From: Acidobacteriota bacterium
GTDB lineage: Bacteria; Acidobacteriota; Blastocatellia; Chloracidobacteriales; Chloracidobacteriaceae
Direction: 5' to 3'
Length of the DNA: 64,000 bases
Assembly (NCBI GenBank): GCA_016208495.1
Contig: JACQXX010000112.1
Coordinates: 1 to 64,000, forward strand
In this document: positions 1-64,000 of the stretch, piece after piece
How the letters are laid out: each line of letters opens with the position of its first letter
How positions within the stretch are numbered: the first letter of the stretch is position 1
Program-made: the position numbers and the translations under genes
Notes under the pieces: generated by a model
Database searches by the model: none
The model's input: only the letters and a program-made list of their open reading frames with translations
What the model was told of the DNA's origin: nothing

Positions 1-549
1 GTTGGAGGAACTTGGTTCCGTCACATCCGGGAGTTCATAGACCACTTCCAGCACATACGAATTGAGTTTCGGCACGATTCGCACCTGCTGGATCTGGTTT
101 CGGGGAATTTTGGTTGCGAAGGAGAAGTTGGTTTGGGAGGGGTGGATCACACCCCGTTTCAAGGCTTTGCGGCTGACGGCCTGAATGGTGTAGATCACCA
201 CGTTTCGGCCCGTGGCCTTGGGTTTGTACTTGGGAATCTTTGGTTCAGCCAGGAATTTGTCAGGGTCGCGGGCATATTCGGCAGTGGCGGCAAAATAGCT
301 GGTCCAGTCCTGGCACACCTGTTTTAAAACCTGTTGACTGACCTTGGCCGGCAATCCCCGGTAGGCGTCGCCCGCTTTTAACCGAACATCGAGTTGTTCA
401 TATGAAAACACCGTCCCCACCTCGAAAAACCGTTGTCGCTGTTCATAGAGCGCCAGGTTATAGAGGTTCTTTGACCGAAAGCAGAGGTCATCGGCTTCGG
501 CGAAGAATGGGGAGTCAGGTTTGATGTGATGTTTTTCAACTCGAATCAT
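1..549 (-). CDS. tnpB: TnpB-like (IS200/IS605-IS1341) RNA-guided nuclease, N-terminal part, cut by window edge
   Basis: Reading the minus strand from the ATG at 547-549 gives 183 open codons that run off the left edge. The protein opens with MIRVEKHHIK and contains LCFRSKNLYNLAL, YRGLPAKVSQQVL, KQVCQDWTSYF, PKIPKYKPK and QQVRIVPKLNSYVLEVVYE. These are the hallmarks of the N-terminal wedge region of TnpB/OrfB. In this family the RuvC-like nuclease core and zinc finger follow, and would lie outside the window, as would any omega RNA encoded at the 3' end. No tnpA transposase is visible in 550-1133, so this may be a solitary tnpB or one whose partner lies on the other side. There is no clear SD before the ATG. 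The family call is firm; whether the nuclease is intact cannot be seen. Confidence 0.85.
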   Translation of the reverse strand, partial: MIRVEKHHIKPDSPFFAEADDLCFRSKNLYNLALYEQRQRFFEVGTVFSYEQLDVRLKAGDAYRGLPAKVSQQVLKQVCQDWTSYFAATAEYARDPDKFLAEPKIPKYKPKATGRNVVIYTIQAVSRKALKRGVIHPSQTNFSFATKIPRNQIQQVRIVPKLNSYVLEVVYELPDVTEPSSSN

Positions 550-673
550 GGTGGCAGTTTAAATTACAAAGTGTTAAGGGGCAAGTCTTTTTTCATCAAC
601 CGTAAAGAATTTGTTCCCGGTATAAATGATCGTGATTGGTTAGAGATAGGTATAAAAAATAAAACTGAATTCA

Positions 674-777
674 ATACCAGTTTGTAGTCAGTAGTCAGTA
701 GTCAGTAGTTCACTCAATTTATTTGGGTGAATCACTTGACTGTTTTCTCATGCGGGGATTCCACTGCAAGTTGATAT
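674..777 (+). repeat. Interspersed repeat, copy E1 (GTAGTCA core)
   Basis: A 104-bp element opens with ATACCAGTTTGTAGTCAGTAG, shortened here to its key ends: ATACCAGTTT at 674-683 and a decayed AAGTTGATAT at 768-777. A 7-mer tandem repeat (GTAGTCA, at least three units, 684-709) lies near one end, followed by a conserved middle containing AATCACTTGACTGTTTTCT. The same layout is found in inverse orientation at 30981-31084 and 43885-43988. It is a non-coding dispersed repeat of REP/MITE size. Confidence 0.75.
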
Positions 778-1004
778 AACAACTTGGCTTTGGCTTGCAT
801 TCTCTTCTTCAAACAGGTTAAACCAAAGCACTCTCAGTCTTTGAACTCTGAACCTCAAACCAGAATTTTCTTTCATATGGCTGGAAATTCACTTCTTGTG
901 GGTGCTAAGATCAGGTACAGACTCATTGTTCCGCACAGCTCACGTTCCTTGCCTCTGCCCTCCTGCTGAGAAGATCAGAAACCCGTCTTTCCAATCACCG
1001 CCTG

Positions 1005-1095
1005 ATACCATTTTGAAATCATCACCCTGATTTGGCAGAAGGGTTAAACCATTGAAACAATTGCATTTCCCTGAACCCTGAACCCTAACTGGTAT
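1005..1095 (+). repeat. Interspersed repeat, copy E2 (CCCTGAA core)
   Basis: The 91-bp element starts ATACCATTTTGAAAT (1005) and ends AACTGGTAT (1095). Its internal tandem repeat is CCCTGAA (1069-1088) instead of GTAGTCA. The right half (ATTTCCCTGAACCCTGAACC) matches the copy inserted in the A2M gene at 12776-12877. It ends 38 bp before the PilZ-like gene start. Confidence 0.7.
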
Positions 1096-1133
1096 TATTT
1101 TCCACTCGGTCTCAGAGTGCGCTGGAGAATCGC

Positions 1134-1604
1134 ATGAAACGTCTCGACCAGGTTATTGACGTCATCATCGAACGCTACGACACGGAAAACAACCTCATGG
1201 TCAAGGAACACACCATCACCGATATGATTGCCCAAAATGGTGTTTCTATCCTGACTCGCAATCAGATACCGGTTGGGGATTTCCTGCTGTTTAAGACAGC
1301 GGATGGCTATTTTCAATCCTCGGCGGTCGTCAAATCCGCCCGGTTTGCCGAGGATTTTATCCAGCGCCTGACGCTCGAATTTGTCGGCGAAGACTGGCAA
1401 AAGAAATGGATTTATGCCCATTCGGAAACGGTAAGCCCGCTCCTCGAAGAGTTTTATGACATCGCTGAAGAAATGTCCATGCTGCTCCAGATCCTGATGC
1501 AGGACCGTGATCAGGGACAGTCGCCCGATGAAGTATTTCTGCTTCAGCTCCAGGAAAACGTAGACCGCCTCCGCAGCATTACTTTTCGCATCCGCAAGGC
1601 ATGA
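1134..1604 (+). CDS. Small PilZ-like protein
   Basis: This 156-residue cytoplasmic protein has a beta-rich pattern reminiscent of PilZ domains: VIDVIIERYD, then HTITDMIAQNGVSIL, then VGDFLLFKTADGYFQSSAVVKSARF and IQRLTLEFVGEDWQKKW. A C-terminal helical tail of about 60 residues follows. PilZ domains usually bind cyclic di-GMP through an RxxxR motif; only RMKR is seen just at the start codon, so ligand binding is doubtful. The ATG at 1134 is supported by GGAGAA at 1124-1129. The open frame continues upstream only as far as the end of repeat E2, so the N-terminus may have been shortened by that element. The 3' end overlaps the convergent A2M gene by 26 bp. The PilZ call is moderate. Confidence 0.6.
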   Translation: MKRLDQVIDVIIERYDTENNLMVKEHTITDMIAQNGVSILTRNQIPVGDFLLFKTADGYFQSSAVVKSARFAEDFIQRLTLEFVGEDWQKKWIYAHSETVSPLLEEFYDIAEEMSMLLQILMQDRDQGQSPDEVFLLQLQENVDRLRSITFRIRKA

Positions 1605-4600
1605 AAGTCGTCCCGACCGGCACAAACTTGTCTTTTTGAAGAATTTGACCATCCGCCGTCAAAGCCACAACCGAAAGTCTCCAGGTAGTAGCAGCAGGTG
1701 GAAACTTCAATTTGACACTCACCCTTCCTTGATGATCTGTTGCCAGACGTGGCGCCCAGAGTGCTGTTTCCGTAAAATCCTGCCGGAGGTGTGGTGCTGT
1801 AGGCCGCTTTGGTGACCTGACAGGTACGCGCAGACCCCGGTTGGCCGGCATGGGTGTTGTATGAAAGTAATTTGGCGCATACCACACGTTCATATTGGTG
1901 GTATTGCTTTGCATTCGGCCAATCTCCAGTTCCGTCACCTCACCAATACGGAGTACCAGGTTGATCAATGTAACCCGTTCAACATCAACCACAACTGGTT
2001 GTATTGAGCGCGGTAGAAGATTTTCAGAATCCGAAATAATTTCATATTGCCCAGGCGGCAAATTATTGATCAGGTAGGTTCCATCCTGGTTCGTCCAGTG
2101 GTAGGTCAGTCTTCCCGTCGTTTCGTTCTTTAGTTCCAGCCGAACATTACTGAGTGGATTTCCAAACTCATCACTTACCAAACCAACCATCGCACCAGAA
2201 CCTGGCCTGGAGGAACCTGGTTGTGCCTGGTGGCTGGGTGGCGCAACCTCCAGCAAAACTGAAGATGTGGCCAGTGTGAACCCCGAGCCAGCGTGTCTTT
2301 TGTCGGGCCCAGGGCTGCAGAGTGAAATTGTCCACCATTCTGATGTTTTGGATTCAGGCAGTTCACTCAACGAATTTTTCTTGAAGAGTACAAAGCAAGG
2401 GCTGCCCCACGGATCCCGAAGTTGTTCCAAATCAAGGCCGTTTTGTTTGAGGGCCGCCTGTAATGCAGCTTCGCGGTTTTCAGGTTTGAGAATCGCTTCC
2501 CCCGAATGAAACACCGTGGCCGTGAATTGTTCCCGTACCTTGCGGAAGGAATCCAAAACTGATGCCGTCAGGAGAAATCCTCCCCGGTCCAATGCGCTGC
2601 CATCATAAAATTCGTCGCTCGGAGAGGCTTGCCCACGCTCACCCGTACTTCGCACCAGAATGGCATAACAGCTTCTCAAAATCGGGAAGTCAAAAAACAA
2701 CCCGCGCCCCCATTCATCGCGCCGATGATCGAGGTCAATTCCCTGGCGCGCCATCTCAGTCTTGAGCGTGTCATAGTCGCGAATGTAGATTCCTGTGTGC
2801 TGAAAATAGCTGGCACTGGCCTGATCAATGGCTTTTTTGAGCGCCGTCGAATATACCCATCCACATTCGCCAGCCAGAAAATCATCTATGGTCTTGGGGG
2901 TTCGATCTGGTCCAGAGCTATAGATTTCCAGCACGTCACGCGCCTGCCTCCGCGTCACTGTTACCTGATAGGGCATTCCCCACGGATCACGAAGCGCAGC
3001 AAAGCTTTGACCACCAGCCGCCACAATGGACTCAACCTGCGCAACGGTTTCAGGTCGAGTGATTGCCTGAGTGACATGCGCTTTCACCAGATCAAGGAGT
3101 GGCTCAAGCTGTTTCTGAATATCTGGTTGAAAGAAATGAGCGATACATCGTGCTCCCCAGAGATCGGTATCTTCACGAAAGAACTCGGGTACTGAATACC
3201 ATTGCCAGGCAAGCACTTCCGCCACCAGTTGGAGTTCGTCCGAGATCGGCTGCGCCGGATCAAGACGGGAGAGGTCCGATAGCGAAAGCCTGCCTATCAT
3301 CCAGCGTCCACGAGCTTGGTCAAGTCCGCCGTCATAGCAGATTGGCCCTGTTTCCTCTCCATCGTTCTGAATGTGCATTGGAATTGCACAATCAACGACC
3401 GATACACCAAGGACACCTGTCACGGGTTTCCCATCTGTGGTTTGGAGATGACATACAATTTCTGCCTCGGCGCCGGGCTCAATCATTTTGCTCGAAGTAT
3501 CAATTGTCAGCCGTGGGACCTCATCCGGCACATACACAACCCACTGGCCCGGTAGAATCCATTCAGAGGAAAAGTGAGGCGACGTCACAGCCACCAGCAG
3601 CTTTCCTTTTAGATTTGGCTGGTATGGAAACACAACACTGGTTTTCCCTGGTTTGAGCGGCACAACTTTGCTCGCCACAATCTCATTTCCACGTATTACT
3701 GAAACCTGCCCCCAGCATTTGGGCAATGTTGACCAGAGCGTGACGCCAAGGGGTTCACCGGGGCGATAGATCGTTTTTTGTGTCTTCAGATCAAAGGGAC
3801 CACGCCCAAATGATTCAGGAGTAAATCCAAGCTCAAACCGGTCTCGATCAAGTTCTGCCAGACAGGCGCTGAACCGCACGTCAGGTCTGGCCAGTTCATC
3901 AGTCGGAAGTTCAACTCGGGCCAGCCCGTAACGACTGGTTTTGAATTTCCCAAGCGACGCCTTTTGGCGCTTTTCATTGGTTCGATTTGGCCCAAAAGTT
4001 ACAAGCCAGTCGGATGTCAGTTCAAATTCTGCCGCACAGGGTGTTCCATCGGCGGCGCAGGTGGCCACATACACCATACCAGGAACGTGAGGGTTCAACG
4101 ATTTTCGAGCCGAAAGGACATACAAATGAACCGGAGTTTTCGACAATCGCAGGTACAGCCGAGAAGACTCAGTTTTGCCGCTGGTTGGATCGCTCCATTC
4201 CACATCGAATGAAACATCCCGAAACCAGTCATGTCCACCACCGGAAAAATCGTCGTGATCGCGCGTGAGGTCAATTGGAAACTGGACCTGCCCAGCCAGG
4301 TTGGTTTTGACTTCGACTATAACTTCCTCGACTTGCGTTGTGGTTTGTTTTTCCTGATTCCAACCATCACGGCGGCGAATCACCCGGACCAATCCCTCAC
4401 AGATCGGCTCTCCTGAAAGATAAACCGCACTGGCACTTACGGTTGCAGTCTGACCGGGAAGATAAAACGAACGGTCAGTCTGAGCGGTCACAACAAACTG
4501 GGGTAATTCATACCGGCTGATTTTCACCTGTTGCGAGGTCGAACCAATCACCTCGGAGGTTACATCCATCACCTGCGCCTGAATGGTCAACAGTTCGGCT

Positions 4601-5547
4601 GGCTGGGTTTCTGGAATTGCCCAGTCAATCGCGGCGATTCCAAATTTCGACGTAGGACTGACAGTTCGAAAGACCTCGGAATAGGTTGAATTTTCCACTC
4701 GAAATTCTACTGGGACACCAGCCAGGGCCAGCCTGGAAGTTTGCTCTAGAACAATCGCTCGCACATGCAGAATCTGTCCGGGCTGGTAGACAGGTTTATC
4801 TGTAGTGAGCATTACCTGGGCGTTTTTCTCAACTTCAACGTCCCGCCTGAAAGTGTGGGTGTATTTTCCCCGGTGACAGGTCAACTGGAGTGCAACAGGA
4901 TCAGAGTCAGTGAGAGGTGGAAGGTCAAAGACGAGCCGGGCGAGCCCATCCGCATTTGTCTGACCAGAAACAGTCCGAATTTGAGGAGATTTTTCAGCTC
5001 CAATCGTGAGCGTTGCCACAACCTCAACCCCCTGGGCAGGCACACCAGAAAAGGGATGAAACGTTTTGGCTTCAACCCACCATTTCCCACGCCTGGGAAG
5101 GTTTCTGGGTGTTGTCAAACCAGGTGTGAAATACTCTGGGCAAAGTTGTGAAAGTGCCACAACCCCTTGAACCGGCTGAAGATCTCCCTGTGGTATCACC
5201 TGGTATCGCAACCGCCGGAGCAGTACCAGTTCCGATTGTTTCTCTTGATCGAGGATGGTGACCGGGCAGACAAAAGTCTGTTTTCCTGGTTGAAGCTGCA
5301 CAATTTGAGCTGGTTCAGCTCGCACTTCATTTTTTTCATTGAGTATTTCAAGTTTGACTTCAGCCGGGGTGACGCTGGCCGTTGGGTTATAAACCACCAG
5401 TTGAACCTGAGCCTGAGACGAACCAAAATCAAACCGTGAAGCGGCTTCATCAACGTACAAACCCGTTTGGGCAGTGATGTTCAATGATGAAAATAATATT
5501 AATCCAGAGATGATGCCGCACCAAACACACCAGACTGCCAGTCGCAT
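1579..5547 (-). CDS. Secreted alpha-2-macroglobulin family protein A, truncated before the thioester domain
   Basis: The 1322-residue protein is paralogous to the 2014- and 1966-residue proteins at 6908-12952 and 16799-22699. It has a signal peptide (residues about 1-26), macroglobulin domains with the MG2 signature TDKPVYQPGQ (about 250), three pseudopilin-like modules (DPWGMPY about 853, degenerate DEWGRGL about 942, DPWGSPC about 1043) and a carboxypeptidase-regulatory-like beta sandwich (about 1119-1205). It then enters the A2M domain (FTETALWAPRL...TTWRLSVVALTADG). The frame leaves homology after LQKDKF and stops 14 residues later. The paralogues continue for about 650 residues with the GCAEQ thioester domain, so this copy cannot trap proteases covalently. 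It looks like a 3' deletion product joined to the convergent PilZ-like gene; it could be decaying or a shortened functional form. Confidence 0.85.
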   Translation of the reverse strand: MRLAVWCVWCGIISGLILFSSLNITAQTGLYVDEAASRFDFGSSQAQVQLVVYNPTASVTPAEVKLEILNEKNEVRAEPAQIVQLQPGKQTFVCPVTILDQEKQSELVLLRRLRYQVIPQGDLQPVQGVVALSQLCPEYFTPGLTTPRNLPRRGKWWVEAKTFHPFSGVPAQGVEVVATLTIGAEKSPQIRTVSGQTNADGLARLVFDLPPLTDSDPVALQLTCHRGKYTHTFRRDVEVEKNAQVMLTTDKPVYQPGQILHVRAIVLEQTSRLALAGVPVEFRVENSTYSEVFRTVSPTSKFGIAAIDWAIPETQPAELLTIQAQVMDVTSEVIGSTSQQVKISRYELPQFVVTAQTDRSFYLPGQTATVSASAVYLSGEPICEGLVRVIRRRDGWNQEKQTTTQVEEVIVEVKTNLAGQVQFPIDLTRDHDDFSGGGHDWFRDVSFDVEWSDPTSGKTESSRLYLRLSKTPVHLYVLSARKSLNPHVPGMVYVATCAADGTPCAAEFELTSDWLVTFGPNRTNEKRQKASLGKFKTSRYGLARVELPTDELARPDVRFSACLAELDRDRFELGFTPESFGRGPFDLKTQKTIYRPGEPLGVTLWSTLPKCWGQVSVIRGNEIVASKVVPLKPGKTSVVFPYQPNLKGKLLVAVTSPHFSSEWILPGQWVVYVPDEVPRLTIDTSSKMIEPGAEAEIVCHLQTTDGKPVTGVLGVSVVDCAIPMHIQNDGEETGPICYDGGLDQARGRWMIGRLSLSDLSRLDPAQPISDELQLVAEVLAWQWYSVPEFFREDTDLWGARCIAHFFQPDIQKQLEPLLDLVKAHVTQAITRPETVAQVESIVAAGGQSFAALRDPWGMPYQVTVTRRQARDVLEIYSSGPDRTPKTIDDFLAGECGWVYSTALKKAIDQASASYFQHTGIYIRDYDTLKTEMARQGIDLDHRRDEWGRGLFFDFPILRSCYAILVRSTGERGQASPSDEFYDGSALDRGGFLLTASVLDSFRKVREQFTATVFHSGEAILKPENREAALQAALKQNGLDLEQLRDPWGSPCFVLFKKNSLSELPESKTSEWWTISLCSPGPDKRHAGSGFTLATSSVLLEVAPPSHQAQPGSSRPGSGAMVGLVSDEFGNPLSNVRLELKNETTGRLTYHWTNQDGTYLINNLPPGQYEIISDSENLLPRSIQPVVVDVERVTLINLVLRIGEVTELEIGRMQSNTTNMNVWYAPNYFHTTPMPANRGLRVPVRSPKRPTAPHLRQDFTETALWAPRLATDHQGRVSVKLKFPPAATTWRLSVVALTADGQILQKDKFVPVGTTFMPCGCEK

Positions 5548-5875
5548 ATGGATGGCTCTCTTTTGATTTCAGGATTTGGATTTTTGGAATCAGACGTCAG
5601 GATTGGAGGAAACACCTGACAAGGGGTAGATGTCTGCCAGGCGCGTGAGATTATACCAGTTTTTCGTCAGGAGTTAGGAGTCAGGAGTTCGATATGTTCA
5701 GTTGATTGAACCACTTGACTCTTTGATAAGACATCCGGTGGTGATTCTTCAGTTGGAAATGAAGTGAACGTCACGAGTTGCGGCCTTCAGGCGGCTCCGT
5801 GTTTTTTCAGACCAAAGTTGGGGGATCAAACCTGCATGAAAGCAGCAACTCTTCACTGTTTAAGTCAACCATTTC
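5548..5875. other. Duplicated intergenic segment (copy 1) with half repeat element
   Basis: This 328-bp gap between the A2M-A start and the nuclease stop is matched by a gap of exactly 328 bp at 12953-13280, with clear similarity throughout. Examples are ATACCAGTTTTTCGTCAGG near 5653 and the shared block GAAGTGAACGTCACGAGTTG near 5760. A partial copy of the ATACCA repeat covers about 5653-5735. It must contain the promoter of the A2M gene if the gene is expressed alone; no unambiguous promoter could be picked. Confidence 0.6.
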
Positions 5876-6211
5876 CTATGATTCGGTTGAAGATTCTGAT
5901 GCTCCACCTTCTTGAGCCAGCCAGGTTTCCAGGTCCTTGACCTCGTGAAAATCAAGCAGCGCATCCCCAAGCTCTTCCAGTCGGGCAACCGGCAATGATT
6001 CAATTCGTTGTTTCAGGTCAGCCGAAAACAGGCCCAGTCGCCGTGACAATTGCCGTAACACGATTTTGGCTTCACCTTGCCGGAGTCCTTCCTGCTGCCC
6101 CTCTTGCCGACCTTCCTGCCGACCTTCCTGCCGACCTTCCTGCCGACCTTCCTGCCGACCTTCCTGCCGACCTTCTTCTAAAATCTCCTGGTAAATCACT
6201 GATTCCCGCAT
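5876..6211 (-). CDS. Predicted intragenic RpnS-like antitoxin 1 (internal start within the Rpn gene)
   Basis: Inside the Rpn ORF, in the same frame, an ATG (6209-6211, HM|RESVIYQ) is preceded by AAGGGAG at 6218-6224 with a 6-nt spacer. This is a better SD than that of the full gene. Translation from it would give 111 residues containing the GRQE repeats and the DUF4351 domain. Known Rpn systems make exactly such a short C-terminal protein (RpnS), which neutralises the full-length toxin through a dimerising helix with variable four-residue repeats. The site is conserved in copy 2. Expression is inferred, not shown. Confidence 0.5.
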   Translation of the reverse strand: MRESVIYQEILEEGRQEGRQEGRQEGRQEGRQEGRQEGQQEGLRQGEAKIVLRQLSRRLGLFSADLKQRIESLPVARLEELGDALLDFHEVKDLETWLAQEGGASESSTES

Positions 6212-6808
6212 ATGTCTCTCCCTTAAAATTGCTCGGATCAAATTCTGGTCAAATCGCAATCCTGCCAGGATTTGCGTACACGTCAAAATATCGCGCCGTT
6301 CAACCGGTTTCGCAATCGTTTCAATGCTTTCTCCCACCTGGGTCAACAACTCGTTCGGATTCGTCGTCCGTGAAAACACCGCCAGCGGCAACAATGCTGG
6401 ATGGTTCAAAAACAATTCCGGCGGCTGTTCCCACATTCGGATCACGTGATACCGATGCACTGTGTCTCCCACTCGAAATTCATTCGGTAATGATCTTCCC
6501 GCCGCTGTTTCCGTCAAAATCACCACCACCTGCACCACGGGCAACCCATACTTCCGATATAGTCGCACAAAATAATCCAGCATTCGGAGTGGCACAGGTG
6601 GTTTACTTTCACCGACTGTTTGAAACTCCAGGTGCAGAATGCACCCATCCACCTTTAGAAACACCACAAAATCCGCCCGAATCGGTTCAATGCTCAACTC
6701 GGTTTTCAGGATTTCAGCCTCCGTTGGCCGCTGACCCAGCACCCACTCAGCAAAATCCAATGGGTATTTCTCAGCCAGGTATTTGCACAGATTGTCAGTC
6801 TGGATCAC
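5876..6808 (-). CDS. Rpn-family PD-(D/E)xK nuclease with DUF4351 tail, copy 1 (RpnL-like toxin)
   Basis: The 310-residue protein has a recombination-promoting nuclease/putative transposase (Rpn) core: IRADFVVFLK supplies the acidic residue and ILHLEFQT the E-x-Q. A helical region, a four-residue repeat array (GRQE x6, then GQQE), and a DUF4351-like C-terminus (about 260-300) follow. The start is GTG at 6806-6808, behind AAAGGAA with 6-7 nt spacing. Rpn proteins are DNA endonucleases; in E. coli they act in phage defence and are restrained by their own separately translated C-terminal domain. The copy at 13281-14159 is almost identical apart from the number of repeats. A possible internal start lies at 6211. 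The gene sits directly upstream of A2M-A on the same strand. Confidence 0.85.
   Translation of the reverse strand: MIQTDNLCKYLAEKYPLDFAEWVLGQRPTEAEILKTELSIEPIRADFVVFLKVDGCILHLEFQTVGESKPPVPLRMLDYFVRLYRKYGLPVVQVVVILTETAAGRSLPNEFRVGDTVHRYHVIRMWEQPPELFLNHPALLPLAVFSRTTNPNELLTQVGESIETIAKPVERRDILTCTQILAGLRFDQNLIRAILRERHMRESVIYQEILEEGRQEGRQEGRQEGRQEGRQEGRQEGQQEGLRQGEAKIVLRQLSRRLGLFSADLKQRIESLPVARLEELGDALLDFHEVKDLETWLAQEGGASESSTES
6105..6176 (-). repeat. 12-bp coding tandem repeat (GRQE array) in Rpn copy 1
   Basis: The unit CCTTCCTGCCGA (plus-strand reading) is repeated head to tail and encodes GRQE on the minus strand. There are six perfect GRQE units here and three in the paralogue at about 13486-13525. 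The number differs by whole units and keeps the frame, as expected for slippage. Confidence 0.85.
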
Positions 6809-6907
6809 ATTGAATTCCTTTCATTCCCCATCATTCATTAGATGGCTTTATTGCCTTTAACCATAGAACAAGATTGGCTTTCGCGAAAGATTTTTTGAGG
6901 AGCGATC

Positions 6908-9900
6908 TCACCGCTCCCGAATCACAAACCGGGCCGGAGCAATCACGGTCTGGGCTTCCGGGTTGTAGTAGTCATACAAAATTGACCGCACCGCTTTGGC
7001 GTTCATTGCAAAGCGTGGAGTGAACGAAAAACTCAAAGTGCTACTTCCCGTTGAAGACGGCCAGAGGTACAGAATCACCTGGTCAGGACGTACTTCGAAC
7101 GAATTTCCCCAGCTTCCAAGCTTTGCGACGGCTGTTTCCAGTGAAGCCTGATCAACGTCAACGCCCGGTGGGAGTCCGATTTCCGCCAGCAACATCCCGT
7201 AAGCGTTCTTCCCGGTTCGTTGAGCCGTCACCGTGCAGGTCACTGATTCGCCAATCATGGCTTCGGTTTTGTCGAATGCCACATGAATCTGCACGTCCGG
7301 CGATGTCACGGCGGGCGCCAGCGAACGGACAGCCCAGGGCACGTATGAACCAACCACCGCCTGCAGCGTGAGAATTTTCCCCGGCTGATTCCGTTTGAGC
7401 ACAATCTGGTTCCGTCCTGGAATCAACCACTTTGAAACATCAATAGAGAGAGGATTTAGAGTTCGGGAGTCAGGGGTCAGGGAAAGCGGTTTTTTTCCAC
7501 TGGCTGACCAGGTGACCAGTTTGGCCAGTGTGCCGTTGACCCACACTTCAGCCGATTCTGGTGTTTCGTTTGATTGAGCGGTGTGTGTTTCGCGCCTGGC
7601 CAGCACCAGCAATGCTCGCCAGGCGTTGAGCGAAGCCTGCGTTGAATACCACACGCCGTAACGATCTTTGGTTTCAATCAGATACTGAAAGCCACGATTG
7701 ATGAGTGACTCAACTTCGGCAGGTGGGTTGGCTCCCGAAATCGTCACCAGGGCTTGCAAAACGAGCGCGGTGGTTTCGATTTGCCCGGCAGTTCCCCAGC
7801 CATAAAACAAGGTTGGACCGGATTGCTCCCAGTAGACTTTTTCGCCTTTTCTCTGAGCCAGTTGTATCAATTGTGGGATAACTTCCTGGGCGCCAGCCAT
7901 GTCTCCAGTTTCAGATGCAGCCAGAACATAACACGCCAGAAAGTACGGATCACGGCTCGCTGCAATTCGAGGTTTTACAAAAGCCAGTCCTTTGGCGATG
8001 GCGTTCTGATTGATCGTGTTGACCCCAGCTTTGACCAGTGAATACACAATGCAGGCAGTCTGAGCAGCAGCCTGTTTGTCCTGTGTTCCGTTTCGCCACT
8101 GATAGACCATCGGCCAGTTTCCGTTCGGCAATTGCGCCTTGACCAGTGCTTCCTGGATTTGTTTCAGAACATAAGTATCAATTGCCGCAAACTCACTGGC
8201 CTGACTGAGAAACTGGACGGCATACGCCGTCAACGACCAGTTGGGATCACCGCTTCCCCAGTAGGCAAAGGCATTGTTTTCAAGGCGATACGCAATCAGC
8301 CGGTCGATGCCTTCCTGGGTAAGCGTTCGGGCTTTTTCCGCAGTGGGTGAGTCGAGTGCTCCGGTTTGCTTCAGGTATTGCAGGACCAGTACATTGGCAT
8401 AGGCAGCAGAAATTGTTTGTTCGGCACAGCCATACGGACGCTGCACAATGCCGTCAATACCTTCAAACACGTGATCTATCAAATTAGGATAGATTTTGAC
8501 TTCCCCCTTCAAGGTGCCAGGAACTGGATGTTCCGGCGCCGTCAGCTCAAGAGTGGTTGTACTGTCAGCCAGTTTCCCAACCGTTTGGACCTGTTCCTGG
8601 GCATCGGGAAGAACGGTCACGGACTTTTCGATAGCGTCTCCGGTGTGTGAATTCGTCGCTGTCACCTGCAATGGGCCGTGTTGTACCATCTGAGTCGCCC
8701 GAAATGAAAAAACCGGCTTTGCGTTGCTATTGGCAGCGACTTCCACCTGTTTTTGCGAAGAGCCGTGTAATTCAAACCAGCTTTCGGGTTTGAGTGAAAC
8801 CGTCATCGTTTGCGAATCCGGCAAAAAATTACGCAACAGCACCGGAAGCGAAAGTTCATCGCCAACTGTCAAAACCTGTGGCGGATCGTGTTCGATGAAA
8901 AAGGGCTGAAAGGCAGTGATTTCGGCTTCTCCAGTCACAAGTTCGCCATTCATCGTCGAAGCCAGCGCGTTGATTTTCCAGGTGGTTAAATTGTCAGCCA
9001 GATTGAAGTGAAGCTGTACCTGTCCGGTTTGGTCGGTCTCAAGCAGCGGTTCCCAGAGCAAAGTTTCCGGGAAATATTTGCGCAGCCGGGGCGTCGAAAG
9101 TTGGACGAGCGGTCGTGACGGTTGTGGGTCTTTAGCTTTGACAACCTTCTCGGCTGGTGAAGTTTGTTTCAGACGTGGCCCGGCGGTAACGGCCACCGCA
9201 TTCTCCTCTGTCCCTGGTTCGAGGTATATTTTAAGGAAAACAATCTCAGATTTTTGGACCGAAATATTCACCCATCTTGTACTGCTAAACCCATCTGCCG
9301 ATGCAGTTGCTGAATACAGACCAGGTGCCAGATCTTCAAATCTAACCCTGCCGGTTCCATCGGTGAGCGCCGTATAGATATTGCCGCGCCATTCACTTCG
9401 CAACTCAACTTTTGCCCCTGATATGACCGCATCCGTTTCATCTAAAACAGTTGCTATCACAACCCCACCGCTTCCGGTTGAAAGCACCGTTGCCCCTGCT
9501 GCCGAGTTCTCTCGACTGACCAGGGTCGAAAACAGACCAAGATCGAAATCATCCCAGGTTTCTTTTGGTCCATCTGGTCCCAAACTGGAGATTTTGATGG
9601 TCCAAAATTCCAGCTTTGGGGCCCCAAACTCGAATGCAGCCCTTTTCTCTTCTTCATCAGGAACTCGTTTTTCAAATTTCACCTGATAGGCATTTCCCCA
9701 CGGATCACGCAGTTCATCAAAATCAAGTCCTTCAGTTTTCAGCAGTTGGTTGAACACAACTTCTTTGTTTTCAGCCTGTTCAATCATTGTTGCCGATGTG
9801 CGCACCACCGAATCAATGACTTTGCGGATATCATCAAAGTAGCTGATCGTGGATTCCCACACGACAAAATCATCCAGCGGGAGATGGGTTTCGCTTCGCG

Positions 9901-12900
9901 GATTCAATTTGCCATCTTCGCCCGCACTTTTCAGATAGAAACAAAACCATTGTTCTTCAATGGTGAATTCGCACACCAGCGGATGGCCCCATCGGTCACG
10001 GAGATCAGACAGATTGATTCCTTCCAGGGCAAGTTCACGACGGAGCGTTTCAACATCGCGGATGTATTCTCCGGTTTTTTGATGGTAGGTCCGCAACACC
10101 CGGTCAATCACTTCCCCAGTTTTTGTAAATGGCGACCAACCAAGCTCCCCGGCAAGAAAATCATCATCTGTCCCTGGTTTTTTATCTGGCCCACTGCTTT
10201 TGATTCGCCATTTATCAAGGCCCAAAACCGGGACAAATTCCGATTGAAAGGGCATTCCCCAGGGATCGGTGATTTCGCTGAATTTCCTGCCGTGGGATGA
10301 AAAAATGCGTTCGACATCGGCTAAAGTTTTGGGGTAGGTGCGGTTTTTTTCAGCATAGTCAGAAACAATCTGAAAAACGGTCTTCAGCCTGGCAAGTACA
10401 TTTTGGTGAAAAATGGGTTGCAGGTTGGGTGATTCAGAGGTTCGATACCCAAAAAACCAGTATGCCTGATCAATCGGCCACGAATAATTGAGCAGAATTT
10501 CGGCCACTGTATCCAGTTCAGGTGGAAATGGTTGTGAGACATCGAGGTTTTCCAGATCCGTGAACGTCCAACCACCAACAGCATCATCAAATCCCCAGGT
10601 ATCTCCATTTTTGCCAAAGGCACCGTTCCAGGTGCCATATCTCCAACCGGTCGGGATTCGGCCTTCAATTGCTTTGTCGTAAATAGCGACACCCAGGGTG
10701 CTTTCAACTGGCTTTCCGTCTTTGGTAGACACCTTCAGGTCAAGAGTGTTTTTTGCTCCAGGCTTACAAACCAGTTCTCCAGGTTTTACCGTGAGCGCCA
10801 GAGTGTGTTTTGTTGGGAAGAACAGTGCAGTTTGTCCAATCACTTCTTCTTGATTGAGCTTTCCAGACGGAAACAGGGCAAACAAACTCAGAAGGCCAGC
10901 AAAATCAGGCTGATAGGAAAATTCAATGGTGGCTTTCCCCTGCTCAAACCAGATGTTTTTGGAGGCAACAACCTTCGACTTCTGAGCCACCACGGCCAAT
11001 CCCCAACCACTCGATTTTTGTGAGGCAACCAGATCGGCTTTGATTGTTTCGCCTGGGCAATACAGCGTTTTTTCCGGTCTGACCTGGATGCCCGTTTCAG
11101 GTTCATACAGCCAGATGGTATGAGTGGTTTTGACTGTGTTTCCTGATCGGTCACGCGCCACAATCTCAAAAGTCACCTCGATGTTCTCATAAGTTGAAGA
11201 AGGGATGCTGACTTTCAAAACTCCATAGCGACTCGTGCTCAATGTGCCAACCAGTTCACTTTTGACAGACGTTGTTCCGGCTTCACCGGCATCTGGTTCG
11301 AGTTGTTGTTGATACACCTCGACTTCACATTCAGTCGGAAGGCCATCTGGTGTACTGGTCGTGATGTAGAGTTCATATGGTCCGCCACGACTTTGAAAGT
11401 CACGCCGATCAAAGACATACACGTGGATTGGCTCTTTGGAAACCCGCACATCAAACTGACAGTGCTCGGTGCGCCCTGTGATCGGGTCTGTGGCATACAC
11501 CGAATAAGAAATATCCCCAAAATCCGGGTCACCTTTTTCGGCTTTCAGGTACTCCCAGGTTCCTGACAAATCCAGAGTGGTTTGGGAATGCCCTTGAGCA
11601 TCGGTTCGACTGGTAAAGGTCTCTCCTTCTTGCACATCATACTTTTGCTCGCGGAAATTCCATTCCCGTTCAATTTCCCTGACGACTCGCACCAGCGCAT
11701 TCTTCACTGGCTGCCCGAAAAGATAATCAGCCTTGATGTCAACCACCGCCACCTGCCCCGGTAGATAGAAAGTCCGATCTGTTTCCGCCTGTACCCGAAA
11801 TGTCGGAATCTCATACCGACTGACTTTGACCAGTTTTATTGCCGAACCACGAGGCCCAGAACTCTGGAGCTGGGCATTGATTTCAAAATCTCCCAGGCGC
11901 TGGTTTTCAGGAATCGTCCAGTCAGCAACCGCCACACCAAATCGTGAAGCTGTGACTTCTTTGTGAAAGATGGTGGTGGATTCAGGGTCTTTGATCTCAA
12001 ACTCAACTGTGATTTCTGAAACTGGTGGTCCGGTTTCTTCGGCAACCAGTGCCCGCATGTGCAGGGTTTGCCCTGGCTGGTACATCACTTTGTCAGTATG
12101 CAGCCAGATTCTGGCAACCCTATCCACCTTAAGTTCTGAACGTGCAGATTCAGAAAAAGTCTGTTTGGTACCAGTAACCTCAATCGTGGCAGACTCGTCT
12201 GGATGAATCTGGGGAAAGGTGAAATCCAGTTGTGCGGTACCGCTGATGTCGGTCGTTCCCGGCACGGAAAAAGTAGCTGGTTGTGCCTGATTGGTAATCT
12301 TGATGGTGGCAACAAGCTGCACGTCACTCACTGGTTTTCCAGTGATCGGGTGAAATGCCATAACCAGCACTTTGTATGCTCCAGGAGATGTGAGCCTTTC
12401 CGGTGTTGCCACCCGCAACTGAAAACAATCTGGCGTGATTTCTGAAACCGCAACGACACCGCTCACGGCATTCACTGTTTTTGGCTCTGGTGTGACACGA
12501 TATCGAACCCGATGCAGGTACAGGGATTCAGGCTTCCCATTGAAGAGTTTTCCCAATGACAGATTGACCGGGATACTTTGTGCGCCGGGATCGAGTATTG
12601 TCTGGATTGTGGCGCGCCGTGTGGCCGCATCCTCTGGGTCAAGCAATTCACATTCAATGGTTACCCGTACTGGTCGCCCGGTTGAATTGGTTACACTGAA
12701 TTTGAGTTCACCGTGGGTGTCAAAAGGCATCAGACGGATGAGCGATTCATTGACCTGGATTGAACCAGCGGCTGGAACACCAGTTTGCAATAAACGCCTT
12801 GCCTCACCAGCAAGCCCGCTCGTTGAATAGCCTGGATTTCCCTGAATCCTGAACCCTGAACCCTGAACCCTGAATGGGATAACTCCAACGTCAACAGCCA

Positions 12901-12952
12901 GAAGCAAACACAACACCACTCCGAACAGAACACACCAGACCGCAACACGCAT
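6908..12952 (-). CDS. Secreted alpha-2-macroglobulin family protein B with GCAEQ thioester
   Basis: This is a 2014-residue bacterial A2M-type protein. Such proteins act outside the inner membrane as broad protease traps. In order: a signal-peptide hydrophobic stretch (5-24), an inserted segment of about 36 residues derived from a repeat element (about 25-60), macroglobulin domains with MG2 motif TDKVMYQPGQ (about 285), three pseudopilin-like modules (DPWGMPF about 895, DRWGHPL about 983, DPWGNAY about 1081; the first continues SSGPDKKPGTDDDF), and a carboxypeptidase-regulatory-like sandwich (about 1160-1245). Then come the A2M domain (LLWEPLLETDQTG), a thioester domain with GCAEQ at about 1506-1510, and the C-terminal receptor-binding-like region ending IAPARFVIRER. 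It is larger than typical bacterial A2Ms (about 1500-1700) because of the inserted modules. The gene follows Rpn copy 2 on the same strand. Confidence 0.9.
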   Translation of the reverse strand: MRVAVWCVLFGVVLCLLLAVDVGVIPFRVQGSGFRIQGNPGYSTSGLAGEARRLLQTGVPAAGSIQVNESLIRLMPFDTHGELKFSVTNSTGRPVRVTIECELLDPEDAATRRATIQTILDPGAQSIPVNLSLGKLFNGKPESLYLHRVRYRVTPEPKTVNAVSGVVAVSEITPDCFQLRVATPERLTSPGAYKVLVMAFHPITGKPVSDVQLVATIKITNQAQPATFSVPGTTDISGTAQLDFTFPQIHPDESATIEVTGTKQTFSESARSELKVDRVARIWLHTDKVMYQPGQTLHMRALVAEETGPPVSEITVEFEIKDPESTTIFHKEVTASRFGVAVADWTIPENQRLGDFEINAQLQSSGPRGSAIKLVKVSRYEIPTFRVQAETDRTFYLPGQVAVVDIKADYLFGQPVKNALVRVVREIEREWNFREQKYDVQEGETFTSRTDAQGHSQTTLDLSGTWEYLKAEKGDPDFGDISYSVYATDPITGRTEHCQFDVRVSKEPIHVYVFDRRDFQSRGGPYELYITTSTPDGLPTECEVEVYQQQLEPDAGEAGTTSVKSELVGTLSTSRYGVLKVSIPSSTYENIEVTFEIVARDRSGNTVKTTHTIWLYEPETGIQVRPEKTLYCPGETIKADLVASQKSSGWGLAVVAQKSKVVASKNIWFEQGKATIEFSYQPDFAGLLSLFALFPSGKLNQEEVIGQTALFFPTKHTLALTVKPGELVCKPGAKNTLDLKVSTKDGKPVESTLGVAIYDKAIEGRIPTGWRYGTWNGAFGKNGDTWGFDDAVGGWTFTDLENLDVSQPFPPELDTVAEILLNYSWPIDQAYWFFGYRTSESPNLQPIFHQNVLARLKTVFQIVSDYAEKNRTYPKTLADVERIFSSHGRKFSEITDPWGMPFQSEFVPVLGLDKWRIKSSGPDKKPGTDDDFLAGELGWSPFTKTGEVIDRVLRTYHQKTGEYIRDVETLRRELALEGINLSDLRDRWGHPLVCEFTIEEQWFCFYLKSAGEDGKLNPRSETHLPLDDFVVWESTISYFDDIRKVIDSVVRTSATMIEQAENKEVVFNQLLKTEGLDFDELRDPWGNAYQVKFEKRVPDEEEKRAAFEFGAPKLEFWTIKISSLGPDGPKETWDDFDLGLFSTLVSRENSAAGATVLSTGSGGVVIATVLDETDAVISGAKVELRSEWRGNIYTALTDGTGRVRFEDLAPGLYSATASADGFSSTRWVNISVQKSEIVFLKIYLEPGTEENAVAVTAGPRLKQTSPAEKVVKAKDPQPSRPLVQLSTPRLRKYFPETLLWEPLLETDQTGQVQLHFNLADNLTTWKINALASTMNGELVTGEAEITAFQPFFIEHDPPQVLTVGDELSLPVLLRNFLPDSQTMTVSLKPESWFELHGSSQKQVEVAANSNAKPVFSFRATQMVQHGPLQVTATNSHTGDAIEKSVTVLPDAQEQVQTVGKLADSTTTLELTAPEHPVPGTLKGEVKIYPNLIDHVFEGIDGIVQRPYGCAEQTISAAYANVLVLQYLKQTGALDSPTAEKARTLTQEGIDRLIAYRLENNAFAYWGSGDPNWSLTAYAVQFLSQASEFAAIDTYVLKQIQEALVKAQLPNGNWPMVYQWRNGTQDKQAAAQTACIVYSLVKAGVNTINQNAIAKGLAFVKPRIAASRDPYFLACYVLAASETGDMAGAQEVIPQLIQLAQRKGEKVYWEQSGPTLFYGWGTAGQIETTALVLQALVTISGANPPAEVESLINRGFQYLIETKDRYGVWYSTQASLNAWRALLVLARRETHTAQSNETPESAEVWVNGTLAKLVTWSASGKKPLSLTPDSRTLNPLSIDVSKWLIPGRNQIVLKRNQPGKILTLQAVVGSYVPWAVRSLAPAVTSPDVQIHVAFDKTEAMIGESVTCTVTAQRTGKNAYGMLLAEIGLPPGVDVDQASLETAVAKLGSWGNSFEVRPDQVILYLWPSSTGSSTLSFSFTPRFAMNAKAVRSILYDYYNPEAQTVIAPARFVIRER
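12776..12877 (-). repeat. Interspersed repeat copy E5 inserted in frame in A2M-B
   Basis: The stretch begins ACACCAGTTTGCAATAAA and ends CCCTGAATGGGAT. It carries the ATTTCCCTGAA + CCCTGAA tandem block (12838-12877) that also forms the right half of copy E2. It encodes about 34-36 residues (from IPFRVQGSGF to RRLLQTGVP) that are absent from the aligned N-termini of paralogues A and C. Its ends are diverged versions of the family ends. Confidence 0.75.
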
Positions 12953-13280
12953 ATGGATGGTTCTCTTTTCTTTTCAGGAATTGAAATTTTTGGAATCAAT
13001 TGTCAGGGCTGAAGGAAACGCCTGACAGATGGTGAATGTCGAGTTGAGATGTAAAATTATACCAGTTTTTCGTCAGGGGTTAGAGTCAGTCATTCGATAT
13101 GTTCAGTTAGATGAACCATTTGACCCTTTGATAAGACATCTGGTGGTGATTCTTCAGTTGGAAATGAAGTGAACGTCACGAGTTGCGGCCTTCAGACAAC
13201 TCCGTGTTTTTTCAGATCAAATTTGGGGGATCAAACCTGCCTGAAAGCAGCAACGGTTCACTGTTTAAATCAACCATTTC
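12953..13280. other. Duplicated intergenic segment (copy 2) with half repeat element
   Basis: This 328-bp gap between A2M-B and Rpn copy 2 corresponds base-for-base in length to 5548-5875. The start of an ATACCA repeat lies at 13059, and the shared GTGATTCTTCAGTTGGAAAT block lies near 13145. No gene is seen. It is presumably the A2M-B leader/promoter region. Confidence 0.6.
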
Positions 13281-13556
13281 CTATGATTCGGTTGGAGGTG
13301 CTGATGTTCCAGATTCTTGAGCCAGCCAGGTTTCCAGGTCCTTGACCTCGTGAAAATCAAGCAAGGCATCTCCAAGCTCCTCCAACCGGGCGACCGGCAA
13401 TGATTCGATCCGTTGTTTCAGGTCAGCCGAAAACAGGCCCAGTCGCCGCGACAATTGTCGCAACACGATTTTGGCTTCACCTTCTTGCCGACCTTCCTGC
13501 CGACCCTCTTGGCGGCCTTCTTCCAGAATTTCCTGGTAAATCACTGATTCCCGCAT
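13281..13556 (-). CDS. Predicted intragenic RpnS-like antitoxin 2
   Basis: In frame within the Rpn gene, ATG at 13554-13556 is preceded by GAGGGAG at 13563-13569 with a 6-nt spacer, the same geometry as in copy 1. It would yield 91 residues: three GRQE repeats and the DUF4351 domain. The SD is kept although neighbouring bases differ between the copies (GGGAGAGACAT against GGGAGCGACAT). This suggests, but does not prove, selection for internal initiation. Confidence 0.5.
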   Translation of the reverse strand: MRESVIYQEILEEGRQEGRQEGRQEGEAKIVLRQLSRRLGLFSADLKQRIESLPVARLEELGDALLDFHEVKDLETWLAQESGTSAPPTES

Positions 13557-14159
13557 ATGTCGCTCCCTCAATATTGCTCGGATTAAGTTTTGGTCAAATC
13601 GCAATCCCGCCAGGATTTGCGTACACGTCAAAATATCGCGCCGTTCAACCGGTTTCGCAATCGTTTCAATGCTTTCTCCCACCTGGGTCAACAACTCGTT
13701 CGGATTGGTCGTCCGTGAAAACACCGCCAGCGGCAACAATGCTGGATGGTTCAAAAACAATTCCGGCGGCTGTTCCCACATTCGGATCACGTGATACCGA
13801 TGCACTGTGTCTCCTACTCGAAATTCATTCGGTAATGATCTTCCCGCCGCTGTTTCCGTCAAAATCACCACTACCTGCACCACGGGCAACCCATACTTCC
13901 GATATAGTCGCACAAAATAATCCAGCATTCGGAGTGGCACAGGTGGTTTACTTTCACCGACTGTTTGAAACTCCAGGTGCAGAATGCAGCCGTCCACCTT
14001 CAGAAACACCACAAAATCTGCCCGAATCGGTTCAATGCTCAGCTCGGTTTTCAGGATTTCAGCCTCCGTTGGCCGCTGACCCAGCACCCACTCAGCAAAA
14101 TCCAATGGGTATTTCTCAGCCAGGTATTTGCACAAATTGTCAGTCTGGATTCCGCTCAA
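13281..14159 (-). CDS. Rpn-family PD-(D/E)xK nuclease with DUF4351 tail, copy 2
   Basis: The 292-residue protein is nearly identical to the 310-residue one at 5876-6808. The nuclease residues IRADFVV and LEFQT are the same, as is the DUF4351 tail, but there are three GRQE units instead of six plus GQQE. The start is TTG at 14157-14159, which shares bases with the TGA stop of the upstream kinase (TTGA overlap). Translation therefore appears coupled to the kinase. Identity with copy 1 begins only after this junction (ATCCAGACTGA), which marks the edge of the duplicated block. In known systems the full-length protein is a toxic DNase. An internal start with GAGGGAG is present at 13556. Confidence 0.85.
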   Translation of the reverse strand: MSGIQTDNLCKYLAEKYPLDFAEWVLGQRPTEAEILKTELSIEPIRADFVVFLKVDGCILHLEFQTVGESKPPVPLRMLDYFVRLYRKYGLPVVQVVVILTETAAGRSLPNEFRVGDTVHRYHVIRMWEQPPELFLNHPALLPLAVFSRTTNPNELLTQVGESIETIAKPVERRDILTCTQILAGLRFDQNLIRAILRERHMRESVIYQEILEEGRQEGRQEGRQEGEAKIVLRQLSRRLGLFSADLKQRIESLPVARLEELGDALLDFHEVKDLETWLAQESGTSAPPTES

Positions 14160-16198
14160 TTCTTCTCGACTTTTTCAGCCACAATGCGCAATCCGTAGGA
14201 ATTATCAACCATCTCAGGTGAGTTTCCGCTCCGGACGGCTGAGCGGCAATCTTTGGCATTCACATTCCAGGCACCGCCTCGCAGCACACGATATTGGGTA
14301 TCCAGCCCTGACTTCCAAACACTTCCATCGGTCGGGGCACCGTTATAATTCTCCTGAAGCCAGTCCTGGCACCATTCCCGAACGTTGCCGTGCATGTCGT
14401 ACAACCCCCAGGCGTTCGCTGGATAGCTCCCCACCGTGGTGGTTTTTCCCTGGCCATCTACTTCTGGATCATCACCGTAAGGGAAGTTCCCACTATAATT
14501 TACCTGCTTCATCGTCACCTTTTCGCCAAACGAAAATGGTGTTTTGGTTCCAGCACGACAGGCATATTCCCACTCGGCCTCGCTTGGTAACCGATAGGTG
14601 TAGCCATCTTTGCGATCATTGAGCCATTTCAAGAATTCCTGGCAGTCATCCCACGAAACATTCTCCACTGGCAGCCGATCACCGGTGAAGTCTGAAGGGT
14701 TGTCTTCCATCACGGCCTGCCACTCGCTCTGCGTCACTTCATATTTTCCCAGATAAAACGGCTGGGAAATCGTCACTTTGTGTTGTGGGCCTTCGTCAGG
14801 GTCGCGGTCGGCTTCGCTTTCGGGTGAGCCCATCACAAAGCTGCCAGGTGAAATCAGGACAAACTCCATGCCAATGTCGTTTTTGAAGGTCGCGCTCAGG
14901 AGCGAAACCACTGGAACAGACGGGTCCTCAGTCTTTTTGGCGGGTACCTGTTTGGTTGTCTTCTGAGGCTGGGGGGCAGATGACGACGACGCTGTTTTCT
15001 TTTGAACGCCCAACCTCAACCCGGCCCCAATCGCGCCAATAACCAGAACCAGCACGACCAGCGCCAGCACGGGAACCATCCATTTTCTCGATTTTGGAGC
15101 GGCCATGTCCGATGCCGGGGGTGATGGTATCTGGACCGTCGGTGGTAGCGTCGGATGAGCTGCCGGCTGTGGCATGGGACGTGTCTGGAAACTCTGGGCC
15201 GGAGCAACCGGCGGCGGAGCTGATTTGTTGGGGTCAACCACAGTTTCCGATTCGCTCCAGCTCAGATTTTGAGATGCCTGTCGGGTCAGATCATTGTGAA
15301 ATGAAGCCCCTGGACTGGTCGCACTACCTGCGACTGGAACGGTTCCGGGTTGTTCGATGCTCGCGGTACCTGCCTGGCGCAACATCCGCCGAAAATCTGC
15401 CGCTGTCGTCGGACGCAGGTCTTCATCCAGATCAAGGGCCTGTTGCAATACTCTGGCAACCGACACCGGAATCATCCAGTTGATCTCACTGGCCAGCGGA
15501 AGAGGATCAGGCAGCCGTTTGGCAACCTTCATGGCACGAGTCAGCGCATCCACCGGCGGGGCCCCGGTCAGGAGGTGATACAGGGTCGCGCTCAGTGAAA
15601 ACACATCGCTCCGGGCATCGGTGCCGCTGCCCTGCATTTGTTCAACCGGTGCATAGCCAGGGGTATATGCCTGAACGCTGGCCCCGCTTGACCCAGAAAC
15701 CTGTGACATCTGGGTGATGAGCCCTTTTGCCAGACCAAAATCCAGCAGAAAAATCCGCCCTTCTGCAGTTACTTTTAAATTGGCGGGTTTGATATCTCGA
15801 TGAATCACCGGCGGTTGCTGGTTATGGAGATACTCCAGCGCGTCGAGCAAATGATCAGCCCAGTGCAACACCTGTTGAACCGGTAACGCCGTGCCGTGTT
15901 CGGCCAGATACGCGCTCAGATCCTTGCCGGGAATAAACTCCATGACCAGAAAGTGACCGTTATCCTGGCTAAAGTAATCACTGACTTTGGGCAATGCCGG
16001 ATGGCTCAACCCGGCGAGCAACCGGGCTTCGCGTTCAAACGCTTTGGTCAGGTGGTCTTCGGAAAAAAAGGTTTCTTTGACCGCTACGGTGTGGCCGAGT
16101 TTGACGTGTTGAGCCTCGTACACGGCGCCCATTCCGCCTTTCCCTAACTGACGCACAATCCGATAGCGATCCTGTAAAACAAGTCCAGGTGCAAGCAT
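14156..16198 (-). CDS. Membrane Ser/Thr protein kinase with extracytoplasmic SUMF1/FGE-like domain
   Basis: The 680-residue protein has a cytoplasmic Hanks-type kinase domain (about 12-275) with GKGGMG, catalytic lysine in VAVKE, HRDIKPAN (about 131) and DFG. A proline-rich linker, one membrane segment (about 372-394) and a SUMF1-type domain (about 430-675; GMEFVLISPGSFVMGS, YEVTQSEW, RLPSEAEWEYACRAG, GLYDMHGNVREWC, YRVLRGGAWN) follow. True formylglycine-generating enzymes use two cysteines in the last region. Only one (KDC) is seen, so the domain is more likely a binding or sensor module than an active FGE. The gene lies directly upstream of Rpn copy 2 with overlapping stop and start, and the A2M-B gene follows. 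A kinase relic occupies the same position in the third unit. There is no clear SD. Confidence 0.9.
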   Translation of the reverse strand: MLAPGLVLQDRYRIVRQLGKGGMGAVYEAQHVKLGHTVAVKETFFSEDHLTKAFEREARLLAGLSHPALPKVSDYFSQDNGHFLVMEFIPGKDLSAYLAEHGTALPVQQVLHWADHLLDALEYLHNQQPPVIHRDIKPANLKVTAEGRIFLLDFGLAKGLITQMSQVSGSSGASVQAYTPGYAPVEQMQGSGTDARSDVFSLSATLYHLLTGAPPVDALTRAMKVAKRLPDPLPLASEINWMIPVSVARVLQQALDLDEDLRPTTAADFRRMLRQAGTASIEQPGTVPVAGSATSPGASFHNDLTRQASQNLSWSESETVVDPNKSAPPPVAPAQSFQTRPMPQPAAHPTLPPTVQIPSPPASDMAAPKSRKWMVPVLALVVLVLVIGAIGAGLRLGVQKKTASSSSAPQPQKTTKQVPAKKTEDPSVPVVSLLSATFKNDIGMEFVLISPGSFVMGSPESEADRDPDEGPQHKVTISQPFYLGKYEVTQSEWQAVMEDNPSDFTGDRLPVENVSWDDCQEFLKWLNDRKDGYTYRLPSEAEWEYACRAGTKTPFSFGEKVTMKQVNYSGNFPYGDDPEVDGQGKTTTVGSYPANAWGLYDMHGNVREWCQDWLQENYNGAPTDGSVWKSGLDTQYRVLRGGAWNVNAKDCRSAVRSGNSPEMVDNSYGLRIVAEKVEKN

Positions 16199-16398
16199 AG
16201 ATCAGAAAATTCAAAAACTTGGGATAGAACAGCCTGTTCGATTGAGGGCCAACAATACGCGATTCAGCCGCCCGATGGGAAGGTCACTGAACGGAAAAAG
16301 CTGGAGCACTGATTTACTTCACATTTTTTCGTGGTTGCGGGTTGAGATAATTTGTGGCAAGTTTGGGTCGGTTATACTACGGTGGAGGAATCCCTACA

Positions 16399-16644
16399 AT
16401 GGCAACCAATCTGGTCGAAATCATTGCGCATAAAATTGCTTCCTTGCCAGTTGAGCAGCAGAAACAGGTTCTTTCGATTGTCAATTCAATGGCGGCTGAA
16501 CTTGGGCAAGAGTCGCCCTTACACACTGGTCATCACAAACTATGTGGCCAGCTTACCTTCTTAAATCAATCTCTGACCAGTGATGATATTGCCGAAGCCC
16601 GGCGTGAAATGTGGGGAAAATTCGATGAGGATCAAGCACAATGA
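16399..16644 (+). CDS. Small VapB/DUF2281-like antitoxin-type protein, no toxin partner seen
   Basis: The 81-residue protein starts at ATG 16399 behind GGTGGAGGAA. Its N-terminus (VEIIAHKIASLPVEQQKQVLSIVNSM) is the amphipathic helix pair typical of DUF2281-type antitoxins ('I..kl..LP...q.evldfv..l'). Its C-terminus (SDDIAEARREMWGKF) looks like the toxin-binding tail of VapB proteins. A PIN-domain toxin normally follows with a short overlap. Here an overlapping ATG exists (16642), but that frame closes after about 33 codons without PIN features. It is therefore an orphan or the survivor of a broken pair. It is the only plus-strand gene among the A2M units. Confidence 0.55.
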   Translation: MATNLVEIIAHKIASLPVEQQKQVLSIVNSMAAELGQESPLHTGHHKLCGQLTFLNQSLTSDDIAEARREMWGKFDEDQAQ

Positions 16645-16701
16645 GTCGCCAACTCGTAGCATTTTTTGGACTGCGGGGACTTGTCACCGCTTTCGTATGT
16701 G

Positions 16702-16745
16702 GCGACTTGTCACCGACGAAACCAAACTCGACAGCGACAAGTCGC
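16702..16745. terminator. Inverted repeat between antitoxin-like gene and A2M-C
   Basis: GCGACTTGTC (16702-16711) pairs perfectly with GACAAGTCGC (16736-16745) across a 24-nt loop, in the 150-bp gap between two convergent genes. There is no adjacent T-run, so it is a weak terminator candidate. A further GGGACTTGTCACC just upstream shows local repetition. Confidence 0.4.
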
Positions 16746-16798
16746 TGAACTACCAAAGCTGCACCAAGTTGCAGCACTCCAAATTTTTTTCCTGAACT

Positions 16799-19700
16799 TT
16801 ATTTCTCGCGGACAACAAACCGTGCTGGCGCGATCAGAACCTGCGCATCTGGATTGTAATAATCATACAAAAGCGAACGTACGGTTTTGGCTTTCATGGC
16901 AAACCGGGGCCGGAAGGTAAATTCAAGCGTATTTTTTTCATTCCGCCAGGGCCACAGGTACAGCACCACCCGATCCGGCTGGATGTCGAACGATTGCCCG
17001 CCGCGAGCCTGCTTTCTCAACGCCTGAGTGAGTGATTCACGGTCAACTTCGACGCCCGGCGGGAGTCCAATTTCCGCCAGCAGCATGCCATTTCCACGGT
17101 CTTTGCGTTCGTAGCCAACCCGGCACGTCACCACCTCGCCCAGGGCGGCTTCGGTTTTGTCAAAAGTCACGTCGAAGTTCAAATCAGGCGATTTCTGGGC
17201 GACTTTTCCTGGTTCAACGGTCCAGGGCACATACAGGCTGGTCATCAGTTGGGCGCTCATCAGTGTAACCGGTTGCTGACAGCGAAGTTCCACCAGATTG
17301 CGGCCCGGTGCAAAGCGCTCTGTCAGGTCAACTGTGATCGGAGACCAGCGGTCTTCCTTTCCGGTCAAGTCAATCGTTTTGAACGACTGACCATTGACCC
17401 AGACGTCAAGTGCTGAAGCGATCTTTCTGGCTTCACGTTCCTGCGCGTTTAGTGCAAACAACAATTCCCACACGGCAACCGAAGCCTGAGTTGAGAGCCA
17501 GACGCCGTGCCGATCTTTGTTCTGAAGCAGATAGAGCAATCCCCGATTGAAACGCGATTGCCATTCTGATGCCTGAACGTTTCCTGTCACCGCGAGAATT
17601 GCCCGTAGCGCCAGGGCCGTGGTTTCAACTTCCCCGGCGCGGCCCCAGCCGTGAAATGGCGTCTCAATCGATTGATTCCAGGAAACTTGCTCTGTACCCG
17701 GTTTGATCAATTTGCCTAATCGCGCTACGGCTTGAGCGGCCAGTTCTGGTTGACCAGCACGACTGGCCGCCAGTGCCGTCACCGCCAGCCAGTATGGGCT
17801 GTCACTCGGTTCAATCTGGCTGGCCAGTCGGTCAAGCGCCTTCTGGAATGTCTCAGACTTTTCTCCGGAACTGGCCAGACTCAGCGCCACATAAGCTGAT
17901 TGTTGAAGGTTATACACCGATTGATCGGGACGAGAATACCGGTTGTCAAAAGCCCAGCTTCCATCAGTTTGTTGCTGACTCAAAACATAGCTTCGGGCCC
18001 GGTCAATCACCGATTCATCCACCGTGGCAAACTCACGCGCATCGGTCAAAAACCGAATGGCATAGGCCGTCAAAGTCAAATCAGGCGAACCATTCCCCCA
18101 ATAGGTAAAACCACCTGTTTCATGCTGATACCCCAGCAACCGGTCAATTCCCTGCTGAGTGTAATCGCGTGCCCGTTGAGCGGTAACAGCTTCTGGTTGT
18201 TCAAGTTGTGCCAGGTATTTCAACACCATCACGTTTGGATACGTTGAGGAAATCGTCTGTTCGGCACAGCCATGCGGACGCTGCAAAATGCCTTCAATGC
18301 CTTCAAACACGTGGCCGAGCAAATTCGGATAGAGTTTCAGCGTGCTGTGAAGTGTCCCAGACAGAACTGTCGTCGGGACGAGAGTTTCAAACTTCGCACC
18401 TTCTGAGAAGAGTTGCCCATCAGTCTGGACCTGTTCCTCACCATCTGGTTGAACAGTGACTGGTTTTTCAACTGCGTCGCTGGATTCAGTTCCGGTAGCA
18501 GTTACCTGCTGGGTTGCCGTTGGCGATGGTTTTACGACGTCGAAAGAAAACGTCCGGCGGGCCTCGTTCTCACCAGCCACCTCAAGGGTTTTTGAAGCGG
18601 CATCACGGGTTACAAACCAGTCTTCCGGTTTGAGGTTGAGCGTGACGTTCTGCTTTTTCTTCAAGTAGTTGCGAACAATAACCGGGAGCGTGATTTGATC
18701 GCCGACGGTGAGGGTTCGGGGCGGATCGAGTTCAGCAAAAAACGGCTGGAACGTCTGGATTTCTTTTTCAACCACCCCAAGCTGACCATCAAGCGTCGAA
18801 GCCAGCACCGAAACTTTCCACGTCGTCAGACTGTCCGCCAGTTTGAAATTGAGCCGGGCGTGGCCATTTTGGTCGGTTTCAACCTGCGGCTGCCAGAGCA
18901 GGGTTTCCGGAAAATATCGCCGCACTCTGGGAGTAAAGAGCGGTACGGGAACTCTGGAGGCAACCTGTTGCTCTGCCCGTGTCCTGACTCGCGCCTCTGA
19001 GTTGGTGGTTTGTACCAACACCTCACCTGACGAAACAATGATGACTTCTGAGGAACCACCAACTATCAGCGTGACATTGGCGACGGTCATTCGGTTGCCA
19101 CGCAGCAAAACATTTTCATATCGAACGTGTTGAAAACCGCCGGCATTCGCATTGACCTCGTACCATCCGGGCGGCAGTTGCACCAGAAAATACTGGCCAT
19201 TCTCATTTGTTTTTGTGGAGAAGATCTGGCCGGTACCCTTGGCAATTGCTTCAATTTTTGCACCAGCAATAACGGCACCGGTCTCATCCATCACGGTTCC
19301 CATCAGGGTCCCGGTTGCACCGGTATCACTCTCTAAGAGCGCTTTTTCATCAGGAGATTGACCTGTCTGACTGGTCGCCGTTCGGGTTGCCAGCATTCCC
19401 AGGACGAAATCATCCGCATCCCCCTGGACCTGATTTGGCCCACGGCTGCAGATTGAAACCGTGCCATAGCGATACACAACCTGCATCTGAGGCGTCTCAG
19501 AGTTATCCTCATTGGTTGGTTTGAGTTCCAGGTGTCGGAAATTGAGATAGAGCGGGCTTTCCCACAGGTCACGCAACTCGTCAAAGACGATCCCAGCCGC
19601 TGCCAGTTTCTCTCGAAAAGCCTTGTCTTTGTCATGAGCCAGAATAATTTCCGGCAATACATCCCCCACGGCCTGCTCAAGCGTTGCCCAGGTGTCTACA

Positions 19701-22699
19701 AAATAATTGCACCTGGAAGTCCAGACTCGAAAATCATCGCCGCCATACGGCTGTTGTGGATCAACTTCGATGCCATCCTCGCCACGGCTACGCACTGCAA
19801 TGACATAGTTTTCCCGTTCAATTGAAAAAGTAAAGCGATAGGGCCTTCCCCACGGGTCGCGTAGCTCATCAAGTGCCAGATTTTGGCGGGCAAGTTCCGC
19901 TTTCAAGGTTTCATAGTCCTGGATGTAGCCTCCGGTGCGGGCATGGTACTGCTCCACAGCCCGGTCAATCCGTTTGCCGGTGGCCTGGAAAAAAGGCCAG
20001 TCAAATTCGATAGCGGCGAAATCATCCGGCGTACCGGGACGTTTATCCGGCCCATTCGTTACCAGTGACCCATTATTTTCTTCACGAAATGTTCTGACTG
20101 AGACGCGGTATGAAACACCCCAGGGATCTTTCAACTCGTCCAGTCCCACCCGGTGCGCTTCTAAAAAAGAAGCCAGTTCAGCCGCGTTTTGAGGTGGGGT
20201 TTCAGCCGATTCAAGGGCCTGTTGTATCTGAGTTCGAAATCCTTCCAGTGATTTGGAAACCGACTCACGAAAGAGTTCTCGCAATCTCCAAACCTCCAGA
20301 ACCGAACCGCCAAAGTGTCGAAAATCAGAAAGTGGGCTATACGGCTCATTTCCAAGGATTTCTGCCAGCACATCATACCCGGCTGGAAACGGCTCGGAAG
20401 AGTCAAGCTGGGCTAACGAACGAAAATCAATTTTTCCATCAACCAGTGTTTCGCCCAGCCAGCGATTGATGCTTTCTGAGAAGCCAAATTCAAGATTCGG
20501 ATTGAATTCACTCTGAAGACGAGCCTGAACCGCCCGATCCACCATCGCAACACCAAGCACGCTCTCAACCGGAGTATTCCCCGCAGTGCGAACGTCAACC
20601 TGGAGCGTGCCATTGGCTCCAGGAGCATAGATTTTCCGATCAGAGTTGGCCTTCACGTTGAGCCGCTGACTCTGTGGGTAAATAACAACCCAATGAGAAT
20701 CAATCAAATCCCCGGATTCCGTTGGTTTTGTACCGGTGGCGACCAGTTGTAAGACGCCTTTGAACTCTGAGCGATACGGAAACCGAATCAGTTTCGGTGA
20801 ATTTCCGGCCTGAATCGTCTGGCTGGCCAGCACTCGACCGGCTGAAACCACTGAAACCAGCACCTGACCGTTCTGGTTGTGAGCAAACAGCGTGGCCGTG
20901 ATGTCTTCGCCCGGATGATAGAGCGTTTGTTTCCCTTGAAGCATCAGGGCTGGCTCATCTTTTAATTCAACGCGGTGTGTGGTTTGGGTCGTGTGCCCGG
21001 CCTGGTCACAAATGGTCAAATCAAAAACCAGCTCATCACCAACCATTTCTTTTGCCGGAATCTCAATTTTAAGCAGTCCCAACTGGTTGGTACGCAATGT
21101 TTTGGCTCGACGAGGTTTCCGGGTTTGGCCTTCGGCGGTGGAAGCTGGCTGAGTTCGCGGCACGACTTCAACCGTCGTCGGAACAGCTTTTCCTTCAGCC
21201 AGTTCGGTCAGCACATAAAACGCGTAAGGCATTCCAACCACTGCCGGATGATGCCAGTTAAATACCTTGACCTGAAGCGATGATTGACTGACCCGAATCG
21301 TAAACCGCCCCTGCTCCGTTCTACCAGTTGAAGCATCGGTGAAATAAGCGCGATAGGTCGCATCCCTGATTGATTCACGGTCAGATTGGAGTTCCTCGTG
21401 AACCTGAGTCAGGTCAATCACCGTCTGAAACCGACCCTGGCTATTGGTAAGACCAGTCACGGGCTCGCCTTCGGTCACATCCCATTTTTGATGTTCATAA
21501 TTCCAGCTTCGCTCGACTTCACGAACCACCCGCACCTGGCCCTGTTTGACAGGCTGTCCGAAAAGGTAGGTCGCCTGCACGGTCACGGTGGCTGACTCAC
21601 CGGGAAGATAAAACGGCTGGTTGGTTTCGACGGCAACCACAAACGTCGGGAGTTCATAGCGACTGATTTTGATGGGCGTGCTGGTCATTCCACTCAATGA
21701 GCTGTCATCTGGAAATCTGGCAATGACGGAATATTCACCTGAGCGCTGATTCTCTGGAATTTCCCAATCTACCGTTGCCACACCAAACCGCGACGTGGTG
21801 GCTTCTTTCTCAAACACTGTTTCATAGGTTGGATCTTCGACTTGAAACTGAACGACCGCCGCCGCCGCGGCTTGTTTTGCGGCATTAAAAACAAGTGCCC
21901 GGAGATGCACGGTTTGTTTGGGCTGGTACAGCGGTTTATCGGTATGGAGAAAAAGTGTTGCCTCCCGATTGGGTTCCAGGTTTTGTTCAGTTGTTTGGGT
22001 CCAGCCGTTTTTTGACCCGGTCACTATGATTTTCACATCATCGGTTTTACCAATCGTTGGCAAATCAAATCTCAAAATGCCGGTTCCTTCAGCTCCGGTT
22101 TCGGCCTGGGCCGATTTGACCACTTCCCCGGTTTTGTTTTTGACTGTCAATCGGGCATCCAGCGCCACCCAGGGCACAATCCGACCAGTTACCGGATGCA
22201 CGGCTTCAACCAGTGCCAGATACCGTCCACCCACCGGTGCAAATTCAGGGACTCTCACCTGGAGCGAAAAAGAATCCGGCATGAGTTCCGACACCGACAC
22301 AATGCCGTGAGCCGGAGTTACCGTTTTTGCCGCTGGGGTCACTCGATACCGCACCCGGTCAAGCAAGAACTGAATTGAGTTTGGTGCACCAGGGGTGAAC
22401 CAGGAATGGTCAAACTTCAAGCGCAACAGCGACTTTCCAGGTTTCAAAACAGCTTGAACTTTTGTTTGATCTCGGATCGTGTCATCTGGAGTCAGCACCT
22501 CGGCTTCAACCACGGCCTCGACTGATTGTCCGGTTGGGTTCGTCACACTGAAGGTGAGTTCAACCTGTTGATTGTTCGGTGTTAATCGGATGGCGGACTC
22601 ATCCACCTGGACGGTACCAGTCGCAGAGACTCCACTCACGGCAAAAGCCAGAAAACCACACAGCAGGCCAGACAGGACAAACCAGATCGCGTAACGCAT
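16799..22699 (-). CDS. Secreted alpha-2-macroglobulin family protein C with GCAEQ thioester
   Basis: The 1966-residue protein has the cleanest architecture of the three: signal peptide ending near SGVSA (about 24), macroglobulin domains with TDKPLYQPKQ (about 256), pseudopilin-like modules (DPWGVSY about 855 followed by TNGPDKRPGTPDDF, DPWGRPY about 946, degenerate DLWESPL about 1042), a carboxypeptidase-regulatory-like sandwich (about 1126-1210), A2M domain (LLWQPQVETDQNG), thioester domain with GCAEQ at about 1476-1480, and the final region ending IAPARFVVREK. A2M proteins of this kind trap attacking proteases by cleavage-triggered thioester chemistry. The modules between the MG and A2M domains are extra and their role is unknown. 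The upstream neighbour on the same strand is the Rpn-like gene at 23058. Confidence 0.9.
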   Translation of the reverse strand: MRYAIWFVLSGLLCGFLAFAVSGVSATGTVQVDESAIRLTPNNQQVELTFSVTNPTGQSVEAVVEAEVLTPDDTIRDQTKVQAVLKPGKSLLRLKFDHSWFTPGAPNSIQFLLDRVRYRVTPAAKTVTPAHGIVSVSELMPDSFSLQVRVPEFAPVGGRYLALVEAVHPVTGRIVPWVALDARLTVKNKTGEVVKSAQAETGAEGTGILRFDLPTIGKTDDVKIIVTGSKNGWTQTTEQNLEPNREATLFLHTDKPLYQPKQTVHLRALVFNAAKQAAAAAVVQFQVEDPTYETVFEKEATTSRFGVATVDWEIPENQRSGEYSVIARFPDDSSLSGMTSTPIKISRYELPTFVVAVETNQPFYLPGESATVTVQATYLFGQPVKQGQVRVVREVERSWNYEHQKWDVTEGEPVTGLTNSQGRFQTVIDLTQVHEELQSDRESIRDATYRAYFTDASTGRTEQGRFTIRVSQSSLQVKVFNWHHPAVVGMPYAFYVLTELAEGKAVPTTVEVVPRTQPASTAEGQTRKPRRAKTLRTNQLGLLKIEIPAKEMVGDELVFDLTICDQAGHTTQTTHRVELKDEPALMLQGKQTLYHPGEDITATLFAHNQNGQVLVSVVSAGRVLASQTIQAGNSPKLIRFPYRSEFKGVLQLVATGTKPTESGDLIDSHWVVIYPQSQRLNVKANSDRKIYAPGANGTLQVDVRTAGNTPVESVLGVAMVDRAVQARLQSEFNPNLEFGFSESINRWLGETLVDGKIDFRSLAQLDSSEPFPAGYDVLAEILGNEPYSPLSDFRHFGGSVLEVWRLRELFRESVSKSLEGFRTQIQQALESAETPPQNAAELASFLEAHRVGLDELKDPWGVSYRVSVRTFREENNGSLVTNGPDKRPGTPDDFAAIEFDWPFFQATGKRIDRAVEQYHARTGGYIQDYETLKAELARQNLALDELRDPWGRPYRFTFSIERENYVIAVRSRGEDGIEVDPQQPYGGDDFRVWTSRCNYFVDTWATLEQAVGDVLPEIILAHDKDKAFREKLAAAGIVFDELRDLWESPLYLNFRHLELKPTNEDNSETPQMQVVYRYGTVSICSRGPNQVQGDADDFVLGMLATRTATSQTGQSPDEKALLESDTGATGTLMGTVMDETGAVIAGAKIEAIAKGTGQIFSTKTNENGQYFLVQLPPGWYEVNANAGGFQHVRYENVLLRGNRMTVANVTLIVGGSSEVIIVSSGEVLVQTTNSEARVRTRAEQQVASRVPVPLFTPRVRRYFPETLLWQPQVETDQNGHARLNFKLADSLTTWKVSVLASTLDGQLGVVEKEIQTFQPFFAELDPPRTLTVGDQITLPVIVRNYLKKKQNVTLNLKPEDWFVTRDAASKTLEVAGENEARRTFSFDVVKPSPTATQQVTATGTESSDAVEKPVTVQPDGEEQVQTDGQLFSEGAKFETLVPTTVLSGTLHSTLKLYPNLLGHVFEGIEGILQRPHGCAEQTISSTYPNVMVLKYLAQLEQPEAVTAQRARDYTQQGIDRLLGYQHETGGFTYWGNGSPDLTLTAYAIRFLTDAREFATVDESVIDRARSYVLSQQQTDGSWAFDNRYSRPDQSVYNLQQSAYVALSLASSGEKSETFQKALDRLASQIEPSDSPYWLAVTALAASRAGQPELAAQAVARLGKLIKPGTEQVSWNQSIETPFHGWGRAGEVETTALALRAILAVTGNVQASEWQSRFNRGLLYLLQNKDRHGVWLSTQASVAVWELLFALNAQEREARKIASALDVWVNGQSFKTIDLTGKEDRWSPITVDLTERFAPGRNLVELRCQQPVTLMSAQLMTSLYVPWTVEPGKVAQKSPDLNFDVTFDKTEAALGEVVTCRVGYERKDRGNGMLLAEIGLPPGVEVDRESLTQALRKQARGGQSFDIQPDRVVLYLWPWRNEKNTLEFTFRPRFAMKAKTVRSLLYDYYNPDAQVLIAPARFVVREK

Positions 22700-23057
22700 A
22701 GGGCTTGCGCTCTTTTCTTTGAGGATTTTGGACTGAAACAGTCATCAATCGGCGCTGAGGAAACGCCTGATACAGAGTAGATGACAGTCTGGCGAGTGGG
22801 ATTTCAGCTTTCTGGAGATTTTTCCAATTTTACCATTCAGATTAACATTTCCTGGGAGCGGCGCTCCCAGGATGGTTGAAAATCTGGTTTGTCATACCAT
22901 TTTGGGCTGAGGGTATCGGGCTAAGGGAAATACAATTTTTTCAATAGTTTAGCCTCGCCATAATACGAGGGCTTCATTCCAAAATGGTATCATTCTCGTT
23001 CTTTCTGTTCCGTGTATTGTTTTCTTTTGATTTCCCCAAACCCTATCTCCCAATTCA
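22700..23057. other. Intergenic region with palindrome and repeat copy E6
   Basis: No gene is seen in this 358-bp leader of A2M-C. It holds a perfect GC-rich palindrome at 22851-22871 (CCTGGGAGCG-G-CGCTCCCAGG arms) and repeat copy E6 at 22894-22990. It occupies the position of the 328-bp leaders of units 1 and 2 but is not obviously alignable with them beyond the first ~90 bases (AGGAAACGCCTGA is shared). Confidence 0.6.
22894..22990 (-). repeat. Interspersed repeat copy E6 (GGGCTGAGGG-type core)
   Basis: This is the copy with the best ends: ATACCATTTTGG at 22894-22905 against CCAAAATGGTAT at 22979-22990, a perfect 12-bp inverted repeat. The right half (AATACGAGGGCTTCATTCC) matches E7 and E8. 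The internal short repeat is GGGCT-A/G-AGGG instead of GTAGTCA. Confidence 0.75.
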
Positions 23058-23351
23058 TCACTGGCGCTGTTTTTCCAGAATCTCAGTGAATTCCTCAAGG
23101 GTTGCCGCGAGGATGGCTTGTTTGTGCAGAAAGGTCAAAAGTTCTTCATTCTCAATGGTCTGAATCGCTTTTGTCATCTCCGAGCCCACCACTCCAAACC
23201 TGGTTTCAAGGGTGAACAAAAGGGTTTCAATTTTTGACAGGATTCGTCCTCGGGCTTCGCCTTCAGCTTTGCCTTCAGCTTTGCCTTCAGCTTTGCCTCG
23301 GGCCTCGCCTCGGGCTTCGGCCATGCGTTCAATGGCAGTGACATATGGCAT
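23058..23351 (-). CDS. Predicted intragenic RpnS-like antitoxin 3
   Basis: ATG at 23349-23351 (HHH|MPYVTAIERM) is in frame within the Rpn-like gene and is preceded by GAGGAG at 23361-23366 with a 9-nt spacer. The product would be 97 residues with the GKAE repeats and the C-terminal helices. The position just ahead of the repeats is the same as in the other two Rpn genes. Purine-rich codons for Glu can mimic an SD, so this is the weakest of the three. Confidence 0.4.
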   Translation of the reverse strand: MPYVTAIERMAEARGEARGKAEGKAEGKAEGEARGRILSKIETLLFTLETRFGVVGSEMTKAIQTIENEELLTFLHKQAILAATLEEFTEILEKQRQ

Positions 23352-24065
23352 ATGGTGGTGCTCCTCATATTCTTCCAGATCGTGCTGGAATTTGGTTTCC
23401 ACTTCTGGTGGTAACTGCATAAACCAGTCTATCAGCCGAAACAGCTTGCGTACATCCTCGCGTTCGTACCCTCGTTCATAGAGCGAACGCACAATCCGAA
23501 ACTTCCATTCGCGCCGGGATTCGGGTTCACCTTTGGTTTCCATCGTCTTCAAATGCGCCAACACCAGCGGCGCAAACCGGTTCTGACTGTGCTCCAATCC
23601 CTCCTGATGTAAGCGATTGAGCTTGACCGTTGGAAACCGGACTTTGAGTTCGTATCCCCAGAAAGACCACCCAAACTGGTTTGGATTCCAGTCCGGATTG
23701 GCGTCTCCCAACACCACCAGACTCACCACGTGTTTCCCAAACTCGTCATACAATCGGGCGTCAAATCGAAAGATCCGTTCTGGAAAGTGGGCTTCCCACT
23801 GGCTTTGCACTTCGATATGGACCAACACCCAGCGGGTGTGGCCATCCAGAGTTCGGACTTCCTTGAGTTTATCCGCAATCTGGCGCGGCATCTGCGCTGT
23901 GGCCGTGACCTTTTGGAGCTCTTTATCGCGTGAGATCGGCTCGACACTCCAATCAATCCCATCGTGAGCCATTGGGAAGAGCAATTCCAGAAAATCTTTG
24001 AAGTATTCATCCAATGCCTCTTTCCAGGGGCTGTCATAATCGTCTCGCAGGGGTTCGTTTTCCAA
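23058..24065 (-). CDS. Rpn-like PD-(D/E)xK nuclease family protein, third copy (divergent)
   Basis: This 335-residue protein belongs to the same nuclease superfamily as the two Rpn proteins but to another branch. It has DYDSPWKEALDEYFKDFLELLFP, the acidic motif SRDKELQ, and the E-x-Q strand VLVHIEVQS, then a helical region, four-residue repeats (GKAE x3 with GEAR variants, about 265-285) and a short helical tail. I chose TTG at 24063-24065 because AGGAGG (24074-24079) precedes it with 8-nt spacing; the longer frame to 24113 has no such site and overlaps the kinase relic. Like copies 1 and 2 it lies just upstream of an A2M gene. A possible internal start is at 23351. Confidence 0.75.
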   Translation of the reverse strand: MENEPLRDDYDSPWKEALDEYFKDFLELLFPMAHDGIDWSVEPISRDKELQKVTATAQMPRQIADKLKEVRTLDGHTRWVLVHIEVQSQWEAHFPERIFRFDARLYDEFGKHVVSLVVLGDANPDWNPNQFGWSFWGYELKVRFPTVKLNRLHQEGLEHSQNRFAPLVLAHLKTMETKGEPESRREWKFRIVRSLYERGYEREDVRKLFRLIDWFMQLPPEVETKFQHDLEEYEEHHHMPYVTAIERMAEARGEARGKAEGKAEGKAEGEARGRILSKIETLLFTLETRFGVVGSEMTKAIQTIENEELLTFLHKQAILAATLEEFTEILEKQRQ

Positions 24066-24119
24066 GGTTGTATCCTCCTGAAAATTTCGAAAAGCGGTGT
24101 CAAGCCGCCGCACTTCAAA

Positions 24120-24235
24120 AGTTCGCCGCTTTCGGTCAATCTCAAATTGGCCGGTTTTATATCGCGATGGATAATCGGTGATGGCTGATTGTGCAAAGGA
24201 TCAAGGACTTCAAGCAATTTATCTGCACGAGTCGG
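24120..24235 (-). pseudogene. Ser/Thr kinase relic (catalytic loop fragment)
   Basis: A minus-strand frame encodes RADKLLEVLDPLHNQP and then [18 protein letters not shown], which aligns with [34 protein letters not shown] of the intact kinase at 14156-16198. No glycine loop, DFG or later kinase parts are present on either side, so it is a fragment of about 37 codons. It sits directly upstream of the third Rpn-like gene, where the intact kinase sits in unit 2. Confidence 0.75.
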
Positions 24236-24309
24236 GCACAAGAAAAACCTCTCGTCTAAAGACGATACGCTGAACATTTTTCTGCAAACTGAGACTTGAA
24301 TTCTGAACT

Positions 24310-26850
24310 TTATCCAACACTCCGCGTCGGGGTGAGCCAGCGTTCGATGATGACACCAAGCTCAGTAGGTTGAAAAGGTTTGCCCAGATAGTCATCCATT
24401 CCAGCCTGGATACATTTCTCGGCGTCTCCCTGCATCATGTTGGCCGTTAAGGCAATAATCACGGTGTGGCGTGACGCCCCTTCCCGGCGGCGAATTTCGG
24501 CGGTGGCTTCATAGCCGTCCATTTCCGGCATATGACAATCCATCAAGACCAGATCATAAGCTTTGGTTGAAACTGCTGTGACGGCTTCACGACCATTGAG
24601 CGCCACCTCAACCCGGAGCCCCAATTTCTCAAGTTGTCGCCTCGCGACCCGTTGGTTCACCAGATTATCTTCGACCAGCAAGACAGAAAATTGGGAAAAC
24701 AAGTGCGCTTCACTTTGTGGAGCCACCATCAGTTGCTCCCCAGACGCGCTCGCCACAGGCTTCATTACATTCTGAGCGGGTTGGGATTCAGCCAGTTTCA
24801 CAGGGACTGTAAACCAGAACGACGAACCTTTCCCGACTTCACTTTCAAGACCAATCGTGCCGCCCATCAATTCCACCAGTTGTCGTGAAATAGTGAGTCC
24901 CAGACCCGTTCCGCCAAACTTTCGGGTTGTACTGCCATCTGCCTGGATAAAAGGTTGAAAAATATGGTACTGGGCAACCGGGTCAATTCCAATTCCAGTA
25001 TCCTGGACGCAAAATTTGAGTTGAACCTGATCTTTGGACCGGTGGCCTGCCTGGACTGAAACTGTCACCGTCCCCTGACTGGTAAACTTGATCGCATTCC
25101 CAACCAGGTTGGTCAAAATCTGGCGCAACCTGACTGGATCACTCACATAGGTTTGATCAAGTTCAGGATCAACCGTTGCTGTCAGCGTCAAGCCTTTGTC
25201 TTCAGCACTTTTCCCAAGAATGGTCGTGGTTTGTTTGATCATTTGGCGGAGGTCAAATTCAACCGCTTCAATCTTTAACTTTCCAGCTTCGATTTTTGAA
25301 TAATCCAGAATGTCGTTGATGATCGTCAGCAACATCTCAGCCGACGAGGCCACCGTCTCGGCAAATTCTTTCTGTTCAGCGTTTAAGCTGGTATCCAGCA
25401 GCAGGTTTGACATCCCGATAATGCCATTCATCGGCGTTCGGATTTCGTGGCTCATATTGGCCAGAAATACACTTTTGGCCCGGCTGGCTTCAAGTGCTGC
25501 TTCTTTGGCCTCCAACGCCTGTTTTTCTGAAACTTTGAGTTTTTCGACGGTTTCCCCCAGTTCGGCAGTCCGTGCCTCAACCTTCGTTTCAAGCGCATGG
25601 GTGAGCGCATCCAGTTCCCCGTAAACCTGGGTAAACCGATTGGCAAGCGAGATCGCCATGGCCAGGATAACCACAGCAAACCCGAGGTACCCAAGGTTGA
25701 GTTGAGGCAAATACCCAAAGATGGCGAGTCCATCATACATCCGGGTGGCAATCAGGCACATAATCCCAATAAAAATGGTCTGGGCGGTTGGATTTCCACG
25801 CTTCATTTCTTTTGGAAGCATCACCAGCGAGAGCCACATAAACGGCAGCGCGCCAAGCAATACCGTCCAACCCAGTGTGGTAAATGTCCAATCTGGAAAG
25901 AGGAGGACAGCCACCGCCATACAGCCTGGCAATATCTGACACACCCGGATAACTCGCGTAAATGGCCATCCAAAGATCAAACAATAAAACTGAATCCAAA
26001 AGACACTATTGAAAAAAGCAGGGCCAAGGGCCAGTCCCCAGGCTTGAAGCGGAGTCACCACGCCCAGACACAACTCTGAATTAAAAAAAATACTGACCGA
26101 CGCAAAAATTGGAATCAGTCCAAACCAGAAATACTCCTTCAGTTCCCGGCGGCGGCGAAAAAGCTGTAAGTGATAGAGTCCAACCAGGATAAAGACAACC
26201 AGGCAAATCAGTTGTGGAACATTGGCCAGCCAGGTTGCTTGTTCCTGGAGTTGAACTTCCCGCCGCAGATCGTGTAACTCACCAAACAAAAATTCACCAA
26301 GTTGTTGCTCCCGCATGGTCTTCATGACCTGTGCATAATCAGGGTCGCGCCACGCACGAATTGCCACCACGCAGGTTCCATCTGGACCAATCGCCTCAGT
26401 TGGGATTTCAAATACTCGTGCACGTCCAGGCAGGGTGCGCAGACCTGGGAAGAGTTCACCATAGCTCCCAATCAGTTTCCCGCCCGCATATACCTGATAA
26501 CACCCATATTCAAACTTCCCGAGGGCAATTCCAATCGAAGTATGATGCTGCATCTCATCTGCATCCCAACGCAGACGAATATGCAGCCGGTACCACTGAA
26601 CCCCACTGATGTAGCCTTCTTTGCCCCAGGTTTGAGTCAATGAAGCGGAGGACCAGGCTCTGTCGTCAAACTCAGGTTGAGCCCAGTTCACATTATCACC
26701 AGTTTGGAATTTCCACCCCTGTGTCACATCGATGGGAACTTCAATCACTGAAACCGGAAGTGGCTCTGCCGCCCACACAGACACCAAACTCCCGGCCAGC
26801 AACACCAGCCAGAGCGAAAATCCCCAAAGGTGGAATTGTTTGGTGAGCAT
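24310..26850 (-). CDS. 7TM-DISM type hybrid sensor histidine kinase with receiver
   Basis: The 846-residue protein starts at the ATG at 26848-26850, which opens a good signal peptide ([18 protein letters not shown]...VWA). An alternative TTG at 26940 has no signal-like start. In order: a periplasmic sugar-binding-like sensor (about 35-190, [18 protein letters not shown]), about seven membrane helices (205-410), a coiled coil, HisKA with phosphoacceptor His in [12 protein letters not shown] (about 467), HATPase ([18 protein letters not shown]), and a C-terminal receiver with phosphoacceptor Asp in [13 protein letters not shown] (about 768) and the conserved Lys in YLGKPF. It senses an external or membrane signal and passes phosphate internally. 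No cognate response regulator lies next to it. It follows the retropepsin/DUF5678 cassette by 86 bp. Confidence 0.92.
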
Positions 26851-26936
26851 TGGTGTAGGGAGGGACTCCTTGTTCTCTGTCAGGTGGCGGCTGGAGTTAT
26901 TGGGAGACCTCCATTGTCCATACTTTCCAACAATCT

Positions 26937-27341
26937 TCAATCGGCGTACCGGTTGAGAAACAACAATCCTTCGTAATCAATCAGTCCGACCCGGACTTGA
27001 TCCAGCCAGCCGTGGCGACCCAGCAAATTGCGTGGAAAATAGTCATCAGCGGCAAAATACACCATCACATCAAAACTCAAATCCAGCACTGATAAGGTGA
27101 CAAAATGCCCGTAAGTTATGGCCGTTCCGTGAACGCTGCTAAAACGCTTTTCCATTCCAGACTCAATGTCGAGTCCAAGTTGGGTTCCAATCTGACGTTT
27201 GAAAATACAAGCTGATGAGCCAGTATCAAGCTTTGCAGTGGTTGTTACTTTTTCAGTTCCAAGACTCAGAGAGACCTTCAAGGTGATGCTATCCTCTCCT
27301 GGATCATAGCTTCCCCTGGTTGAAAAAACCAACTGGTGCAT
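26937..27341 (-). CDS. Retropepsin-like (clan AA) aspartic protease, cassette 1
   Basis: The 134-residue single-domain protein has the catalytic signature LDTGSS (about 38-43) and the second clan AA hallmark LLGRHGWL (about 107-114), which matches the usual hydrophobic-hydrophobic-Gly motif. Like viral retropepsins it should act as a homodimer, each subunit giving one Asp. The ATG at 27339-27341 lies 2 nt after the TAA of the upstream gene. The GGGAG that serves as its SD is the coding sequence for the final Trp-Glu of that gene, so translation is coupled. A longer TTG start (27353) is less likely. A paralogous pair lies at 35269-36037. The substrate is unknown; the upstream DUF5678-like protein is an obvious candidate partner. 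Confidence 0.8.
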
Positions 27342-27343
27342 GA

Positions 27344-27712
27344 TTACTCCCAACCTCCGATCAACTCTTCATCAGGTGTTTCAACCTGAGTCAATAATGG
27401 ATCTACGACTCCTTGCTGTTGCGCTTGTCTGTAAACTTTTTGAGCATCAGGACCAGCAGCCAGTAGCCTGTTCCCCCACAAAGCAACCCATTGACCAGCG
27501 TACTCAACCCGATGTTGCTTGAGCCAGGCACGCTCCAATTCCCACCGTTTTGCAGATTCATTCCCTTTGGTTTGATCATCTGATTGAGCTTTGCTCGAAG
27601 ACGGTTCTTGCATAAGCAATTCTTCAATCTGGCGAAACTCCTCAATCGGAATCAACACCGCCACCGGCTTCTGGTTTTCATCTACGACATATTGCTTGTG
27701 AATTTCGATCAT
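27344..27712 (-). CDS. Phd/YefM-like N-terminus fused to DUF5678-like domain, cassette 1
   Basis: This 122-residue protein starts at ATG 27712 behind AAAGGAG. Residues 1-35 (MIEIHKQYVVDENQKPVAVL, IPIEEFRQIEELL) match the DNA-binding fold of Phd/YefM antitoxins. Residues 70-122 (AWLKQHRVEYAGQWVALWGN, RLLAAGPDAQKV, ending GGWE) resemble DUF5678. The linker is polar. The last codons serve as the SD of the protease gene downstream. By analogy with toxin-antitoxin operons it could repress its own promoter and bind the second product, but no toxin of a known type is present; the second product is a retropepsin-like protease. The homologue at 35675-36037 keeps the C-terminal domain but has a different N-terminus. 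Confidence 0.75.
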   Translation of the reverse strand: MIEIHKQYVVDENQKPVAVLIPIEEFRQIEELLMQEPSSSKAQSDDQTKGNESAKRWELERAWLKQHRVEYAGQWVALWGNRLLAAGPDAQKVYRQAQQQGVVDPLLTQVETPDEELIGGWE

Positions 27713-27727
27713 AGGGCCACTCCTTTT

Positions 27728-27831
27728 AGGGCTAAGGGCTGAAGACTTCGGGCCTGGGGCTGAAGACTTCGGGATTAGGGCTGAACTCCCGTCTTCTTCA
27801 CCCCCTCTTCTTCAGCCCGTCTTCTTCCGCC
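27728..27831. repeat. GGGCTGAAGAC-type tandem and inverted short repeats
   Basis: Several imperfect copies of GGGCTGAAGACTTC run to about 27780, followed by reverse-complement copies (GTCTTCTTCAGCCC and similar) up to the M28 peptidase stop. The transcript could fold into a hairpin. The last codons of the peptidase (RKK) come from this block. It overlaps the region just upstream of the SD of the DUF5678 gene. Confidence 0.65.
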
Positions 27832-29604
27832 CTACTTCTTCCGCATGGCGTCGCGGGCATTTTTAAAGGATTCACCTTCGTTCCATTCCGGCATTTTCGG
27901 ATCGTTGGCGACAGTGGCCGTAATCAGGAGCGCAAACTGGGCGTGCTGGCGGCAGCCGTTGAAATCCCATTCAGGCGTAATCTCGTCTGACGGCTGGTGA
28001 TAGTCCTTTGCGGTGTACTCTTGCTCGCGCTCTTTCCCCCACCCATCAGGCTTTCCGACCACATCAATTCCATTGTTGACCGAGACACAGGGCACACCAA
28101 CTTTGGCAAAACAGAAATGGTCTGACCGGAAGAAAAATCCTTTTTCCGGAAATGGATCGGGGCGCATCTTCAATTTAAGTTTGGTGGCCAGTCCGTCAAT
28201 CGTCTGACCCAATGTCGAGCGTTCAGACCCCATTGGTGTGAAATCACGGGTTTCTCCCCAGATATTCAACCCATCCAGGTTCACATTCGCCGCAGTTTGT
28301 AACAACGGGTAAATTGGATGTTCCGCGTAATATTGTGCCCCGAGCAACCCCTGCTCTTCCGCCGTGACTGACAGGAACAAAATTGACCGTTTCGGTTTGG
28401 TCGTCATCCGTGACATGGCTTCGGCCACGGCCAGCAACCCGGCCACGCCGCTCGCATTGTCGAGCGCACCGTTATAGATCTTGTCGCCGGGGTTGCGCTC
28501 GCGCAGACCCAAATGATCATAGTGCGCCGTGAACACAATAAACTGCTTACTCAGTTCTGGATCGCTTCCACGCAAAAGTCCGGCTACGTTTGGCGAATTG
28601 AGTTGCGTTACCTGGCTTTTGAAACTGACGTTGAGGTGGATTCCAAGCGGTACCGCCTGAAACTCGCGCTTTTGGGCCTGCTTTTCGAGTTCCTGGAGGT
28701 TATGCCCGCCCAGTTTGGCAAATCGAAACGCTGAGTCGTAATTCACCCACGATTTGACCTTGACCACAGGCGGCGAACTCGCATCCCGCGCCAGCTCTGA
28801 ACGATTCCCGGTATTGGAGCTTTGCACCACCTGCCACGGATAGGAGGCCGATTCGGTTGTGTGAACTAGCACCACGCCCAGCGCACCGTGCCGGGCAGCT
28901 TCTTCGTATTTGTAGACCCAGCGGCCATAGTAGGTCATCGCCGGGCCGCCAAAAAATTTCGGATCTTCTGACGGTGGGTCATTCACCAGCGACATCACAA
29001 TCTTGCCTTTGACGTCTACATTTTTGTAGTCGTCCCAGTTCATTTCCGGCGCCGTGATGCCATAGCCGACAAACACCACTTCAGCCCGGTGAATATCAAC
29101 GTCCGTTTCGCCAAGGCCACTTTGAACAGTAAATTCCTCGCCGTAGGTAAGCACTTCTTTTTTGCCGCCAGCCGCCGCTTCCATTTTGGCAGTGGCGGCT
29201 TCGGCTTTGATGTTGACGATGGGGACATTCTGGTAATAGCCGCCGTTGACAGCGGGCTCTAAGCCATAGGATTCAAACTCTGAAGCGATATAGCGAGCCG
29301 CAAGCTCCGCTCCACGCGTACCGGGGCCACGGCCTTCGAGCAGGTCATCAGCCAGGAAACGAACATGCGCCCGGAGCGTTTCGGCGCGAATGGACTTCAT
29401 CGCTTTTTCGATTTCGTCTTCACTGCCAGCCAGGACCCGAACAAACCCCGACGGCAGCAACGCCGTCAGGCAGACAACCAGGGCAAAAAATACCGTCAGT
29501 CGGTGAAAAATGCGGGGAAACGGGTTCCGGGTTCCGGGTTCCGGGTTCCGGGGTTCAGAACCTGAAGATTGATTTTGGGAAACATTCCTTTGTATCACGG
29601 GCAA
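27832..29604 (-). CDS. Secreted M28-family zinc aminopeptidase with PA domain
   Basis: The 590-residue M28 peptidase has all expected metal and catalytic residues: His in TAHYDHLG (about 361), bridging Asp in GALDNASG (about 383), Glu pair in TAEEQG (about 419), Asp in NLDGLN (about 445) and His in RSDHF (about 495). A protease-associated (PA) insert (about 165-290; VFVGYGI, YKNVDVKGKIV) precedes the catalytic half. The start is a TTG at 29602-29604 with AAGGAGAG five bases ahead. The first about 30 residues include SEPRNPEPGTRNPFP, encoded by a GGGTTCC tandem repeat, and only then comes the hydrophobic export segment (LTVFFALVVCLTALL). It likely releases N-terminal residues from peptides outside the cytoplasm. 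Confidence 0.9.
   Translation of the reverse strand: MPVIQRNVSQNQSSGSEPRNPEPGTRNPFPRIFHRLTVFFALVVCLTALLPSGFVRVLAGSEDEIEKAMKSIRAETLRAHVRFLADDLLEGRGPGTRGAELAARYIASEFESYGLEPAVNGGYYQNVPIVNIKAEAATAKMEAAAGGKKEVLTYGEEFTVQSGLGETDVDIHRAEVVFVGYGITAPEMNWDDYKNVDVKGKIVMSLVNDPPSEDPKFFGGPAMTYYGRWVYKYEEAARHGALGVVLVHTTESASYPWQVVQSSNTGNRSELARDASSPPVVKVKSWVNYDSAFRFAKLGGHNLQELEKQAQKREFQAVPLGIHLNVSFKSQVTQLNSPNVAGLLRGSDPELSKQFIVFTAHYDHLGLRERNPGDKIYNGALDNASGVAGLLAVAEAMSRMTTKPKRSILFLSVTAEEQGLLGAQYYAEHPIYPLLQTAANVNLDGLNIWGETRDFTPMGSERSTLGQTIDGLATKLKLKMRPDPFPEKGFFFRSDHFCFAKVGVPCVSVNNGIDVVGKPDGWGKEREQEYTAKDYHQPSDEITPEWDFNGCRQHAQFALLITATVANDPKMPEWNEGESFKNARDAMRKK
29521..29558 (-). repeat. GGGTTCC 7-mer tandem repeat inside the M28 coding region
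   Basis: Four to five units of CGGGTTC occur in the 5' coding part of the peptidase gene, giving NPEPGTRNP-like residues ahead of the signal peptide core. Unit size and base composition match the intergenic 7-mer repeats elsewhere in the window. Confidence 0.7.
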
Positions 29605-29805
29605 ACTCTCCTTACTCAGTGGAATTTAGGTCTGGGGTTTAGGGTTCAGGGTTGGGTACTTTGAATGTTTGGCCTTTTTATCTGTTTTCTTGTTTGGGAT
29701 CCCGAACCCAGAAATCGGTGAAATTGATTGTGAGCGGCCTGAAACTCTGACAATACTCAGTTTGTCAGCGGGAACGCAACCTGACCGAAGTGGAGCACGC
29801 AACCG

Positions 29806-30837
29806 ATGGAATTATTTGAATCACAAAAGCAGTTGGATGAAGGAAATCGCAAAATGACCCGCCGGGTTTTTGTCGGTGTGATCGTCGGTGGTGTGGCGGC
29901 AGTCATCGGAAAACGGTTTTATGATGATCTCGACAAACCGCCGAGCGGAATCAAAACCGATTTTATTTCGCAAATTGGCGAGTTTTATACCATTTATTTC
30001 AACGAATACCCGACAAGTCTGACAGCCGACGGCTGGTCAATGCGCTTTGCTGGTCCAGAAGGAAAATCGTTTTCACTCGACTACGATGCACTCAAGGCCC
30101 TTCCAAATAAACTGATCTATAAAACCTTTGAATGTATTGAAAACGGTGTCGGGGAAAACATCATCAACAACGCGGAATGGCGCGTCACGCCGCTCCAACC
30201 GCTGCTGGATCGGATTCTTCCGGCTGAATTTTCAAGCCTGAATGTGATTTTCCGGGCCTACGATGGGTACTACACCGGGTTGCCGATTGCCGATGTCTAC
30301 ACCGAGGAAAGTTATCTGGCCTATGAAATGAACGGCCAGCCGTTGCCGCTCCAACACGGACGCCCAGCCCGTGTGCTCTTGCCAGGGAAATATGGCTATA
30401 AACAACCGAAATGGCTCAAGGAAATCGAAGTCACTGCCGGACCACTCGTCGGATATTGGGAAAGCAAAGGCTGGGCGGTCTCAGGTGAAGTCAAACCGAT
30501 GTCCCGCATTGACACTGCCGGTTATGATCCAAAACCGGCAGGTGATAGTCCAGGAGATGCGCTGATTACCGGGATTGCCTACGGCGGCAGATTTGCTGTG
30601 TCCAAAGTCGAAGTCAGCCTGGATAACGGCTCAAGCTGGCAACCTGCTGAAGTCACATCGCCAACCGGCCCCAATCACTGGTCGTTGTGGAAATATGTCT
30701 GGCCCAATGCTCCGCGCGGGAAACACAAAATTCTGGTGCGAATGACTGATGCGAATGGGAAACTGCAGCCGGAAACCCGCAAAGGCTATTATCCGGCGGG
30801 GTCTTCGGGCTGGCATCGGGTGGTGGTGAGGTTGTGA
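29806..30837 (+). CDS. Tat-exported sulfite-oxidase-like molybdopterin oxidoreductase
   Basis: The 343-residue protein has a twin-arginine motif (TRRVFVGVIVGG, about 18-29), then the oxidoreductase molybdopterin domain (about 50-220). A cysteine in YKTFECIENGVG probably ligates molybdenum, and the conserved LPLQHGRPARVLLPGKYGYKQ stretch follows. A Mo-co dimerisation beta domain (about 240-343; VEVSLDNGSSW, RGKHKILVRMTD) ends the protein. It should mature in the cytoplasm with cofactor and be exported folded. The ATG at 29806 keeps a Tat-like n-region; ATG 29854, behind AAGGAAA, is an alternative that would leave RR next to the start. No cytochrome or membrane partner is adjacent. The substrate is not predictable; MsrP/YedY-like and sulfite-oxidase-like roles are both possible. 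Confidence 0.88.
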   Translation: MELFESQKQLDEGNRKMTRRVFVGVIVGGVAAVIGKRFYDDLDKPPSGIKTDFISQIGEFYTIYFNEYPTSLTADGWSMRFAGPEGKSFSLDYDALKALPNKLIYKTFECIENGVGENIINNAEWRVTPLQPLLDRILPAEFSSLNVIFRAYDGYYTGLPIADVYTEESYLAYEMNGQPLPLQHGRPARVLLPGKYGYKQPKWLKEIEVTAGPLVGYWESKGWAVSGEVKPMSRIDTAGYDPKPAGDSPGDALITGIAYGGRFAVSKVEVSLDNGSSWQPAEVTSPTGPNHWSLWKYVWPNAPRGKHKILVRMTDANGKLQPETRKGYYPAGSSGWHRVVVRL

Positions 30838-30904
30838 GAAGCACCTGCCGAAAATCCCCAAACATGAAAAACACAATCTAATCAACCACTTCATAAATGA
30901 TGAA

Positions 30905-30940
30905 GGCCGATGAGCGAAAACAAATTCCACCTCATCGGCC
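30905..30940 (+). terminator. Stem-loop after the Moco oxidoreductase
   Basis: GGCCGATGAG (30905-30914) pairs perfectly with CTCATCGGCC (30931-30940), followed by CTGAATTTTC. It lies 67 bp after the stop of the plus-strand oxidoreductase. The short T-run makes it a moderate intrinsic terminator candidate. Confidence 0.55.
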
Positions 30941-30980
30941 CTGAATTTTCCCGACATCGTCGCCGGCACACTGGCATATA

Positions 30981-31084
30981 ATACCAATTTGCAATGGAGT
31001 CCTCGTATTAGCAAACAGTCAAGTGATTCAACCAAATAAACTTAGCGAACTACTGACTACGGGCTACTGACTACAAACTGGTAT
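30981..31084 (-). repeat. Interspersed repeat copy E7
   Basis: The 104-bp element lies between ATACCAATTTGCAATGG (30981) and ACTACAAACTGGTAT (31084), with the GTAGTCA-type 7-mer block (reverse strand) at its right end and ACAGTCAAGTGATTCAACC in the middle. It aligns over its whole length with the reverse complement of E1 and with E8. It lies between convergent genes. Confidence 0.75.
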
Positions 31085-31094
31085 AAAGCTGGGC

Positions 31095-31601
31095 TTAGAA
31101 CCGTTCAACCCGTATCTTTTGACACCGAATCGTTCCTTCGCCACTAATCAGTTCATGGCCTTCTGCATCATAGAGATTGACTTTAACAATGCCGCTGATT
31201 TCCGATTTGGCCGGGTCAAGGATAAATTTCACTCGCCCCTTGAACGTGTTGGCAAGGTTTCCATTCTCATCGACAATGAGCTGTTTATAGATGATGGTGA
31301 ATTCATTATCACCGGTGCGTTCCCAGGCACCATGTTCGGGGTTGGCCAGTTGGGGGGTCGGAGGTCCCACATCAGAACCAATCACTGTTCCATCTGAACC
31401 AAAGGTCAACATAATTTGGAATGGCGGGGGGCCTCCCTCTTCTGCCGTAAAGACACCTTCCCACGAACCAATAAATGCTTTCAGTTGAGCCTGTTTTTGA
31501 CCCCTGGATGAAATATTTCTGGTTTGAGCCAAAGTGCTGCCAGTGAAATAACCAATCAGCAGTATTGTAAAGACTGCTGATAAAATAGCTTTGAGTTTCA
31601 T
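31095..31601 (-). CDS. Secreted lipocalin-like hypothetical protein
   Basis: The 168-residue protein has a signal peptide cleaved near TLAQ (about 25) and a body that opens LKAFIGSWEGVFT. This resembles lipocalin-like or heme-binding-type small beta barrels. Later strands (PFQIMLTFGSDGTVIGSD, EFTIIYKQLIVDENG, GEGTIRCQKI) fit an up-and-down barrel. The ATG at 31599-31601 has AAGGAGA eight bases ahead, overlapping the TAA stop of the HTH gene upstream, so the two form an operon. I do not recognise a specific family; the function is unknown. Confidence 0.65.
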   Translation of the reverse strand: MKLKAILSAVFTILLIGYFTGSTLAQTRNISSRGQKQAQLKAFIGSWEGVFTAEEGGPPPFQIMLTFGSDGTVIGSDVGPPTPQLANPEHGAWERTGDNEFTIIYKQLIVDENGNLANTFKGRVKFILDPAKSEISGIVKVNLYDAEGHELISGEGTIRCQKIRVERF

Positions 31602-31613
31602 AAATGGTTCTCC

Positions 31614-31886
31614 TTACCGTTTCTTTTGCGCAGTGCAATCAGGAAATGACCGTGGGCAGATGAGCAGCCTCCCATCTGGTGTTTCGGTGTAATGAATCTG
31701 CTCAAGTTCAACCCAGCGATAAATGGTGCGGGTGCTGACGCCAGCCAGCGTCGCCGCCGTATCTGGCGCAACCAGAAATACTGATGACAAACAGGTGTTA
31801 CAAAAAATGGGGCGCGACTGATGGGTGCGACGCACGATCAACACATTGGTTTCAAGGGTAATTTCGGTTCGCTTTTTTCGTATCAT
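31614..31886 (-). CDS. HTH (MerR/excisionase-like) small regulator
   Basis: The 90-residue protein starts at ATG 31886 behind GAGGGAGCA, with a basic N-terminus (MIRKKRTEITLETNVLIVRR) and a CNTC pair that may bind metal. A helix-turn-helix follows (PDTAATLAGVSTRTIYRWVEL, then QIHYTETPDGRLLI), as in excisionase/MerR-type binding domains. The stop overlaps the SD of the secreted protein gene, so both are cotranscribed. It is divergent from the CadC-like regulator at 32098, leaving 211 bp for shared control. From the arrangement I infer that it regulates this locus. Confidence 0.75.
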   Translation of the reverse strand: MIRKKRTEITLETNVLIVRRTHQSRPIFCNTCLSSVFLVAPDTAATLAGVSTRTIYRWVELEQIHYTETPDGRLLICPRSFPDCTAQKKR

Positions 31887-32097
31887 TGCTCCCTCGTGAA
31901 GCTCCTGGTTGGTACAGCCAATCGTTGGGAATTCGTAATGCTGAATCAATGTAAACAAAGAATTGACGAGTGTTTGTCTGACCCAGTGAAACCATTCAGA
32001 TCAGGCATCGCGTAACCTGCGATTGACATTAAAGACCTCTTCCCAAAAAATCCTTTAAAATCACTTAAAAAATTCCTCGGAAATTCTTCGGACAGCT

Positions 32098-34137
32098 ATG
32101 GTCAATACTGATAAGCATTTATATGAATTTGGTGCATTCCGCCTCATACCTGCCGAACATCGGTTGCTGTACCACGGACGAGGCGTCGCCCTTGAACCGA
32201 AGGTTTTTGAAACGCTCCTGGCTCTGGTGCGGCAGGCGGGGCGACTCGTCAGTAAAGATGAATTGATGAATGAGCTTTGGCCTGAAAGTTTTGTCGAAGA
32301 AAGCAATTTGACCCGTAACATTTCGGTGCTGCGCAAGGCACTCAAACAAGACGATGACAAAGCACTCTATATTGAGACAGTGCCCAAACGTGGGTATCGC
32401 TTCGTGGCCGATGTTCGGGAAATCGAAGGAGATGAGACTGAAGTTGTCCTCTATCAATCAACCAGGATGTGCCTCGTGGTTGATGAAGAACACGTCAGCG
32501 CCGAACCGGCACCCAGCAGCGAGACCTTACTGGAACTCACGACACCAGCACTGCCGATGGAACTCAAGGAACAGCGGGCACCCATTTCAAAACCACGCCG
32601 GTCTGCGACGGTGCCCTCGGTAATGGGAATTGTTCTTGGGGCGCTGCTCATCTTCGGCCTGGGGTATCAGTGGCAAGCCAACCATCACTCAGCCAAACCA
32701 TCGGCAAGCACTGAGGCAACAGATACGGTCAGGTCACTTGCGGTCCTTCCGTTTAAATCACTGAATCCACACCCTGGCGAAGAATATCTTGGAATTGGGA
32801 TGGCTGATGTCGTAATAACCCGACTCAGCAATCTCAGCCGGTTGGCCGTGCGTCCGACCAGTTCGGTGCTCTCGTTTGCAACCCTGGATCCATTGCAGGC
32901 CGGGCAAGCCCTGAAAGTGGATGCGGTGCTCGATGGCAGCATTCAAAAACAAGGCAGCCAAATACGGGTTACGGTGCGCCTGGTACGTGTTCTGGATGGA
33001 CAATCGCTGTGGTCCTTTCAGTGTGACGAAGACGGGCAAGATGCGTTCACCGTGCAGGACACCATCGCCCGAAAAGTAACCGAAATCATGGCATTAGAAA
33101 TGACGGATGCCGAGCGCCAACGACTCTCCAAACGCCTGACAGACAATTCGGAAGCCTTCCAGGCATATCTCAAAGGCCGTTTCTTCTGGAGTCGCTGGAA
33201 CCAAACTTCCTTACACCAAGCGATTGAATATTTTGAGACTGCAATCAGCCTTGATCCCAATTTTGCAGCGGCTTACTCCGGGTTGGCTGACTCTTATCAA
33301 ATGCTTGGGTATTTAGGCGTTATGCCGCCACGGGAAAGCTATCCGAAAATGGAAAAGTTTGTACGGAAAGCACTGGAACTGGACAACGCCCTGGCAGAAT
33401 CCCATCTCTCGCTCGCCAAATATAAGTTCTTTTACGACTGGGACTTTGTCAGTACGGAACACGAAATTCAGCGGGCACTGGCGCTCAATCCACACAACGC
33501 AGATGGACATAACTTTTATGGCACCTATTTGACGGCATTGGGAAGATTGGACGAAGCGCTGGCAGAGCGAAAACGGGCACTGGAGCTGGATCCACTCTCA
33601 GCTTTTCACACAACTGGCATTGGGTGGGTTTACTTTTACCAGGGTGACTATGGTCAGGCCCTGACCTGGTATCGTCAGGCAATAGAACTGGATCCTGGTT
33701 TTATTCCGGCACGGTCCAGCCTTAGCGAAGCCTATTATCAACAAGGCAAGTTCGACCAGGCCATCCCGGAAACACTCGAAATCTACAAGCTCACAGGCAA
33801 ACCTCAAGAAGCAATTGATTCACTCAAACAGGCATATTTAATGACTGGACCCAAAGGCTATTGGCGCAAGAAAGTGGAGTTGGTACGAGCCGGAGAGCTG
33901 CAAAGTGAGGCAGTACCCTGGAAGCTGGCTTATGCCTACTCTGAGTTGGGAGAAAAAGATCAGGCATTCCAGCAACTCAATCAGGCAGTTGCAGACCGGT
34001 CAAGCCTGCTGCCATTTCTCAAAGTTGCTCCCACCTTTGCGAGCCTGCGAAATGACCCACGCTTTACTGACTTATTGCAGCAAATTGGATTAACGCCGGT
34101 TTTTCCTCAGGACACCCACTTGAAGCAAATCAATTGA
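32098..34137 (+). CDS. CadC/ToxR-like winged-helix membrane regulator with TPRs
   Basis: The 679-residue protein has an OmpR/PhoB-type winged-helix DNA-binding domain (about 8-105; EFGAFRLIPAEHRLLY, VSKDELMNELWP, NLTRNISVLRKAL, YIETVPKRGYRFVA) and a variable linker. One membrane helix (about 176-196) and a FlgO/TolB-like domain (about 215-345; VRSLAVLPFKSLNP, YLGIGMADVVITRLSN) follow, then TPR repeats to the end (ALELDPLSAF, AIELDPGFIPA). The layout puts DNA binding inside and sensing outside the membrane, with no phosphorylation site. It is divergent from the HTH gene. The target is not known; its own or the neighbouring promoter is likely. Confidence 0.9.
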   Translation: MVNTDKHLYEFGAFRLIPAEHRLLYHGRGVALEPKVFETLLALVRQAGRLVSKDELMNELWPESFVEESNLTRNISVLRKALKQDDDKALYIETVPKRGYRFVADVREIEGDETEVVLYQSTRMCLVVDEEHVSAEPAPSSETLLELTTPALPMELKEQRAPISKPRRSATVPSVMGIVLGALLIFGLGYQWQANHHSAKPSASTEATDTVRSLAVLPFKSLNPHPGEEYLGIGMADVVITRLSNLSRLAVRPTSSVLSFATLDPLQAGQALKVDAVLDGSIQKQGSQIRVTVRLVRVLDGQSLWSFQCDEDGQDAFTVQDTIARKVTEIMALEMTDAERQRLSKRLTDNSEAFQAYLKGRFFWSRWNQTSLHQAIEYFETAISLDPNFAAAYSGLADSYQMLGYLGVMPPRESYPKMEKFVRKALELDNALAESHLSLAKYKFFYDWDFVSTEHEIQRALALNPHNADGHNFYGTYLTALGRLDEALAERKRALELDPLSAFHTTGIGWVYFYQGDYGQALTWYRQAIELDPGFIPARSSLSEAYYQQGKFDQAIPETLEIYKLTGKPQEAIDSLKQAYLMTGPKGYWRKKVELVRAGELQSEAVPWKLAYAYSELGEKDQAFQQLNQAVADRSSLLPFLKVAPTFASLRNDPRFTDLLQQIGLTPVFPQDTHLKQIN

Positions 34138-34181
34138 ACCAAGGTCGGAGTTCCCAAAACATTGACTTTTCTTGAGAAAAC

Positions 34182-35144
34182 TTACTCGGTTTTCATAGCT
34201 TCAGAAGCTGCTTTCCGCGACCGGAAAAAGCGCCGGATCAAAAACCTGAGGACCAACCCAATCGGCAGGAAAATCAACATGCTGACGGGAATCAGCAAAA
34301 TCACCAGCCGAATGATCCCCAAAGTAATATCTGCTGCCAGATCAATGCTTTCAGCGACCGCTTTTTTGATATTTTGCAGGAACCCAGCCGGATTGGTGGA
34401 AACAATTGGCGAGGGCTCATTGAGCGTGACCGTGAATGTTGACAGGGCTGACTGGTTTTCCAGGTAGCGCCGACGGCCTTCAAGCTGTTCGATTTGGGTT
34501 CGAACTTCCGCAAGCTGGCGCTGGACTTCGAGCGCATCCGACACCGTTCGAGCGGTTTTCATAATTTCCAGAAACTGGGCTTCAAGGGCTTTTTTGCTGC
34601 GGATGCGGGCTTCGAGATCAAGAAATTCTTCGGTGACATCCTGCCCCGTTACTTTTTCCTGGAGCACGCGCTGCCCAACCTGCCGAACTTTTTCGAGCGT
34701 GTCGGCAAACATAGCCGACGGCACCCGGAAAACCATGGTCACGACCTGACTTGATTGGGTTTGGCTGCTGCGAATTTCTCTGGATTCAGAGGTTACGACA
34801 AATCCTTTTTGAACTTCGGCAATCTGGGTCACCCGGCGCATTGCTTCGGACGGAGAATCAACTTCCAGCGACAGTTCGGCATTGCGGATGATCAGGCGTT
34901 GCTGATTTTGAAAGGTTGCTGCCTGCGAATTTTCTGATTGAACGAGCTGTTGGTCTGGGGGAAGGACTTCACCACTGTCAGTGCGAACAGTCAACCCTGG
35001 TTGAGACACTTGTTTACTGACTGGCGAGGGCGAAGCTGGGGCTGTACTGAAATCTTCAGGACCACCACCGCCACTTCTACTCATAGAACATCCAGCCAAT
35101 CCCACCAGACTCAATACAACCAGCACCAGACTGAGTAATCGCAT
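34182..35144 (-). CDS. DUF4349-family lipoprotein
   Basis: The 320-residue protein has a lipobox (VGLAGCS, Cys about 19) and a disordered Ser/Pro-rich region. A DUF4349 body (about 80-300; RLIIRNAELSLEVDSPSEAM, KGFVVTSES, VTMVFRVPSAMF, VTEEFLDLEARI) includes a central coiled coil (LEVQRQLAEVRTQIEQLEGR) and ends with a membrane helix (LVILLIPVSMLIFLPIGLVL) plus basic tail. The ATG at 35144 has AGAGGTGAT ahead. The family is widespread in cell envelopes with unknown function. It is convergent with the CadC-like gene, 44 bp apart. Confidence 0.88.
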   Translation of the reverse strand: MRLLSLVLVVLSLVGLAGCSMSRSGGGGPEDFSTAPASPSPVSKQVSQPGLTVRTDSGEVLPPDQQLVQSENSQAATFQNQQRLIIRNAELSLEVDSPSEAMRRVTQIAEVQKGFVVTSESREIRSSQTQSSQVVTMVFRVPSAMFADTLEKVRQVGQRVLQEKVTGQDVTEEFLDLEARIRSKKALEAQFLEIMKTARTVSDALEVQRQLAEVRTQIEQLEGRRRYLENQSALSTFTVTLNEPSPIVSTNPAGFLQNIKKAVAESIDLAADITLGIIRLVILLIPVSMLIFLPIGLVLRFLIRRFFRSRKAASEAMKTE

Positions 35145-35268
35145 AGATCACCTCTTTCGAAAAATACATGATGGAGCAGTTTTAAAGACTCCTGAAAAAG
35201 AGACTGGTTCCCATGCGGCACCACTCAACCTGGCTGATTGAAAACACCTTGGAACGTCGCAATCAACC

Positions 35269-35670
35269 TCAATACTGGCTGAGGAATAACTTTCCTTCAT
35301 ACTCAATCAATCCGAACCGAACCTTGTTTAACCAGCCATTTCGTCCAAGGACATTCCGGCTAAACCCTTCGTGACTGGCAAAAAACACCATAGAGTCAAA
35401 TTCCAATCCCACAGTTGAGAGTGTCACCATATGCCCATAGACAATGAACGTACCGGTTGCTGTTCCAACCACGACACGTTCACCGCTCTCAATATCAATT
35501 CCAAGCGCCTCTCCATACTGACGTTGAAAAATGCAAAAACTCGCCCCTGTATCCACGTGGGCATCAAATGTAACGGCTAGCTCCAGAAGCCTTAACTCAA
35601 TACTGATGGTGATCCCAACTCGATCTGTATCATAGAGATACAATTGTTCAAAATTGAGTGAATGTGACAT
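35269..35670 (-). CDS. Retropepsin-like (clan AA) aspartic protease, cassette 2
   Basis: The 133-residue paralogue of the protease at 26937-27341 has catalytic HVDTGAS (about 37-43) and VLGRNGWL (about 107-114), ending GLIEYEGKLFLSQY against [14 protein letters not shown]. The ATG at 35668-35670 lies 4 nt after the TAA of the DUF5678-like gene, and that gene's GCAGGATGG end supplies the SD. It has no signal peptide and so is cytoplasmic. Retention of both catalytic motifs in two diverged copies argues for function. Role and substrate are unknown. Confidence 0.8.
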   Translation of the reverse strand: MSHSLNFEQLYLYDTDRVGITISIELRLLELAVTFDAHVDTGASFCIFQRQYGEALGIDIESGERVVVGTATGTFIVYGHMVTLSTVGLEFDSMVFFASHEGFSRNVLGRNGWLNKVRFGLIEYEGKLFLSQY

Positions 35671-35674
35671 CGCG

Positions 35675-36037
35675 TTACCATCCTGCAAAAGGGAATTCTT
35701 CAGATGGTTGAACTTGCATCACGTAAGGTGATGAATACCCCAACCGTCGAGCAGTTTCAAAAACTTCACCGGCATTGAAACTATGGCAAATCAACTGGTC
35801 TCCATCCAGGGCGACCCATTGGCCAACATACTCAGTGCGATGTTGTTCGATCCAGGCTTGTTCTTTTTGTCGCATCAAGTTGGGAAGTTTCCCAACCGGG
35901 TTCGGTGAATCCAAGCCTTCATTTCTCGGTTTCAGTGTTCGGATTTCTTCCAACAACCGAATCGCCAGTACCAATTTTTCATCATTGGTCAATTGGCCAA
36001 CTTGTTCGAGAACTTCAGTTAACTGCTCTGCTGACAT
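35675..36037 (-). CDS. DUF5678-like partner protein, cassette 2
   Basis: This 120-residue protein has a C-terminal half (AWIEQHRTEYVGQWVALDGD, QLICHSFNAGEVFETAR, ending FPFAGW) that parallels the DUF5678-like half of the protein at 27344-27712. Its N-terminal 35 residues (MSAEQLTEVLEQVGQLTNDE, KLVLAIRLLEEI) are a helical pair unlike the Phd-type head of cassette 1. The gene is followed after 4 nt by the retropepsin gene. Exchangeable N-terminal heads on a conserved C-terminal domain, always coupled to the protease, are typical of antitoxin-like or adaptor proteins. Confidence 0.7.
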   Translation of the reverse strand: MSAEQLTEVLEQVGQLTNDEKLVLAIRLLEEIRTLKPRNEGLDSPNPVGKLPNLMRQKEQAWIEQHRTEYVGQWVALDGDQLICHSFNAGEVFETARRLGYSSPYVMQVQPSEEFPFAGW

Positions 36038-36147
36038 AGGGTTATGGATTACCTCTTATTCTGGGCCAGGTTTGCTTACTCTCTTGTGGTTTGTGGTTAC
36101 ACGAGACTTGAGGAAAAAAAGCTACAGAGGAGTTTTGAATCATGCAA

Positions 36148-37257
36148 TCACATCATAGAAAGGTCAATTTCGCCTGACACTGATGGTCCCAAGGGTGTCA
36201 GAACCCCCATCCTTTCCAGGACGCACCGGGCAAAGAATCGGACCCCTGCCGATGGATGACTCAATCGGTTTTGGCATAAAACCTGGGTTTCGTGGCTTTC
36301 GTCGCCACATTCACTCAAGGCATTGAGTGCCCAGCACAGCGTCAGGTCCGGTGCCTGGGCTGGAGGAAATTCGATCAGATCACGCAAGACATCGGCGGCT
36401 GGTTTTCCGATTCTTCGAAGCGCATCAATCGCCATCAACCGAAGTTCCAGATCCACATCGCGTGCCGCCGAACTCAACGCCGCAATCACCGCCGGGTCAC
36501 CTTCCCCAATGCAGCCGAAACAGTCCGCCAGTGCCGTGCGGCCACAGGTGTTTGGATGATGACAGGCGTGGAGCAGAATCGGAATCGCGGCTTTGGCTTC
36601 CGGACCAATCGCCGAAAGTGTCTGAACCACCATCGGTTGCAGTTCGGGGATGTTCATCGCTTCGATGAGTTGGGGAACAACCGCTCCTCCATACGGTACC
36701 AGGGCACAACGTACACGCCAATCTCTGACATACTCATCTTTTCGTGGGCGAACCAGCGAAAATAATGCTCGAACACCTTCGGGCCCGAATCCTGGCAGGT
36801 ATTCGATGATTTTGGTGAGCAAATATCTTTTATTATCAAGATTTTGCCCAATCTTATAAATCATTGGAATTGCCTGCATTGCTGCCGGGCCAAACCGTGC
36901 AAGCGACCCAATCAAACTTATAAGAAACATTGGACGATCTTCAAACTCATCCGAGAAGTCTTTGGAGTTATCAGCAAATGGCCTGAGTTTTTCCAGGAGA
37001 GCAGGAACGACAAGTTCAGCGTTTTCTCCGATTGCCGCCAGAGCTTCGGCAGCTTCACGCTGAATAGAAAGTTCCGGATGCTGAAGCCATTCCAACACTT
37101 GCGGGGTCACTTCCCGAAAATGGGCTCTGACAGTCCGTAGCCGATTTCGGCGGCGGGCCAGTTTTTGAATCAGGCGCAGTTTGTCTCGTGGTTCACCAAG
37201 CTTCCAATATCCGGCAATCAACTCTGGGGCTTCACGCCAATCGTACTCTTTAAACAA
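36148..37257 (-). CDS. HEAT-repeat protein, C-terminal half of a gene split by a MITE
   Basis: 369 residues of HEAT-type helical repeats (WLQHPELSIQREAAEALAAIGE, PEAKAAIPILLHACHHP, LELRLMAIDALRRIGKPA, LSHPSAGVRFFARCVLERMG) form a binding scaffold. The only start near the left end is a TTG inside the target-site duplication (37255-37257) with no SD, which is unusual. If the 120-bp MITE plus one AACAAAAT copy is removed, codons continue in frame from the ORF at 37359-38525 (HHLIL then FKEYDWREAPE). This is therefore probably the 3' part of a disrupted gene of about 757 codons and may not be translated. Confidence 0.75.
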   Translation of the reverse strand: MFKEYDWREAPELIAGYWKLGEPRDKLRLIQKLARRRNRLRTVRAHFREVTPQVLEWLQHPELSIQREAAEALAAIGENAELVVPALLEKLRPFADNSKDFSDEFEDRPMFLISLIGSLARFGPAAMQAIPMIYKIGQNLDNKRYLLTKIIEYLPGFGPEGVRALFSLVRPRKDEYVRDWRVRCALVPYGGAVVPQLIEAMNIPELQPMVVQTLSAIGPEAKAAIPILLHACHHPNTCGRTALADCFGCIGEGDPAVIAALSSAARDVDLELRLMAIDALRRIGKPAADVLRDLIEFPPAQAPDLTLCWALNALSECGDESHETQVLCQNRLSHPSAGVRFFARCVLERMGVLTPLGPSVSGEIDLSMM

Positions 37258-37260
37258 AAT

Positions 37261-37380
37261 GGCTCTTTGGTATTTCCCGTGGAAACGAACGAAATCTCAA
37301 AAACGAATATTGATTCTAAAGAACTTACCGGTTCTGATTTTCATCAAAATGCTAATTTTCACGGCAAATACCAAAGAGCC
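37261..37380. mobile_element. 120-bp MITE with 24-bp inverted ends and 8-bp target duplication
   Basis: The ends GGCTCTTTGGTATTT (37261) and AAATACCAAAGAGCC (ending 37380) are inverted copies; over 24 bases they match at 22. The element is flanked by perfect AACAAAAT duplications (37253-37260 and 37381-37388). It has no coding capacity. An AT-rich 8-bp duplication and GGCTCTT ends resemble those of ISL3-family elements as I recall them, so a full-length ISL3 relative elsewhere in the genome is the likely mobiliser. It interrupts a HEAT-repeat ORF, and its right end supplies the codons WYLP and the stop of the upstream half. Confidence 0.9.
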
Positions 37381-38525
37381 AACAAAATAAGGTGGTGAGC
37401 GTCTCGGTGAAGCAGCGATTGTTTGTCGAGCAGAGCGTCCCAATATTGTTGACGTACCTGCGGATGGCCTCTTTCCCAGAGGAAGACCCCAATTGAATTT
37501 TCCCTCTGTTGTATGTCGCTTGAAAATATCTGAAAAAGAGTGGCAAAGTGTTCTTCAGTCAGTGATCGAATTGAATCCAAACAGTTTACAGCTAACCATT
37601 TTCCTTCTCCTTCCAGAGATAAATTGCAAATCAACCAGTCAACAAGACCTTTATCCTGCTCAAGTAACCAGGCAAAGACAGGGATTAACCTTCTTCGCAG
37701 TAATCGTTTCCCGACAATTCGACAGTTGCTTTCAGTAAGAACCTGGAACAGATCTTGAGCAACCCTGGCTGGAATGAACTCAGCAGGTAAATGATGAAAA
37801 GCTTGAAAATACGTGACTATAGCCAGGGTGCGAACCGTTTCATCAGTATCCCTCAAAAAGCGTTCCAGCGGCAGCGGAGTAAAGTCAATTTCCTCAATCA
37901 AGTACCCAATTGCAATGAGTACAGAAATATGAACGGTGGAATCCGGTTGGTCGAGAGCAGCCAGAAGTCTTTTATATCCTTGAATACCAGATTTACTAAG
38001 CAATTCAGCAATGTGAATTCGTATTCGATGCCTATTAAATTCATCATTCCCCGTTTCATCAGAGCTTTGAATCAACAATCCATAGAGTTGATCCAAATCA
38101 GGCAAAAACGCATCTGGATCGTCAACCAGTGCCCAGTCGAATTCGGTTGGCGTTATCTGGCGAACAATCCCTTCGGCACAAAATCGGATGGTGTAGTCAA
38201 GTGCTTCTCCTTCAGGAGTTTGCACCAGTCGGAACGTAGCATCAAACAGGTCATCTCCGCTTGTTTGGAGCCTGTCATCCATCCAGCACACATACCCAAT
38301 GACCTGGAAGGCATTTGAACCGATTGCCCTGGTAATCAGTTCACCTGTGCCATCCAACCAGCGTTCCGGATAGGCCCAGGTTGGATCAGATTTCAAATGT
38401 TCGAAGATCAAATATCCAATTGCCCGGCTTCCAAATAAAGTCTTGTTGGTGAGGCATTGTTTAACCTCATCAAGGACAGAGTTCTGCCATCGGTGCAACT
38501 GGGATTTATTTGGTAAATCATTCAT
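37359..38525 (-). CDS. HEAT-like repeat protein, N-terminal half, truncated by the MITE
   Basis: 388 residues from the ATG at 38525 (MNDLPNKSQLHRWQNSVLDE). The N-terminal about 180 residues are of unknown type (LFGSRAIGYLIFEHLKSDPT, VIGYVCWMDDRL). HEAT-like helical repeats follow (GIQGYKRLLAALDQPDSTVH, ISVLIAIGYLIEEID, LRDTDETVRTLAIVTYF). The last residues ALWYLP and the TGA at 37359-37361 lie inside the MITE terminal repeat. Without the MITE the frame runs into the ORF at 36148-37257. A longer start at 38636 is possible, but its extra residues look non-native. The native role was probably a protein-interaction scaffold. Confidence 0.7.
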   Translation of the reverse strand: MNDLPNKSQLHRWQNSVLDEVKQCLTNKTLFGSRAIGYLIFEHLKSDPTWAYPERWLDGTGELITRAIGSNAFQVIGYVCWMDDRLQTSGDDLFDATFRLVQTPEGEALDYTIRFCAEGIVRQITPTEFDWALVDDPDAFLPDLDQLYGLLIQSSDETGNDEFNRHRIRIHIAELLSKSGIQGYKRLLAALDQPDSTVHISVLIAIGYLIEEIDFTPLPLERFLRDTDETVRTLAIVTYFQAFHHLPAEFIPARVAQDLFQVLTESNCRIVGKRLLRRRLIPVFAWLLEQDKGLVDWLICNLSLEGEGKWLAVNCLDSIRSLTEEHFATLFQIFSSDIQQRENSIGVFLWERGHPQVRQQYWDALLDKQSLLHRDAHHLILLALWYLP

Positions 38526-38723
38526 CAGCTTTGGTTTACCAGTGTCTATTTTTGAAGACACGGGAAGGCGAGCAACGGGCGGCTCCGCCAGAAAGGAGAG
38601 ATCCGCACCGGGAAGGTTGTTTGTAACAGAACACACGTCATTTGTTTGACCAGCTTTGGTAAAAGCGAGCCGAACAAATCGTCTTTTGGAACAACCCCTT
38701 CCCGACGCGAAATGCCTGGGAAA

Positions 38724-39017
38724 TCAGGCAGTTTTCCGCCAAACCTGTCGTTTGGCTGGGAGTTTGGGCCTGGATTTGGGCTGATTGAGGCGCGCCGCTT
38801 CGGCACAGCCAAAACAGGCTGTGACTTCACGAGCAGGCTCGACACCAACCCCGCCAGGATCGTTCAGAATGCAGAATTTTGGTTTTCCGTTGATGATTTT
38901 GTAGCACTGATGCGCCCGAAAGCGCGGAGGATAGGTGGTTAAACGTGTAGCGACCGCAACTTTGTACGACCGCGTGTGAGGCGGCTGGACCTTCCCACAA
39001 ATTTCACATTTGAACAT
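38724..39017 (-). CDS. Small zinc-ribbon protein
   Basis: 97 residues starting MFKCEICGKVQPPHTRSYKV, with Cys pairs in CEIC and CFGC (about 65-68), plus single Cys in AHQCYK and FCILND. This is consistent with one or two zinc sites. The tail is basic (NQPKSRPKLPAKRQVWRKTA). The ATG at 39017 was chosen because the protein logically begins there; no clear SD is seen and the frame is open to 39152. The function is unknown; small ribbon proteins of this type often bind nucleic acid. Confidence 0.6.
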   Translation of the reverse strand: MFKCEICGKVQPPHTRSYKVAVATRLTTYPPRFRAHQCYKIINGKPKFCILNDPGGVGVEPAREVTACFGCAEAARLNQPKSRPKLPAKRQVWRKTA

Positions 39018-39334
39018 TGGATCAGCCGAAGATCGTGAAGTCTTCCGGGTGGCTGAGGTCCGGAAAGCACGAGAATGCTGGGAAAATTTCCCATGTTTGA
39101 TGTAATTCGCACCATACGCCGTTACTTTCGCCTTGTCAATTGTTTTGTACAAATCAGGGTTCAGGGTTCAGGGTTCTTTCAAGGGATGAGGGATGAAGGA
39201 TGAGGGATGAAAAAAATCCCCTTGTCCCCTTGTCCCCTTGTCCCCTTGTCATCTGGTTCAGGGTTCAGGGTTCAGGGTTTTTGAATTTATGTCCTTTTCG
39301 TCTTTTTCTTGTTGGAACCCGGAACCCGAATTCC
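39018..39334. other. Intergenic region made of short tandem repeats
   Basis: No gene is supported. It contains GGTTCAG/GGGTTCA 7-mers (39160-39175 and 39257-39281), a GGATGAG 7-mer block (39184-39208) and an 8-mer block of CCCCTTGT, four units at about 39221-39249. It lies between the zinc-ribbon gene and the 3' end of the histidine kinase at 39335. Confidence 0.7.
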
Positions 39335-41173
39335 TCAGCCTTCCTCCAGAATCGCCAGCAGTGGTTCAAACTGATAATTGTTGACCAGGTCAGTCAGTTC
39401 CTGGGCCAGTTCAGGATGGGTTGGATTCACCTGCTGGATAATTTCTACGGCGCGAATGATGTCGCCAGCAATCAAAGCCTGGTACAGAGCAGACTTCCAG
39501 TCACTACCCATTGGATCCAATTGGTCGGCCAGACTGGGAGCTTCTGAGACAATGGCTGAGGCTGACGGTTCAAGTAAATGCCGGACTCCAAGGTGAAAGT
39601 GAATTTTTTCAAGCAAAGTCTGCAATTTGTATGGCTTGGTCACGACATCATCACATCCGGCAGCCAGAATTTCGTGTCGGACGTCATCGAGTACATGGGC
39701 AGTTAGTGCAATAATTTTGGTTGAAAACATTCGATTTGCGGCTGCTGGCGGGAAGAGTTCCTCAAGTTGCCGGATTTTCTGGGTTGCTTCATAGCCATCC
39801 ATCACCGGCATTCGCATATTCATCCAGACCAGATGAGGAAACCATTCCTGCCAGTATGAAACCGCTTCGTGACCATTGGTGGCCACCCGGACGTCAAAAC
39901 CGTCTCTGGACAACAACATCCGGAGCAATTCCCGGTCATCTGATTTGTCATCAACGACCAGCAACCGAATCGGCGCTTCACCCTTGATCAACGTGGGGGC
40001 AAGTTTGGCGTGACCGGATTCCTCATCGGCTGATTCTTTGACCAGGAGCGGAATGACAAATCGAAACGTACTCCCCACGCCAACCTGACTGGTAACCTCG
40101 ATGGTTCCGCCAAGGAGTTCAACAAACTTCCTGCAAATCGCCAGCCCAAGCCCGGTGCCTTCAATGACTACATCTCCGGCTTTGCACTGCACAAACGGTT
40201 CGAAAATCTGAGGTAATGCCTCTGGGGTAATGCCGGGACCGGTGTCTTCGACTTCAAATTCAGTCATTCCATCCTGCCAGCCAACCCGTAAGGTCACTTT
40301 TCCGGAAACCGTAAATTTGACGGCATTTCCCAGCAAATTGAGCAAAATCTGCCGCAGTTTTTCGGCATCGCCTTCCACCAGTCGAGGCAGGTTGGATGAG
40401 ATGTCAAAAGTCACCCGCAGGTGTTTGAGTTGGGCGCGGGACCGGGTACGTGTTTCCAGTTCGTGCAAAAACTGGTGCAAATCAAATATCTGAGGTTGAA
40501 GCTGAATCCGACCAGTTTCAATCCGTGCCATATGCAGCACATCGGTAATGATGTCGAGCAGGTGCTCTCCGCTCCGCTGGATGGCCGCCAGGTATTTTTG
40601 CTGGTCAGCGGTCAGTGTCGGAGATTGTTCCAGCAACTGGATAAATCCCAGGATGCCATTGAGCGGTGTGCGGAACTCGTGGGTCATTCCAGCCAGGAAA
40701 ATGCTTTTGGCACGGGCGGCGGCTTCGGCCTGTTCTTTGGCTTCACGCAAGGACTGCTCAAGCTGTTTGCGCTGGCTGATGTCCCGAATTGCTGCCAGTA
40801 CAATTCCGCTTCGTTGGACCGGGTTTAAATTGATGTCAGCCGGAAAGACCGTCCCATCTTTTCGCAGGGCATAAAATTCAAGGTTGGTTTTCCCCATTGG
40901 CCGAAAATGAGGAGATTTTGAATACACACCCCGGTGTGAGTGATGGACATCCCGATATTGCTCTGGCATCAGGATTTCCATGGTTTGCCCAAGCAATTCC
41001 TGGCGGTCATATCCAAACAATTGCTCAGCATGCTGATTCACTGAAACAATTTTTCCATCACGATCCACCGCAATCACGGCATCAGGCGACATCTCAAGCA
41101 GGTAGCCTTTTAACTGCTCATTTTCCTGTCGCAGAATGGTCAATTCATCCAGCAGAACGGACAAGTCATACAT
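39335..41173 (-). CDS. PAS hybrid histidine kinase with inactive-looking receiver
   Basis: The 612-residue soluble kinase has one PAS domain (about 25-145; MSPDAVIAVDRDGKIVSVNQ, ending in a PAC motif), HisKA with His in GMTHEFRTPLNG (about 163), HATPase (GTGLGLAICRKFVELLGG) and a receiver (about 405-540). In the receiver, the aligned phosphoacceptor is Asn in LVWMNMRMPVMDG (codon AAT, near 39823) where family members have Asp. The acidic pair (VVDD) and Lys (VTKPY) remain. A helical C-terminal tail (about 555-612) resembles the extra domain seen in cyanobacterial kinases of this type. I chose ATG 41173; a TTG at 41200 is possible. It is the first of three tandem minus-strand kinases. Confidence 0.88.
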   Translation of the reverse strand: MYDLSVLLDELTILRQENEQLKGYLLEMSPDAVIAVDRDGKIVSVNQHAEQLFGYDRQELLGQTMEILMPEQYRDVHHSHRGVYSKSPHFRPMGKTNLEFYALRKDGTVFPADINLNPVQRSGIVLAAIRDISQRKQLEQSLREAKEQAEAAARAKSIFLAGMTHEFRTPLNGILGFIQLLEQSPTLTADQQKYLAAIQRSGEHLLDIITDVLHMARIETGRIQLQPQIFDLHQFLHELETRTRSRAQLKHLRVTFDISSNLPRLVEGDAEKLRQILLNLLGNAVKFTVSGKVTLRVGWQDGMTEFEVEDTGPGITPEALPQIFEPFVQCKAGDVVIEGTGLGLAICRKFVELLGGTIEVTSQVGVGSTFRFVIPLLVKESADEESGHAKLAPTLIKGEAPIRLLVVDDKSDDRELLRMLLSRDGFDVRVATNGHEAVSYWQEWFPHLVWMNMRMPVMDGYEATQKIRQLEELFPPAAANRMFSTKIIALTAHVLDDVRHEILAAGCDDVVTKPYKLQTLLEKIHFHLGVRHLLEPSASAIVSEAPSLADQLDPMGSDWKSALYQALIAGDIIRAVEIIQQVNPTHPELAQELTDLVNNYQFEPLLAILEEG

Positions 41174-41542
41174 AGCGGCATCACTCAAGTGGAAGGTCAA
41201 CAGGGATGGTGCGGAGTACAGGGTCGGCGTGCAGGTTCAATACCTTATTTTTGCCAAAATTGCCATACGGGACTGGAGGATGGAGAATTGGGTTAGTGGT
41301 CAGTAGTGGTTAGTGGTTAGTGGTTAGTGATGCGAATGAAGAGTTGAAAAAATTGTTTATTGAAAACAAAGGGCTTATCAAAACCTCAAATTTCAGATGG
41401 TGAATCTACTGCCTGTAAGTTGTTAATTTTGAAACCTCAATTCCAACCCTTAATTCACATTAGTGGTTAGTGGTTGGTTCTTGGTGACTGATTCTGCTTC
41501 GAAAGTGTTGATTTCTAACCACTAGCCACCAACCACCAACCA
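41174..41542. other. Intergenic region with GGTTAGT repeats and a repeat-built hairpin
   Basis: No gene is seen. 41293-41330 carries GGTTAGT 7-mers in direct orientation. 41463-41478 (GTGGTTAGTGGTTGGT) pairs perfectly with 41535-41550 (ACCAACCACTAACCAC), enclosing 56 bases. The right arm includes the stop codon (41543-41545) and last two codons of the kinase upstream, so the hairpin forms at the very end of that message. Confidence 0.65.
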
Positions 41543-43891
41543 CTAACCACATTCTTCATTCTGCTTCCCTTCCAGTACTTCCCGTACCTTTTTGGCCAGA
41601 GCGGTTGGAGTGAATGGCTTTTGAAGAAAGGCCACATTGGCGTCAATAATTCCGTGTCTGACAATGGCATCGTCAGTGTAACCACTTATAAACAGTACTT
41701 TTAAGTCGGGAAACTGGAGCCGGAGTTGTTCAGCCAGTTGGCGACCGTTCATTTGCGGCATGACCACGTCAGTAATCAACAAGGCAATCGGTTCAGAGAT
41801 CGTCTTGATCAAACCGAGTGCTTCCTGACCGTTACCGGCTTCCTTCACCTGATACCCAAAGACTTCCAACGATTGTTTGGTGACTTCACGGACAATGGGT
41901 TCGTCTTCCACCAGCAAAATTGATTCGTACCCCGGTCTGAGCAATTCCATCGTATCGGAGCCCGTCTCAGGCTTCCATTTTTCTTCAATGACCGGCAAGT
42001 AAATGTTGAAGCAGGTGCCAAACCCAACTTCGCTGTTGACTTCGATATGACCTTCACTTTGTTTGAGGATGCCAAACACGGTCGCCAGCCCGAGCCCCGT
42101 ACCTTTGCCCTGCGCCTTGGTGGTGAAAAACGGTTCAAAAATGCGGTTTTTGACTTCAGCCGTCATTCCGCACCCGGTATCAGTTAAAGACAGCAGAACA
42201 TACCAGCCGGGCTGGTAGTCAGGATGCAGGCGACCATACTCTTCAGAAAATTCAACCATACTGGTTTCAATGGTCAACCGTCCTCCATCAGGCATGGCAT
42301 CCCGGGCATTGACCGCCAGATTGATGATCACTTGTTCGATTTGACCTGGGTCTACTTTTACTTTCCCCAAGGCCGGCTTTAACACTGAGGTCAGGACAAT
42401 ATCTTCGCCAATCAATCGGCGGAGCATTTTTTCAATATTGGTCACGATTTCGTTGAGATCCAGAATTTTCGGCTCCAGGATCTGCTTCCGGCTAAAGGCC
42501 AGCAATTGCCGGGTCAAGGCGGCGGCTTTTTCTCCAGCTTGCTTGATATCGGCGACATAGGTGCGCTTGGGGTCGGTTCCGGGTAATCGTCCAAGTACCA
42601 GGTCGCTATATCCAATAATAACCATCAATAAATTGTTGAAGTCGTGTGCCACACCACCCGCCAGTTTACCAATTGCTTCCATCTTCTGTGACTGGCGTAA
42701 CTGGTCTTCGAGTTCAATACGCCCGGTAATGTCTGACCAGGAGCCGACAATTTCGGTCGGGGTTCCCTGCTCGTCCCGCAACAACCGTGACTCATCGCGG
42801 ACCCAAAAATAGCTTCCGTCTTTGCGACGAAACCGGTACTCCGAAATCTGATGCCCGGTAGAATGCACATCTTGAAGGTTTTTTTCTGTTCGTTCCTGAT
42901 CTTCCGGGTGAATGTTGCGTTTCCACCAGTCATCTGCCATAGCTTCAGCAAGGGTGTATCCGGTGATGTCAACGACATTTTTACTGACCCAGATGGTACG
43001 TGGGTGTTCGGGTTCTATGGTTAACGCATAAATCACGACTGGATTGCCGGAGACAAAGCGCTGGATTTCTTCCTGAACCCGTTTGCGCTCCGTGATGTCA
43101 CGCACAATCACGGTAAAAACCACCCGCCGGCCAATTTTCACTTGAGAGATAGATGCTTCAATGGGAAACCATTCGCCGGTGGACCGCACTGCCGATGTGA
43201 TATACACCTTTCCCAATCTGAGGTGTTCCGGTCCAGCCGACGCGGCACCAGGCAAAGACGGATCGGTTGTCAAGTGGGCATCATCTGGCACCAGATGGGT
43301 CAACGGTTTCCCAAACAGTTCGGTTGTGGTGTGACCAAACAGGGATTCAGCCGCTCGATTCAACAGCACAATCCCTCGCTGCTGGTCAACGATGATGATT
43401 CCATCTAACGCCGACTCAATGATTCCAGCCAGAAAATTCCGATTTTCATACAACTCGCGCTCTGACAATGTGAGTTGATTCAAATACCGCCGGGTTAATC
43501 CCCCAAGCAACAGGGCGGTCACCGAAACATAAAACCAGCCTTTGTAGGTTTGTAACTGGCTGAGGAGTTCCGGGTCGCGAACCAGCCCGGAAATCAACCG
43601 ATCTGACAACAAGATCCAGGTTGCCCCAATCACCAGATACAGCACGACCAGCTTCAAGACCGGGTAATTGCCAAGTGACTCAAGCGGTGGCCTGGAAACG
43701 ACGGAGTGAAGCTTTTTGAGTGTCCGCGATTCAAATGACTCCTCGGTATCATCCTGATTCCCGATACGCCGCCAAAAGACGAGGGCGCCCGACAGAACCA
43801 GCATCACGGCAATCACACCGCCGCCTACCATCCAAAAGGAATAATTGAGCATATCGAAATACACTTCTGCTGCTTGAATGAGTAATACCAT
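41543..43891 (-). CDS. Membrane PAS-PAS hybrid histidine kinase with receiver
   Basis: The 782-residue protein has an N-terminal membrane helix (about 20-40) and two more (about 78-95, 122-140), a PAS domain (about 155-275; ILIVDQQRG-type core, here [19 protein letters not shown]), and a second PAS with PAC (about 285-400). HisKA with His in GGVAHDFNN (about 414), HATPase ([18 protein letters not shown]) and a receiver with Asp in [13 protein letters not shown] (about 708) and Lys in FLQKPF follow. From the second PAS onward it is closely similar to the C-terminus of the next gene (44142-48116), pointing to tandem duplication. The ATG at 43889-43891 lies inside repeat E8; ATG 43852 ([12 protein letters not shown]) is a natural-looking alternative. 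Neither has an SD. Confidence 0.9.
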
Positions 43892-43988
43892 TTTGGAATG
43901 AAGCGGTCGTATTAGAAAACAGTCAAGTCATTCAATAAAATGAACTTAGTGAACTACTGACTACTGACTACTGACTACAAACTGGTAT
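43885..43988 (-). repeat. Interspersed repeat copy E8, overlapping a kinase start
   Basis: The 104-bp element lies between ATACCATTTTGGAATG (43885) and ACTACAAACTGGTAT (ending 43988). Its right end is a GACTACT 7-mer block (about 43951-43978). It aligns throughout with E7 and with the reverse complement of E1. The first possible ATG of the kinase at 41543-43891 is the ATG within the AAAATGGTAT end. Confidence 0.75.
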
Positions 43989-44141
43989 AAGGGCACACGT
44001 GTGATAAGCATTGAAGGGTCTCAACAGCCAACTTTCTGGGTGAAAACAACACAATCGGGGCAACCAGGGAGTGAGTTCTCGGATACGCGGTCGAGCTTGA
44101 AATGAACCGGGACAACAGGAATGAAAAGTGGTTCCCTGATA

Positions 44142-47100
44142 TTACCTGGTTTCGGCTAACACTTCACGTACCTTTTTTGCCAAGAGTGTTGGCGTAAAGG
44201 GTTTCTGAATAAAGGCAATCTGGTCACCTAAAATGCCATGTTGAGAAATGGTATTGTTTGTGTAGCCACTCATAAATAGCACCTTGAGTTCCGGAAAAAG
44301 CGGTTGCAGGTGTTCAGCAAGCTGGCGGCCATTCATCTCAGGCATGACCACATCGGTAAGGAGCAAGGCCACGGGAGTGGTCAGGGTTTTTATCAGTTCC
44401 AGAGCCTGGGTGCCGCTTTGGGCTTCAATGACGTGATACCCAAATGTTTCCAGTGCCAGGCGGGTGATCGTCCGCACCACGTCTTCATCTTCAACCAGCA
44501 AAATGGTTTCAGCCCCAGACTCAACTGATTCACCATGATCGCCTGATGCCTCAGCAACCCACCCGGCATCAACCGCCGGCAAATAAATTTTAAAGCAGGT
44601 GCCAAATCCCATTTCACTGTACACTTCGATGTGGCCACCGCTTTGTTTCACAATTCCAAACACGGTTGCCAGCCCGAGCCCCGTACCTTTGCCCTGCTCT
44701 TTGGTCGTAAAAAACGGCTCGAAGATATGGGATTTAACCTCAGAGTTCATTCCACATCCCGTATCGGTCATTGAGATCTGGGTGTACCAGCCGGGGTTAT
44801 ATCCGGGTCGTAAGGCACAATATGCCTCGTCAAATTCGAAGGTGTCGGTTTCGATGATCAGTTGACCGCCCTGTGGCATGGCGTCCCGGGCATTAATAGC
44901 CAGATTGATAATCACCTGCTCAAGCTGACCGGGGTCCACTTTGACTTTACTGAGATGTGGCGGCAACAGGGTGGTTAACACAATATCTTCACCGATCAAT
45001 CGCCGCAGCATTTTTTCAATATTACCGACAATGTCATTGACGTCCAGAATTTTTGGCTCCAGGACCTGTTTGCGACTAAACGCCAGCAATTGTCGGGTTA
45101 ATTCAGCCGCCTTTTCACCAGCATGTTTGATTTCAATGAGTGTGTTCCGTTTGGGATCACTGGCTGGAAATCGAGCCAACAGCAAATCACTATAGCCGAT
45201 AATGACCGTGAGCAAATTGTTGAAATCGTGGGCAACACCTCCGGCCAGTTGACCAATCGCTTCCATCTTTTGGGATTGGCGGAATTGCTCTTCCAACCGG
45301 ACGCGCTCGGTGACATCTGACCAGGATCCGACAACTTCGGTTGGTTGATTGCTCGAATCAAACAGAACCCGTTTTTCATCCCGCACCCAAAAATAGGTAC
45401 CATCCCGACGGCAAAACCGATATTCCACAATCAGATGGTTCGTTTTTTTCAGTGTGGATTGGGTCTCGATTACCCGGTCATAGTCTTCCGGGTGAATGTG
45501 TCTGGCCCACCAGCCAGGCTCATTGGTTTCGTCAGCAGAATATCCAGTCAAATCAAAGATATTTTCACTGGTCCAGATTGGTATCCACTCAGTGTCTTCC
45601 AGCTTGAGCGCAAAAATAACCGATGGGCTCCCGGAAACAAACCGCTGAACCTGTTCCTGGGCACGTTTCCGGGCGAGAAACTGTCCAATCTGGCTCCCCA
45701 GTATACCCAATTGGGTCAGTATTGGCCGGTCCAGATCAGAAATCTCCCGGCTCAATACTTCAACCACACCCACGATCTCTCCCTGGTGAATAATTGGAAA
45801 GGCCAGGGCGCTACGGATTCCAGCCTGAAGTGCTGGATGAGCCCATGCAAAATCAGGGTCTTGCCCAATCTCCTCGATTCTGAGTGGGGCACCAGTTGCC
45901 CATACTTTCCCAGGCAGCCCTATATTCAGGCCAAAGGTCAAGGTTTGGGCATGATCAATCAGCCCGGCAAAGGAAGGGTCACTCTTTGACCAGACCTCGA
46001 CACATCGCAGCCGATGGTTCTTTTTATCAACTTCCCAAATGACACCGCCGTCCCAGTTTTCTGAGACACACAGGGTCTGGAGAATTTCGGGTGCGGCTTC
46101 GCTGAGCGTATCAACTTCGGCCAGAATCCGACTGATCATCCCCTGGGCCAGGAGGCGACGTTCGGCCCGTTTCCGCTCAGTAATGTCCTGTATCGTCGCC
46201 ACGCGGTAGCGTAACGTCCCATCTTCATCACGCACCGACACCACATCCAGTTGAGTATCAAAGGTTGATCCGTCTTTGCGACGCATGCGGGCTTCGTATT
46301 GCACCTGCCCAAGTTGATCAGCAACGGCGATACAGTGCTTGACATACTCATGGTCAGCCGGGTCATAGACCTCCAGAATCGGTAAGCCGGCAATCTCCTC
46401 AACAGTTTGCTGATGCATGCGCGCAAAAGCTGGATTACAGGCCAGAATGCGGTTGGTGGTCGGATTTCCGATGGCAATGCCATGCGCACAATTTTCGAAA
46501 GCGTCAGCCCACTGGCGCAAGGCGGCTTCGGTTTGCTTTTGATCGTCAATATCGGTACTGGTGCCAATCCATTTCACAATCTTTCCTGATTGATCGCGGA
46601 ATGGAATGGCCCGTACCTTAAACCAGCGATATACCCCATCCGCCCGGCGGAGCCGATATTGCGCATCAAACAGGTTCCGCCCCTCAGTTTCCGCATGATG
46701 CAAGTGTGGCATGTGAGCCCAATCATCAGGATGAATAAATTTTTCCCAGCTATTGAAAATGTCCTCGGTTTCAGAAAGCCCGGTATATTCGCACCATTGC
46801 GGGCTGATATAGGTACATTTCTGGTTTTCATCAGAGGTCCAGACAATTTGCGGCAGACACTCGATCAGTTGTTTCAAATAGTGCTGGTTTTCGCGCAGGG
46901 TACCCTCGACTTGCTTCCGGCTGGTCGCATCTACCACCATCCCGTGCCACAAAATGCCCCCATCAGGTTCGCTGACTGGGGCCGACCAGGCTTCAAGCCA
47001 AATTTCACCTTTCCCTGGGTGCTGAAATCGGAATTCATGATGCCACAACGTCATCAATCTGGCTGAATCCGCAATGGTTTGGTTGACCTGTTCAATATCA

Positions 47101-48116
47101 TCTGGATGAATTCCCTCAAAAATCAGGGCCGCATCATCCCGGATCTTGTCAGCCATCACCCCAAACACATCCGATACCGCAGCCGAAATAAAAGGCATCG
47201 AATAAAAACCATCGGGGTGGCGGCGGAAAGAAAAGAGCGCCCCGGGAAATACTTCCGTCAGTTTCGATAACTGCTCCTGTAATTTTCCTCTTTCCGCAAT
47301 GGCAATCTCAGATTGTTGCCGGTAACTGATGTCTCGCAAGATGACAGTCAGTTGTTTGCGTCCGTTAACGGTGGTTTGCGAAATGGTTGCTTCGAGTGGA
47401 AACTCTTCCCCGTTGGTCCGCAATCCATAGATAATTCGGGGATTGGACATTTTCCGGAAGCCGACTTCTGACTGTGCAAAAGTATGGACAAGCCGGGCAT
47501 GTAAGGTGCGAAATCGCTCGGGAATAAATGTGTCGAGGGGCTGGCCGAGAGCTTCGGTTGTCGAACAGAGAAACATGGCTTCAGCCGCCCGGTTAAACAT
47601 AATGATTCGATAGGTATCATCAACCGTGATGATGCCATCCATCGCCGTGTCAATAATCCCAGCCAGGATCATTTGTTGTTCCTGAATCTTCTGTTCCTTG
47701 GCGTGGTGCTCTGAGAGATCACGCAAAACTTTGCTAAAACCAAGCACGGTTCCCTTGTCATCAAACATCGGCGTAATCACTCCATTGGCCCAATAGCGTG
47801 TACCGTCTTTTTTGACTCGCCAGCCTTCATCTTCCACTTTGCCCTGGGCAACCGCCTGTTCAAGACGCTGTTGCGGCAGATTTCTCGCCACGTCTTCCGG
47901 AGGATAAAAACAGGAAAAATGGCACCCGATGATTTCATCGGCGCTGTACCCTTTGATTTGTTCAGCACCCGCATTCCAGGTTGACACATAGCCGTTTGGA
48001 TCAATGAGATAAATGGCATAATCCTTGACTGCCTCGACCAGAAGCCGGTACGGATCCACGAATTGACTGATTGGTGTGACAAGAACTTCACGCTTGGGGG
48101 AGTCGTGTCCTTCCAT
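44142..48116 (-). CDS. Giant multi-PAS/GAF hybrid histidine kinase with receiver
   Basis: The 1324-residue cytoplasmic protein has no membrane segment. There are five PAS/PAC units in series (about 15-660; e.g. YAIYLIDPNGYVSTWNAGAE, GIITVDDTYRIIMFNRAAEA, QKCTYISPQWCEYTG, HGIAIGNPTTNRILACNPAF), a GAF domain (about 672-830; SALAFPIIHQGEIVGVVEVL), and a sixth PAS. HisKA with His in GGVAHDFNN (about 960), HATPase, and a receiver with Asp in LLLTDVVMPEMNG (about 1255) follow. I chose ATG 48116 because GGAGG lies five bases ahead; the frame is open to 48140. The last third matches the kinase at 41543-43891. It probably integrates several internal signals (redox, light or small ligands); none can be named from sequence. 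Confidence 0.92.
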   Translation of the reverse strand: MEGHDSPKREVLVTPISQFVDPYRLLVEAVKDYAIYLIDPNGYVSTWNAGAEQIKGYSADEIIGCHFSCFYPPEDVARNLPQQRLEQAVAQGKVEDEGWRVKKDGTRYWANGVITPMFDDKGTVLGFSKVLRDLSEHHAKEQKIQEQQMILAGIIDTAMDGIITVDDTYRIIMFNRAAEAMFLCSTTEALGQPLDTFIPERFRTLHARLVHTFAQSEVGFRKMSNPRIIYGLRTNGEEFPLEATISQTTVNGRKQLTVILRDISYRQQSEIAIAERGKLQEQLSKLTEVFPGALFSFRRHPDGFYSMPFISAAVSDVFGVMADKIRDDAALIFEGIHPDDIEQVNQTIADSARLMTLWHHEFRFQHPGKGEIWLEAWSAPVSEPDGGILWHGMVVDATSRKQVEGTLRENQHYLKQLIECLPQIVWTSDENQKCTYISPQWCEYTGLSETEDIFNSWEKFIHPDDWAHMPHLHHAETEGRNLFDAQYRLRRADGVYRWFKVRAIPFRDQSGKIVKWIGTSTDIDDQKQTEAALRQWADAFENCAHGIAIGNPTTNRILACNPAFARMHQQTVEEIAGLPILEVYDPADHEYVKHCIAVADQLGQVQYEARMRRKDGSTFDTQLDVVSVRDEDGTLRYRVATIQDITERKRAERRLLAQGMISRILAEVDTLSEAAPEILQTLCVSENWDGGVIWEVDKKNHRLRCVEVWSKSDPSFAGLIDHAQTLTFGLNIGLPGKVWATGAPLRIEEIGQDPDFAWAHPALQAGIRSALAFPIIHQGEIVGVVEVLSREISDLDRPILTQLGILGSQIGQFLARKRAQEQVQRFVSGSPSVIFALKLEDTEWIPIWTSENIFDLTGYSADETNEPGWWARHIHPEDYDRVIETQSTLKKTNHLIVEYRFCRRDGTYFWVRDEKRVLFDSSNQPTEVVGSWSDVTERVRLEEQFRQSQKMEAIGQLAGGVAHDFNNLLTVIIGYSDLLLARFPASDPKRNTLIEIKHAGEKAAELTRQLLAFSRKQVLEPKILDVNDIVGNIEKMLRRLIGEDIVLTTLLPPHLSKVKVDPGQLEQVIINLAINARDAMPQGGQLIIETDTFEFDEAYCALRPGYNPGWYTQISMTDTGCGMNSEVKSHIFEPFFTTKEQGKGTGLGLATVFGIVKQSGGHIEVYSEMGFGTCFKIYLPAVDAGWVAEASGDHGESVESGAETILLVEDEDVVRTITRLALETFGYHVIEAQSGTQALELIKTLTTPVALLLTDVVMPEMNGRQLAEHLQPLFPELKVLFMSGYTNNTISQHGILGDQIAFIQKPFTPTLLAKKVREVLAETR

Positions 48117-48464
48117 AAAGACCTCCATAACCCTGGCCAAAAGCGGAAAGAAGGGGGAAGCCGTCGAGTAGTTGAATTCCGGCCTGGGAATTACTTCTTT
48201 GAATATAGGATAATGAAAACAGAAAAACTGTGGCTTTGCCTGAACTGAAGGCAGTCATTAACTTGGCGGCAAGACTGGCAGCACCGGGGTGACGCAATGC
48301 AAATCAATGTGGGCAAAACATTTAGGGATAGATAGTTTGTACTCTGTCTTTTCCCCATGAGCAAGGCGTTATGATGAAGTTTTTCCAGGTTTTGCCAAAA
48401 CTTCCCCATATCAAATCAGCAATGTTTACAGACGGTTTGATATGGGGCACGTCGGAAAAGGGCA
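48117..48464. other. Intergenic region with a terminator-like inverted repeat
   Basis: No gene is seen between the giant kinase start and the adenosine deaminase stop. The only structure found is CCCCATATCAAA (48404-48415) pairing perfectly with TTTGATATGGGG (48436-48447), 17 bp past the adenosine deaminase stop. It has a 20-nt loop and no strong T-run, and could end the add message. Confidence 0.55.
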
Positions 48465-49520
48465 TCACTGGCCAAGCGCCCGAAACTCACGCTCAAACTC
48501 CCGCCCGTAGGCGGTTTTGCGGTCTGAAGGCAGGAAAGAATAGTCAATCGCATTGCAACTCAGCCGACACACGTCCTGACGTGAAAACCCAAAATCAGTA
48601 AGCAGGTGCACATATTCGTCGCTGAGTGAACTCCCAAAAAAAGGCGGGTCGTCAGAACCAATCGTTACAGCCAGTCCGGCGTCACAGAGTTGGCGCAAGG
48701 GATGCGCCGCATAACTTTCATACACGCCAGTACAGAGATTACTGGTGGGGCACACTTCGAGTGGCGTCTGAGTTTCGCGCAAATACTCAATCAACGCGGC
48801 ATCCTCAATGCTGCGCACACCGTGCCCCAGTCGCTCAGATTTGGTCACGCGCAGGGCTTCCCAGACACTTTCCGGCCCGGCGGCTTCACCGGCGTGAGCA
48901 ACGGAATGGAGTCCGGCAGCCCGGGCGCGGCTCATATGTGATTCAAACAAACGCGGTGGGAATCCGGCTTCGGCGCCGCCAATCCCAACCCCAATAAACA
49001 AATCATCAGCTCGCCCGGCAATGGCAAAATCAACCACCGGGTCAGCTTCGGGCACAAACTGGCGGCTGATATCGGCAATAAAATGGAGTTCGACGCCGTG
49101 TTCGGCATATCCGTCTTTGACTCCGGCAGCCAGGGCTTCAAGCAGCGCGTCCTGAGACAAACCGGGTTTTCCCAGATGCATGGTTGGACTGAAGAAAGCT
49201 TCGCGATACCGGATGTTTTGGGCTTTGGCATCGGCCAGAAAGTCTTTCACCAGCAGGTAATAATCCTGCGGCGTCCGCAGATACCCGCAGACTTCCATAA
49301 AAATATCCAAAAAATGAGGAAAGTCCCGATACTGGAAATAGGCCGCCGAGTCCTCCAGTGTCTCAAATGGAGGCCGCAATCCATTGTTTTCAGCCAGTTT
49401 CAAAACGGTTGCCGGTGGGAGCGAGCCTTCCAGATGAACGTGTAACTCGGCTTTCGGCAGTCGGGCAATAAATTCGGAATCAGAAAGTTTATGTTGGATT
49501 GGTTGGTGTTCTTGATACAT
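48465..49520 (-). CDS. add: Adenosine deaminase
   Basis: The 351-residue amidohydrolase converts adenosine (or a related base or nucleoside) to inosine with one zinc. Visible are the first metal motif HVHLEGS, third metal His in SVAHAGE with the catalytic Glu, the GHGVRS substrate motif, EVCPTSN, and the final metal Asp in IGSDDPPFF. The length is normal for the family. The ATG at 49520 is supported by AAAGGA about 8 bases upstream; a TTG/ATG start at 49541 would include the SD itself and is rejected. It is an isolated gene, not in a purine operon here. Some family members are adenine deaminases; the specificity is not certain. Confidence 0.9.
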   Translation of the reverse strand: MYQEHQPIQHKLSDSEFIARLPKAELHVHLEGSLPPATVLKLAENNGLRPPFETLEDSAAYFQYRDFPHFLDIFMEVCGYLRTPQDYYLLVKDFLADAKAQNIRYREAFFSPTMHLGKPGLSQDALLEALAAGVKDGYAEHGVELHFIADISRQFVPEADPVVDFAIAGRADDLFIGVGIGGAEAGFPPRLFESHMSRARAAGLHSVAHAGEAAGPESVWEALRVTKSERLGHGVRSIEDAALIEYLRETQTPLEVCPTSNLCTGVYESYAAHPLRQLCDAGLAVTIGSDDPPFFGSSLSDEYVHLLTDFGFSRQDVCRLSCNAIDYSFLPSDRKTAYGREFEREFRALGQ

Positions 49521-49858
49521 GAAAGCTGATCCTTTCATCAAGCCTGGTTCTTGGTTCTTGGTTCTTACAGCAGTAATTTCACCGTCAGTTCATTTGAGTT
49601 TGGGGTGATTCTCAGAACTTGGTTTGAGCATTCCGAAGGACTGCCGGTCGGATAGCCGGTCGGTTGCGAGGTTTTGCGAGCTACCACCGGAAAAGGTTCG
49701 GTCTCTCCAATTCTCCCCGCCTGGTCCGTGCCCCTACGGGGCACGGACCAGGCGGGGAGAAACCAGGGGTGGCGCTTGGGTCCGGTGGTAGGCCCAAAGC
49801 GGCCAACCGACCGGCTATCCGAACTGCAACGCTTCGCGGTGCAAAACCGCCCTGCTCT
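49521..49858. other. Intergenic region with long compound inverted repeat
   Basis: This 338-bp gap separates the SBBP gene stop from the adenosine deaminase start. It holds a GGTTCTT 7-mer repeat (49546-49566) next to add, and a large hairpin-forming element (listed separately) abutting the SBBP stop. No gene is supported; short ORFs over the hairpin arise from its GC-rich arms. Confidence 0.7.
49648..49822. repeat. Long compound hairpin (24-bp perfect inner stem, 19-bp perfect outer stem)
   Basis: The outer arms TCGGATAGCCGGTCGGTTG (49648-49666) and its exact complement (49804-49822) enclose CTACCACCGGA / TCCGGTGGTAG arms (about 49681 and 49789). They also enclose a perfect 24-bp stem, TTCTCCCCGCCTGG... 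(49711-49734) with its complement (49738-49761), around a 3-nt TAC loop. Total span is about 175 bp. It could be a MITE, an attenuator/terminator beyond the SBBP gene, or a structured RNA. No clear target duplication was found. Confidence 0.85.
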
Positions 49859-52363
49859 TCACTGAATCGTCACTGTAATCGGAAGGGTTCGGGTACGGCC
49901 AAAATTATCCGTGGCCGTAAAGGTCAGAATTCGCGTGACCCGTTGCGCAGTGGCTTTAGCTTTTAAGGTAAACACGGCCTGTGATTCTGGGGTGATAATC
50001 ACACCGGGTTTGAGCTTGAGTCCAAACTCTTTCACCGAAGGTCCCGTCACCGTGACCAGATCGTCATACCCGCCAAAGCGATTGATGGTCAATTCAAGTC
50101 TGGTTTTTTTGCCTCGTTGGAGTGTAATTGCTGAAACGGCAATGTTGAGTGAAAAATCCGCCGGGTCAGACAACTTGCTGATAAAGGCGTCTCCAACGCC
50201 GGCACGGGTCATTTGGACGGGATGAACCAGCGGCAGATCATCGGATGTCGTCTGGCCACACACATAGACATTGCCGTCAGCATCAGCCGCCACTCCAAAA
50301 ATGTTGTCAACCTGGGCACCGCCAAAATAGGTCGAATAGATTGCCCGATCTCCGGTGCGACTGAGCCGGGTCACAAAACTGTCAACGTTTCCAGGTTCAG
50401 TTCGAATCGGATTCGTCAGCGGATAATCAGGCGAGGTGGTTACTCCGACCAGATAAATCGTGTTGCGCGCATCAATCGCCATATCAAATGGCTGTTCGTC
50501 TTTGGCACCTCCAAAAAAGGTCGAAAAGATGCGCCCTCCGGTTGGGCTATATTTGGTCACAAATATGTCTGACACGCCGCGCAGGTCTTTTTGGAGCGCA
50601 TTCGCCGTGGTCGGGAAATCAGGCGAACCGGTAAATCCAGTGACATAGACATCTCCAAATTCATCTACTCCAGCCGCCGCGCCGCGTTCCTGGTCAGTCG
50701 CGCCCAGGTAGGTCGAAAATACCAGAGCATCACCCGCTGGACTGAATTTGGTCACAAACACATCGTACAGACCGCCGCTAAATGTCGTCTGAGTCGGATT
50801 TTTCAGGGGGAAATTTTTTGAATTGAGGTATCCGGTCACCACGGCGCTCCCATCTTTCTGGTCCACGGCAATGTCCGCCCCGAGGTCATCTTCGTTTCCG
50901 CCAAGATAGGTCGAATAGATCAATTCGCTTCCAGTGCGATTCAATTTGGTCACAAAGGCATCGGTAAACGAGTCGCCTCCGTCACGTGGTTGAAACGCAT
51001 TTTTCACCGGGAAATCAGTTGAGAGGGTAAACCCGGTGACATATGGATTTCCTTGAGCGTCCAGGGCCATTCCTCGGATTTCATCACGACCGGCTCCACC
51101 CAAAAGCGTTGCAAACTCAACGGCTGATCCTCCGGAATTCAGCTTGACAACAAAGCCTTCGCTATTGCCCTTGTTTTCTTTTTGAAATGCCTGATCTGTG
51201 GTTGGGAACACCAGTGACGTGGTTCGTCCGGCGATATAAATACCGCCCTCCCGATCAATGGCAACCCCACGTGCTTCGTCAAAGCGGTTGCCGCCAAAGT
51301 AGGTCGAAAAGACCAGTTGTCCCGAGACGGTATCAATTTTGGCCACAATGATGTCGGCCTCTCCGGCATTTTCCGGCTGGAGTGGAAACTGAGTCAGAAA
51401 ATTGATTGACAGTGTGGTACCAACCACCACGACATTGCCAAGACCATCGGCAGCCACGGCAAAGGCTGCATCCGGGAACCCGCCGCCGAGAAAACTTGAA
51501 AAACTCACGGTTGGGTCAATCACCAGCGGCTGGGTTGGATCATAGGTGCCGAGTTTGAAGCGAACACGTTTGGGGCTGGAACCTGAGGGCTGAAGAAGCC
51601 GGGCTGAAGAAGTCGGGCTGAAGAAATCGGGCTGAAGAAGTCGGGCTGGGGGTTGGGGGAAATCAAGCTGGTACTGGGCGTCCACTAGCCGTTTTTGTCC
51701 GCCAATCATCTGGTAGGCAACGGGTTTATGATGAACCGTTGTGGTTGAGTTTCCAGTCACAATCAGGTTTCCAGTCTGATCAAGTGAAAGCAGGTCAATA
51801 CCTTCAAATCCAAGCACTATCGAATCAGTCTGGCCTCCGGGTGCCACCATAAAGTCATATTCAAGCTGGTTCGGATTGCCATAGACAACCACGTCAATGC
51901 CCGGATACACACGGCGATAGCGGACCTTTCCAAAATGCGGAATGTCTCGTTTCCACTGGCTTTCTTTTGAACCAAACAGGTAATTTGACCGCGAGGTTTG
52001 TGGGTGTTCGCCAATCATCTCGGGATGTATGGCCCCGCCAATAAACCGCAGGGCACTTATGGTTTGCGAAGAAGGGTCATTGTTTGGCTGCTGCAACACC
52101 AATCCCGATGAAGTGAGCAAAGCATTGGCTTGACCGATTCGGGTCCGGAATTTCACATCAGATGAAAACTGCCCTTGATTGGTCTCAAATGTCAGCGGGA
52201 GTGCATTGAGAACTGCCGAGGTTGGGACAGATGAAGGCTTGAGAGACGGCATCTGACTCGCCTGTGTTTGCCCCTGACCAGGAAGCCACGTGACACACAG
52301 CAGCGCGATCATCAAACAATTCAGCACGATACGGAAAAAACGATAAGAGTGAAAATAGATCAT
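49859..52363 (-). CDS. Secreted SBBP-type beta-propeller repeat protein
   Basis: The 834-residue protein starts at ATG 52363 with a signal peptide (MIYFHSYRFFRIVLNCLMIA...QTQA). The upstream in-frame residues (PLSPCHLSPCHLS) are read from tandem repeats and are rejected as native. An N-terminal region (LPLTFETNQGQFSSDVKFRT, YPGIDVVVYGNPNQLEYDF) typical of these proteins is followed by about ten SBBP units (VFSTYFGGNRFDEARGVAID; LIYSTYLGGNEDDLGADIAV; and so on) forming propeller blades. A C-terminal immunoglobulin-like domain ends it. A GGGCTGAAGAAGTC tandem repeat is embedded in frame at 51587-51646, just before the propeller. Such proteins are extracellular or surface; the ligand is unknown. 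Confidence 0.88.
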   Translation of the reverse strand: MIYFHSYRFFRIVLNCLMIALLCVTWLPGQGQTQASQMPSLKPSSVPTSAVLNALPLTFETNQGQFSSDVKFRTRIGQANALLTSSGLVLQQPNNDPSSQTISALRFIGGAIHPEMIGEHPQTSRSNYLFGSKESQWKRDIPHFGKVRYRRVYPGIDVVVYGNPNQLEYDFMVAPGGQTDSIVLGFEGIDLLSLDQTGNLIVTGNSTTTVHHKPVAYQMIGGQKRLVDAQYQLDFPQPPARLLQPDFFSPTSSARLLQPSGSSPKRVRFKLGTYDPTQPLVIDPTVSFSSFLGGGFPDAAFAVAADGLGNVVVVGTTLSINFLTQFPLQPENAGEADIIVAKIDTVSGQLVFSTYFGGNRFDEARGVAIDREGGIYIAGRTTSLVFPTTDQAFQKENKGNSEGFVVKLNSGGSAVEFATLLGGAGRDEIRGMALDAQGNPYVTGFTLSTDFPVKNAFQPRDGGDSFTDAFVTKLNRTGSELIYSTYLGGNEDDLGADIAVDQKDGSAVVTGYLNSKNFPLKNPTQTTFSGGLYDVFVTKFSPAGDALVFSTYLGATDQERGAAAGVDEFGDVYVTGFTGSPDFPTTANALQKDLRGVSDIFVTKYSPTGGRIFSTFFGGAKDEQPFDMAIDARNTIYLVGVTTSPDYPLTNPIRTEPGNVDSFVTRLSRTGDRAIYSTYFGGAQVDNIFGVAADADGNVYVCGQTTSDDLPLVHPVQMTRAGVGDAFISKLSDPADFSLNIAVSAITLQRGKKTRLELTINRFGGYDDLVTVTGPSVKEFGLKLKPGVIITPESQAVFTLKAKATAQRVTRILTFTATDNFGRTRTLPITVTIQ
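51587..51646 (-). repeat. 14-bp tandem repeat embedded in the SBBP coding region
   Basis: Four units of GGGCTGAAGAAGTC (51587-51642, minor variants) plus the start of a fifth occur. On the minus strand they encode ARLLQP, DFFSPTSS and ARLLQP. The same motif recurs intergenically at 27728-27831 and 62521-62640. The insert lies between two conserved parts of the protein and keeps the frame. Confidence 0.75.
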
Positions 52364-52473
52364 GGTTTTGAGAAAAGACAAAAATGACAAATGACAAGGT
52401 GACAAATGACAAGGTGACAGAGGATTTTCTTCATCCCTCATCCCTCATCCCTTGGTTTCGGCCCGGAACCCGG
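52364..52473. repeat. GTGACAAAT-type tandem repeats between SBBP and kinase genes
   Basis: ACAAATGACAAGGTG occurs in direct copies (52384-52418), followed by CATCCCT 7-mers (52431-52452). The stretch separates the kinase stop (52474) from the SBBP start. No SD for the SBBP gene could be seen in it. Confidence 0.6.
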
Positions 52474-55400
52474 TTATCGGGTCAACTCTTTGAGTATCTG
52501 CTCAACATCAGCTTTGACTTCGGGATTAAGTTCGATGGCTCTGGCAAATACCTGACGGGCTTGCTCTTGCAACTGGTTTGCCTGAACTGGATCTTTTTGG
52601 ATTTGAGCTTTCAATGCAAACAGTTTTCCCTGGGTAATGTAAAATTCCGGGTTATCACCTTTGAGATCAATCCCTTGTTTGATTTCCTCCAAACCTGAAT
52701 TCAGAGCCGCGAGCGCATCTTTTTTCTGAGCAATGAGCCAGCGAGCCCGGAGCCACTGCAATTTGGCAAGCTGGTTATGGGCGGCGGAATATTCTTTATT
52801 TAACTCAATTGATTTTCGAAAAACAGTTTGGGCTTTGGCAAAAATACGCTCTGAAAACGGCTGCCCCGTGTCGAGCAGCCATTCCAGGGCAATGGCCTGG
52901 GCCTGACCTTCGTGCGACCAGGCTTCAAAGAATGTCGGGTTGAGTCCCTGTGCATGTTGAAATGCCTGAATGGCAGAGGTCAACGCAACGGTTGGGTCTT
53001 GTTTGATACTGGTTTGGTAATTGGCCTGAATCAACTGAGCACGTCCGATGTAGAGATAAGTAAACGCATCGTTATCTCGGATTTTGAGCCCCTTGGCCAG
53101 TGTTTCAAGCGCCTGATTGAGCAGTGGAATCGGATCCTGCTTCCGATCAGCCAGATACTGGGCCTTCTGCATATACACCTGGGCAAAGTTATTGTAGGCA
53201 ATCGCGTTCTTTGGGTTGGCGGCGATTCCGCGCTCATAAAACCGAATGCTTTCTTCAAACTCAACACCTGGGTCCTGACCATGGTCAATTTTGTACGCAA
53301 CAATGTCGGTATATGCCGTGGCGGCATTGATGAGTGCACTATACAAATTGGGGTTGAGCCGGAGGGCCTGGTTGTAGGTATCAATGGCTTGATTGAGCGT
53401 TGCCATTGGATTTTGCCCTTGCTGCACCATGTACTCGCCCTTTGAAAGCCATACATTGGCTAAACTGTTGTAAACTCTGGCGGTTGGAACTGATAGTTCC
53501 AGAACTTTTGTATAGCACCCGGCCGCTAAATCATACGCCTGGGTCGGGTTTTCACCCCTCACAAGTTGAAATTCACCCTGTGCCCAGTATGCCCACCCTA
53601 AATAGAGATGATTCAGGCCCTGACTGGGCCTGGCCGCTATTGCTTGCCGATTAAATTCAATTGAAGTCCGAAAGTCGGTGGTGGGATCCTGGCCTTGATC
53701 CATCACATAAACACCACGCTGACGAAAGGCATCGCCCAACATTCGAAATCCAAAGGCGTTCTTTGGATCAACGGCCAGTGCCGCTCTGGCTTTTTTAATA
53801 CAAGTTTCGAGTTCAGTGAGCGGGCTTTCCCCTTTTTCGGTTTTTGTCAAAGCCTGAAGAATGTGGATATTCGCACTGACCAGATACAGATCCGGCTTCT
53901 CTGGCGCCACCTCAATTCCCTGTTCACACACCGCCACTGATTGATCAATTGCGACCTGAAACGGTTTCCCAGTGTTAATCAAAAGCCGGGCAGTTTGAAA
54001 TTCCACCCATCCAAGTTGTTTATAGGTTTCCGGGTCACTTTCGGCAATGGTTTGGGCCTGGCGATAGGCGGCCCCAGCCTGTCTCAAATCGTTAAGTGCT
54101 GCGTCATGTTCGCCAGCTTCCAGGCGTTGGTTTCCCTGATCGAGATGGATTTGGCCAATCAGGCGTTGCGCTTCATAGAGCCAGGGAACTTTCTTCAACG
54201 CGGCTTCAGCTTTGATGATTGCTTCCGGCCATTTTCGGTCATGCCAGTACATCAGGGCTTCAACATATTCGGTCGCCTCGCCCGTTGCCCCATGCCCTTG
54301 CTGCAAATATCTGAGTGCCGGCTGCTTGAGTTCCTCTTCCGCCTTTTTGACCTCAGCCTGATAGAGTTCTTTATTGGAAATGGCCTTGGCTTCGTCGAGT
54401 CGCTGTTGAAACAATTCACCCAGAACCAGCCCCAGAGCATAGGCGGTTTCTGAAGTTTGATATCCATTGTTCCAGGCGGCTTCCAAATGGGTGCGGGCGG
54501 CTTGATATTCGCCCAAAGCCAGATGTCCGCGACCAATGGCATAATGGCCGGGACCTTCGCTGATTTTTCCAAAGCGGTTCATGGTTGCTTCCACGGCCTG
54601 CATCCGCTCGCGAACCATGGCTTCCTCGCGGGCAATGTTGTGGCGCGGCAACATATGACCGTGGCGCATGATGGTCTCGATTTCCTTGACCCGTTCCCCC
54701 AACTGTCGTGCCAGTTCAGATTGTTGACGCGCCTGCCAGAGCGCGTGAACCCCGCTGACCAAAAAGAACAATCCAATCCCAAGCGCCGCCGCCACAATTG
54801 AGGCCGCCACCCGATGTTTATGCAGCAGTTTTTTGGCCCGAAACCAGACCGAAACCGGTCGGCCCTGGATCGGCTCGCCGGCCAGAAATCGGAGCAAATC
54901 ATCCTGGAGCGCACGGGCTGAGTCATAGCGTTGCTGTGGCTCTTTCTCCAGACACTTCATGACAATCGTTTCCAGATCAACCGGAATACGCGAATCCAGG
55001 GTCCGCAGCGCCGGGGCTTCATCCTGAATGACTTTGAGCAACACCTCCATAATGGACCCCTGGCTAAAGGGAACTTTGCCGGAAAGCAATTCATAGAGCG
55101 TCACGCCCAAACTATAGATGTCGGTGCGTCGGTCCAGCCGGTCGGTTTCTCCGCGAGCCTGTTCGGGTGACATATAATACGGAGTGCCCAACAGCGCCCC
55201 TTCAACGGTCATGCCGCTGGCCGCCACCTGCCGGGCCAGTCCGAAATCCATCACGTAGGGTTTGAGCAACCCATCCTCTCCCGTACCGACAATGATATTG
55301 TGTGGCTTGATGTCGCGATGAATCAGCCCCTCTTTATGAGCTGCCTGGAGCGCATCGGCCACCTCAGCCATAATTTTGATTTTTTGCTCCACCGACAATC

Positions 55401-56091
55401 CGGCCATGGCTTTATCCAGGGTTTGACCGGGCAGATACTGCATGGCGATAAAATACCGGCCTTCAAATTCGCCGACTTCATAGACCCGGCACACATTGGG
55501 GTGATCAATCTGGGCCTGCGAGCGGCCTTCCATTAGCAACCGCTGGACAAGCGTCGGGTTATCTTTGATCAAAAACTTGAGTGCCACCGGGCGTTTTAAC
55601 AGCGGGTCAAACGCCTCATACACCGTCCCCATGCCGCCTTCGCCAATCCGACGGACAATTTCATACCGCCCAACCTGTCGAAACTCAAGTTCGCGATTGA
55701 TCCCGGATTTTGGCGCTGATTGATGTGGCGTGGCGCCTGGTGTGGCCATTTGGGTCGGAAGTTGACTGACACTTGCCAGATGAAGCGGCTCAGAAGCTGG
55801 CTGAAAAGCAAGGGTGGTCTCTGTAATAGTTCCCGAACCTGATTGTGCCATCAGAAGGGTGTCATCTGGGGCCTGCGTCTGGAGCGAACGAAATGCAACC
55901 ACTTCGTTTGAAAGAGTTTGCACCGTTTCTTCAGTTAAGATTCCCTTGTGCACGACTTCTTTCAGCCGCGCCGACCAAACCTCCGGTTCAGTGTACCCGG
56001 TTGGAGTGCACAAACTGATTTGCTCTGAATCAATCAGCCCTTTCTGCAATGCAAGTTCAAGAATCAGCCTGGCTTGACTGGAATCAATCAC
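52474..56091 (-). CDS. Ser/Thr protein kinase with transmembrane helix and long TPR domain
   Basis: The 1205-residue protein has an N-terminal helical region (about 1-140), a Hanks-type kinase (about 142-405) with GEGGMG, catalytic Lys in VALKFL, HRDIKPHN (about 258), a DFG motif within VMDFGLAR and SPEQ, and a membrane helix (about 434-455, AASIVAAALGIGLFFLVSGV). A TPR array to the end (e.g. AIDTYNQALRLNPNLYSALINA, RGIAANPKNAIAYNNFAQVY) follows. The kinase faces the cytoplasm and the TPRs the outside. The start is GTG at 56089-56091 with AGAGG about ten bases ahead. Unlike the kinase at 14156 it is not linked to an Rpn or A2M gene. It probably senses an external protein and phosphorylates internal targets. 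Confidence 0.9.
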   Translation of the reverse strand: MIDSSQARLILELALQKGLIDSEQISLCTPTGYTEPEVWSARLKEVVHKGILTEETVQTLSNEVVAFRSLQTQAPDDTLLMAQSGSGTITETTLAFQPASEPLHLASVSQLPTQMATPGATPHQSAPKSGINRELEFRQVGRYEIVRRIGEGGMGTVYEAFDPLLKRPVALKFLIKDNPTLVQRLLMEGRSQAQIDHPNVCRVYEVGEFEGRYFIAMQYLPGQTLDKAMAGLSVEQKIKIMAEVADALQAAHKEGLIHRDIKPHNIIVGTGEDGLLKPYVMDFGLARQVAASGMTVEGALLGTPYYMSPEQARGETDRLDRRTDIYSLGVTLYELLSGKVPFSQGSIMEVLLKVIQDEAPALRTLDSRIPVDLETIVMKCLEKEPQQRYDSARALQDDLLRFLAGEPIQGRPVSVWFRAKKLLHKHRVAASIVAAALGIGLFFLVSGVHALWQARQQSELARQLGERVKEIETIMRHGHMLPRHNIAREEAMVRERMQAVEATMNRFGKISEGPGHYAIGRGHLALGEYQAARTHLEAAWNNGYQTSETAYALGLVLGELFQQRLDEAKAISNKELYQAEVKKAEEELKQPALRYLQQGHGATGEATEYVEALMYWHDRKWPEAIIKAEAALKKVPWLYEAQRLIGQIHLDQGNQRLEAGEHDAALNDLRQAGAAYRQAQTIAESDPETYKQLGWVEFQTARLLINTGKPFQVAIDQSVAVCEQGIEVAPEKPDLYLVSANIHILQALTKTEKGESPLTELETCIKKARAALAVDPKNAFGFRMLGDAFRQRGVYVMDQGQDPTTDFRTSIEFNRQAIAARPSQGLNHLYLGWAYWAQGEFQLVRGENPTQAYDLAAGCYTKVLELSVPTARVYNSLANVWLSKGEYMVQQGQNPMATLNQAIDTYNQALRLNPNLYSALINAATAYTDIVAYKIDHGQDPGVEFEESIRFYERGIAANPKNAIAYNNFAQVYMQKAQYLADRKQDPIPLLNQALETLAKGLKIRDNDAFTYLYIGRAQLIQANYQTSIKQDPTVALTSAIQAFQHAQGLNPTFFEAWSHEGQAQAIALEWLLDTGQPFSERIFAKAQTVFRKSIELNKEYSAAHNQLAKLQWLRARWLIAQKKDALAALNSGLEEIKQGIDLKGDNPEFYITQGKLFALKAQIQKDPVQANQLQEQARQVFARAIELNPEVKADVEQILKELTR

Positions 56092-56099
56092 TGGTTCAG

Positions 56100-56290
56100 A
56101 CCTCTTTTAAGCAAATAGCGAAATAGCGAAGTAGCGAAGTAGCGAGTAGCGAGTAGTCAATCAAATAGCGAAGTAGCGAAGTAGTGAAATAGTGAAACAG
56201 TTTGGTCACTTTGTCACCCTGTCACCTTGTCACTTTGTCACCTTGTCACCTTGTCATTCTGTCACCTTGTCATCCTGTCACTCTGTTTCA
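56100..56290. repeat. Two adjacent 8-mer tandem arrays (TAGCGAAG and GTCACCTT)
   Basis: 56113-56200 is an imperfect array of TAGCGAAG/TAGCGAG units; 56206-56285 is an array of ten or so GTCACCTT variants. Both have 8-base periods and no spacer structure, so they are not a CRISPR. They fill the gap between the divergent kinase and GH1 genes, so any promoter must lie at the margins. A further GCCCGTAA-type 8-mer follows at about 56331-56352. Confidence 0.8.
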
Positions 56291-56365
56291 GCTTGAACCC
56301 TGGTGATGAATCCGGTATCAACAGAATTAGCCCGCAAGCCCGTAAGCCCGCAAAGGAGTTCCATT

Positions 56366-57664
56366 GTGGCCAAATCATCTCAACTTCTGAAGTTTCCGCC
56401 TGGGTTTTTGTGGGGAACTGCCACATCATCACATCAGGTTGAAGGATTGAACACCAATAACGACTGGTGGGAGTTTGAACAGCAACCAGGAACGATTCAC
56501 GATGGGACCCATTCCGGGGCGGCCTGCGACCACTTTGCCCGGTTTCGCGAGGATTTTGACCTCGCGGCTTCAATGCACCAGAACGCCCATCGGCTTTCGC
56601 TTGAATGGAGCCGGCTGGAACCTGAAGAAGGGGTCTGGAATGAAGATGCCTTTGAGCACTACCGGGCTGTCCTTCAGGCTTTGCGGGATCGAAACATTAC
56701 CCCGATGGTGACCCTCCATCATTTTACCAACCCCAAATGGCTGGTGGCCAAAGGTGGCTGGGAAACCTCACAGGTCGTCAAATACTTTTATCGTTTTGCC
56801 GCCGAAGTGGCCAGGGCCTTAGGTGATCTGGTTGAATATTGGGTCACCATCAACGAGCCCATGATTTATGTCGTGATGGGGTATTTTTTGAAGCAGTGGC
56901 CGCCAGCCGTGATTGACCCGGTCCGTGGATTTCGGGTTGCTGGAAATATGATGCGGGCACACGCGGCGGCCTATCAGGCCCTGCACACGCTGGCCAAATG
57001 CCCGGCTCAGGTTGGCATTGCCCATCACATTCGGATTTTTGACCCGGCTAATCCATCATCGCCGCTCGATATCAACGCCGCCCGAATTCAAAGCTTTTTT
57101 TTGAATGATGCGGTTACAAAAGCGTTAACTTCAGGTAGACTGGTGCCACCGCTAGGCTGGTTTGAACGCCTTCCTGGTCCTTCCAAACCCATGGACTTCT
57201 TTGGGATCAACTACTATAGCCGCGACCTGGTTGCCTTTGACATCACTCAGACGGAAACCCTGTGCGGACGCAACTTCCCGGCCCCAAACGCCAAACAACA
57301 GCATTTTGGCTGGGAAATATACCCTCATGGGCTGTATCGGCTCTGTACTGACCTGAAAGAATGTGGCGTTCCAATCATCATCACCGAAAATGGAATTCCG
57401 GATAACACCGACGAACTCCGCCCGCAATTTTTGATTGACCATCTTGCCGCACTCCATCAAGCAATCACCGACGGCAGTCCCGTGACCGGGTATTTTCACT
57501 GGTCATTGCTTGACAATTTTGAATGGGCTGAAGGGTTTACGCCACGATTTGGGCTGGTCGAAGTTGACTATCAAACCCAGCACCGGCGAATCAAACCCAG
57601 TGGTCAACTCTATGCTCAAATTTGCCAAGCCAACGGATTGTCACCTGACCTGGTGAAATCATAA
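56366..57664 (+). CDS. Glycoside hydrolase family 1 beta-glycosidase
   Basis: The 432-residue TIM-barrel enzyme of the beta-glucosidase family hydrolyses beta-linked glucosides or galactosides with retention. The N-terminal signature FLWGTATSSHQVEG, the acid/base Glu in TINEP (about 164), the nucleophile Glu in ITENG (about 340) and the substrate-binding HWSLLDNFEWAEGF are all intact. I chose the GTG at 56366 because AAAGGAG lies seven bases ahead and the protein then starts close to LLKFPPGF. The upstream in-frame ATG (56306) would add residues encoded by a GCCCGTAA repeat. It has no signal peptide and so is cytoplasmic. The sulfotransferase gene follows after 38 bp. Confidence 0.9.
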   Translation: MAKSSQLLKFPPGFLWGTATSSHQVEGLNTNNDWWEFEQQPGTIHDGTHSGAACDHFARFREDFDLAASMHQNAHRLSLEWSRLEPEEGVWNEDAFEHYRAVLQALRDRNITPMVTLHHFTNPKWLVAKGGWETSQVVKYFYRFAAEVARALGDLVEYWVTINEPMIYVVMGYFLKQWPPAVIDPVRGFRVAGNMMRAHAAAYQALHTLAKCPAQVGIAHHIRIFDPANPSSPLDINAARIQSFFLNDAVTKALTSGRLVPPLGWFERLPGPSKPMDFFGINYYSRDLVAFDITQTETLCGRNFPAPNAKQQHFGWEIYPHGLYRLCTDLKECGVPIIITENGIPDNTDELRPQFLIDHLAALHQAITDGSPVTGYFHWSLLDNFEWAEGFTPRFGLVEVDYQTQHRRIKPSGQLYAQICQANGLSPDLVKS

Positions 57665-57702
57665 GACCAACTCTTCCCTTTGAATTCAGAAAGCCCTCTT
57701 CA

Positions 57703-58617
57703 ATGGCACAGCACAAACTTGTTAAACGTCTGAAACACCATTACTTACACCCAGCCGGAGCTGGCTGGGACCGGCTTGGCTGGCGGTATCTGTATGCCAC
57801 CTCAAAGTTTAAAGCCAGAGCCTATGACAAAGCCTTTGCCAGCATTCAAAACTATTGCTGGTTCCTTGGTTACCCACGCAGCGGGCATACGCTGGTTGGG
57901 TCATTGCTCGACGCGCATCCAGAAATCATCATCGCCCAGGAACTGCATGCCCTGAAATATGTGGATAAGGGCTTTTCCAAAAACCAGTTATTTTACTTGT
58001 GTTTAAAGCGCTCTGAAGACTTTACCAGGGCAGGCCGAATCTGGTCGGGGTACGATTACAACATTCCAAACCAGTGGAATGGACGATTTCGCGAATTGAA
58101 AGTGATTGGGGATAAAAAAGGCGGTGCTTCGGCTGGAACCCTCATGCGACACCCACATCTGGTGAGCAAGCTGGTTGAGACTCTACAAATGCCGATGCGG
58201 GTCATCCACGTGGTTCGCAACCCATATGACAACATTGCAACCATTAAACGGCGGGCGGCAGAGCGACTTGATCGCCTGGGCGTTGATCGAGAGGCCCTCT
58301 CTATCGAAGATGCCATCAAGATGTATTTTAAATTCAGCAAGACGATTCAATCAGTCAAACAGGAGATTCCACCGCAGGATATGTATGACCTCCGGCACGA
58401 AGATCTGATTGCCAACCCCAAACAAACCGTGGCGGATCTATGCCGATTTTTAGGCGTTGAACCAACTGAAGAGTATCTGACTGATTGCGCCAGCATCGTG
58501 TATTCCTCACCCAATAAGTCCCGCAACAGCTTCAAATGGACACCAGAACAAATCCAGACAGTGGCCGATGAAATTGCTAAATACCCATTTCTGAAGGGCT
58601 ACACCTTTGATAGCTAA
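57703..58617 (+). CDS. PAPS-dependent sulfotransferase family protein
   Basis: The 304-residue protein has a 5'-phosphosulfate binding loop in FLGYPRSGHTLVGSLLDAHP (about 54-73) and a 3'-phosphate binding site in VIHVVRNPYDNIAT (about 165-178). An RHEDLIANP motif and the usual helical C-terminus follow. It should transfer sulfate from PAPS to a hydroxyl or amine of a glycan, lipid or protein; the acceptor is unknown. It has no signal peptide. It lies 38 bp after the GH1 gene on the same strand, so the two are likely cotranscribed. A strong stem-loop follows. Confidence 0.85.
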   Translation: MAQHKLVKRLKHHYLHPAGAGWDRLGWRYLYATSKFKARAYDKAFASIQNYCWFLGYPRSGHTLVGSLLDAHPEIIIAQELHALKYVDKGFSKNQLFYLCLKRSEDFTRAGRIWSGYDYNIPNQWNGRFRELKVIGDKKGGASAGTLMRHPHLVSKLVETLQMPMRVIHVVRNPYDNIATIKRRAAERLDRLGVDREALSIEDAIKMYFKFSKTIQSVKQEIPPQDMYDLRHEDLIANPKQTVADLCRFLGVEPTEEYLTDCASIVYSSPNKSRNSFKWTPEQIQTVADEIAKYPFLKGYTFDS

Positions 58618-58623
58618 CGATTT

Positions 58624-58696
58624 GTCAGTCCCACCTGCGTGAGCGGGTGGAAACGAAAACGAAGCGAACCCACCCGCTCACGCAGGTGGTACTGAC
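58624..58696. terminator. Bidirectional stem-loop between convergent genes
   Basis: CCACCTGCGTGAGCGGGTGG (58631-58650) pairs perfectly with CCACCCGCTCACGCAGGTGG (58670-58689) over 20 bp, extended by GTCAGT (58624-58629) / ACTGAC (58691-58696). It lies between the convergent sulfotransferase and ABC permease genes and ends 3 bp before the permease stop codon. Direct T-runs are short; it is a likely two-way transcription barrier. Confidence 0.75.
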
Positions 58697-58699
58697 TCC

Positions 58700-60439
58700 T
58701 TATTTTTTGGGTCGCCACTTTTGCTTGAGCAATTCTCCGGCACCTAATGCCGCTCCCATCAAAATCATCAGGACCACACCATAGACGGCGGCTTGTCCCA
58801 GGTTCGCGGCTCGCAATTGGGAAGCAATTTCAACCGAAATTGGACGGTTTCGGAACACAAAAGCCAGGACCGAAGCGGCAAATTCTCCGAGCAACGTCAC
58901 AAAGGCCAGCGTCACCCCGTTGACCAATCCGGGCCAGACCTGGGGCAACACCACCCGGCGCATGGCATGGAACCAACCGGCGCCAAGCGTCCGGGCGGCT
59001 TCTTCCTGCGAAGCGTCAAATTGCTCAAAATTGGTTTGCACGGCACGGGTGGCGAGCGGCCAGGTTCGCAAAAAATAAATGAAGGGTAAAATCCAGAACG
59101 TCCCAACCAGCACCTGCCCCGCTGAGTACCAGTGCGGCATTCGATAGGCGGCAATCACACAGAGTGCCACGACCGTTCCTGGCAGAACCCACGGCACCAG
59201 TACCAGCCCAGACATCAACCGCTGGGCTGGAAACCGCAACCTGACCACCATATAGGCCACCAGACTGCCCAAAATTCCAGCCGCAACCGCCGCCGGCAGC
59301 GACATCGCCAGACTATTGAGAATTGGTTGATAGGCAATAGCTTCGGTCAGTGTTGATTGATAATGAGCCAGGGTGTATTCGGTTGGGAGCAGCGTTGTGC
59401 GCCAGCTTCCCTCGCCGACGACACTCAGCAAAATCAGCATTGCCGGCGGCAACATCAAAAACAAAACCACGGCGGTGGATACACCCAACGCCATCATTCG
59501 GGACCACTGCGAAACCAGTGGCCGCCGCCGAACCGTGCCCTTGCTGACGCTGGCAAACCGCCGTGTTCCTTCAAAACGCTGTAGGAACACAAGCATCGGA
59601 ATTGAAATGCACGCCAGCAACACACTCTCGGCCATGGCCAGCTCAAACTGACGGTTGGCGTAAGCATTAAAGATTTCAATGGTCAAATACCGAACCCCAC
59701 CACCAAACAAATAGGGGGCGCTAAAACTGGCCATCGAAGTCATAAAGGTCAGCAGTGCCGCTCCAGCAAATGCCGGACTGAGCAGCGGCAATACAATGCG
59801 CCGCCAGACAGCCAGTGGCCGACCACCAAGGCTGCGGGCGGCTTCAACCAGCGAAAAGTCAACCCGCTCAAGTGCTGCCGAGGTAAAGCTATAAAAATAG
59901 GCATACATTGAATAGGTATGCACCGCAATAATTGCCCCTCGACCACGCAACGACCAGGGCGGCGTCTCCAGGTGAAAAGCCTTCATCACCAGCCGGGTGG
60001 CCAATCCTGTTTCGTCATACAGAAACAGAAAGGCCAGGACTCCAACCAGTGGCGGCAAAACCAGTGGCAGATTGGCCATCACGGCCAGCATCCGGCGACC
60101 TGGAAAGTCAAACAGACTCAGAAAGATAGCAAGTGGAACTCCGACCAGGGCACAACACAGCACGGTTATGGCCGAGATTCCAACACTGTTGACCACGCTT
60201 TCCCAAAATGTCGGTTGGGAAAAAGCCTCGGTGTAGGCCGCAATGCCCCATCGAGATTGTGCATCAACAAAGCTTTCAACCAGGAGCGCCCCAAGTGGCA
60301 ACATAACACCCCAGATCAAGGCAATGCCGACCGGGATCAGAACCCACAAATATGGCCCACGGCGGAGTATCCCCCGCCAGACACGACCAGACTGCCCGGC
60401 TTGAGAAGCAAGGGAAGTTTTTTCAGGAGAATTTGTCAC
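58700..60439 (-). CDS. Fused ABC transporter permease (two BPD domains, iron(III)/thiamine type)
   Basis: The 579-residue inner-membrane protein has about twelve membrane helices and two permease halves. Each carries the ATPase-contact EAA loop: EAARSLGGRPLAVWRRIVLP (about 205-225) and EEAARTLGAGWFHAMRRVVLP (about 480-500). Fused permeases of this length are typical of ferric iron (FbpB/AfuB), thiamine (ThiP) or phosphonate importers. The start is GTG at 60437-60439 with GAAAGAG upstream. Neither an ATPase nor a periplasmic binding protein gene is next to it in the window, so the substrate cannot be assigned. It is 45 bp downstream of the histidine kinase at 60485 on the same strand and could be cotranscribed with it. 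Confidence 0.88.
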   Translation of the reverse strand: MTNSPEKTSLASQAGQSGRVWRGILRRGPYLWVLIPVGIALIWGVMLPLGALLVESFVDAQSRWGIAAYTEAFSQPTFWESVVNSVGISAITVLCCALVGVPLAIFLSLFDFPGRRMLAVMANLPLVLPPLVGVLAFLFLYDETGLATRLVMKAFHLETPPWSLRGRGAIIAVHTYSMYAYFYSFTSAALERVDFSLVEAARSLGGRPLAVWRRIVLPLLSPAFAGAALLTFMTSMASFSAPYLFGGGVRYLTIEIFNAYANRQFELAMAESVLLACISIPMLVFLQRFEGTRRFASVSKGTVRRRPLVSQWSRMMALGVSTAVVLFLMLPPAMLILLSVVGEGSWRTTLLPTEYTLAHYQSTLTEAIAYQPILNSLAMSLPAAVAAGILGSLVAYMVVRLRFPAQRLMSGLVLVPWVLPGTVVALCVIAAYRMPHWYSAGQVLVGTFWILPFIYFLRTWPLATRAVQTNFEQFDASQEEAARTLGAGWFHAMRRVVLPQVWPGLVNGVTLAFVTLLGEFAASVLAFVFRNRPISVEIASQLRAANLGQAAVYGVVLMILMGAALGAGELLKQKWRPKK

Positions 60440-60484
60440 AACTCTTTCAACCTATTGGATTTACTTTGGGTTGCGGCTGTATCT

Positions 60485-62104
60485 TCAAACCCTTTTCGGG
60501 GCTACAGCCGGCGCAGAGTGAGACAATACAGAGGAATCTTCGATTGCGGAAGGCTCAGCGTGTAAAATGTTTGTATCATCCGTCGTAAAATCCGGGGTGG
60601 CCTCAGATTTTGGAACCGAAGGCACGACCACAGGTAAGACAATTGAAAAAGCACTTCCCACGCCCACCTGACTTCGCACGGAGACATTGCCGCCATGTGC
60701 CGCGGCGATTCGCTTGACAATAGCCAGCCCCAATCCGGTCCCAATCGAGCCAGTTCGACTCCGGGCCTGGTAGTAAGGATCGAAAATATATGGCAGTTCC
60801 TGAGCTGGAATCCCTTCCCCGGTGTCAATCACGCTGATCACAACATAAGTATAGCCAGTATCAACTTGCTGGCCTTCAACCAGGCGGGCTTCGATCCAGA
60901 TTTGTCCGCCTTCTGGGGTAAATTTAATGGCATTTGAGAGCAAGTTCATCAAGGCGCGCTGAATGCTGCGGGCATCGGCCATCACTTTCGGTAAATTGGT
61001 GTCGCACCCGTACCCCAACGTCACATTTTTCCGCTTCGCCACAACCGCCCAGGTTTCACCAGCTTCCTGAATGATTTCATGGGGTGAAAGCGGGACAAAT
61101 TCCAGTTGCAACACCCCAGCTTCCATTTTGGAAAAGTCGAGTAACTCGTTGATCAGGCTAATCATTTTCTCGGAAACCTGACGGGCGCCATTGATCAACT
61201 CACGCAATTCGGCCATATCCGGTTTCTTGCCCTGCAATTCCATTTCAATCAGCTCAAGCGTTGAAATGACACTGCCCAGCGGCGAACGAATATCGTGAAC
61301 AATGGCGTTGGTAAATTCACTGCGGAGGCGGTCCAGTTCCTTGAGCTTTTCATTGGCTTCCTGCAATCCGGCCACATGCGAACGAGCCTGACGGTACAGG
61401 CTGGCCTGGGCCACGGCAGTTGATAATCGCGACATGGCTGAGCGAATGAGGATCTCTTCTTCACCGCTATGGACTTCCTGAAAATACCGGAGCGCCTGCT
61501 GCATGGCATCTTCAACTTCGTCCCATTCGGTTTCTGAAGGACGAGATCGAAAAAGTTCGGTCGGGGTTGGAAGTTCAGAGGTATCCTCAACCCCAGATAC
61601 TTTTCCATTTGGAGAAGGCTCTGGCGGAGACTCATATTTGGGCTGCTCACCGCTTGAAAACAAGTCGGTACTGTTGGCCAGCCAAACCAGGTTTTCGACA
61701 ACTCGTTGCCGTTCAACCGCCCAGTGCTGACGTTCCAACATATGTCTAAGCTTGAGGGTTAATTCCTGGGGTCGAAATGGCGTGGCCAGACAATCATCGG
61801 ATCCAGCCAGTAAGGCTGAGAGCACGTCGTCATCGCGCGTTGCGGAAGGGCTAATTAAAAGGATGGGAATATGACGGGTTGTTTGCTGGGCTCGCAATTG
61901 ACGGCAGACTTCCAATCCATTGATTCCGTCAAGGGTAATATCGGCAATCAAGGCATCAATAACTGTTTCCTGAATATAGGCTAACGCCTCATACCCGTTA
62001 CTGGCGGCATAGACCCGATATTTTGCATTTTGGAGCAGCGACACGATGAGGGCGCGTTGACTGGGGTTGTCAGTTGCTACGAGTATGACAGGACTCTCTC
62101 GCAT
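60485..62104 (-). CDS. Receiver-histidine kinase (soluble)
   Basis: The 539-residue protein starts at ATG 62104 (MRESPVILVATDNPSQ) behind GGGGAA; a longer frame to 62161 has no SD. The N-terminal receiver-like domain (about 7-125) has Asp in ALIADITLDGING (about 52). The usual second acidic residue is reduced to TDN, and the conserved Lys is replaced (CLATPF where YLTKPF-like is expected), so phosphorylation is doubtful. A helical/coiled-coil linker, HisKA with His in AIVHDIRSPLGS (about 268), and HATPase (about 370-490; GTGLGLAIVKRIAAAHGG) follow, with a disordered tail. The kinase core appears active. The partner regulator is not in the window; the ABC permease follows 45 bp downstream. Confidence 0.88.
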   Translation of the reverse strand: MRESPVILVATDNPSQRALIVSLLQNAKYRVYAASNGYEALAYIQETVIDALIADITLDGINGLEVCRQLRAQQTTRHIPILLISPSATRDDDVLSALLAGSDDCLATPFRPQELTLKLRHMLERQHWAVERQRVVENLVWLANSTDLFSSGEQPKYESPPEPSPNGKVSGVEDTSELPTPTELFRSRPSETEWDEVEDAMQQALRYFQEVHSGEEEILIRSAMSRLSTAVAQASLYRQARSHVAGLQEANEKLKELDRLRSEFTNAIVHDIRSPLGSVISTLELIEMELQGKKPDMAELRELINGARQVSEKMISLINELLDFSKMEAGVLQLEFVPLSPHEIIQEAGETWAVVAKRKNVTLGYGCDTNLPKVMADARSIQRALMNLLSNAIKFTPEGGQIWIEARLVEGQQVDTGYTYVVISVIDTGEGIPAQELPYIFDPYYQARSRTGSIGTGLGLAIVKRIAAAHGGNVSVRSQVGVGSAFSIVLPVVVPSVPKSEATPDFTTDDTNILHAEPSAIEDSSVLSHSAPAVAPKRV

Positions 62105-62622
62105 ACGGGGTTCCCCTGAAGCAGGTAAAAACCATTGCCCGTAGATTCCAAACAACGGCATTTACATGCTGGGATGAAAAATTGTTTGGCCCTGGAACTC
62201 GCTTGAGGAAAAAGAAGAAGAACCCTGACTTTAGCCGGCACGAAACAAGACTGTCAAGGAAGGTCATCTGGATTTAAGATTTGAGAATTATGAATTTTGA
62301 AAAATCTAACTGCCCCCTGATTCAATAAAATCCCACCTTTTGCGATGAAATGGATCAGTTCCACCTGATATCCAGCTTATGGAAAAAAAAGACGGCGAGC
62401 AAAGAAAACTTGCTCGCCGCATAGTCCAGACTGGTATTAGCTCACCCGGGCCGAACAGTAGAGTCGTGGTGTTACACCAATATTGCCCTGAGGTTATTTT
62501 TTGGTGAAAACCGGAAAGACATCGGGCTGAAGATATCGGGCTCAGGGCTCAGGGTATGAAACCCGTTTTCTTCAGCCCCGAGCTTGCGAGTCTTCAGCCC
62601 CAAGCCCTGAGCTCTGGTTTTC
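62105..62622. other. Intergenic region with terminator and GGGCTGAAG-type repeats
   Basis: No gene is seen in this 518-bp gap. It holds a strong minus-strand terminator (62383-62420), an isolated ACTGGTATTAG motif near 62430 that may be a repeat-family remnant, and dense GGGCTGA/GGGCTCA repeats with their complements from 62521 on. These repeats run into the last codons of the peptidase gene. Confidence 0.65.
62383..62420 (-). terminator. Rho-independent terminator of the peptidase gene
   Basis: Read on the minus strand, CGGCGAGCAA (62419-62410) and TTGCTCGCCG (62402-62393) form a perfect 10-bp GC-rich stem around a 7-nt loop. It is followed by TCTTTTTTTT (62392-62383). This is the clearest intrinsic terminator in the window, about 205 bp past the peptidase stop. 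Confidence 0.85.
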
Positions 62623-62640
62623 TCAGCCCCGGTTCTTTGT
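62521..62640. repeat. GGGCTGAAG/GGGCTCA tandem and inverted short repeats
   Basis: Direct copies (CGGGCTGAAGATATCGGGCT, then CAGGGCTCAGGG) are followed by complementary copies (TTCTTCAGCCCCGAG, GTCTTCAGCCCC, TTCTCAGCCCC). They form a potential hairpin between the peptidase stop and its terminator, with the end overlapping the last codons. Confidence 0.65.
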
Positions 62641-64000
62641 TTTCTCGCGTTTATCTTCCTTCCAAAGCCAGGCGGAGATAGTACCGGCATCCTTTACCGT
62701 GGGTAATCCTTCCAAAATCAGCACTTCCGAACCTTTTATCTGCAGGGTTACCCAACCTTCTTTGGTCTCGCCCTGAAATCCCTGTTTGGTTTCAGCAAAT
62801 CTACTGCCTGCGTAGCGTTTGCGCGTTCGTTCAGCGTAGGCATCATAAAATTCCTTAGCCTCGTCACCGGAATCCCAACTCGTGTGCTGAACCAAAAACA
62901 ACTGCCCGGTTTTGGTGTTTTCATAGAGCCGGCAGGCATCGCCATCCCAACCATCGGCGCCACGTGAACCATCAGTCTCATCCAAAAACTCAGACAAAAT
63001 CAGGGTATACCCAAACTCGCCCGTCACATCTCCGGTAACTGCTTTCCAATTTTTTCCAAGCACGGTTTCGGCGGCGGCCAGTGTAATCCGGGTGGCAGAC
63101 TCCCCTTTCAGATACTTTTCGGGGTGCATAATCTGCTCGGTGCTTTCCGGCAAGGTGGTATAAGCCTTTGAAACACTGGCCCAGCCACCTTCTTTGACCA
63201 GTGCCTGCACAAACCCGGCACCGACAAAATAGGGGAAGGTCAGTGATTCACGGATACACCGTGGCGCACTCGACAGGACCTGGGCTTTTTCCTGTGAATC
63301 CAGGCCGGGACCAGACATCACCTGCAACATATCAGTGATTGAAATCGGGAGCTTTGAAACACTACCGCCCAATGGTTCCAGCAGATAATCAAACATCACG
63401 ACGGTAGCCTCGCCCTCGATCAGGGCATGAATGGCCGATTCCTTATCGCCCATGCCTTTGGGAAAGTTCTCAAATCGGCGCAAATCAAAATGTTGATCCT
63501 GCAGGGCATGGGTCAATTCGTGGGCAATCACAATTTTCTGTTCTTCCAGATCAGTCCGATCCGTCAGAAAAAATTCACCTGTGCGCGGCTTGTAATATCC
63601 GCCAATCTGCTCGCTCAGGATCTTGATCATCTCTTCGCGGAGTTTGTATTTGGCCGGCACCAGTCCAAGTTTGCCGAGCAACTTGGCCTGGGCATCAAAC
63701 TCACTGGCCGGAGTTGATTCGTCCATGTCTTTCAGAACATCTTTTTCAAGCTCGTCACGGTTGCGAAAACCAGCCTTGACGTCCTTTTTGATTTCAAGTC
63801 CCCGGAGCTTGCTCACCGCTTTGAAGATCTCTTCGGTTGCCGCCAGCACGGCGGCTTTATCAACTGATTCAACTGGAGTTATCGGAGCTTTGGCTGTCGT
63901 GCCCGACGGAGTTTGCGGTTTGGACTGCGCCAAAATGCCAGGCCCCGCCAGTGACGAAATCATCAAGGCAGAAGCCAGGCCCATCACACAGACGGACTGA
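62623..64000 (-). CDS. Secreted zinc metallopeptidase-like protein (HExxH), 5' end at window edge
   Basis: At least 454 residues. The frame is open to the right edge, and the hydrophobic segment (GLASALMISSLAGPGILAQ) looks like the middle of a signal peptide, so the real start may lie beyond 64000; GTG/ATG at 63987/63984 are possible. HELTHALQDQHFDL (HELTH at about 155) with a downstream EGEATVVMFDY (Glu about 192) gives a gluzincin-like site: two His plus a distal Glu. The preceding IGGYYKPRTGEFFLTDR strand is typical of such domains. The C-terminal half (about 300-450) is a beta-rich domain with DETDGSRGADGWDGDACRLY. It is an envelope or exported protease of unknown target. A strong terminator follows. 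Confidence 0.75.
   Translation of the reverse strand, partial: QSVCVMGLASALMISSLAGPGILAQSKPQTPSGTTAKAPITPVESVDKAAVLAATEEIFKAVSKLRGLEIKKDVKAGFRNRDELEKDVLKDMDESTPASEFDAQAKLLGKLGLVPAKYKLREEMIKILSEQIGGYYKPRTGEFFLTDRTDLEEQKIVIAHELTHALQDQHFDLRRFENFPKGMGDKESAIHALIEGEATVVMFDYLLEPLGGSVSKLPISITDMLQVMSGPGLDSQEKAQVLSSAPRCIRESLTFPYFVGAGFVQALVKEGGWASVSKAYTTLPESTEQIMHPEKYLKGESATRITLAAAETVLGKNWKAVTGDVTGEFGYTLILSEFLDETDGSRGADGWDGDACRLYENTKTGQLFLVQHTSWDSGDEAKEFYDAYAERTRKRYAGSRFAETKQGFQGETKEGWVTLQIKGSEVLILEGLPTVKDAGTISAWLWKEDKREKTKNRG

What the first reader, a model, noticed from the sequence alone, without database searches (positions are those of the whole stretch)
16799..22699. Pseudopilin-like DPWG modules, three in tandem, inside A2M proteins
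Between the macroglobulin and A2M domains, all three paralogues carry three consecutive ~90-residue modules. Each has a helix, then L+DPWGxPY, a beta pair and S/TxGPDxxPGTxDDF. This matches the C-terminal half of type II secretion major pseudopilins (GspG), where the Asp-rich loop binds calcium. I know of no A2M with such inserts. In each protein one or two modules keep the full motif and the rest are degenerate.
Basis: partly seen in the sequence, partly recalled or inferred. Interest (0 to 1): 0.7.

Follow-up and report, generated by a model that had tools for sequence, protein, structure and literature searches.

The report
Macroglobulin trap with borrowed envelope modules
These bacterial relatives of the human protease trap alpha-2-macroglobulin carry three pseudopilin-like domains where animal complement C3 carries its C3a domain, followed by a bait stretch that resembles the front end of outer-membrane nutrient receptors, which suggests a protease trap partly rebuilt from the cell's own envelope parts.

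Summary
All three alpha-2-macroglobulin (A2M) paralogues carry three tandem ~90-115-residue modules between the bait-region domain and MG7. They have the fold of the major pseudopilin GspG: a predicted module (pLDDT 93.5) finds GspG/PulG/EpsG/XcpT first, and the module-1 profile finds GspG in the PDB at E 3e-5. They lack the pilin N-terminus, so they are GspG-like domains, not pseudopilins.

The arrangement is not unique to this window. It occurs in 29 of 98 relatives, all probably Acidobacteriota. The three positions are orthologous across species, so the triplication is old; one-module and four-module A2Ms also exist.

The insert sits inside MG6, where animal A2Ms have the bait region and C3/C4/C5 the anaphylatoxin. 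After the modules come a carboxypeptidase-regulatory domain and a short variable disordered segment, then the conserved trigger motif R..FPET and, in two of the three paralogues, a thioester. The regulatory domain plus bait resembles the N-terminus of Oar-like TonB-dependent receptors; plug-like strings also occur in baits of 17 of 60 related A2Ms without modules.

Best reading: an envelope protease trap with an enlarged, partly borrowed bait insert. The modules' role (Ca2+-stabilised spacer, docking site or decoy) is inferred. Mimicry of the cell's own type II pseudopilus is not supported.

The parts
16799..22699 (-). A2M-C, 1966 aa: MG2, MG3, A2M_BRD, insert, CarboxypepD_reg, A2M/MG7, TED with GCAEQ, A2M_recep
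20003..20275 (-). C module 1 (residues 809-899), GspG-like, DPWG and GPDKRPGTPDDF
19730..20002 (-). C module 2 (900-990), GspG-like, DPWG
19391..19729 (-). C module 3 (991-1103), GspG-like, degenerate DLWE
19067..19309 (-). C carboxypeptidase-regulatory domain (1131-1211); this domain plus the next segment matches a TonB-dependent-receptor-only N-terminal profile at 106 bits
18929..19057 (-). C putative bait segment (about 1215-1257): low-confidence/disordered in the model (pLDDT 22-26 over most of about 1215-1271); weak plug/TonB-box-like similarity (13.8 bits)
18893..18922 (-). C trigger motif RRYFPETLLW (1260-1269), equivalent of the BR-C Arg/Phe of A2ML1
18257..18271 (-). C thioester motif GCAEQ (1477-1481)
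6908..12952 (-). A2M-B, 2014 aa, same architecture
10142..10414 (-). B module 1 (AlphaFold model pLDDT 93.5, GspG fold)
9866..10141 (-). B module 2 (DRWG)
9530..9865 (-). B module 3 (DPWG)
9242..9451 (-). B carboxypeptidase-regulatory domain (1168-1237)
9053..9082 (-). B trigger motif RKYFPETLLW
8417..8431 (-). B thioester motif GCAEQ (1508-1512)
1579..5547 (-). A2M-A, 1322 aa, ends inside MG7, no thioester domain; no remnant of the missing part found in the first 5.6 kb
2863..3135 (-). A module 1 (DPWG, GPDRTPKTIDDF)
2575..2862 (-). A module 2 (degenerate, DEWG)
2263..2574 (-). A module 3 (DPWG; Asp pair lost)
1951..2187 (-). A carboxypeptidase-regulatory domain (1121-1199)

Best explanation
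B and C are envelope protease traps of the A2M/complement kind. Their MG6 insert (the linker-plus-bait position of A2M and the anaphylatoxin position of C3) has been enlarged to a helical linker, three GspG-like modules, a carboxypeptidase-regulatory domain and a short disordered bait. An intruding protease cuts the disordered segment just before R..FPET. The freed BR-C strand then retracts as in A2ML1/C3, the thioester (GCAEQ) is exposed and the protease is bound covalently. The modules act as a compact spacer, probably stiffened by Ca2+ at least in module 1, that holds the regulatory domain and bait away from the A2M body or presents them to targets. The regulatory domain plus bait shares ancestry with the N-terminus of Oar-like TonB-dependent receptors. 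Shown here: architecture, GspG-like fold, insertion site, conservation, trigger and thioester motifs, similarity to receptor N-termini. Inferred: protease trapping, cleavage site, Ca2+ binding, spacer or presentation role, periplasmic location (a signal-peptide-like N-terminus, read by eye).
For: Pfam A2M domains over cut-off on both sides of the insert. Scaffold closest to CD109, A2M, TEP1 and C4, with similarity resuming at residues 1255-1260, a few residues into the C3 alpha' chain. In A2ML1 the linker and bait form one insert in MG6, complement replaces the bait by the anaphylatoxin, and Arg730/Phe733 of BR-C are conserved triggers (PMC9156758 passages); the matching R..F.E[T/S] motif is found in 31 of 33 family members and GC[AG]EQ in 29 of 33. 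Disordered segment before it, the least alike part of the protein (26% mean identity) and variable in length (26-115 aa). GspG-like fold and profile match. Orthologous module positions: tree groups of 31 of 31, 31 of 31 and 30 of 31 (support 0.92, 0.34, 0.82). A TonB-receptor-only profile matches all 31 regulatory-domain-plus-bait segments tested at 50-183 bits, and 26 of 37 baits alone beat the best of 740 shuffles; 7 of 7 source proteins scanned, of 20 used, are PF25183 outer-membrane barrels.
Against: No protease has been shown to be trapped. A has the insert but no thioester domain. The bait of B shows no receptor similarity above shuffles (2.2 bits), and A gave none. The receptor profile was built from proteins found with an A2M bait as query, so it is biased towards similarity; the shuffles and scaffold windows control for composition, not for this choice. 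The domain arrangement in the 791-residue model is of low confidence (mean pLDDT 65, pTM 0.42). No gene neighbour is shared by all loci to hint at a partner.
Confidence: 0.6

Rival explanations
1. Integrated decoy: the insert imitates envelope proteins (GspG-like domain, receptor N-terminal extension, TonB-box and plug start) so that proteases or other attackers that bind or cut those proteins spring the trap.
For: Plug-like strings sit in the baits of 17 of 60 A2Ms without modules, against 0 of 1200 shuffles and 0 of 60 scaffold windows above the same score, and in several A2M subfamilies. A TonB-box-like string follows the regulatory domain at a fixed place in 11 of 37 baits (13 of 37 anywhere; shuffles mean 0.8, max 5). 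Receptors of this kind are abundant (24-54 places per genome in 4 genomes). In Myxococcus the Oar receptor interacts with and is needed to export a protease, PopC (PMC6434023, abstract, outline and sections 11 and 15).
Against: No GspG passes TIGR01710's cut-off in 98 genomes; GspG-like hits at 1e-10 occur in 15 of 98, shared with 5 of the 31 insert genomes against 4.7 expected, so mimicry of the cell's own pseudopilus is not supported. The TonB-box consensus is recalled; my pattern finds only 8 of 20 receptors and 2 of 60 non-module baits. Gene fusion followed by drift gives the same similarity.
Confidence: 0.2
2. The modules and regulatory domain are docking domains that hold the A2M at a partner machine (type IV pilus, Ton system, outer-membrane receptor), and have nothing to do with being cut.
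For: Modules keep their order, and modules 1 and 2 mostly their Asp residues, over many genera, which suggests binding surfaces; stand-alone lipoproteins with the module exist.
Against: No conserved gene neighbour. In PMC6434023 Oar without its N-terminal extension still supports PopC export (section 11), so that domain need not be a docking site. No partner known.
Confidence: 0.15
3. Neutral expansion: mobile domains fell into a tolerant loop of MG6 and were duplicated, with no specific function.
For: The same module turns up inside a sodium:alanine symporter and at the end of a DUF4388 protein, so it moves easily. Module 3 and some module 2 copies are degenerate.
Against: Three positions kept as separate groups over about 21 genera, invariant Asp residues, no loss of a module seen in the 32 aligned inserts.
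Confidence: 0.05

Closest known systems
Complement C3/C4/C5 and A2M-type protease inhibitors (A2M, A2ML1, CD109, TEP1)
   Same: MG domains, thioester domain, receptor domain, insert inside MG6, BR-C R..F trigger motif
   Different: The insert is three GspG-like modules plus a carboxypeptidase-regulatory domain and a short bait, not a bare bait or an anaphylatoxin
Bacterial A2M of E. coli / Salmonella (YfhM)
   Same: Bacterial, A2M and TED domains; PDB matches 4u48, 5a42, 4ziq
   Different: Weaker match (E about 1e-9 to 1e-10 against 2e-41 for CD109); the bacterial bMG families are not over cut-off here
GspG/PulG/EpsG/XcpT, type II secretion major pseudopilin
   Same: Helix, second helix, three strands, DPWG turn, Asp loop
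   Different: No prepilin signal, no hydrophobic N-terminal helix, internal and in tandem, no type II secretion major pseudopilin over cut-off in the genome
Oar-like TonB-dependent receptors (CarboxypepD_reg + plug + PF25183 barrel)
   Same: Regulatory domain and, in many members, the TonB-box-like and plug-start strings after it
   Different: Only about the first 110-180 residues; no barrel, no complete plug

Membership tests
A2M superfamily | MG2, A2M/MG7, TED and receptor domains over Pfam cut-offs | tested here: met
   B and C: all over cut-off
A2M superfamily | Thioester motif GCxEQ | tested here: met
   B and C GCAEQ; 29 of 33 family members; absent in window A
A2M superfamily | Complete thioester domain in paralogue A | tested here: not met
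   A ends in MG7, no TED match
A2M superfamily | Covalent trapping of a protease after bait cleavage | not testable with these tools
   needs purified protein
GspG major pseudopilin | GspG soluble-domain fold | tested here: met
   B module 1: Foldseek 3g20 prob 1.00, TMq 0.59, E 8e-3; VIA Z 7.1, rmsd 2.8, 84 aligned
GspG major pseudopilin | Pfam T2SSG (PF08334) gathering score | tested here: inconclusive
   C 23.4 passes 21; B 18.3 and A 14.1 do not
GspG major pseudopilin | NCBIfam TIGR01710 cut-off (88.85 bits) | tested here: not met
   C 16.6, B 11.8, A none
GspG major pseudopilin | Prepilin peptidase site and hydrophobic N-terminal helix | tested here: not met
   modules are internal and start after a polar stretch, by reading the sequence
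GspG major pseudopilin | Calcium bound in the Asp loop | not testable with these tools
   loose loop pattern present in 30/32, 27/32, 18/32; binding needs a bench test
Complement C3/C4/C5 | Anaphylatoxin domain in the MG6 insert | tested here: not met
   no anaphylatoxin family in the Pfam lists at E <= 1
Oar-like TonB-dependent receptor | Outer-membrane barrel after the plug | tested here: not met
   no barrel family in A2M-A, B or C; only the N-terminal part is similar
Oar-like TonB-dependent receptor | N-terminal CarboxypepD_reg followed by TonB box and plug start | tested here: inconclusive
   C: regulatory domain strong, rest weak (13.8 bits); B none beyond the domain; strong in relatives such as L043 (79 bits)

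The most novel reading that the evidence does not exclude
In Acidobacteriota the bait region of A2Ms is an integrated decoy, repeatedly built from pieces of the cell's own envelope proteins: GspG-like modules and the N-terminal extension, TonB box and plug start of Oar-like TonB-dependent receptors. Proteases (or other attackers) that engage those receptors are thereby led into a covalent trap, in the manner of integrated decoys of plant immune receptors (analogy recalled). A bolder form: the TonB box lets TonB itself bind or pull on the bait.
Probability: 0.22. Interest if true: 0.88.

Novelty: new variant of a known kind. Interest (0 to 1): 0.68.

Why it matters
Animal A2M and complement differ mainly in what fills one insert of MG6: a bait strand or the anaphylatoxin. 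Here a bacterial lineage fills the same place with a third solution, a tandem of pseudopilin-fold domains plus a receptor-like bait. That shows the insert is an evolutionary socket and gives a direct way to ask what bacterial A2Ms trap, which is still largely guessed. The receptor-like baits name candidate targets: proteases that act on or pass through TonB-dependent receptors.

Tried and rejected
Mimicry of the cell's own pseudopilus: rejected as main reading, because GspG over cut-off is absent from all 98 relatives and GspG-like hits are not associated with the insert. PHROGs gave nothing for the insert. A single-sequence PDB search with the C insert gave nothing; the family profile was needed. 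The module 3 profile's best PDB rows were UDP-glycosyltransferase 74F2 (E 0.009) and the module 2 profile's rows mixed GspG (E 0.15) with unrelated chains; these are taken as noise, so GspG kinship of modules 2 and 3 rests on their homology to module 1 and on the model. In one search pseudopilins are not among the 50 rows shown; the A2M, complement and regulatory domains fill the list. Conserved gene neighbours were looked for and none is general. Rows dropped before counts: L057_4596 and the L033 duplicate; L052, L056 and L062 never entered the 33-member set because my first filter asked for a D[PRG]WG string; L065 modules left out of the tree; L034 (partial) left out of the 32-row insert alignment. 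The 60 non-module A2Ms were listed, non-insert places taken roughly in list order, not a random draw. Literature: 'macroglobulin' with 'pseudopilin' 0 papers; 'alpha-2-macroglobulin' with 'acidobacteria' and 'domain architecture' 0; 'macroglobulin' with 'plug domain' and 'TonB-dependent receptor' 1, on ZnuD, listing only; 'carboxypeptidase regulatory-like' with 'TonB-dependent receptor' and 'acidobacteria' 0. This library is open-access only, and domain databases may already list such architectures.

Full report
What is there. Three large A2M genes lie on the minus strand: C 16799-22699 (1966 aa), B 6908-12952 (2014 aa) and A 1579-5547 (1322 aa). Pfam gives MG2, MG3, A2M_BRD, a gap, CarboxypepD_reg, A2M, TED_complement and A2M_recep for B and C; A stops inside A2M and has no thioester domain, and no remnant of it is found in the first 5.6 kb. 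In the gap of C, T2SSG (PF08334) passes its gathering score (23.4 vs 21 bits); B and A are below it (18.3, 14.1).

The modules. Aligning the paralogues puts three modules in each (C: residues 809-899, 900-990, 991-1103). Profile comparison relates module 1 to module 2 and to module 3 (99.7%, E 2e-26 and 4e-26). The module-1 profile of 32 sequences finds GspG chains first in the PDB (best E 3.4e-5; the first eight of 12 matches are all GspG-type). AlphaFold2 on B module 1 with 15 modules from the window, L032 and L033 gives pLDDT 93.5. Foldseek's two matches with probability 1.00 are both chains of EHEC GspG (E 8e-3 and 1.7e-2, so not below 1e-3). VIA-align puts eight GspG-type entries on top (Z 7.1-5.1), then type IV pilins (4.6 and lower). 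Z under 8 alone would be weak; the agreement of sequence, fold and rank is what carries it. In the 791-residue model of C 580-1370 all three modules come out as helices followed by three strands, mostly at pLDDT 75-93, but their mutual arrangement is not reliable (mean pLDDT 65).

A conserved family. The insert profile finds 31 of 98 related genomes at E <= 1e-3. In 29 of these the match is at E <= 4.2e-35 and lies in an ORF of about 1330-2110 aa; of the other two, G021 is a one-module A2M and G056 a 363-aa ORF. In the phylum sample 33 of 396 genomes match at 1e-6 (only the best four candidates per genome were scored). The three named records with long matches are Acidobacteria, and one of them is the same sequence as a same-class relative (L033 = L063). 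Over 32 inserts five Asp positions are invariant. In a tree of 102 modules, module 1 (31 of 31), module 2 (31 of 31) and module 3 (30 of 31) form groups, with support 0.92, 0.34 and 0.82, so the triplication is older than the family's spread. A2Ms with one module (L131, L132, L133, L134, L070; weak in L141 of the own genome) and with four (two proteins in L130) have it at the same place, about 80-95 residues after the bait-region domain in the one-module proteins with full Pfam maps. Small lipoprotein-like ORFs carry the module alone (L144-L147).

Where the insert sits. C's scaffold is closest to CD109, A2M, TEP1 and C4 (E to 2e-41), with similarity resuming at residues 1255-1260, a few residues into C3's alpha' chain. 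In A2ML1 the linker and bait form one insert of MG6, complement replaces the bait by the anaphylatoxin, and Arg730 and Phe733 after the bait are conserved and are proposed to drive the change after cleavage (PMC9156758, passages). The same R..F.E[T/S] motif is in 31 of 33 members and GC[AG]EQ in 29 of 33; those lacking the thioester are window A, L063 (contig end), L065 and L034. Just before the motif the model is disordered (pLDDT 22-26), and this stretch is the least alike part (26% mean identity, length 26-115). I take it as the bait.

A receptor-like bait. The stretch from the regulatory domain to the motif in L043 matches 24 to 54 places per genome in four genomes, mostly ORFs of about 1000-1300 aa, over query residues about 14-175, well past the regulatory domain (19-99). 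Seven of seven such proteins scanned are CarboxypepD_reg plus PF25183 outer-membrane barrels. A profile made only from 20 of them matches all 31 A2M segments tested (50-183 bits). With the regulatory domain cut away, 26 of 37 baits beat the best of 740 shuffles (8.7 bits), 13 of them at 25 bits or more; window C scores 13.8, B 2.2, A nothing. Of 60 A2Ms from the relatives without modules, 17 baits beat the best of 1200 shuffles and all 60 scaffold windows, with strings such as LPMNGRNF or GGFQVDGASGSENVWVIDGQEVTNFRTG. The profile was seeded by an A2M bait, which is a bias; the non-module A2Ms were not used to build it. The regulatory domain of C also matches the N-terminal extension of a SusC transporter by structure (9hfj, Z 11.5, rmsd 1.9, 80 aligned).

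How it most likely works. Cleavage of the disordered bait releases the BR-C strand, the thioester is exposed and the protease is trapped; the modules hold or present the regulatory domain and bait. Steps known from relatives: bait cleavage, strand retraction, thioester coupling. Steps inferred here: that these proteins do it, that Ca2+ stiffens the modules (GspG needs Ca2+ and its Asp ligands: PMC10574481 and PMC6692295, passages), and that the receptor likeness matters. The decoy reading is the more exciting rival. Oar of Myxococcus interacts with the protease PopC and is needed to export it, although its N-terminal extension is dispensable for that (PMC6434023). Mimicry of the cell's own pseudopilus is not supported: no GspG over cut-off in 98 genomes, and 5 of 31 insert genomes share a GspG-like hit against 4.7 expected.

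Novelty. The A2M kind and the GspG fold are known; their combination at the anaphylatoxin position, and receptor-like baits in A2Ms, I found in no paper with the searches. I file it as a new variant of a known kind.

Noticed in passing
window 5876-6808 and 13281-14159 (-): Two near-identical copies (96% over 672 bp, then 90%) of a gene like PD-(D/E)XK/Rpn-type transposase-linked proteins (name recalled), each just upstream of A2M-A and A2M-B; they differ in the number of EGRQ repeats.
   Followed up: partly
window 1579-5547: Paralogue A keeps the modules but has lost everything after the first half of MG7, near an IS605-like OrfB fragment at 1-549 (name recalled); decaying gene or thioester-free bait protein.
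   Followed up: partly
L068 5000-7500 (G000:C74): A decayed A2M fragment with one GspG-like module and a regulatory domain, frameshifted, in the same genome.
   Followed up: partly
L036 8789-10498: A Verrucomicrobiae sodium:alanine symporter has a GspG-like module inserted in it (T2SSG 35.9 bits, over cut-off).
   Followed up: partly
L035 5990-7192: A Methylomirabilota DUF4388 protein ends in a GspG-like module (T2SSG 19.2 bits, just under cut-off).
   Followed up: partly
L001 1189-1785 (G000:C78): The only PF08334 match of the own genome over cut-off is a 199-aa protein with a secretion-signal-like start, a C-terminal GspG-like domain and no pilin N-terminus.
   Followed up: partly
G000 whole genome: Eleven PF00207 (A2M) matches in one bacterial genome, the largest number among the 98 genomes searched.
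   Followed up: no
window 14156-16198 (-): A serine/threonine kinase with a C-terminal sulfatase-modifying-factor-like domain (by reading) lies between A2M-C and A2M-B.
   Followed up: no

Follow-up and report, generated by a model that had tools for sequence, protein, structure and literature searches.

A 120-bp ISL3-type MITE family in an Acidobacteriota genome, with one copy that most likely splits a HEAT-repeat gene

In the window, i.e. the whole stretch of 64,000 nucleotides of contig JACQXX010000112.1 from an Acidobacteriota bacterium that was analyzed here, two adjacent predicted genes almost certainly represent a single 749-codon HEAT-repeat gene, which was split by the insertion of a 120-bp ISL3-type MITE, presumably mobilised in trans. 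Automatic annotation would not recognise that a small element has broken one gene into these two. The element represents a new ISL3-type MITE family, in which one insertion clearly splits a gene and the empty site can still be read; the insertion itself is an ordinary one, and nothing about it is mechanistically new.

MITEs were taken here to be elements shorter than about 500 bp that have terminal inverted repeats and no transposase gene. The window element is 120 bp long, its inverted ends match perfectly over their first 15 positions, and it contains no ORF of its own of at least 80 aa. Its boundaries, the 24-bp ends with 22 matching positions and the identical octamers on either side (Table 1) were recovered just as the earlier note had described them. 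When the whole window was scanned for 24-bp inverted repeats with at least 20 matches, a span of 70-300 bp and a flanking repeat of at least 7/8 positions, this element was the sole match, and the same scan on five shuffled windows returned none. A search of window positions 35000-40000 against Rfam identified no RNA family.

Table 1. Features of the MITE and of the interrupted gene (window coordinates)
Feature	Position	Strand	Remarks
MITE, ISL3-type, 120 bp	37261-37380	.	Five full copies in the assembly, each between 8-bp repeats
Left terminal inverted repeat	37261-37284	+	22/24 against the right end; outer 21 bp equal to the ends of L046:829-2176
Right terminal inverted repeat	37357-37380	-	22/24 against the left end
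Target-site duplication, left copy AACAAAAT	37253-37260	.	Identical to 37381-37388
Target-site duplication, right copy AACAAAAT	37381-37388	.	Identical to 37253-37260
5' half of the split HEAT-family gene	37359-38525	-	Last codons and stop from the element; homology to the G000:C67 and G001:C39 frames
3' half of the split gene, HEAT repeats	36148-37257	-	TTG within the duplication as the sole start; PF13646 HEAT_2, E 1.9e-16

Both ORFs lie on the minus strand with the limits previously given for them, and their junctions with the element are also as claimed, one half taking its final codons from the element (...HHLIL followed by LALWYLP-stop) and the other having its TTG start inside the duplication. 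Removal of 128 bp (the element and one octamer) fuses the halves in frame as HHLIL-FKEYDWREAPE, which reproduces the proposed fusion; counted from the ATG at 38525, the joined frame has 749 codons rather than the approximately 757 of the earlier note, and apart from the insertion it is free of stops and frameshifts. The 5' half has another possible start, a GTG at 38636, and no family match to it was found in Pfam or NCBIfam. The insertion adds 128 bp, which is not divisible by three, and the element brings stops with it, so that the gene is broken into two halves. The joined protein aligns through the junction to two uninterrupted homologues, namely open frames of 758 aa in the host genome itself (G000:C67; query 39-734, 27% identity) and of 689 aa in a same-family genome (G001:C39; query 51-696, 26% identity), and the gene was therefore single, as had been proposed.

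These alignments also bear on an alternative reading, with two independent genes and an element that only sits in the space separating them, where it might act as a regulatory or terminator hairpin. The predicted hairpin fold of the element is indeed strong (-42.7 kcal/mol, z -7.9 on the + strand) and the 3' half retains an open frame from its TTG start, but homologues from two genomes cross the junction as one frame, the halves join exactly in frame once the element and one duplication are taken out, and copies of the same 120 bp, likewise flanked by 8-bp duplications, are present at loci unrelated to this one. Separate genes are thus largely refuted by the junction-spanning homologues and are considered extremely improbable. 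If the gene was split as preferred here, the insertion may well be recent, which would fit both the intact joined frame and the difference of only 2/120 bp between the window copy and the nearest other copy of the MITE, and it would presumably have inactivated the protein. No close relative carrying the empty site was found, and the identity of the joined protein to its two homologues is low, at about 26-27%. Upstream of the split gene, three large PAS/histidine-kinase-type genes are located in a row on the minus strand (39335-48140), the latter two of which have similar C-terminal halves, as judged by eye from their translations alone.

The earlier note had suggested searching for further copies that share its ends and 8-bp duplications, and such copies do exist: the 8.4-Mb host assembly contains five full-length copies at different places, 92-100% identical to the window copy, as well as several partial or degraded ones. 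The four other full copies, each of 120 bp, share 118, 112, 112 and 111 positions with the window copy. All five are flanked by 8-bp repeats, so that the length of the target duplication is constant; three pairs are perfect (AACAAAAT, AAAAAACT and CAATTTAA) and two have one mismatch (GAGATTTT/GAGGTTTT and AAATTTGC/AATTTTGC). Among the full copies, only that in the window interrupts the middle of a gene, and three of the four others are intergenic. The remaining copy (L004, G000:C161:27357-27476) overlaps the 3' end of a gene for a formylglycine-generating (sulfatase-modifying) enzyme-like protein, the last codons of which come from the MITE (...APWYFPWK-stop). The exact 15-base ends were found only in the host's own genome among 297 genomes of the phylum, and a DNA search with the MITE in 58 genomes (its own and those of relatives) gave matches only in its own genome.

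With regard to the affiliation of the ends, the pattern GGCTCTTTGGTATTTNCCGTG was scanned over 84,980 genomes, and inverted exact matches 1348 bp apart were identified in a gammaproteobacterial MAG (L046:829-2176). The interval encodes an ISL3 transposase frame (PF01610, E 5.9e-25; NF033550, E 9.7e-44), and the outer 21 bp of the MITE are identical to those of this insertion sequence. In this particular copy an in-frame TAA and a subsequent frame change disrupt the transposase frame, and the two flanking octamers differ from each other; it is therefore probably inactive or was not assembled cleanly. Its interior has no similarity to that of the MITE above the level of shuffled sequences, the likeness being confined to the ends, and direct descent of the MITE from it is therefore unsupported. 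Against plasmids, the only DNA match of the L046 element was a short one to an Acaryochloris ISL3 transposase; the closest match carried on a plasmid, with 46% identity, is to an ISL3 transposase of Acaryochloris sp. 'Moss Beach' that lies beside ISAcma10-family copies.

The ISL3-like assignment made earlier is further borne out by elements of this family in class-level relatives of the host, the ends of which are GGCTCTTTAGGAACTCGCGTG (L027), GGGTCTTTGGGAATYGCYGTG (L028) or similar (L029), all three having perfect 8-bp duplications. Acaryochloris plasmids likewise carry an ISAcma10 copy (L072) and a relative of it (L071) with related ends and perfect 8-bp duplications, and the duplications of all five elements equal those of the MITE in length. 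The ends of ISAcma10, L027, L028, L029 and L046, like those of the window element, start with GGNTCTY and are related to about position 21. Related ends together with duplication length therefore indicate the ISL3 family. It is very unlikely that the MITE belongs instead to an IS family other than ISL3 with duplications that are likewise of 8 bp; no ISL3 transposase was found in the host assembly and duplication length alone leaves the family undecided, yet the outer 21 bp are those of an insertion sequence with an ISL3 transposase frame, and 19/24 end positions are shared with the ISL3 element L028 of a class-level relative.

We infer how the ISL3-type MITE moved from its ends, duplications, copies, the matching ISL3 element and the single-gene homologues, all of which were observed. 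The element would consist of two transposase-recognition ends flanking about 70 bp of non-coding DNA, and an ISL3-family DDE transposase supplied in trans would have recognised the GGCTCTTT...CCGTG ends. Insertion of the element at a staggered cut in AT-rich DNA would have produced the 8-bp duplication, and where the target was the HEAT-repeat gene on the minus strand, the 5' half would have been truncated and the 3' half left as an orphan.

The full ISL3 insertion sequence with the same ends that the earlier note had proposed to look for thus exists in the gammaproteobacterial MAG, with its frame broken, and was not found in the host assembly. An ISL3 transposase was not found there by the PF01610 or NF033550 models, both of which matched control genomes, nor with the L046 protein as query, and meaningful matches of the L046 element to the host genome were confined to the terminal 21-23 bp of the small copies. 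An autonomous partner in the same genome, which is usual for a MITE and not part of its definition, was therefore not found in this assembly, a draft of 177 contigs in which a repeat could be missing. The element was presumably moved by an ISL3 transposase that is now missing or unassembled; the enzyme may have been lost, left unassembled or supplied from outside, and the mobilising ISL3 element would carry GGCTCTTTGGTATTT ends. As a tentative and rather doubtful scenario, the MITE family may be young and still mobile in a host without its own ISL3 transposase, being moved by an enzyme that comes and goes on mobile DNA.

The scan over 84,980 genomes also identified a 130-bp element (L051:942-1071) in Yes70-08, a MAG of a different bacterium, which shares the 21-bp end pattern and is flanked by perfect 8-bp duplications CGGGAGCT, with no similarity between its interior and that of the MITE above shuffles. 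In the same rather doubtful scenario, the 21-bp ends common to the gammaproteobacterial insertion sequence and this element would fit an exchange across phyla. No match to the 21-base ends was found in viral contigs. Four other loci with a 21-base match at one end (L047-L050, from Desulfobacterales, Morganella, Competibacteraceae and a second Yes70-08 contig) were rejected as elements, as no second exact end was found in the sequence available around them.

The literature search returned one direct precedent, a 187-nt ISL3-associated MITE of Microcystis aeruginosa, which has 8-nt target duplications and ends that match GGCTCTTCG, is found inside genes in some of its copies, and has been assigned to mobilisation by ISL3 transposases (PMC11448079). 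The window element is a separate and new MITE family that, as far as its anatomy shows, works like the Microcystis one, both being non-coding stem-loop elements with GGCTCTT-type ends, 8-nt duplications and insertions in genes (PMC11448079). The Microcystis element is longer and present in 31-33 identical copies, whereas the window element has 120 bp and few copies, and the inverted ends of the former are imperfect and of 9 nt, shorter than the 24 bp of the latter (PMC11448079). In addition, M. aeruginosa belongs to a different phylum and its genome has resident ISL3 elements with matching ends, unlike the window host, in which none were found (PMC11448079). Compared with ISL3 insertion sequences, which are about 1.35-1.4 kb long and encode a transposase, the window element has 120 bp and no transposase.
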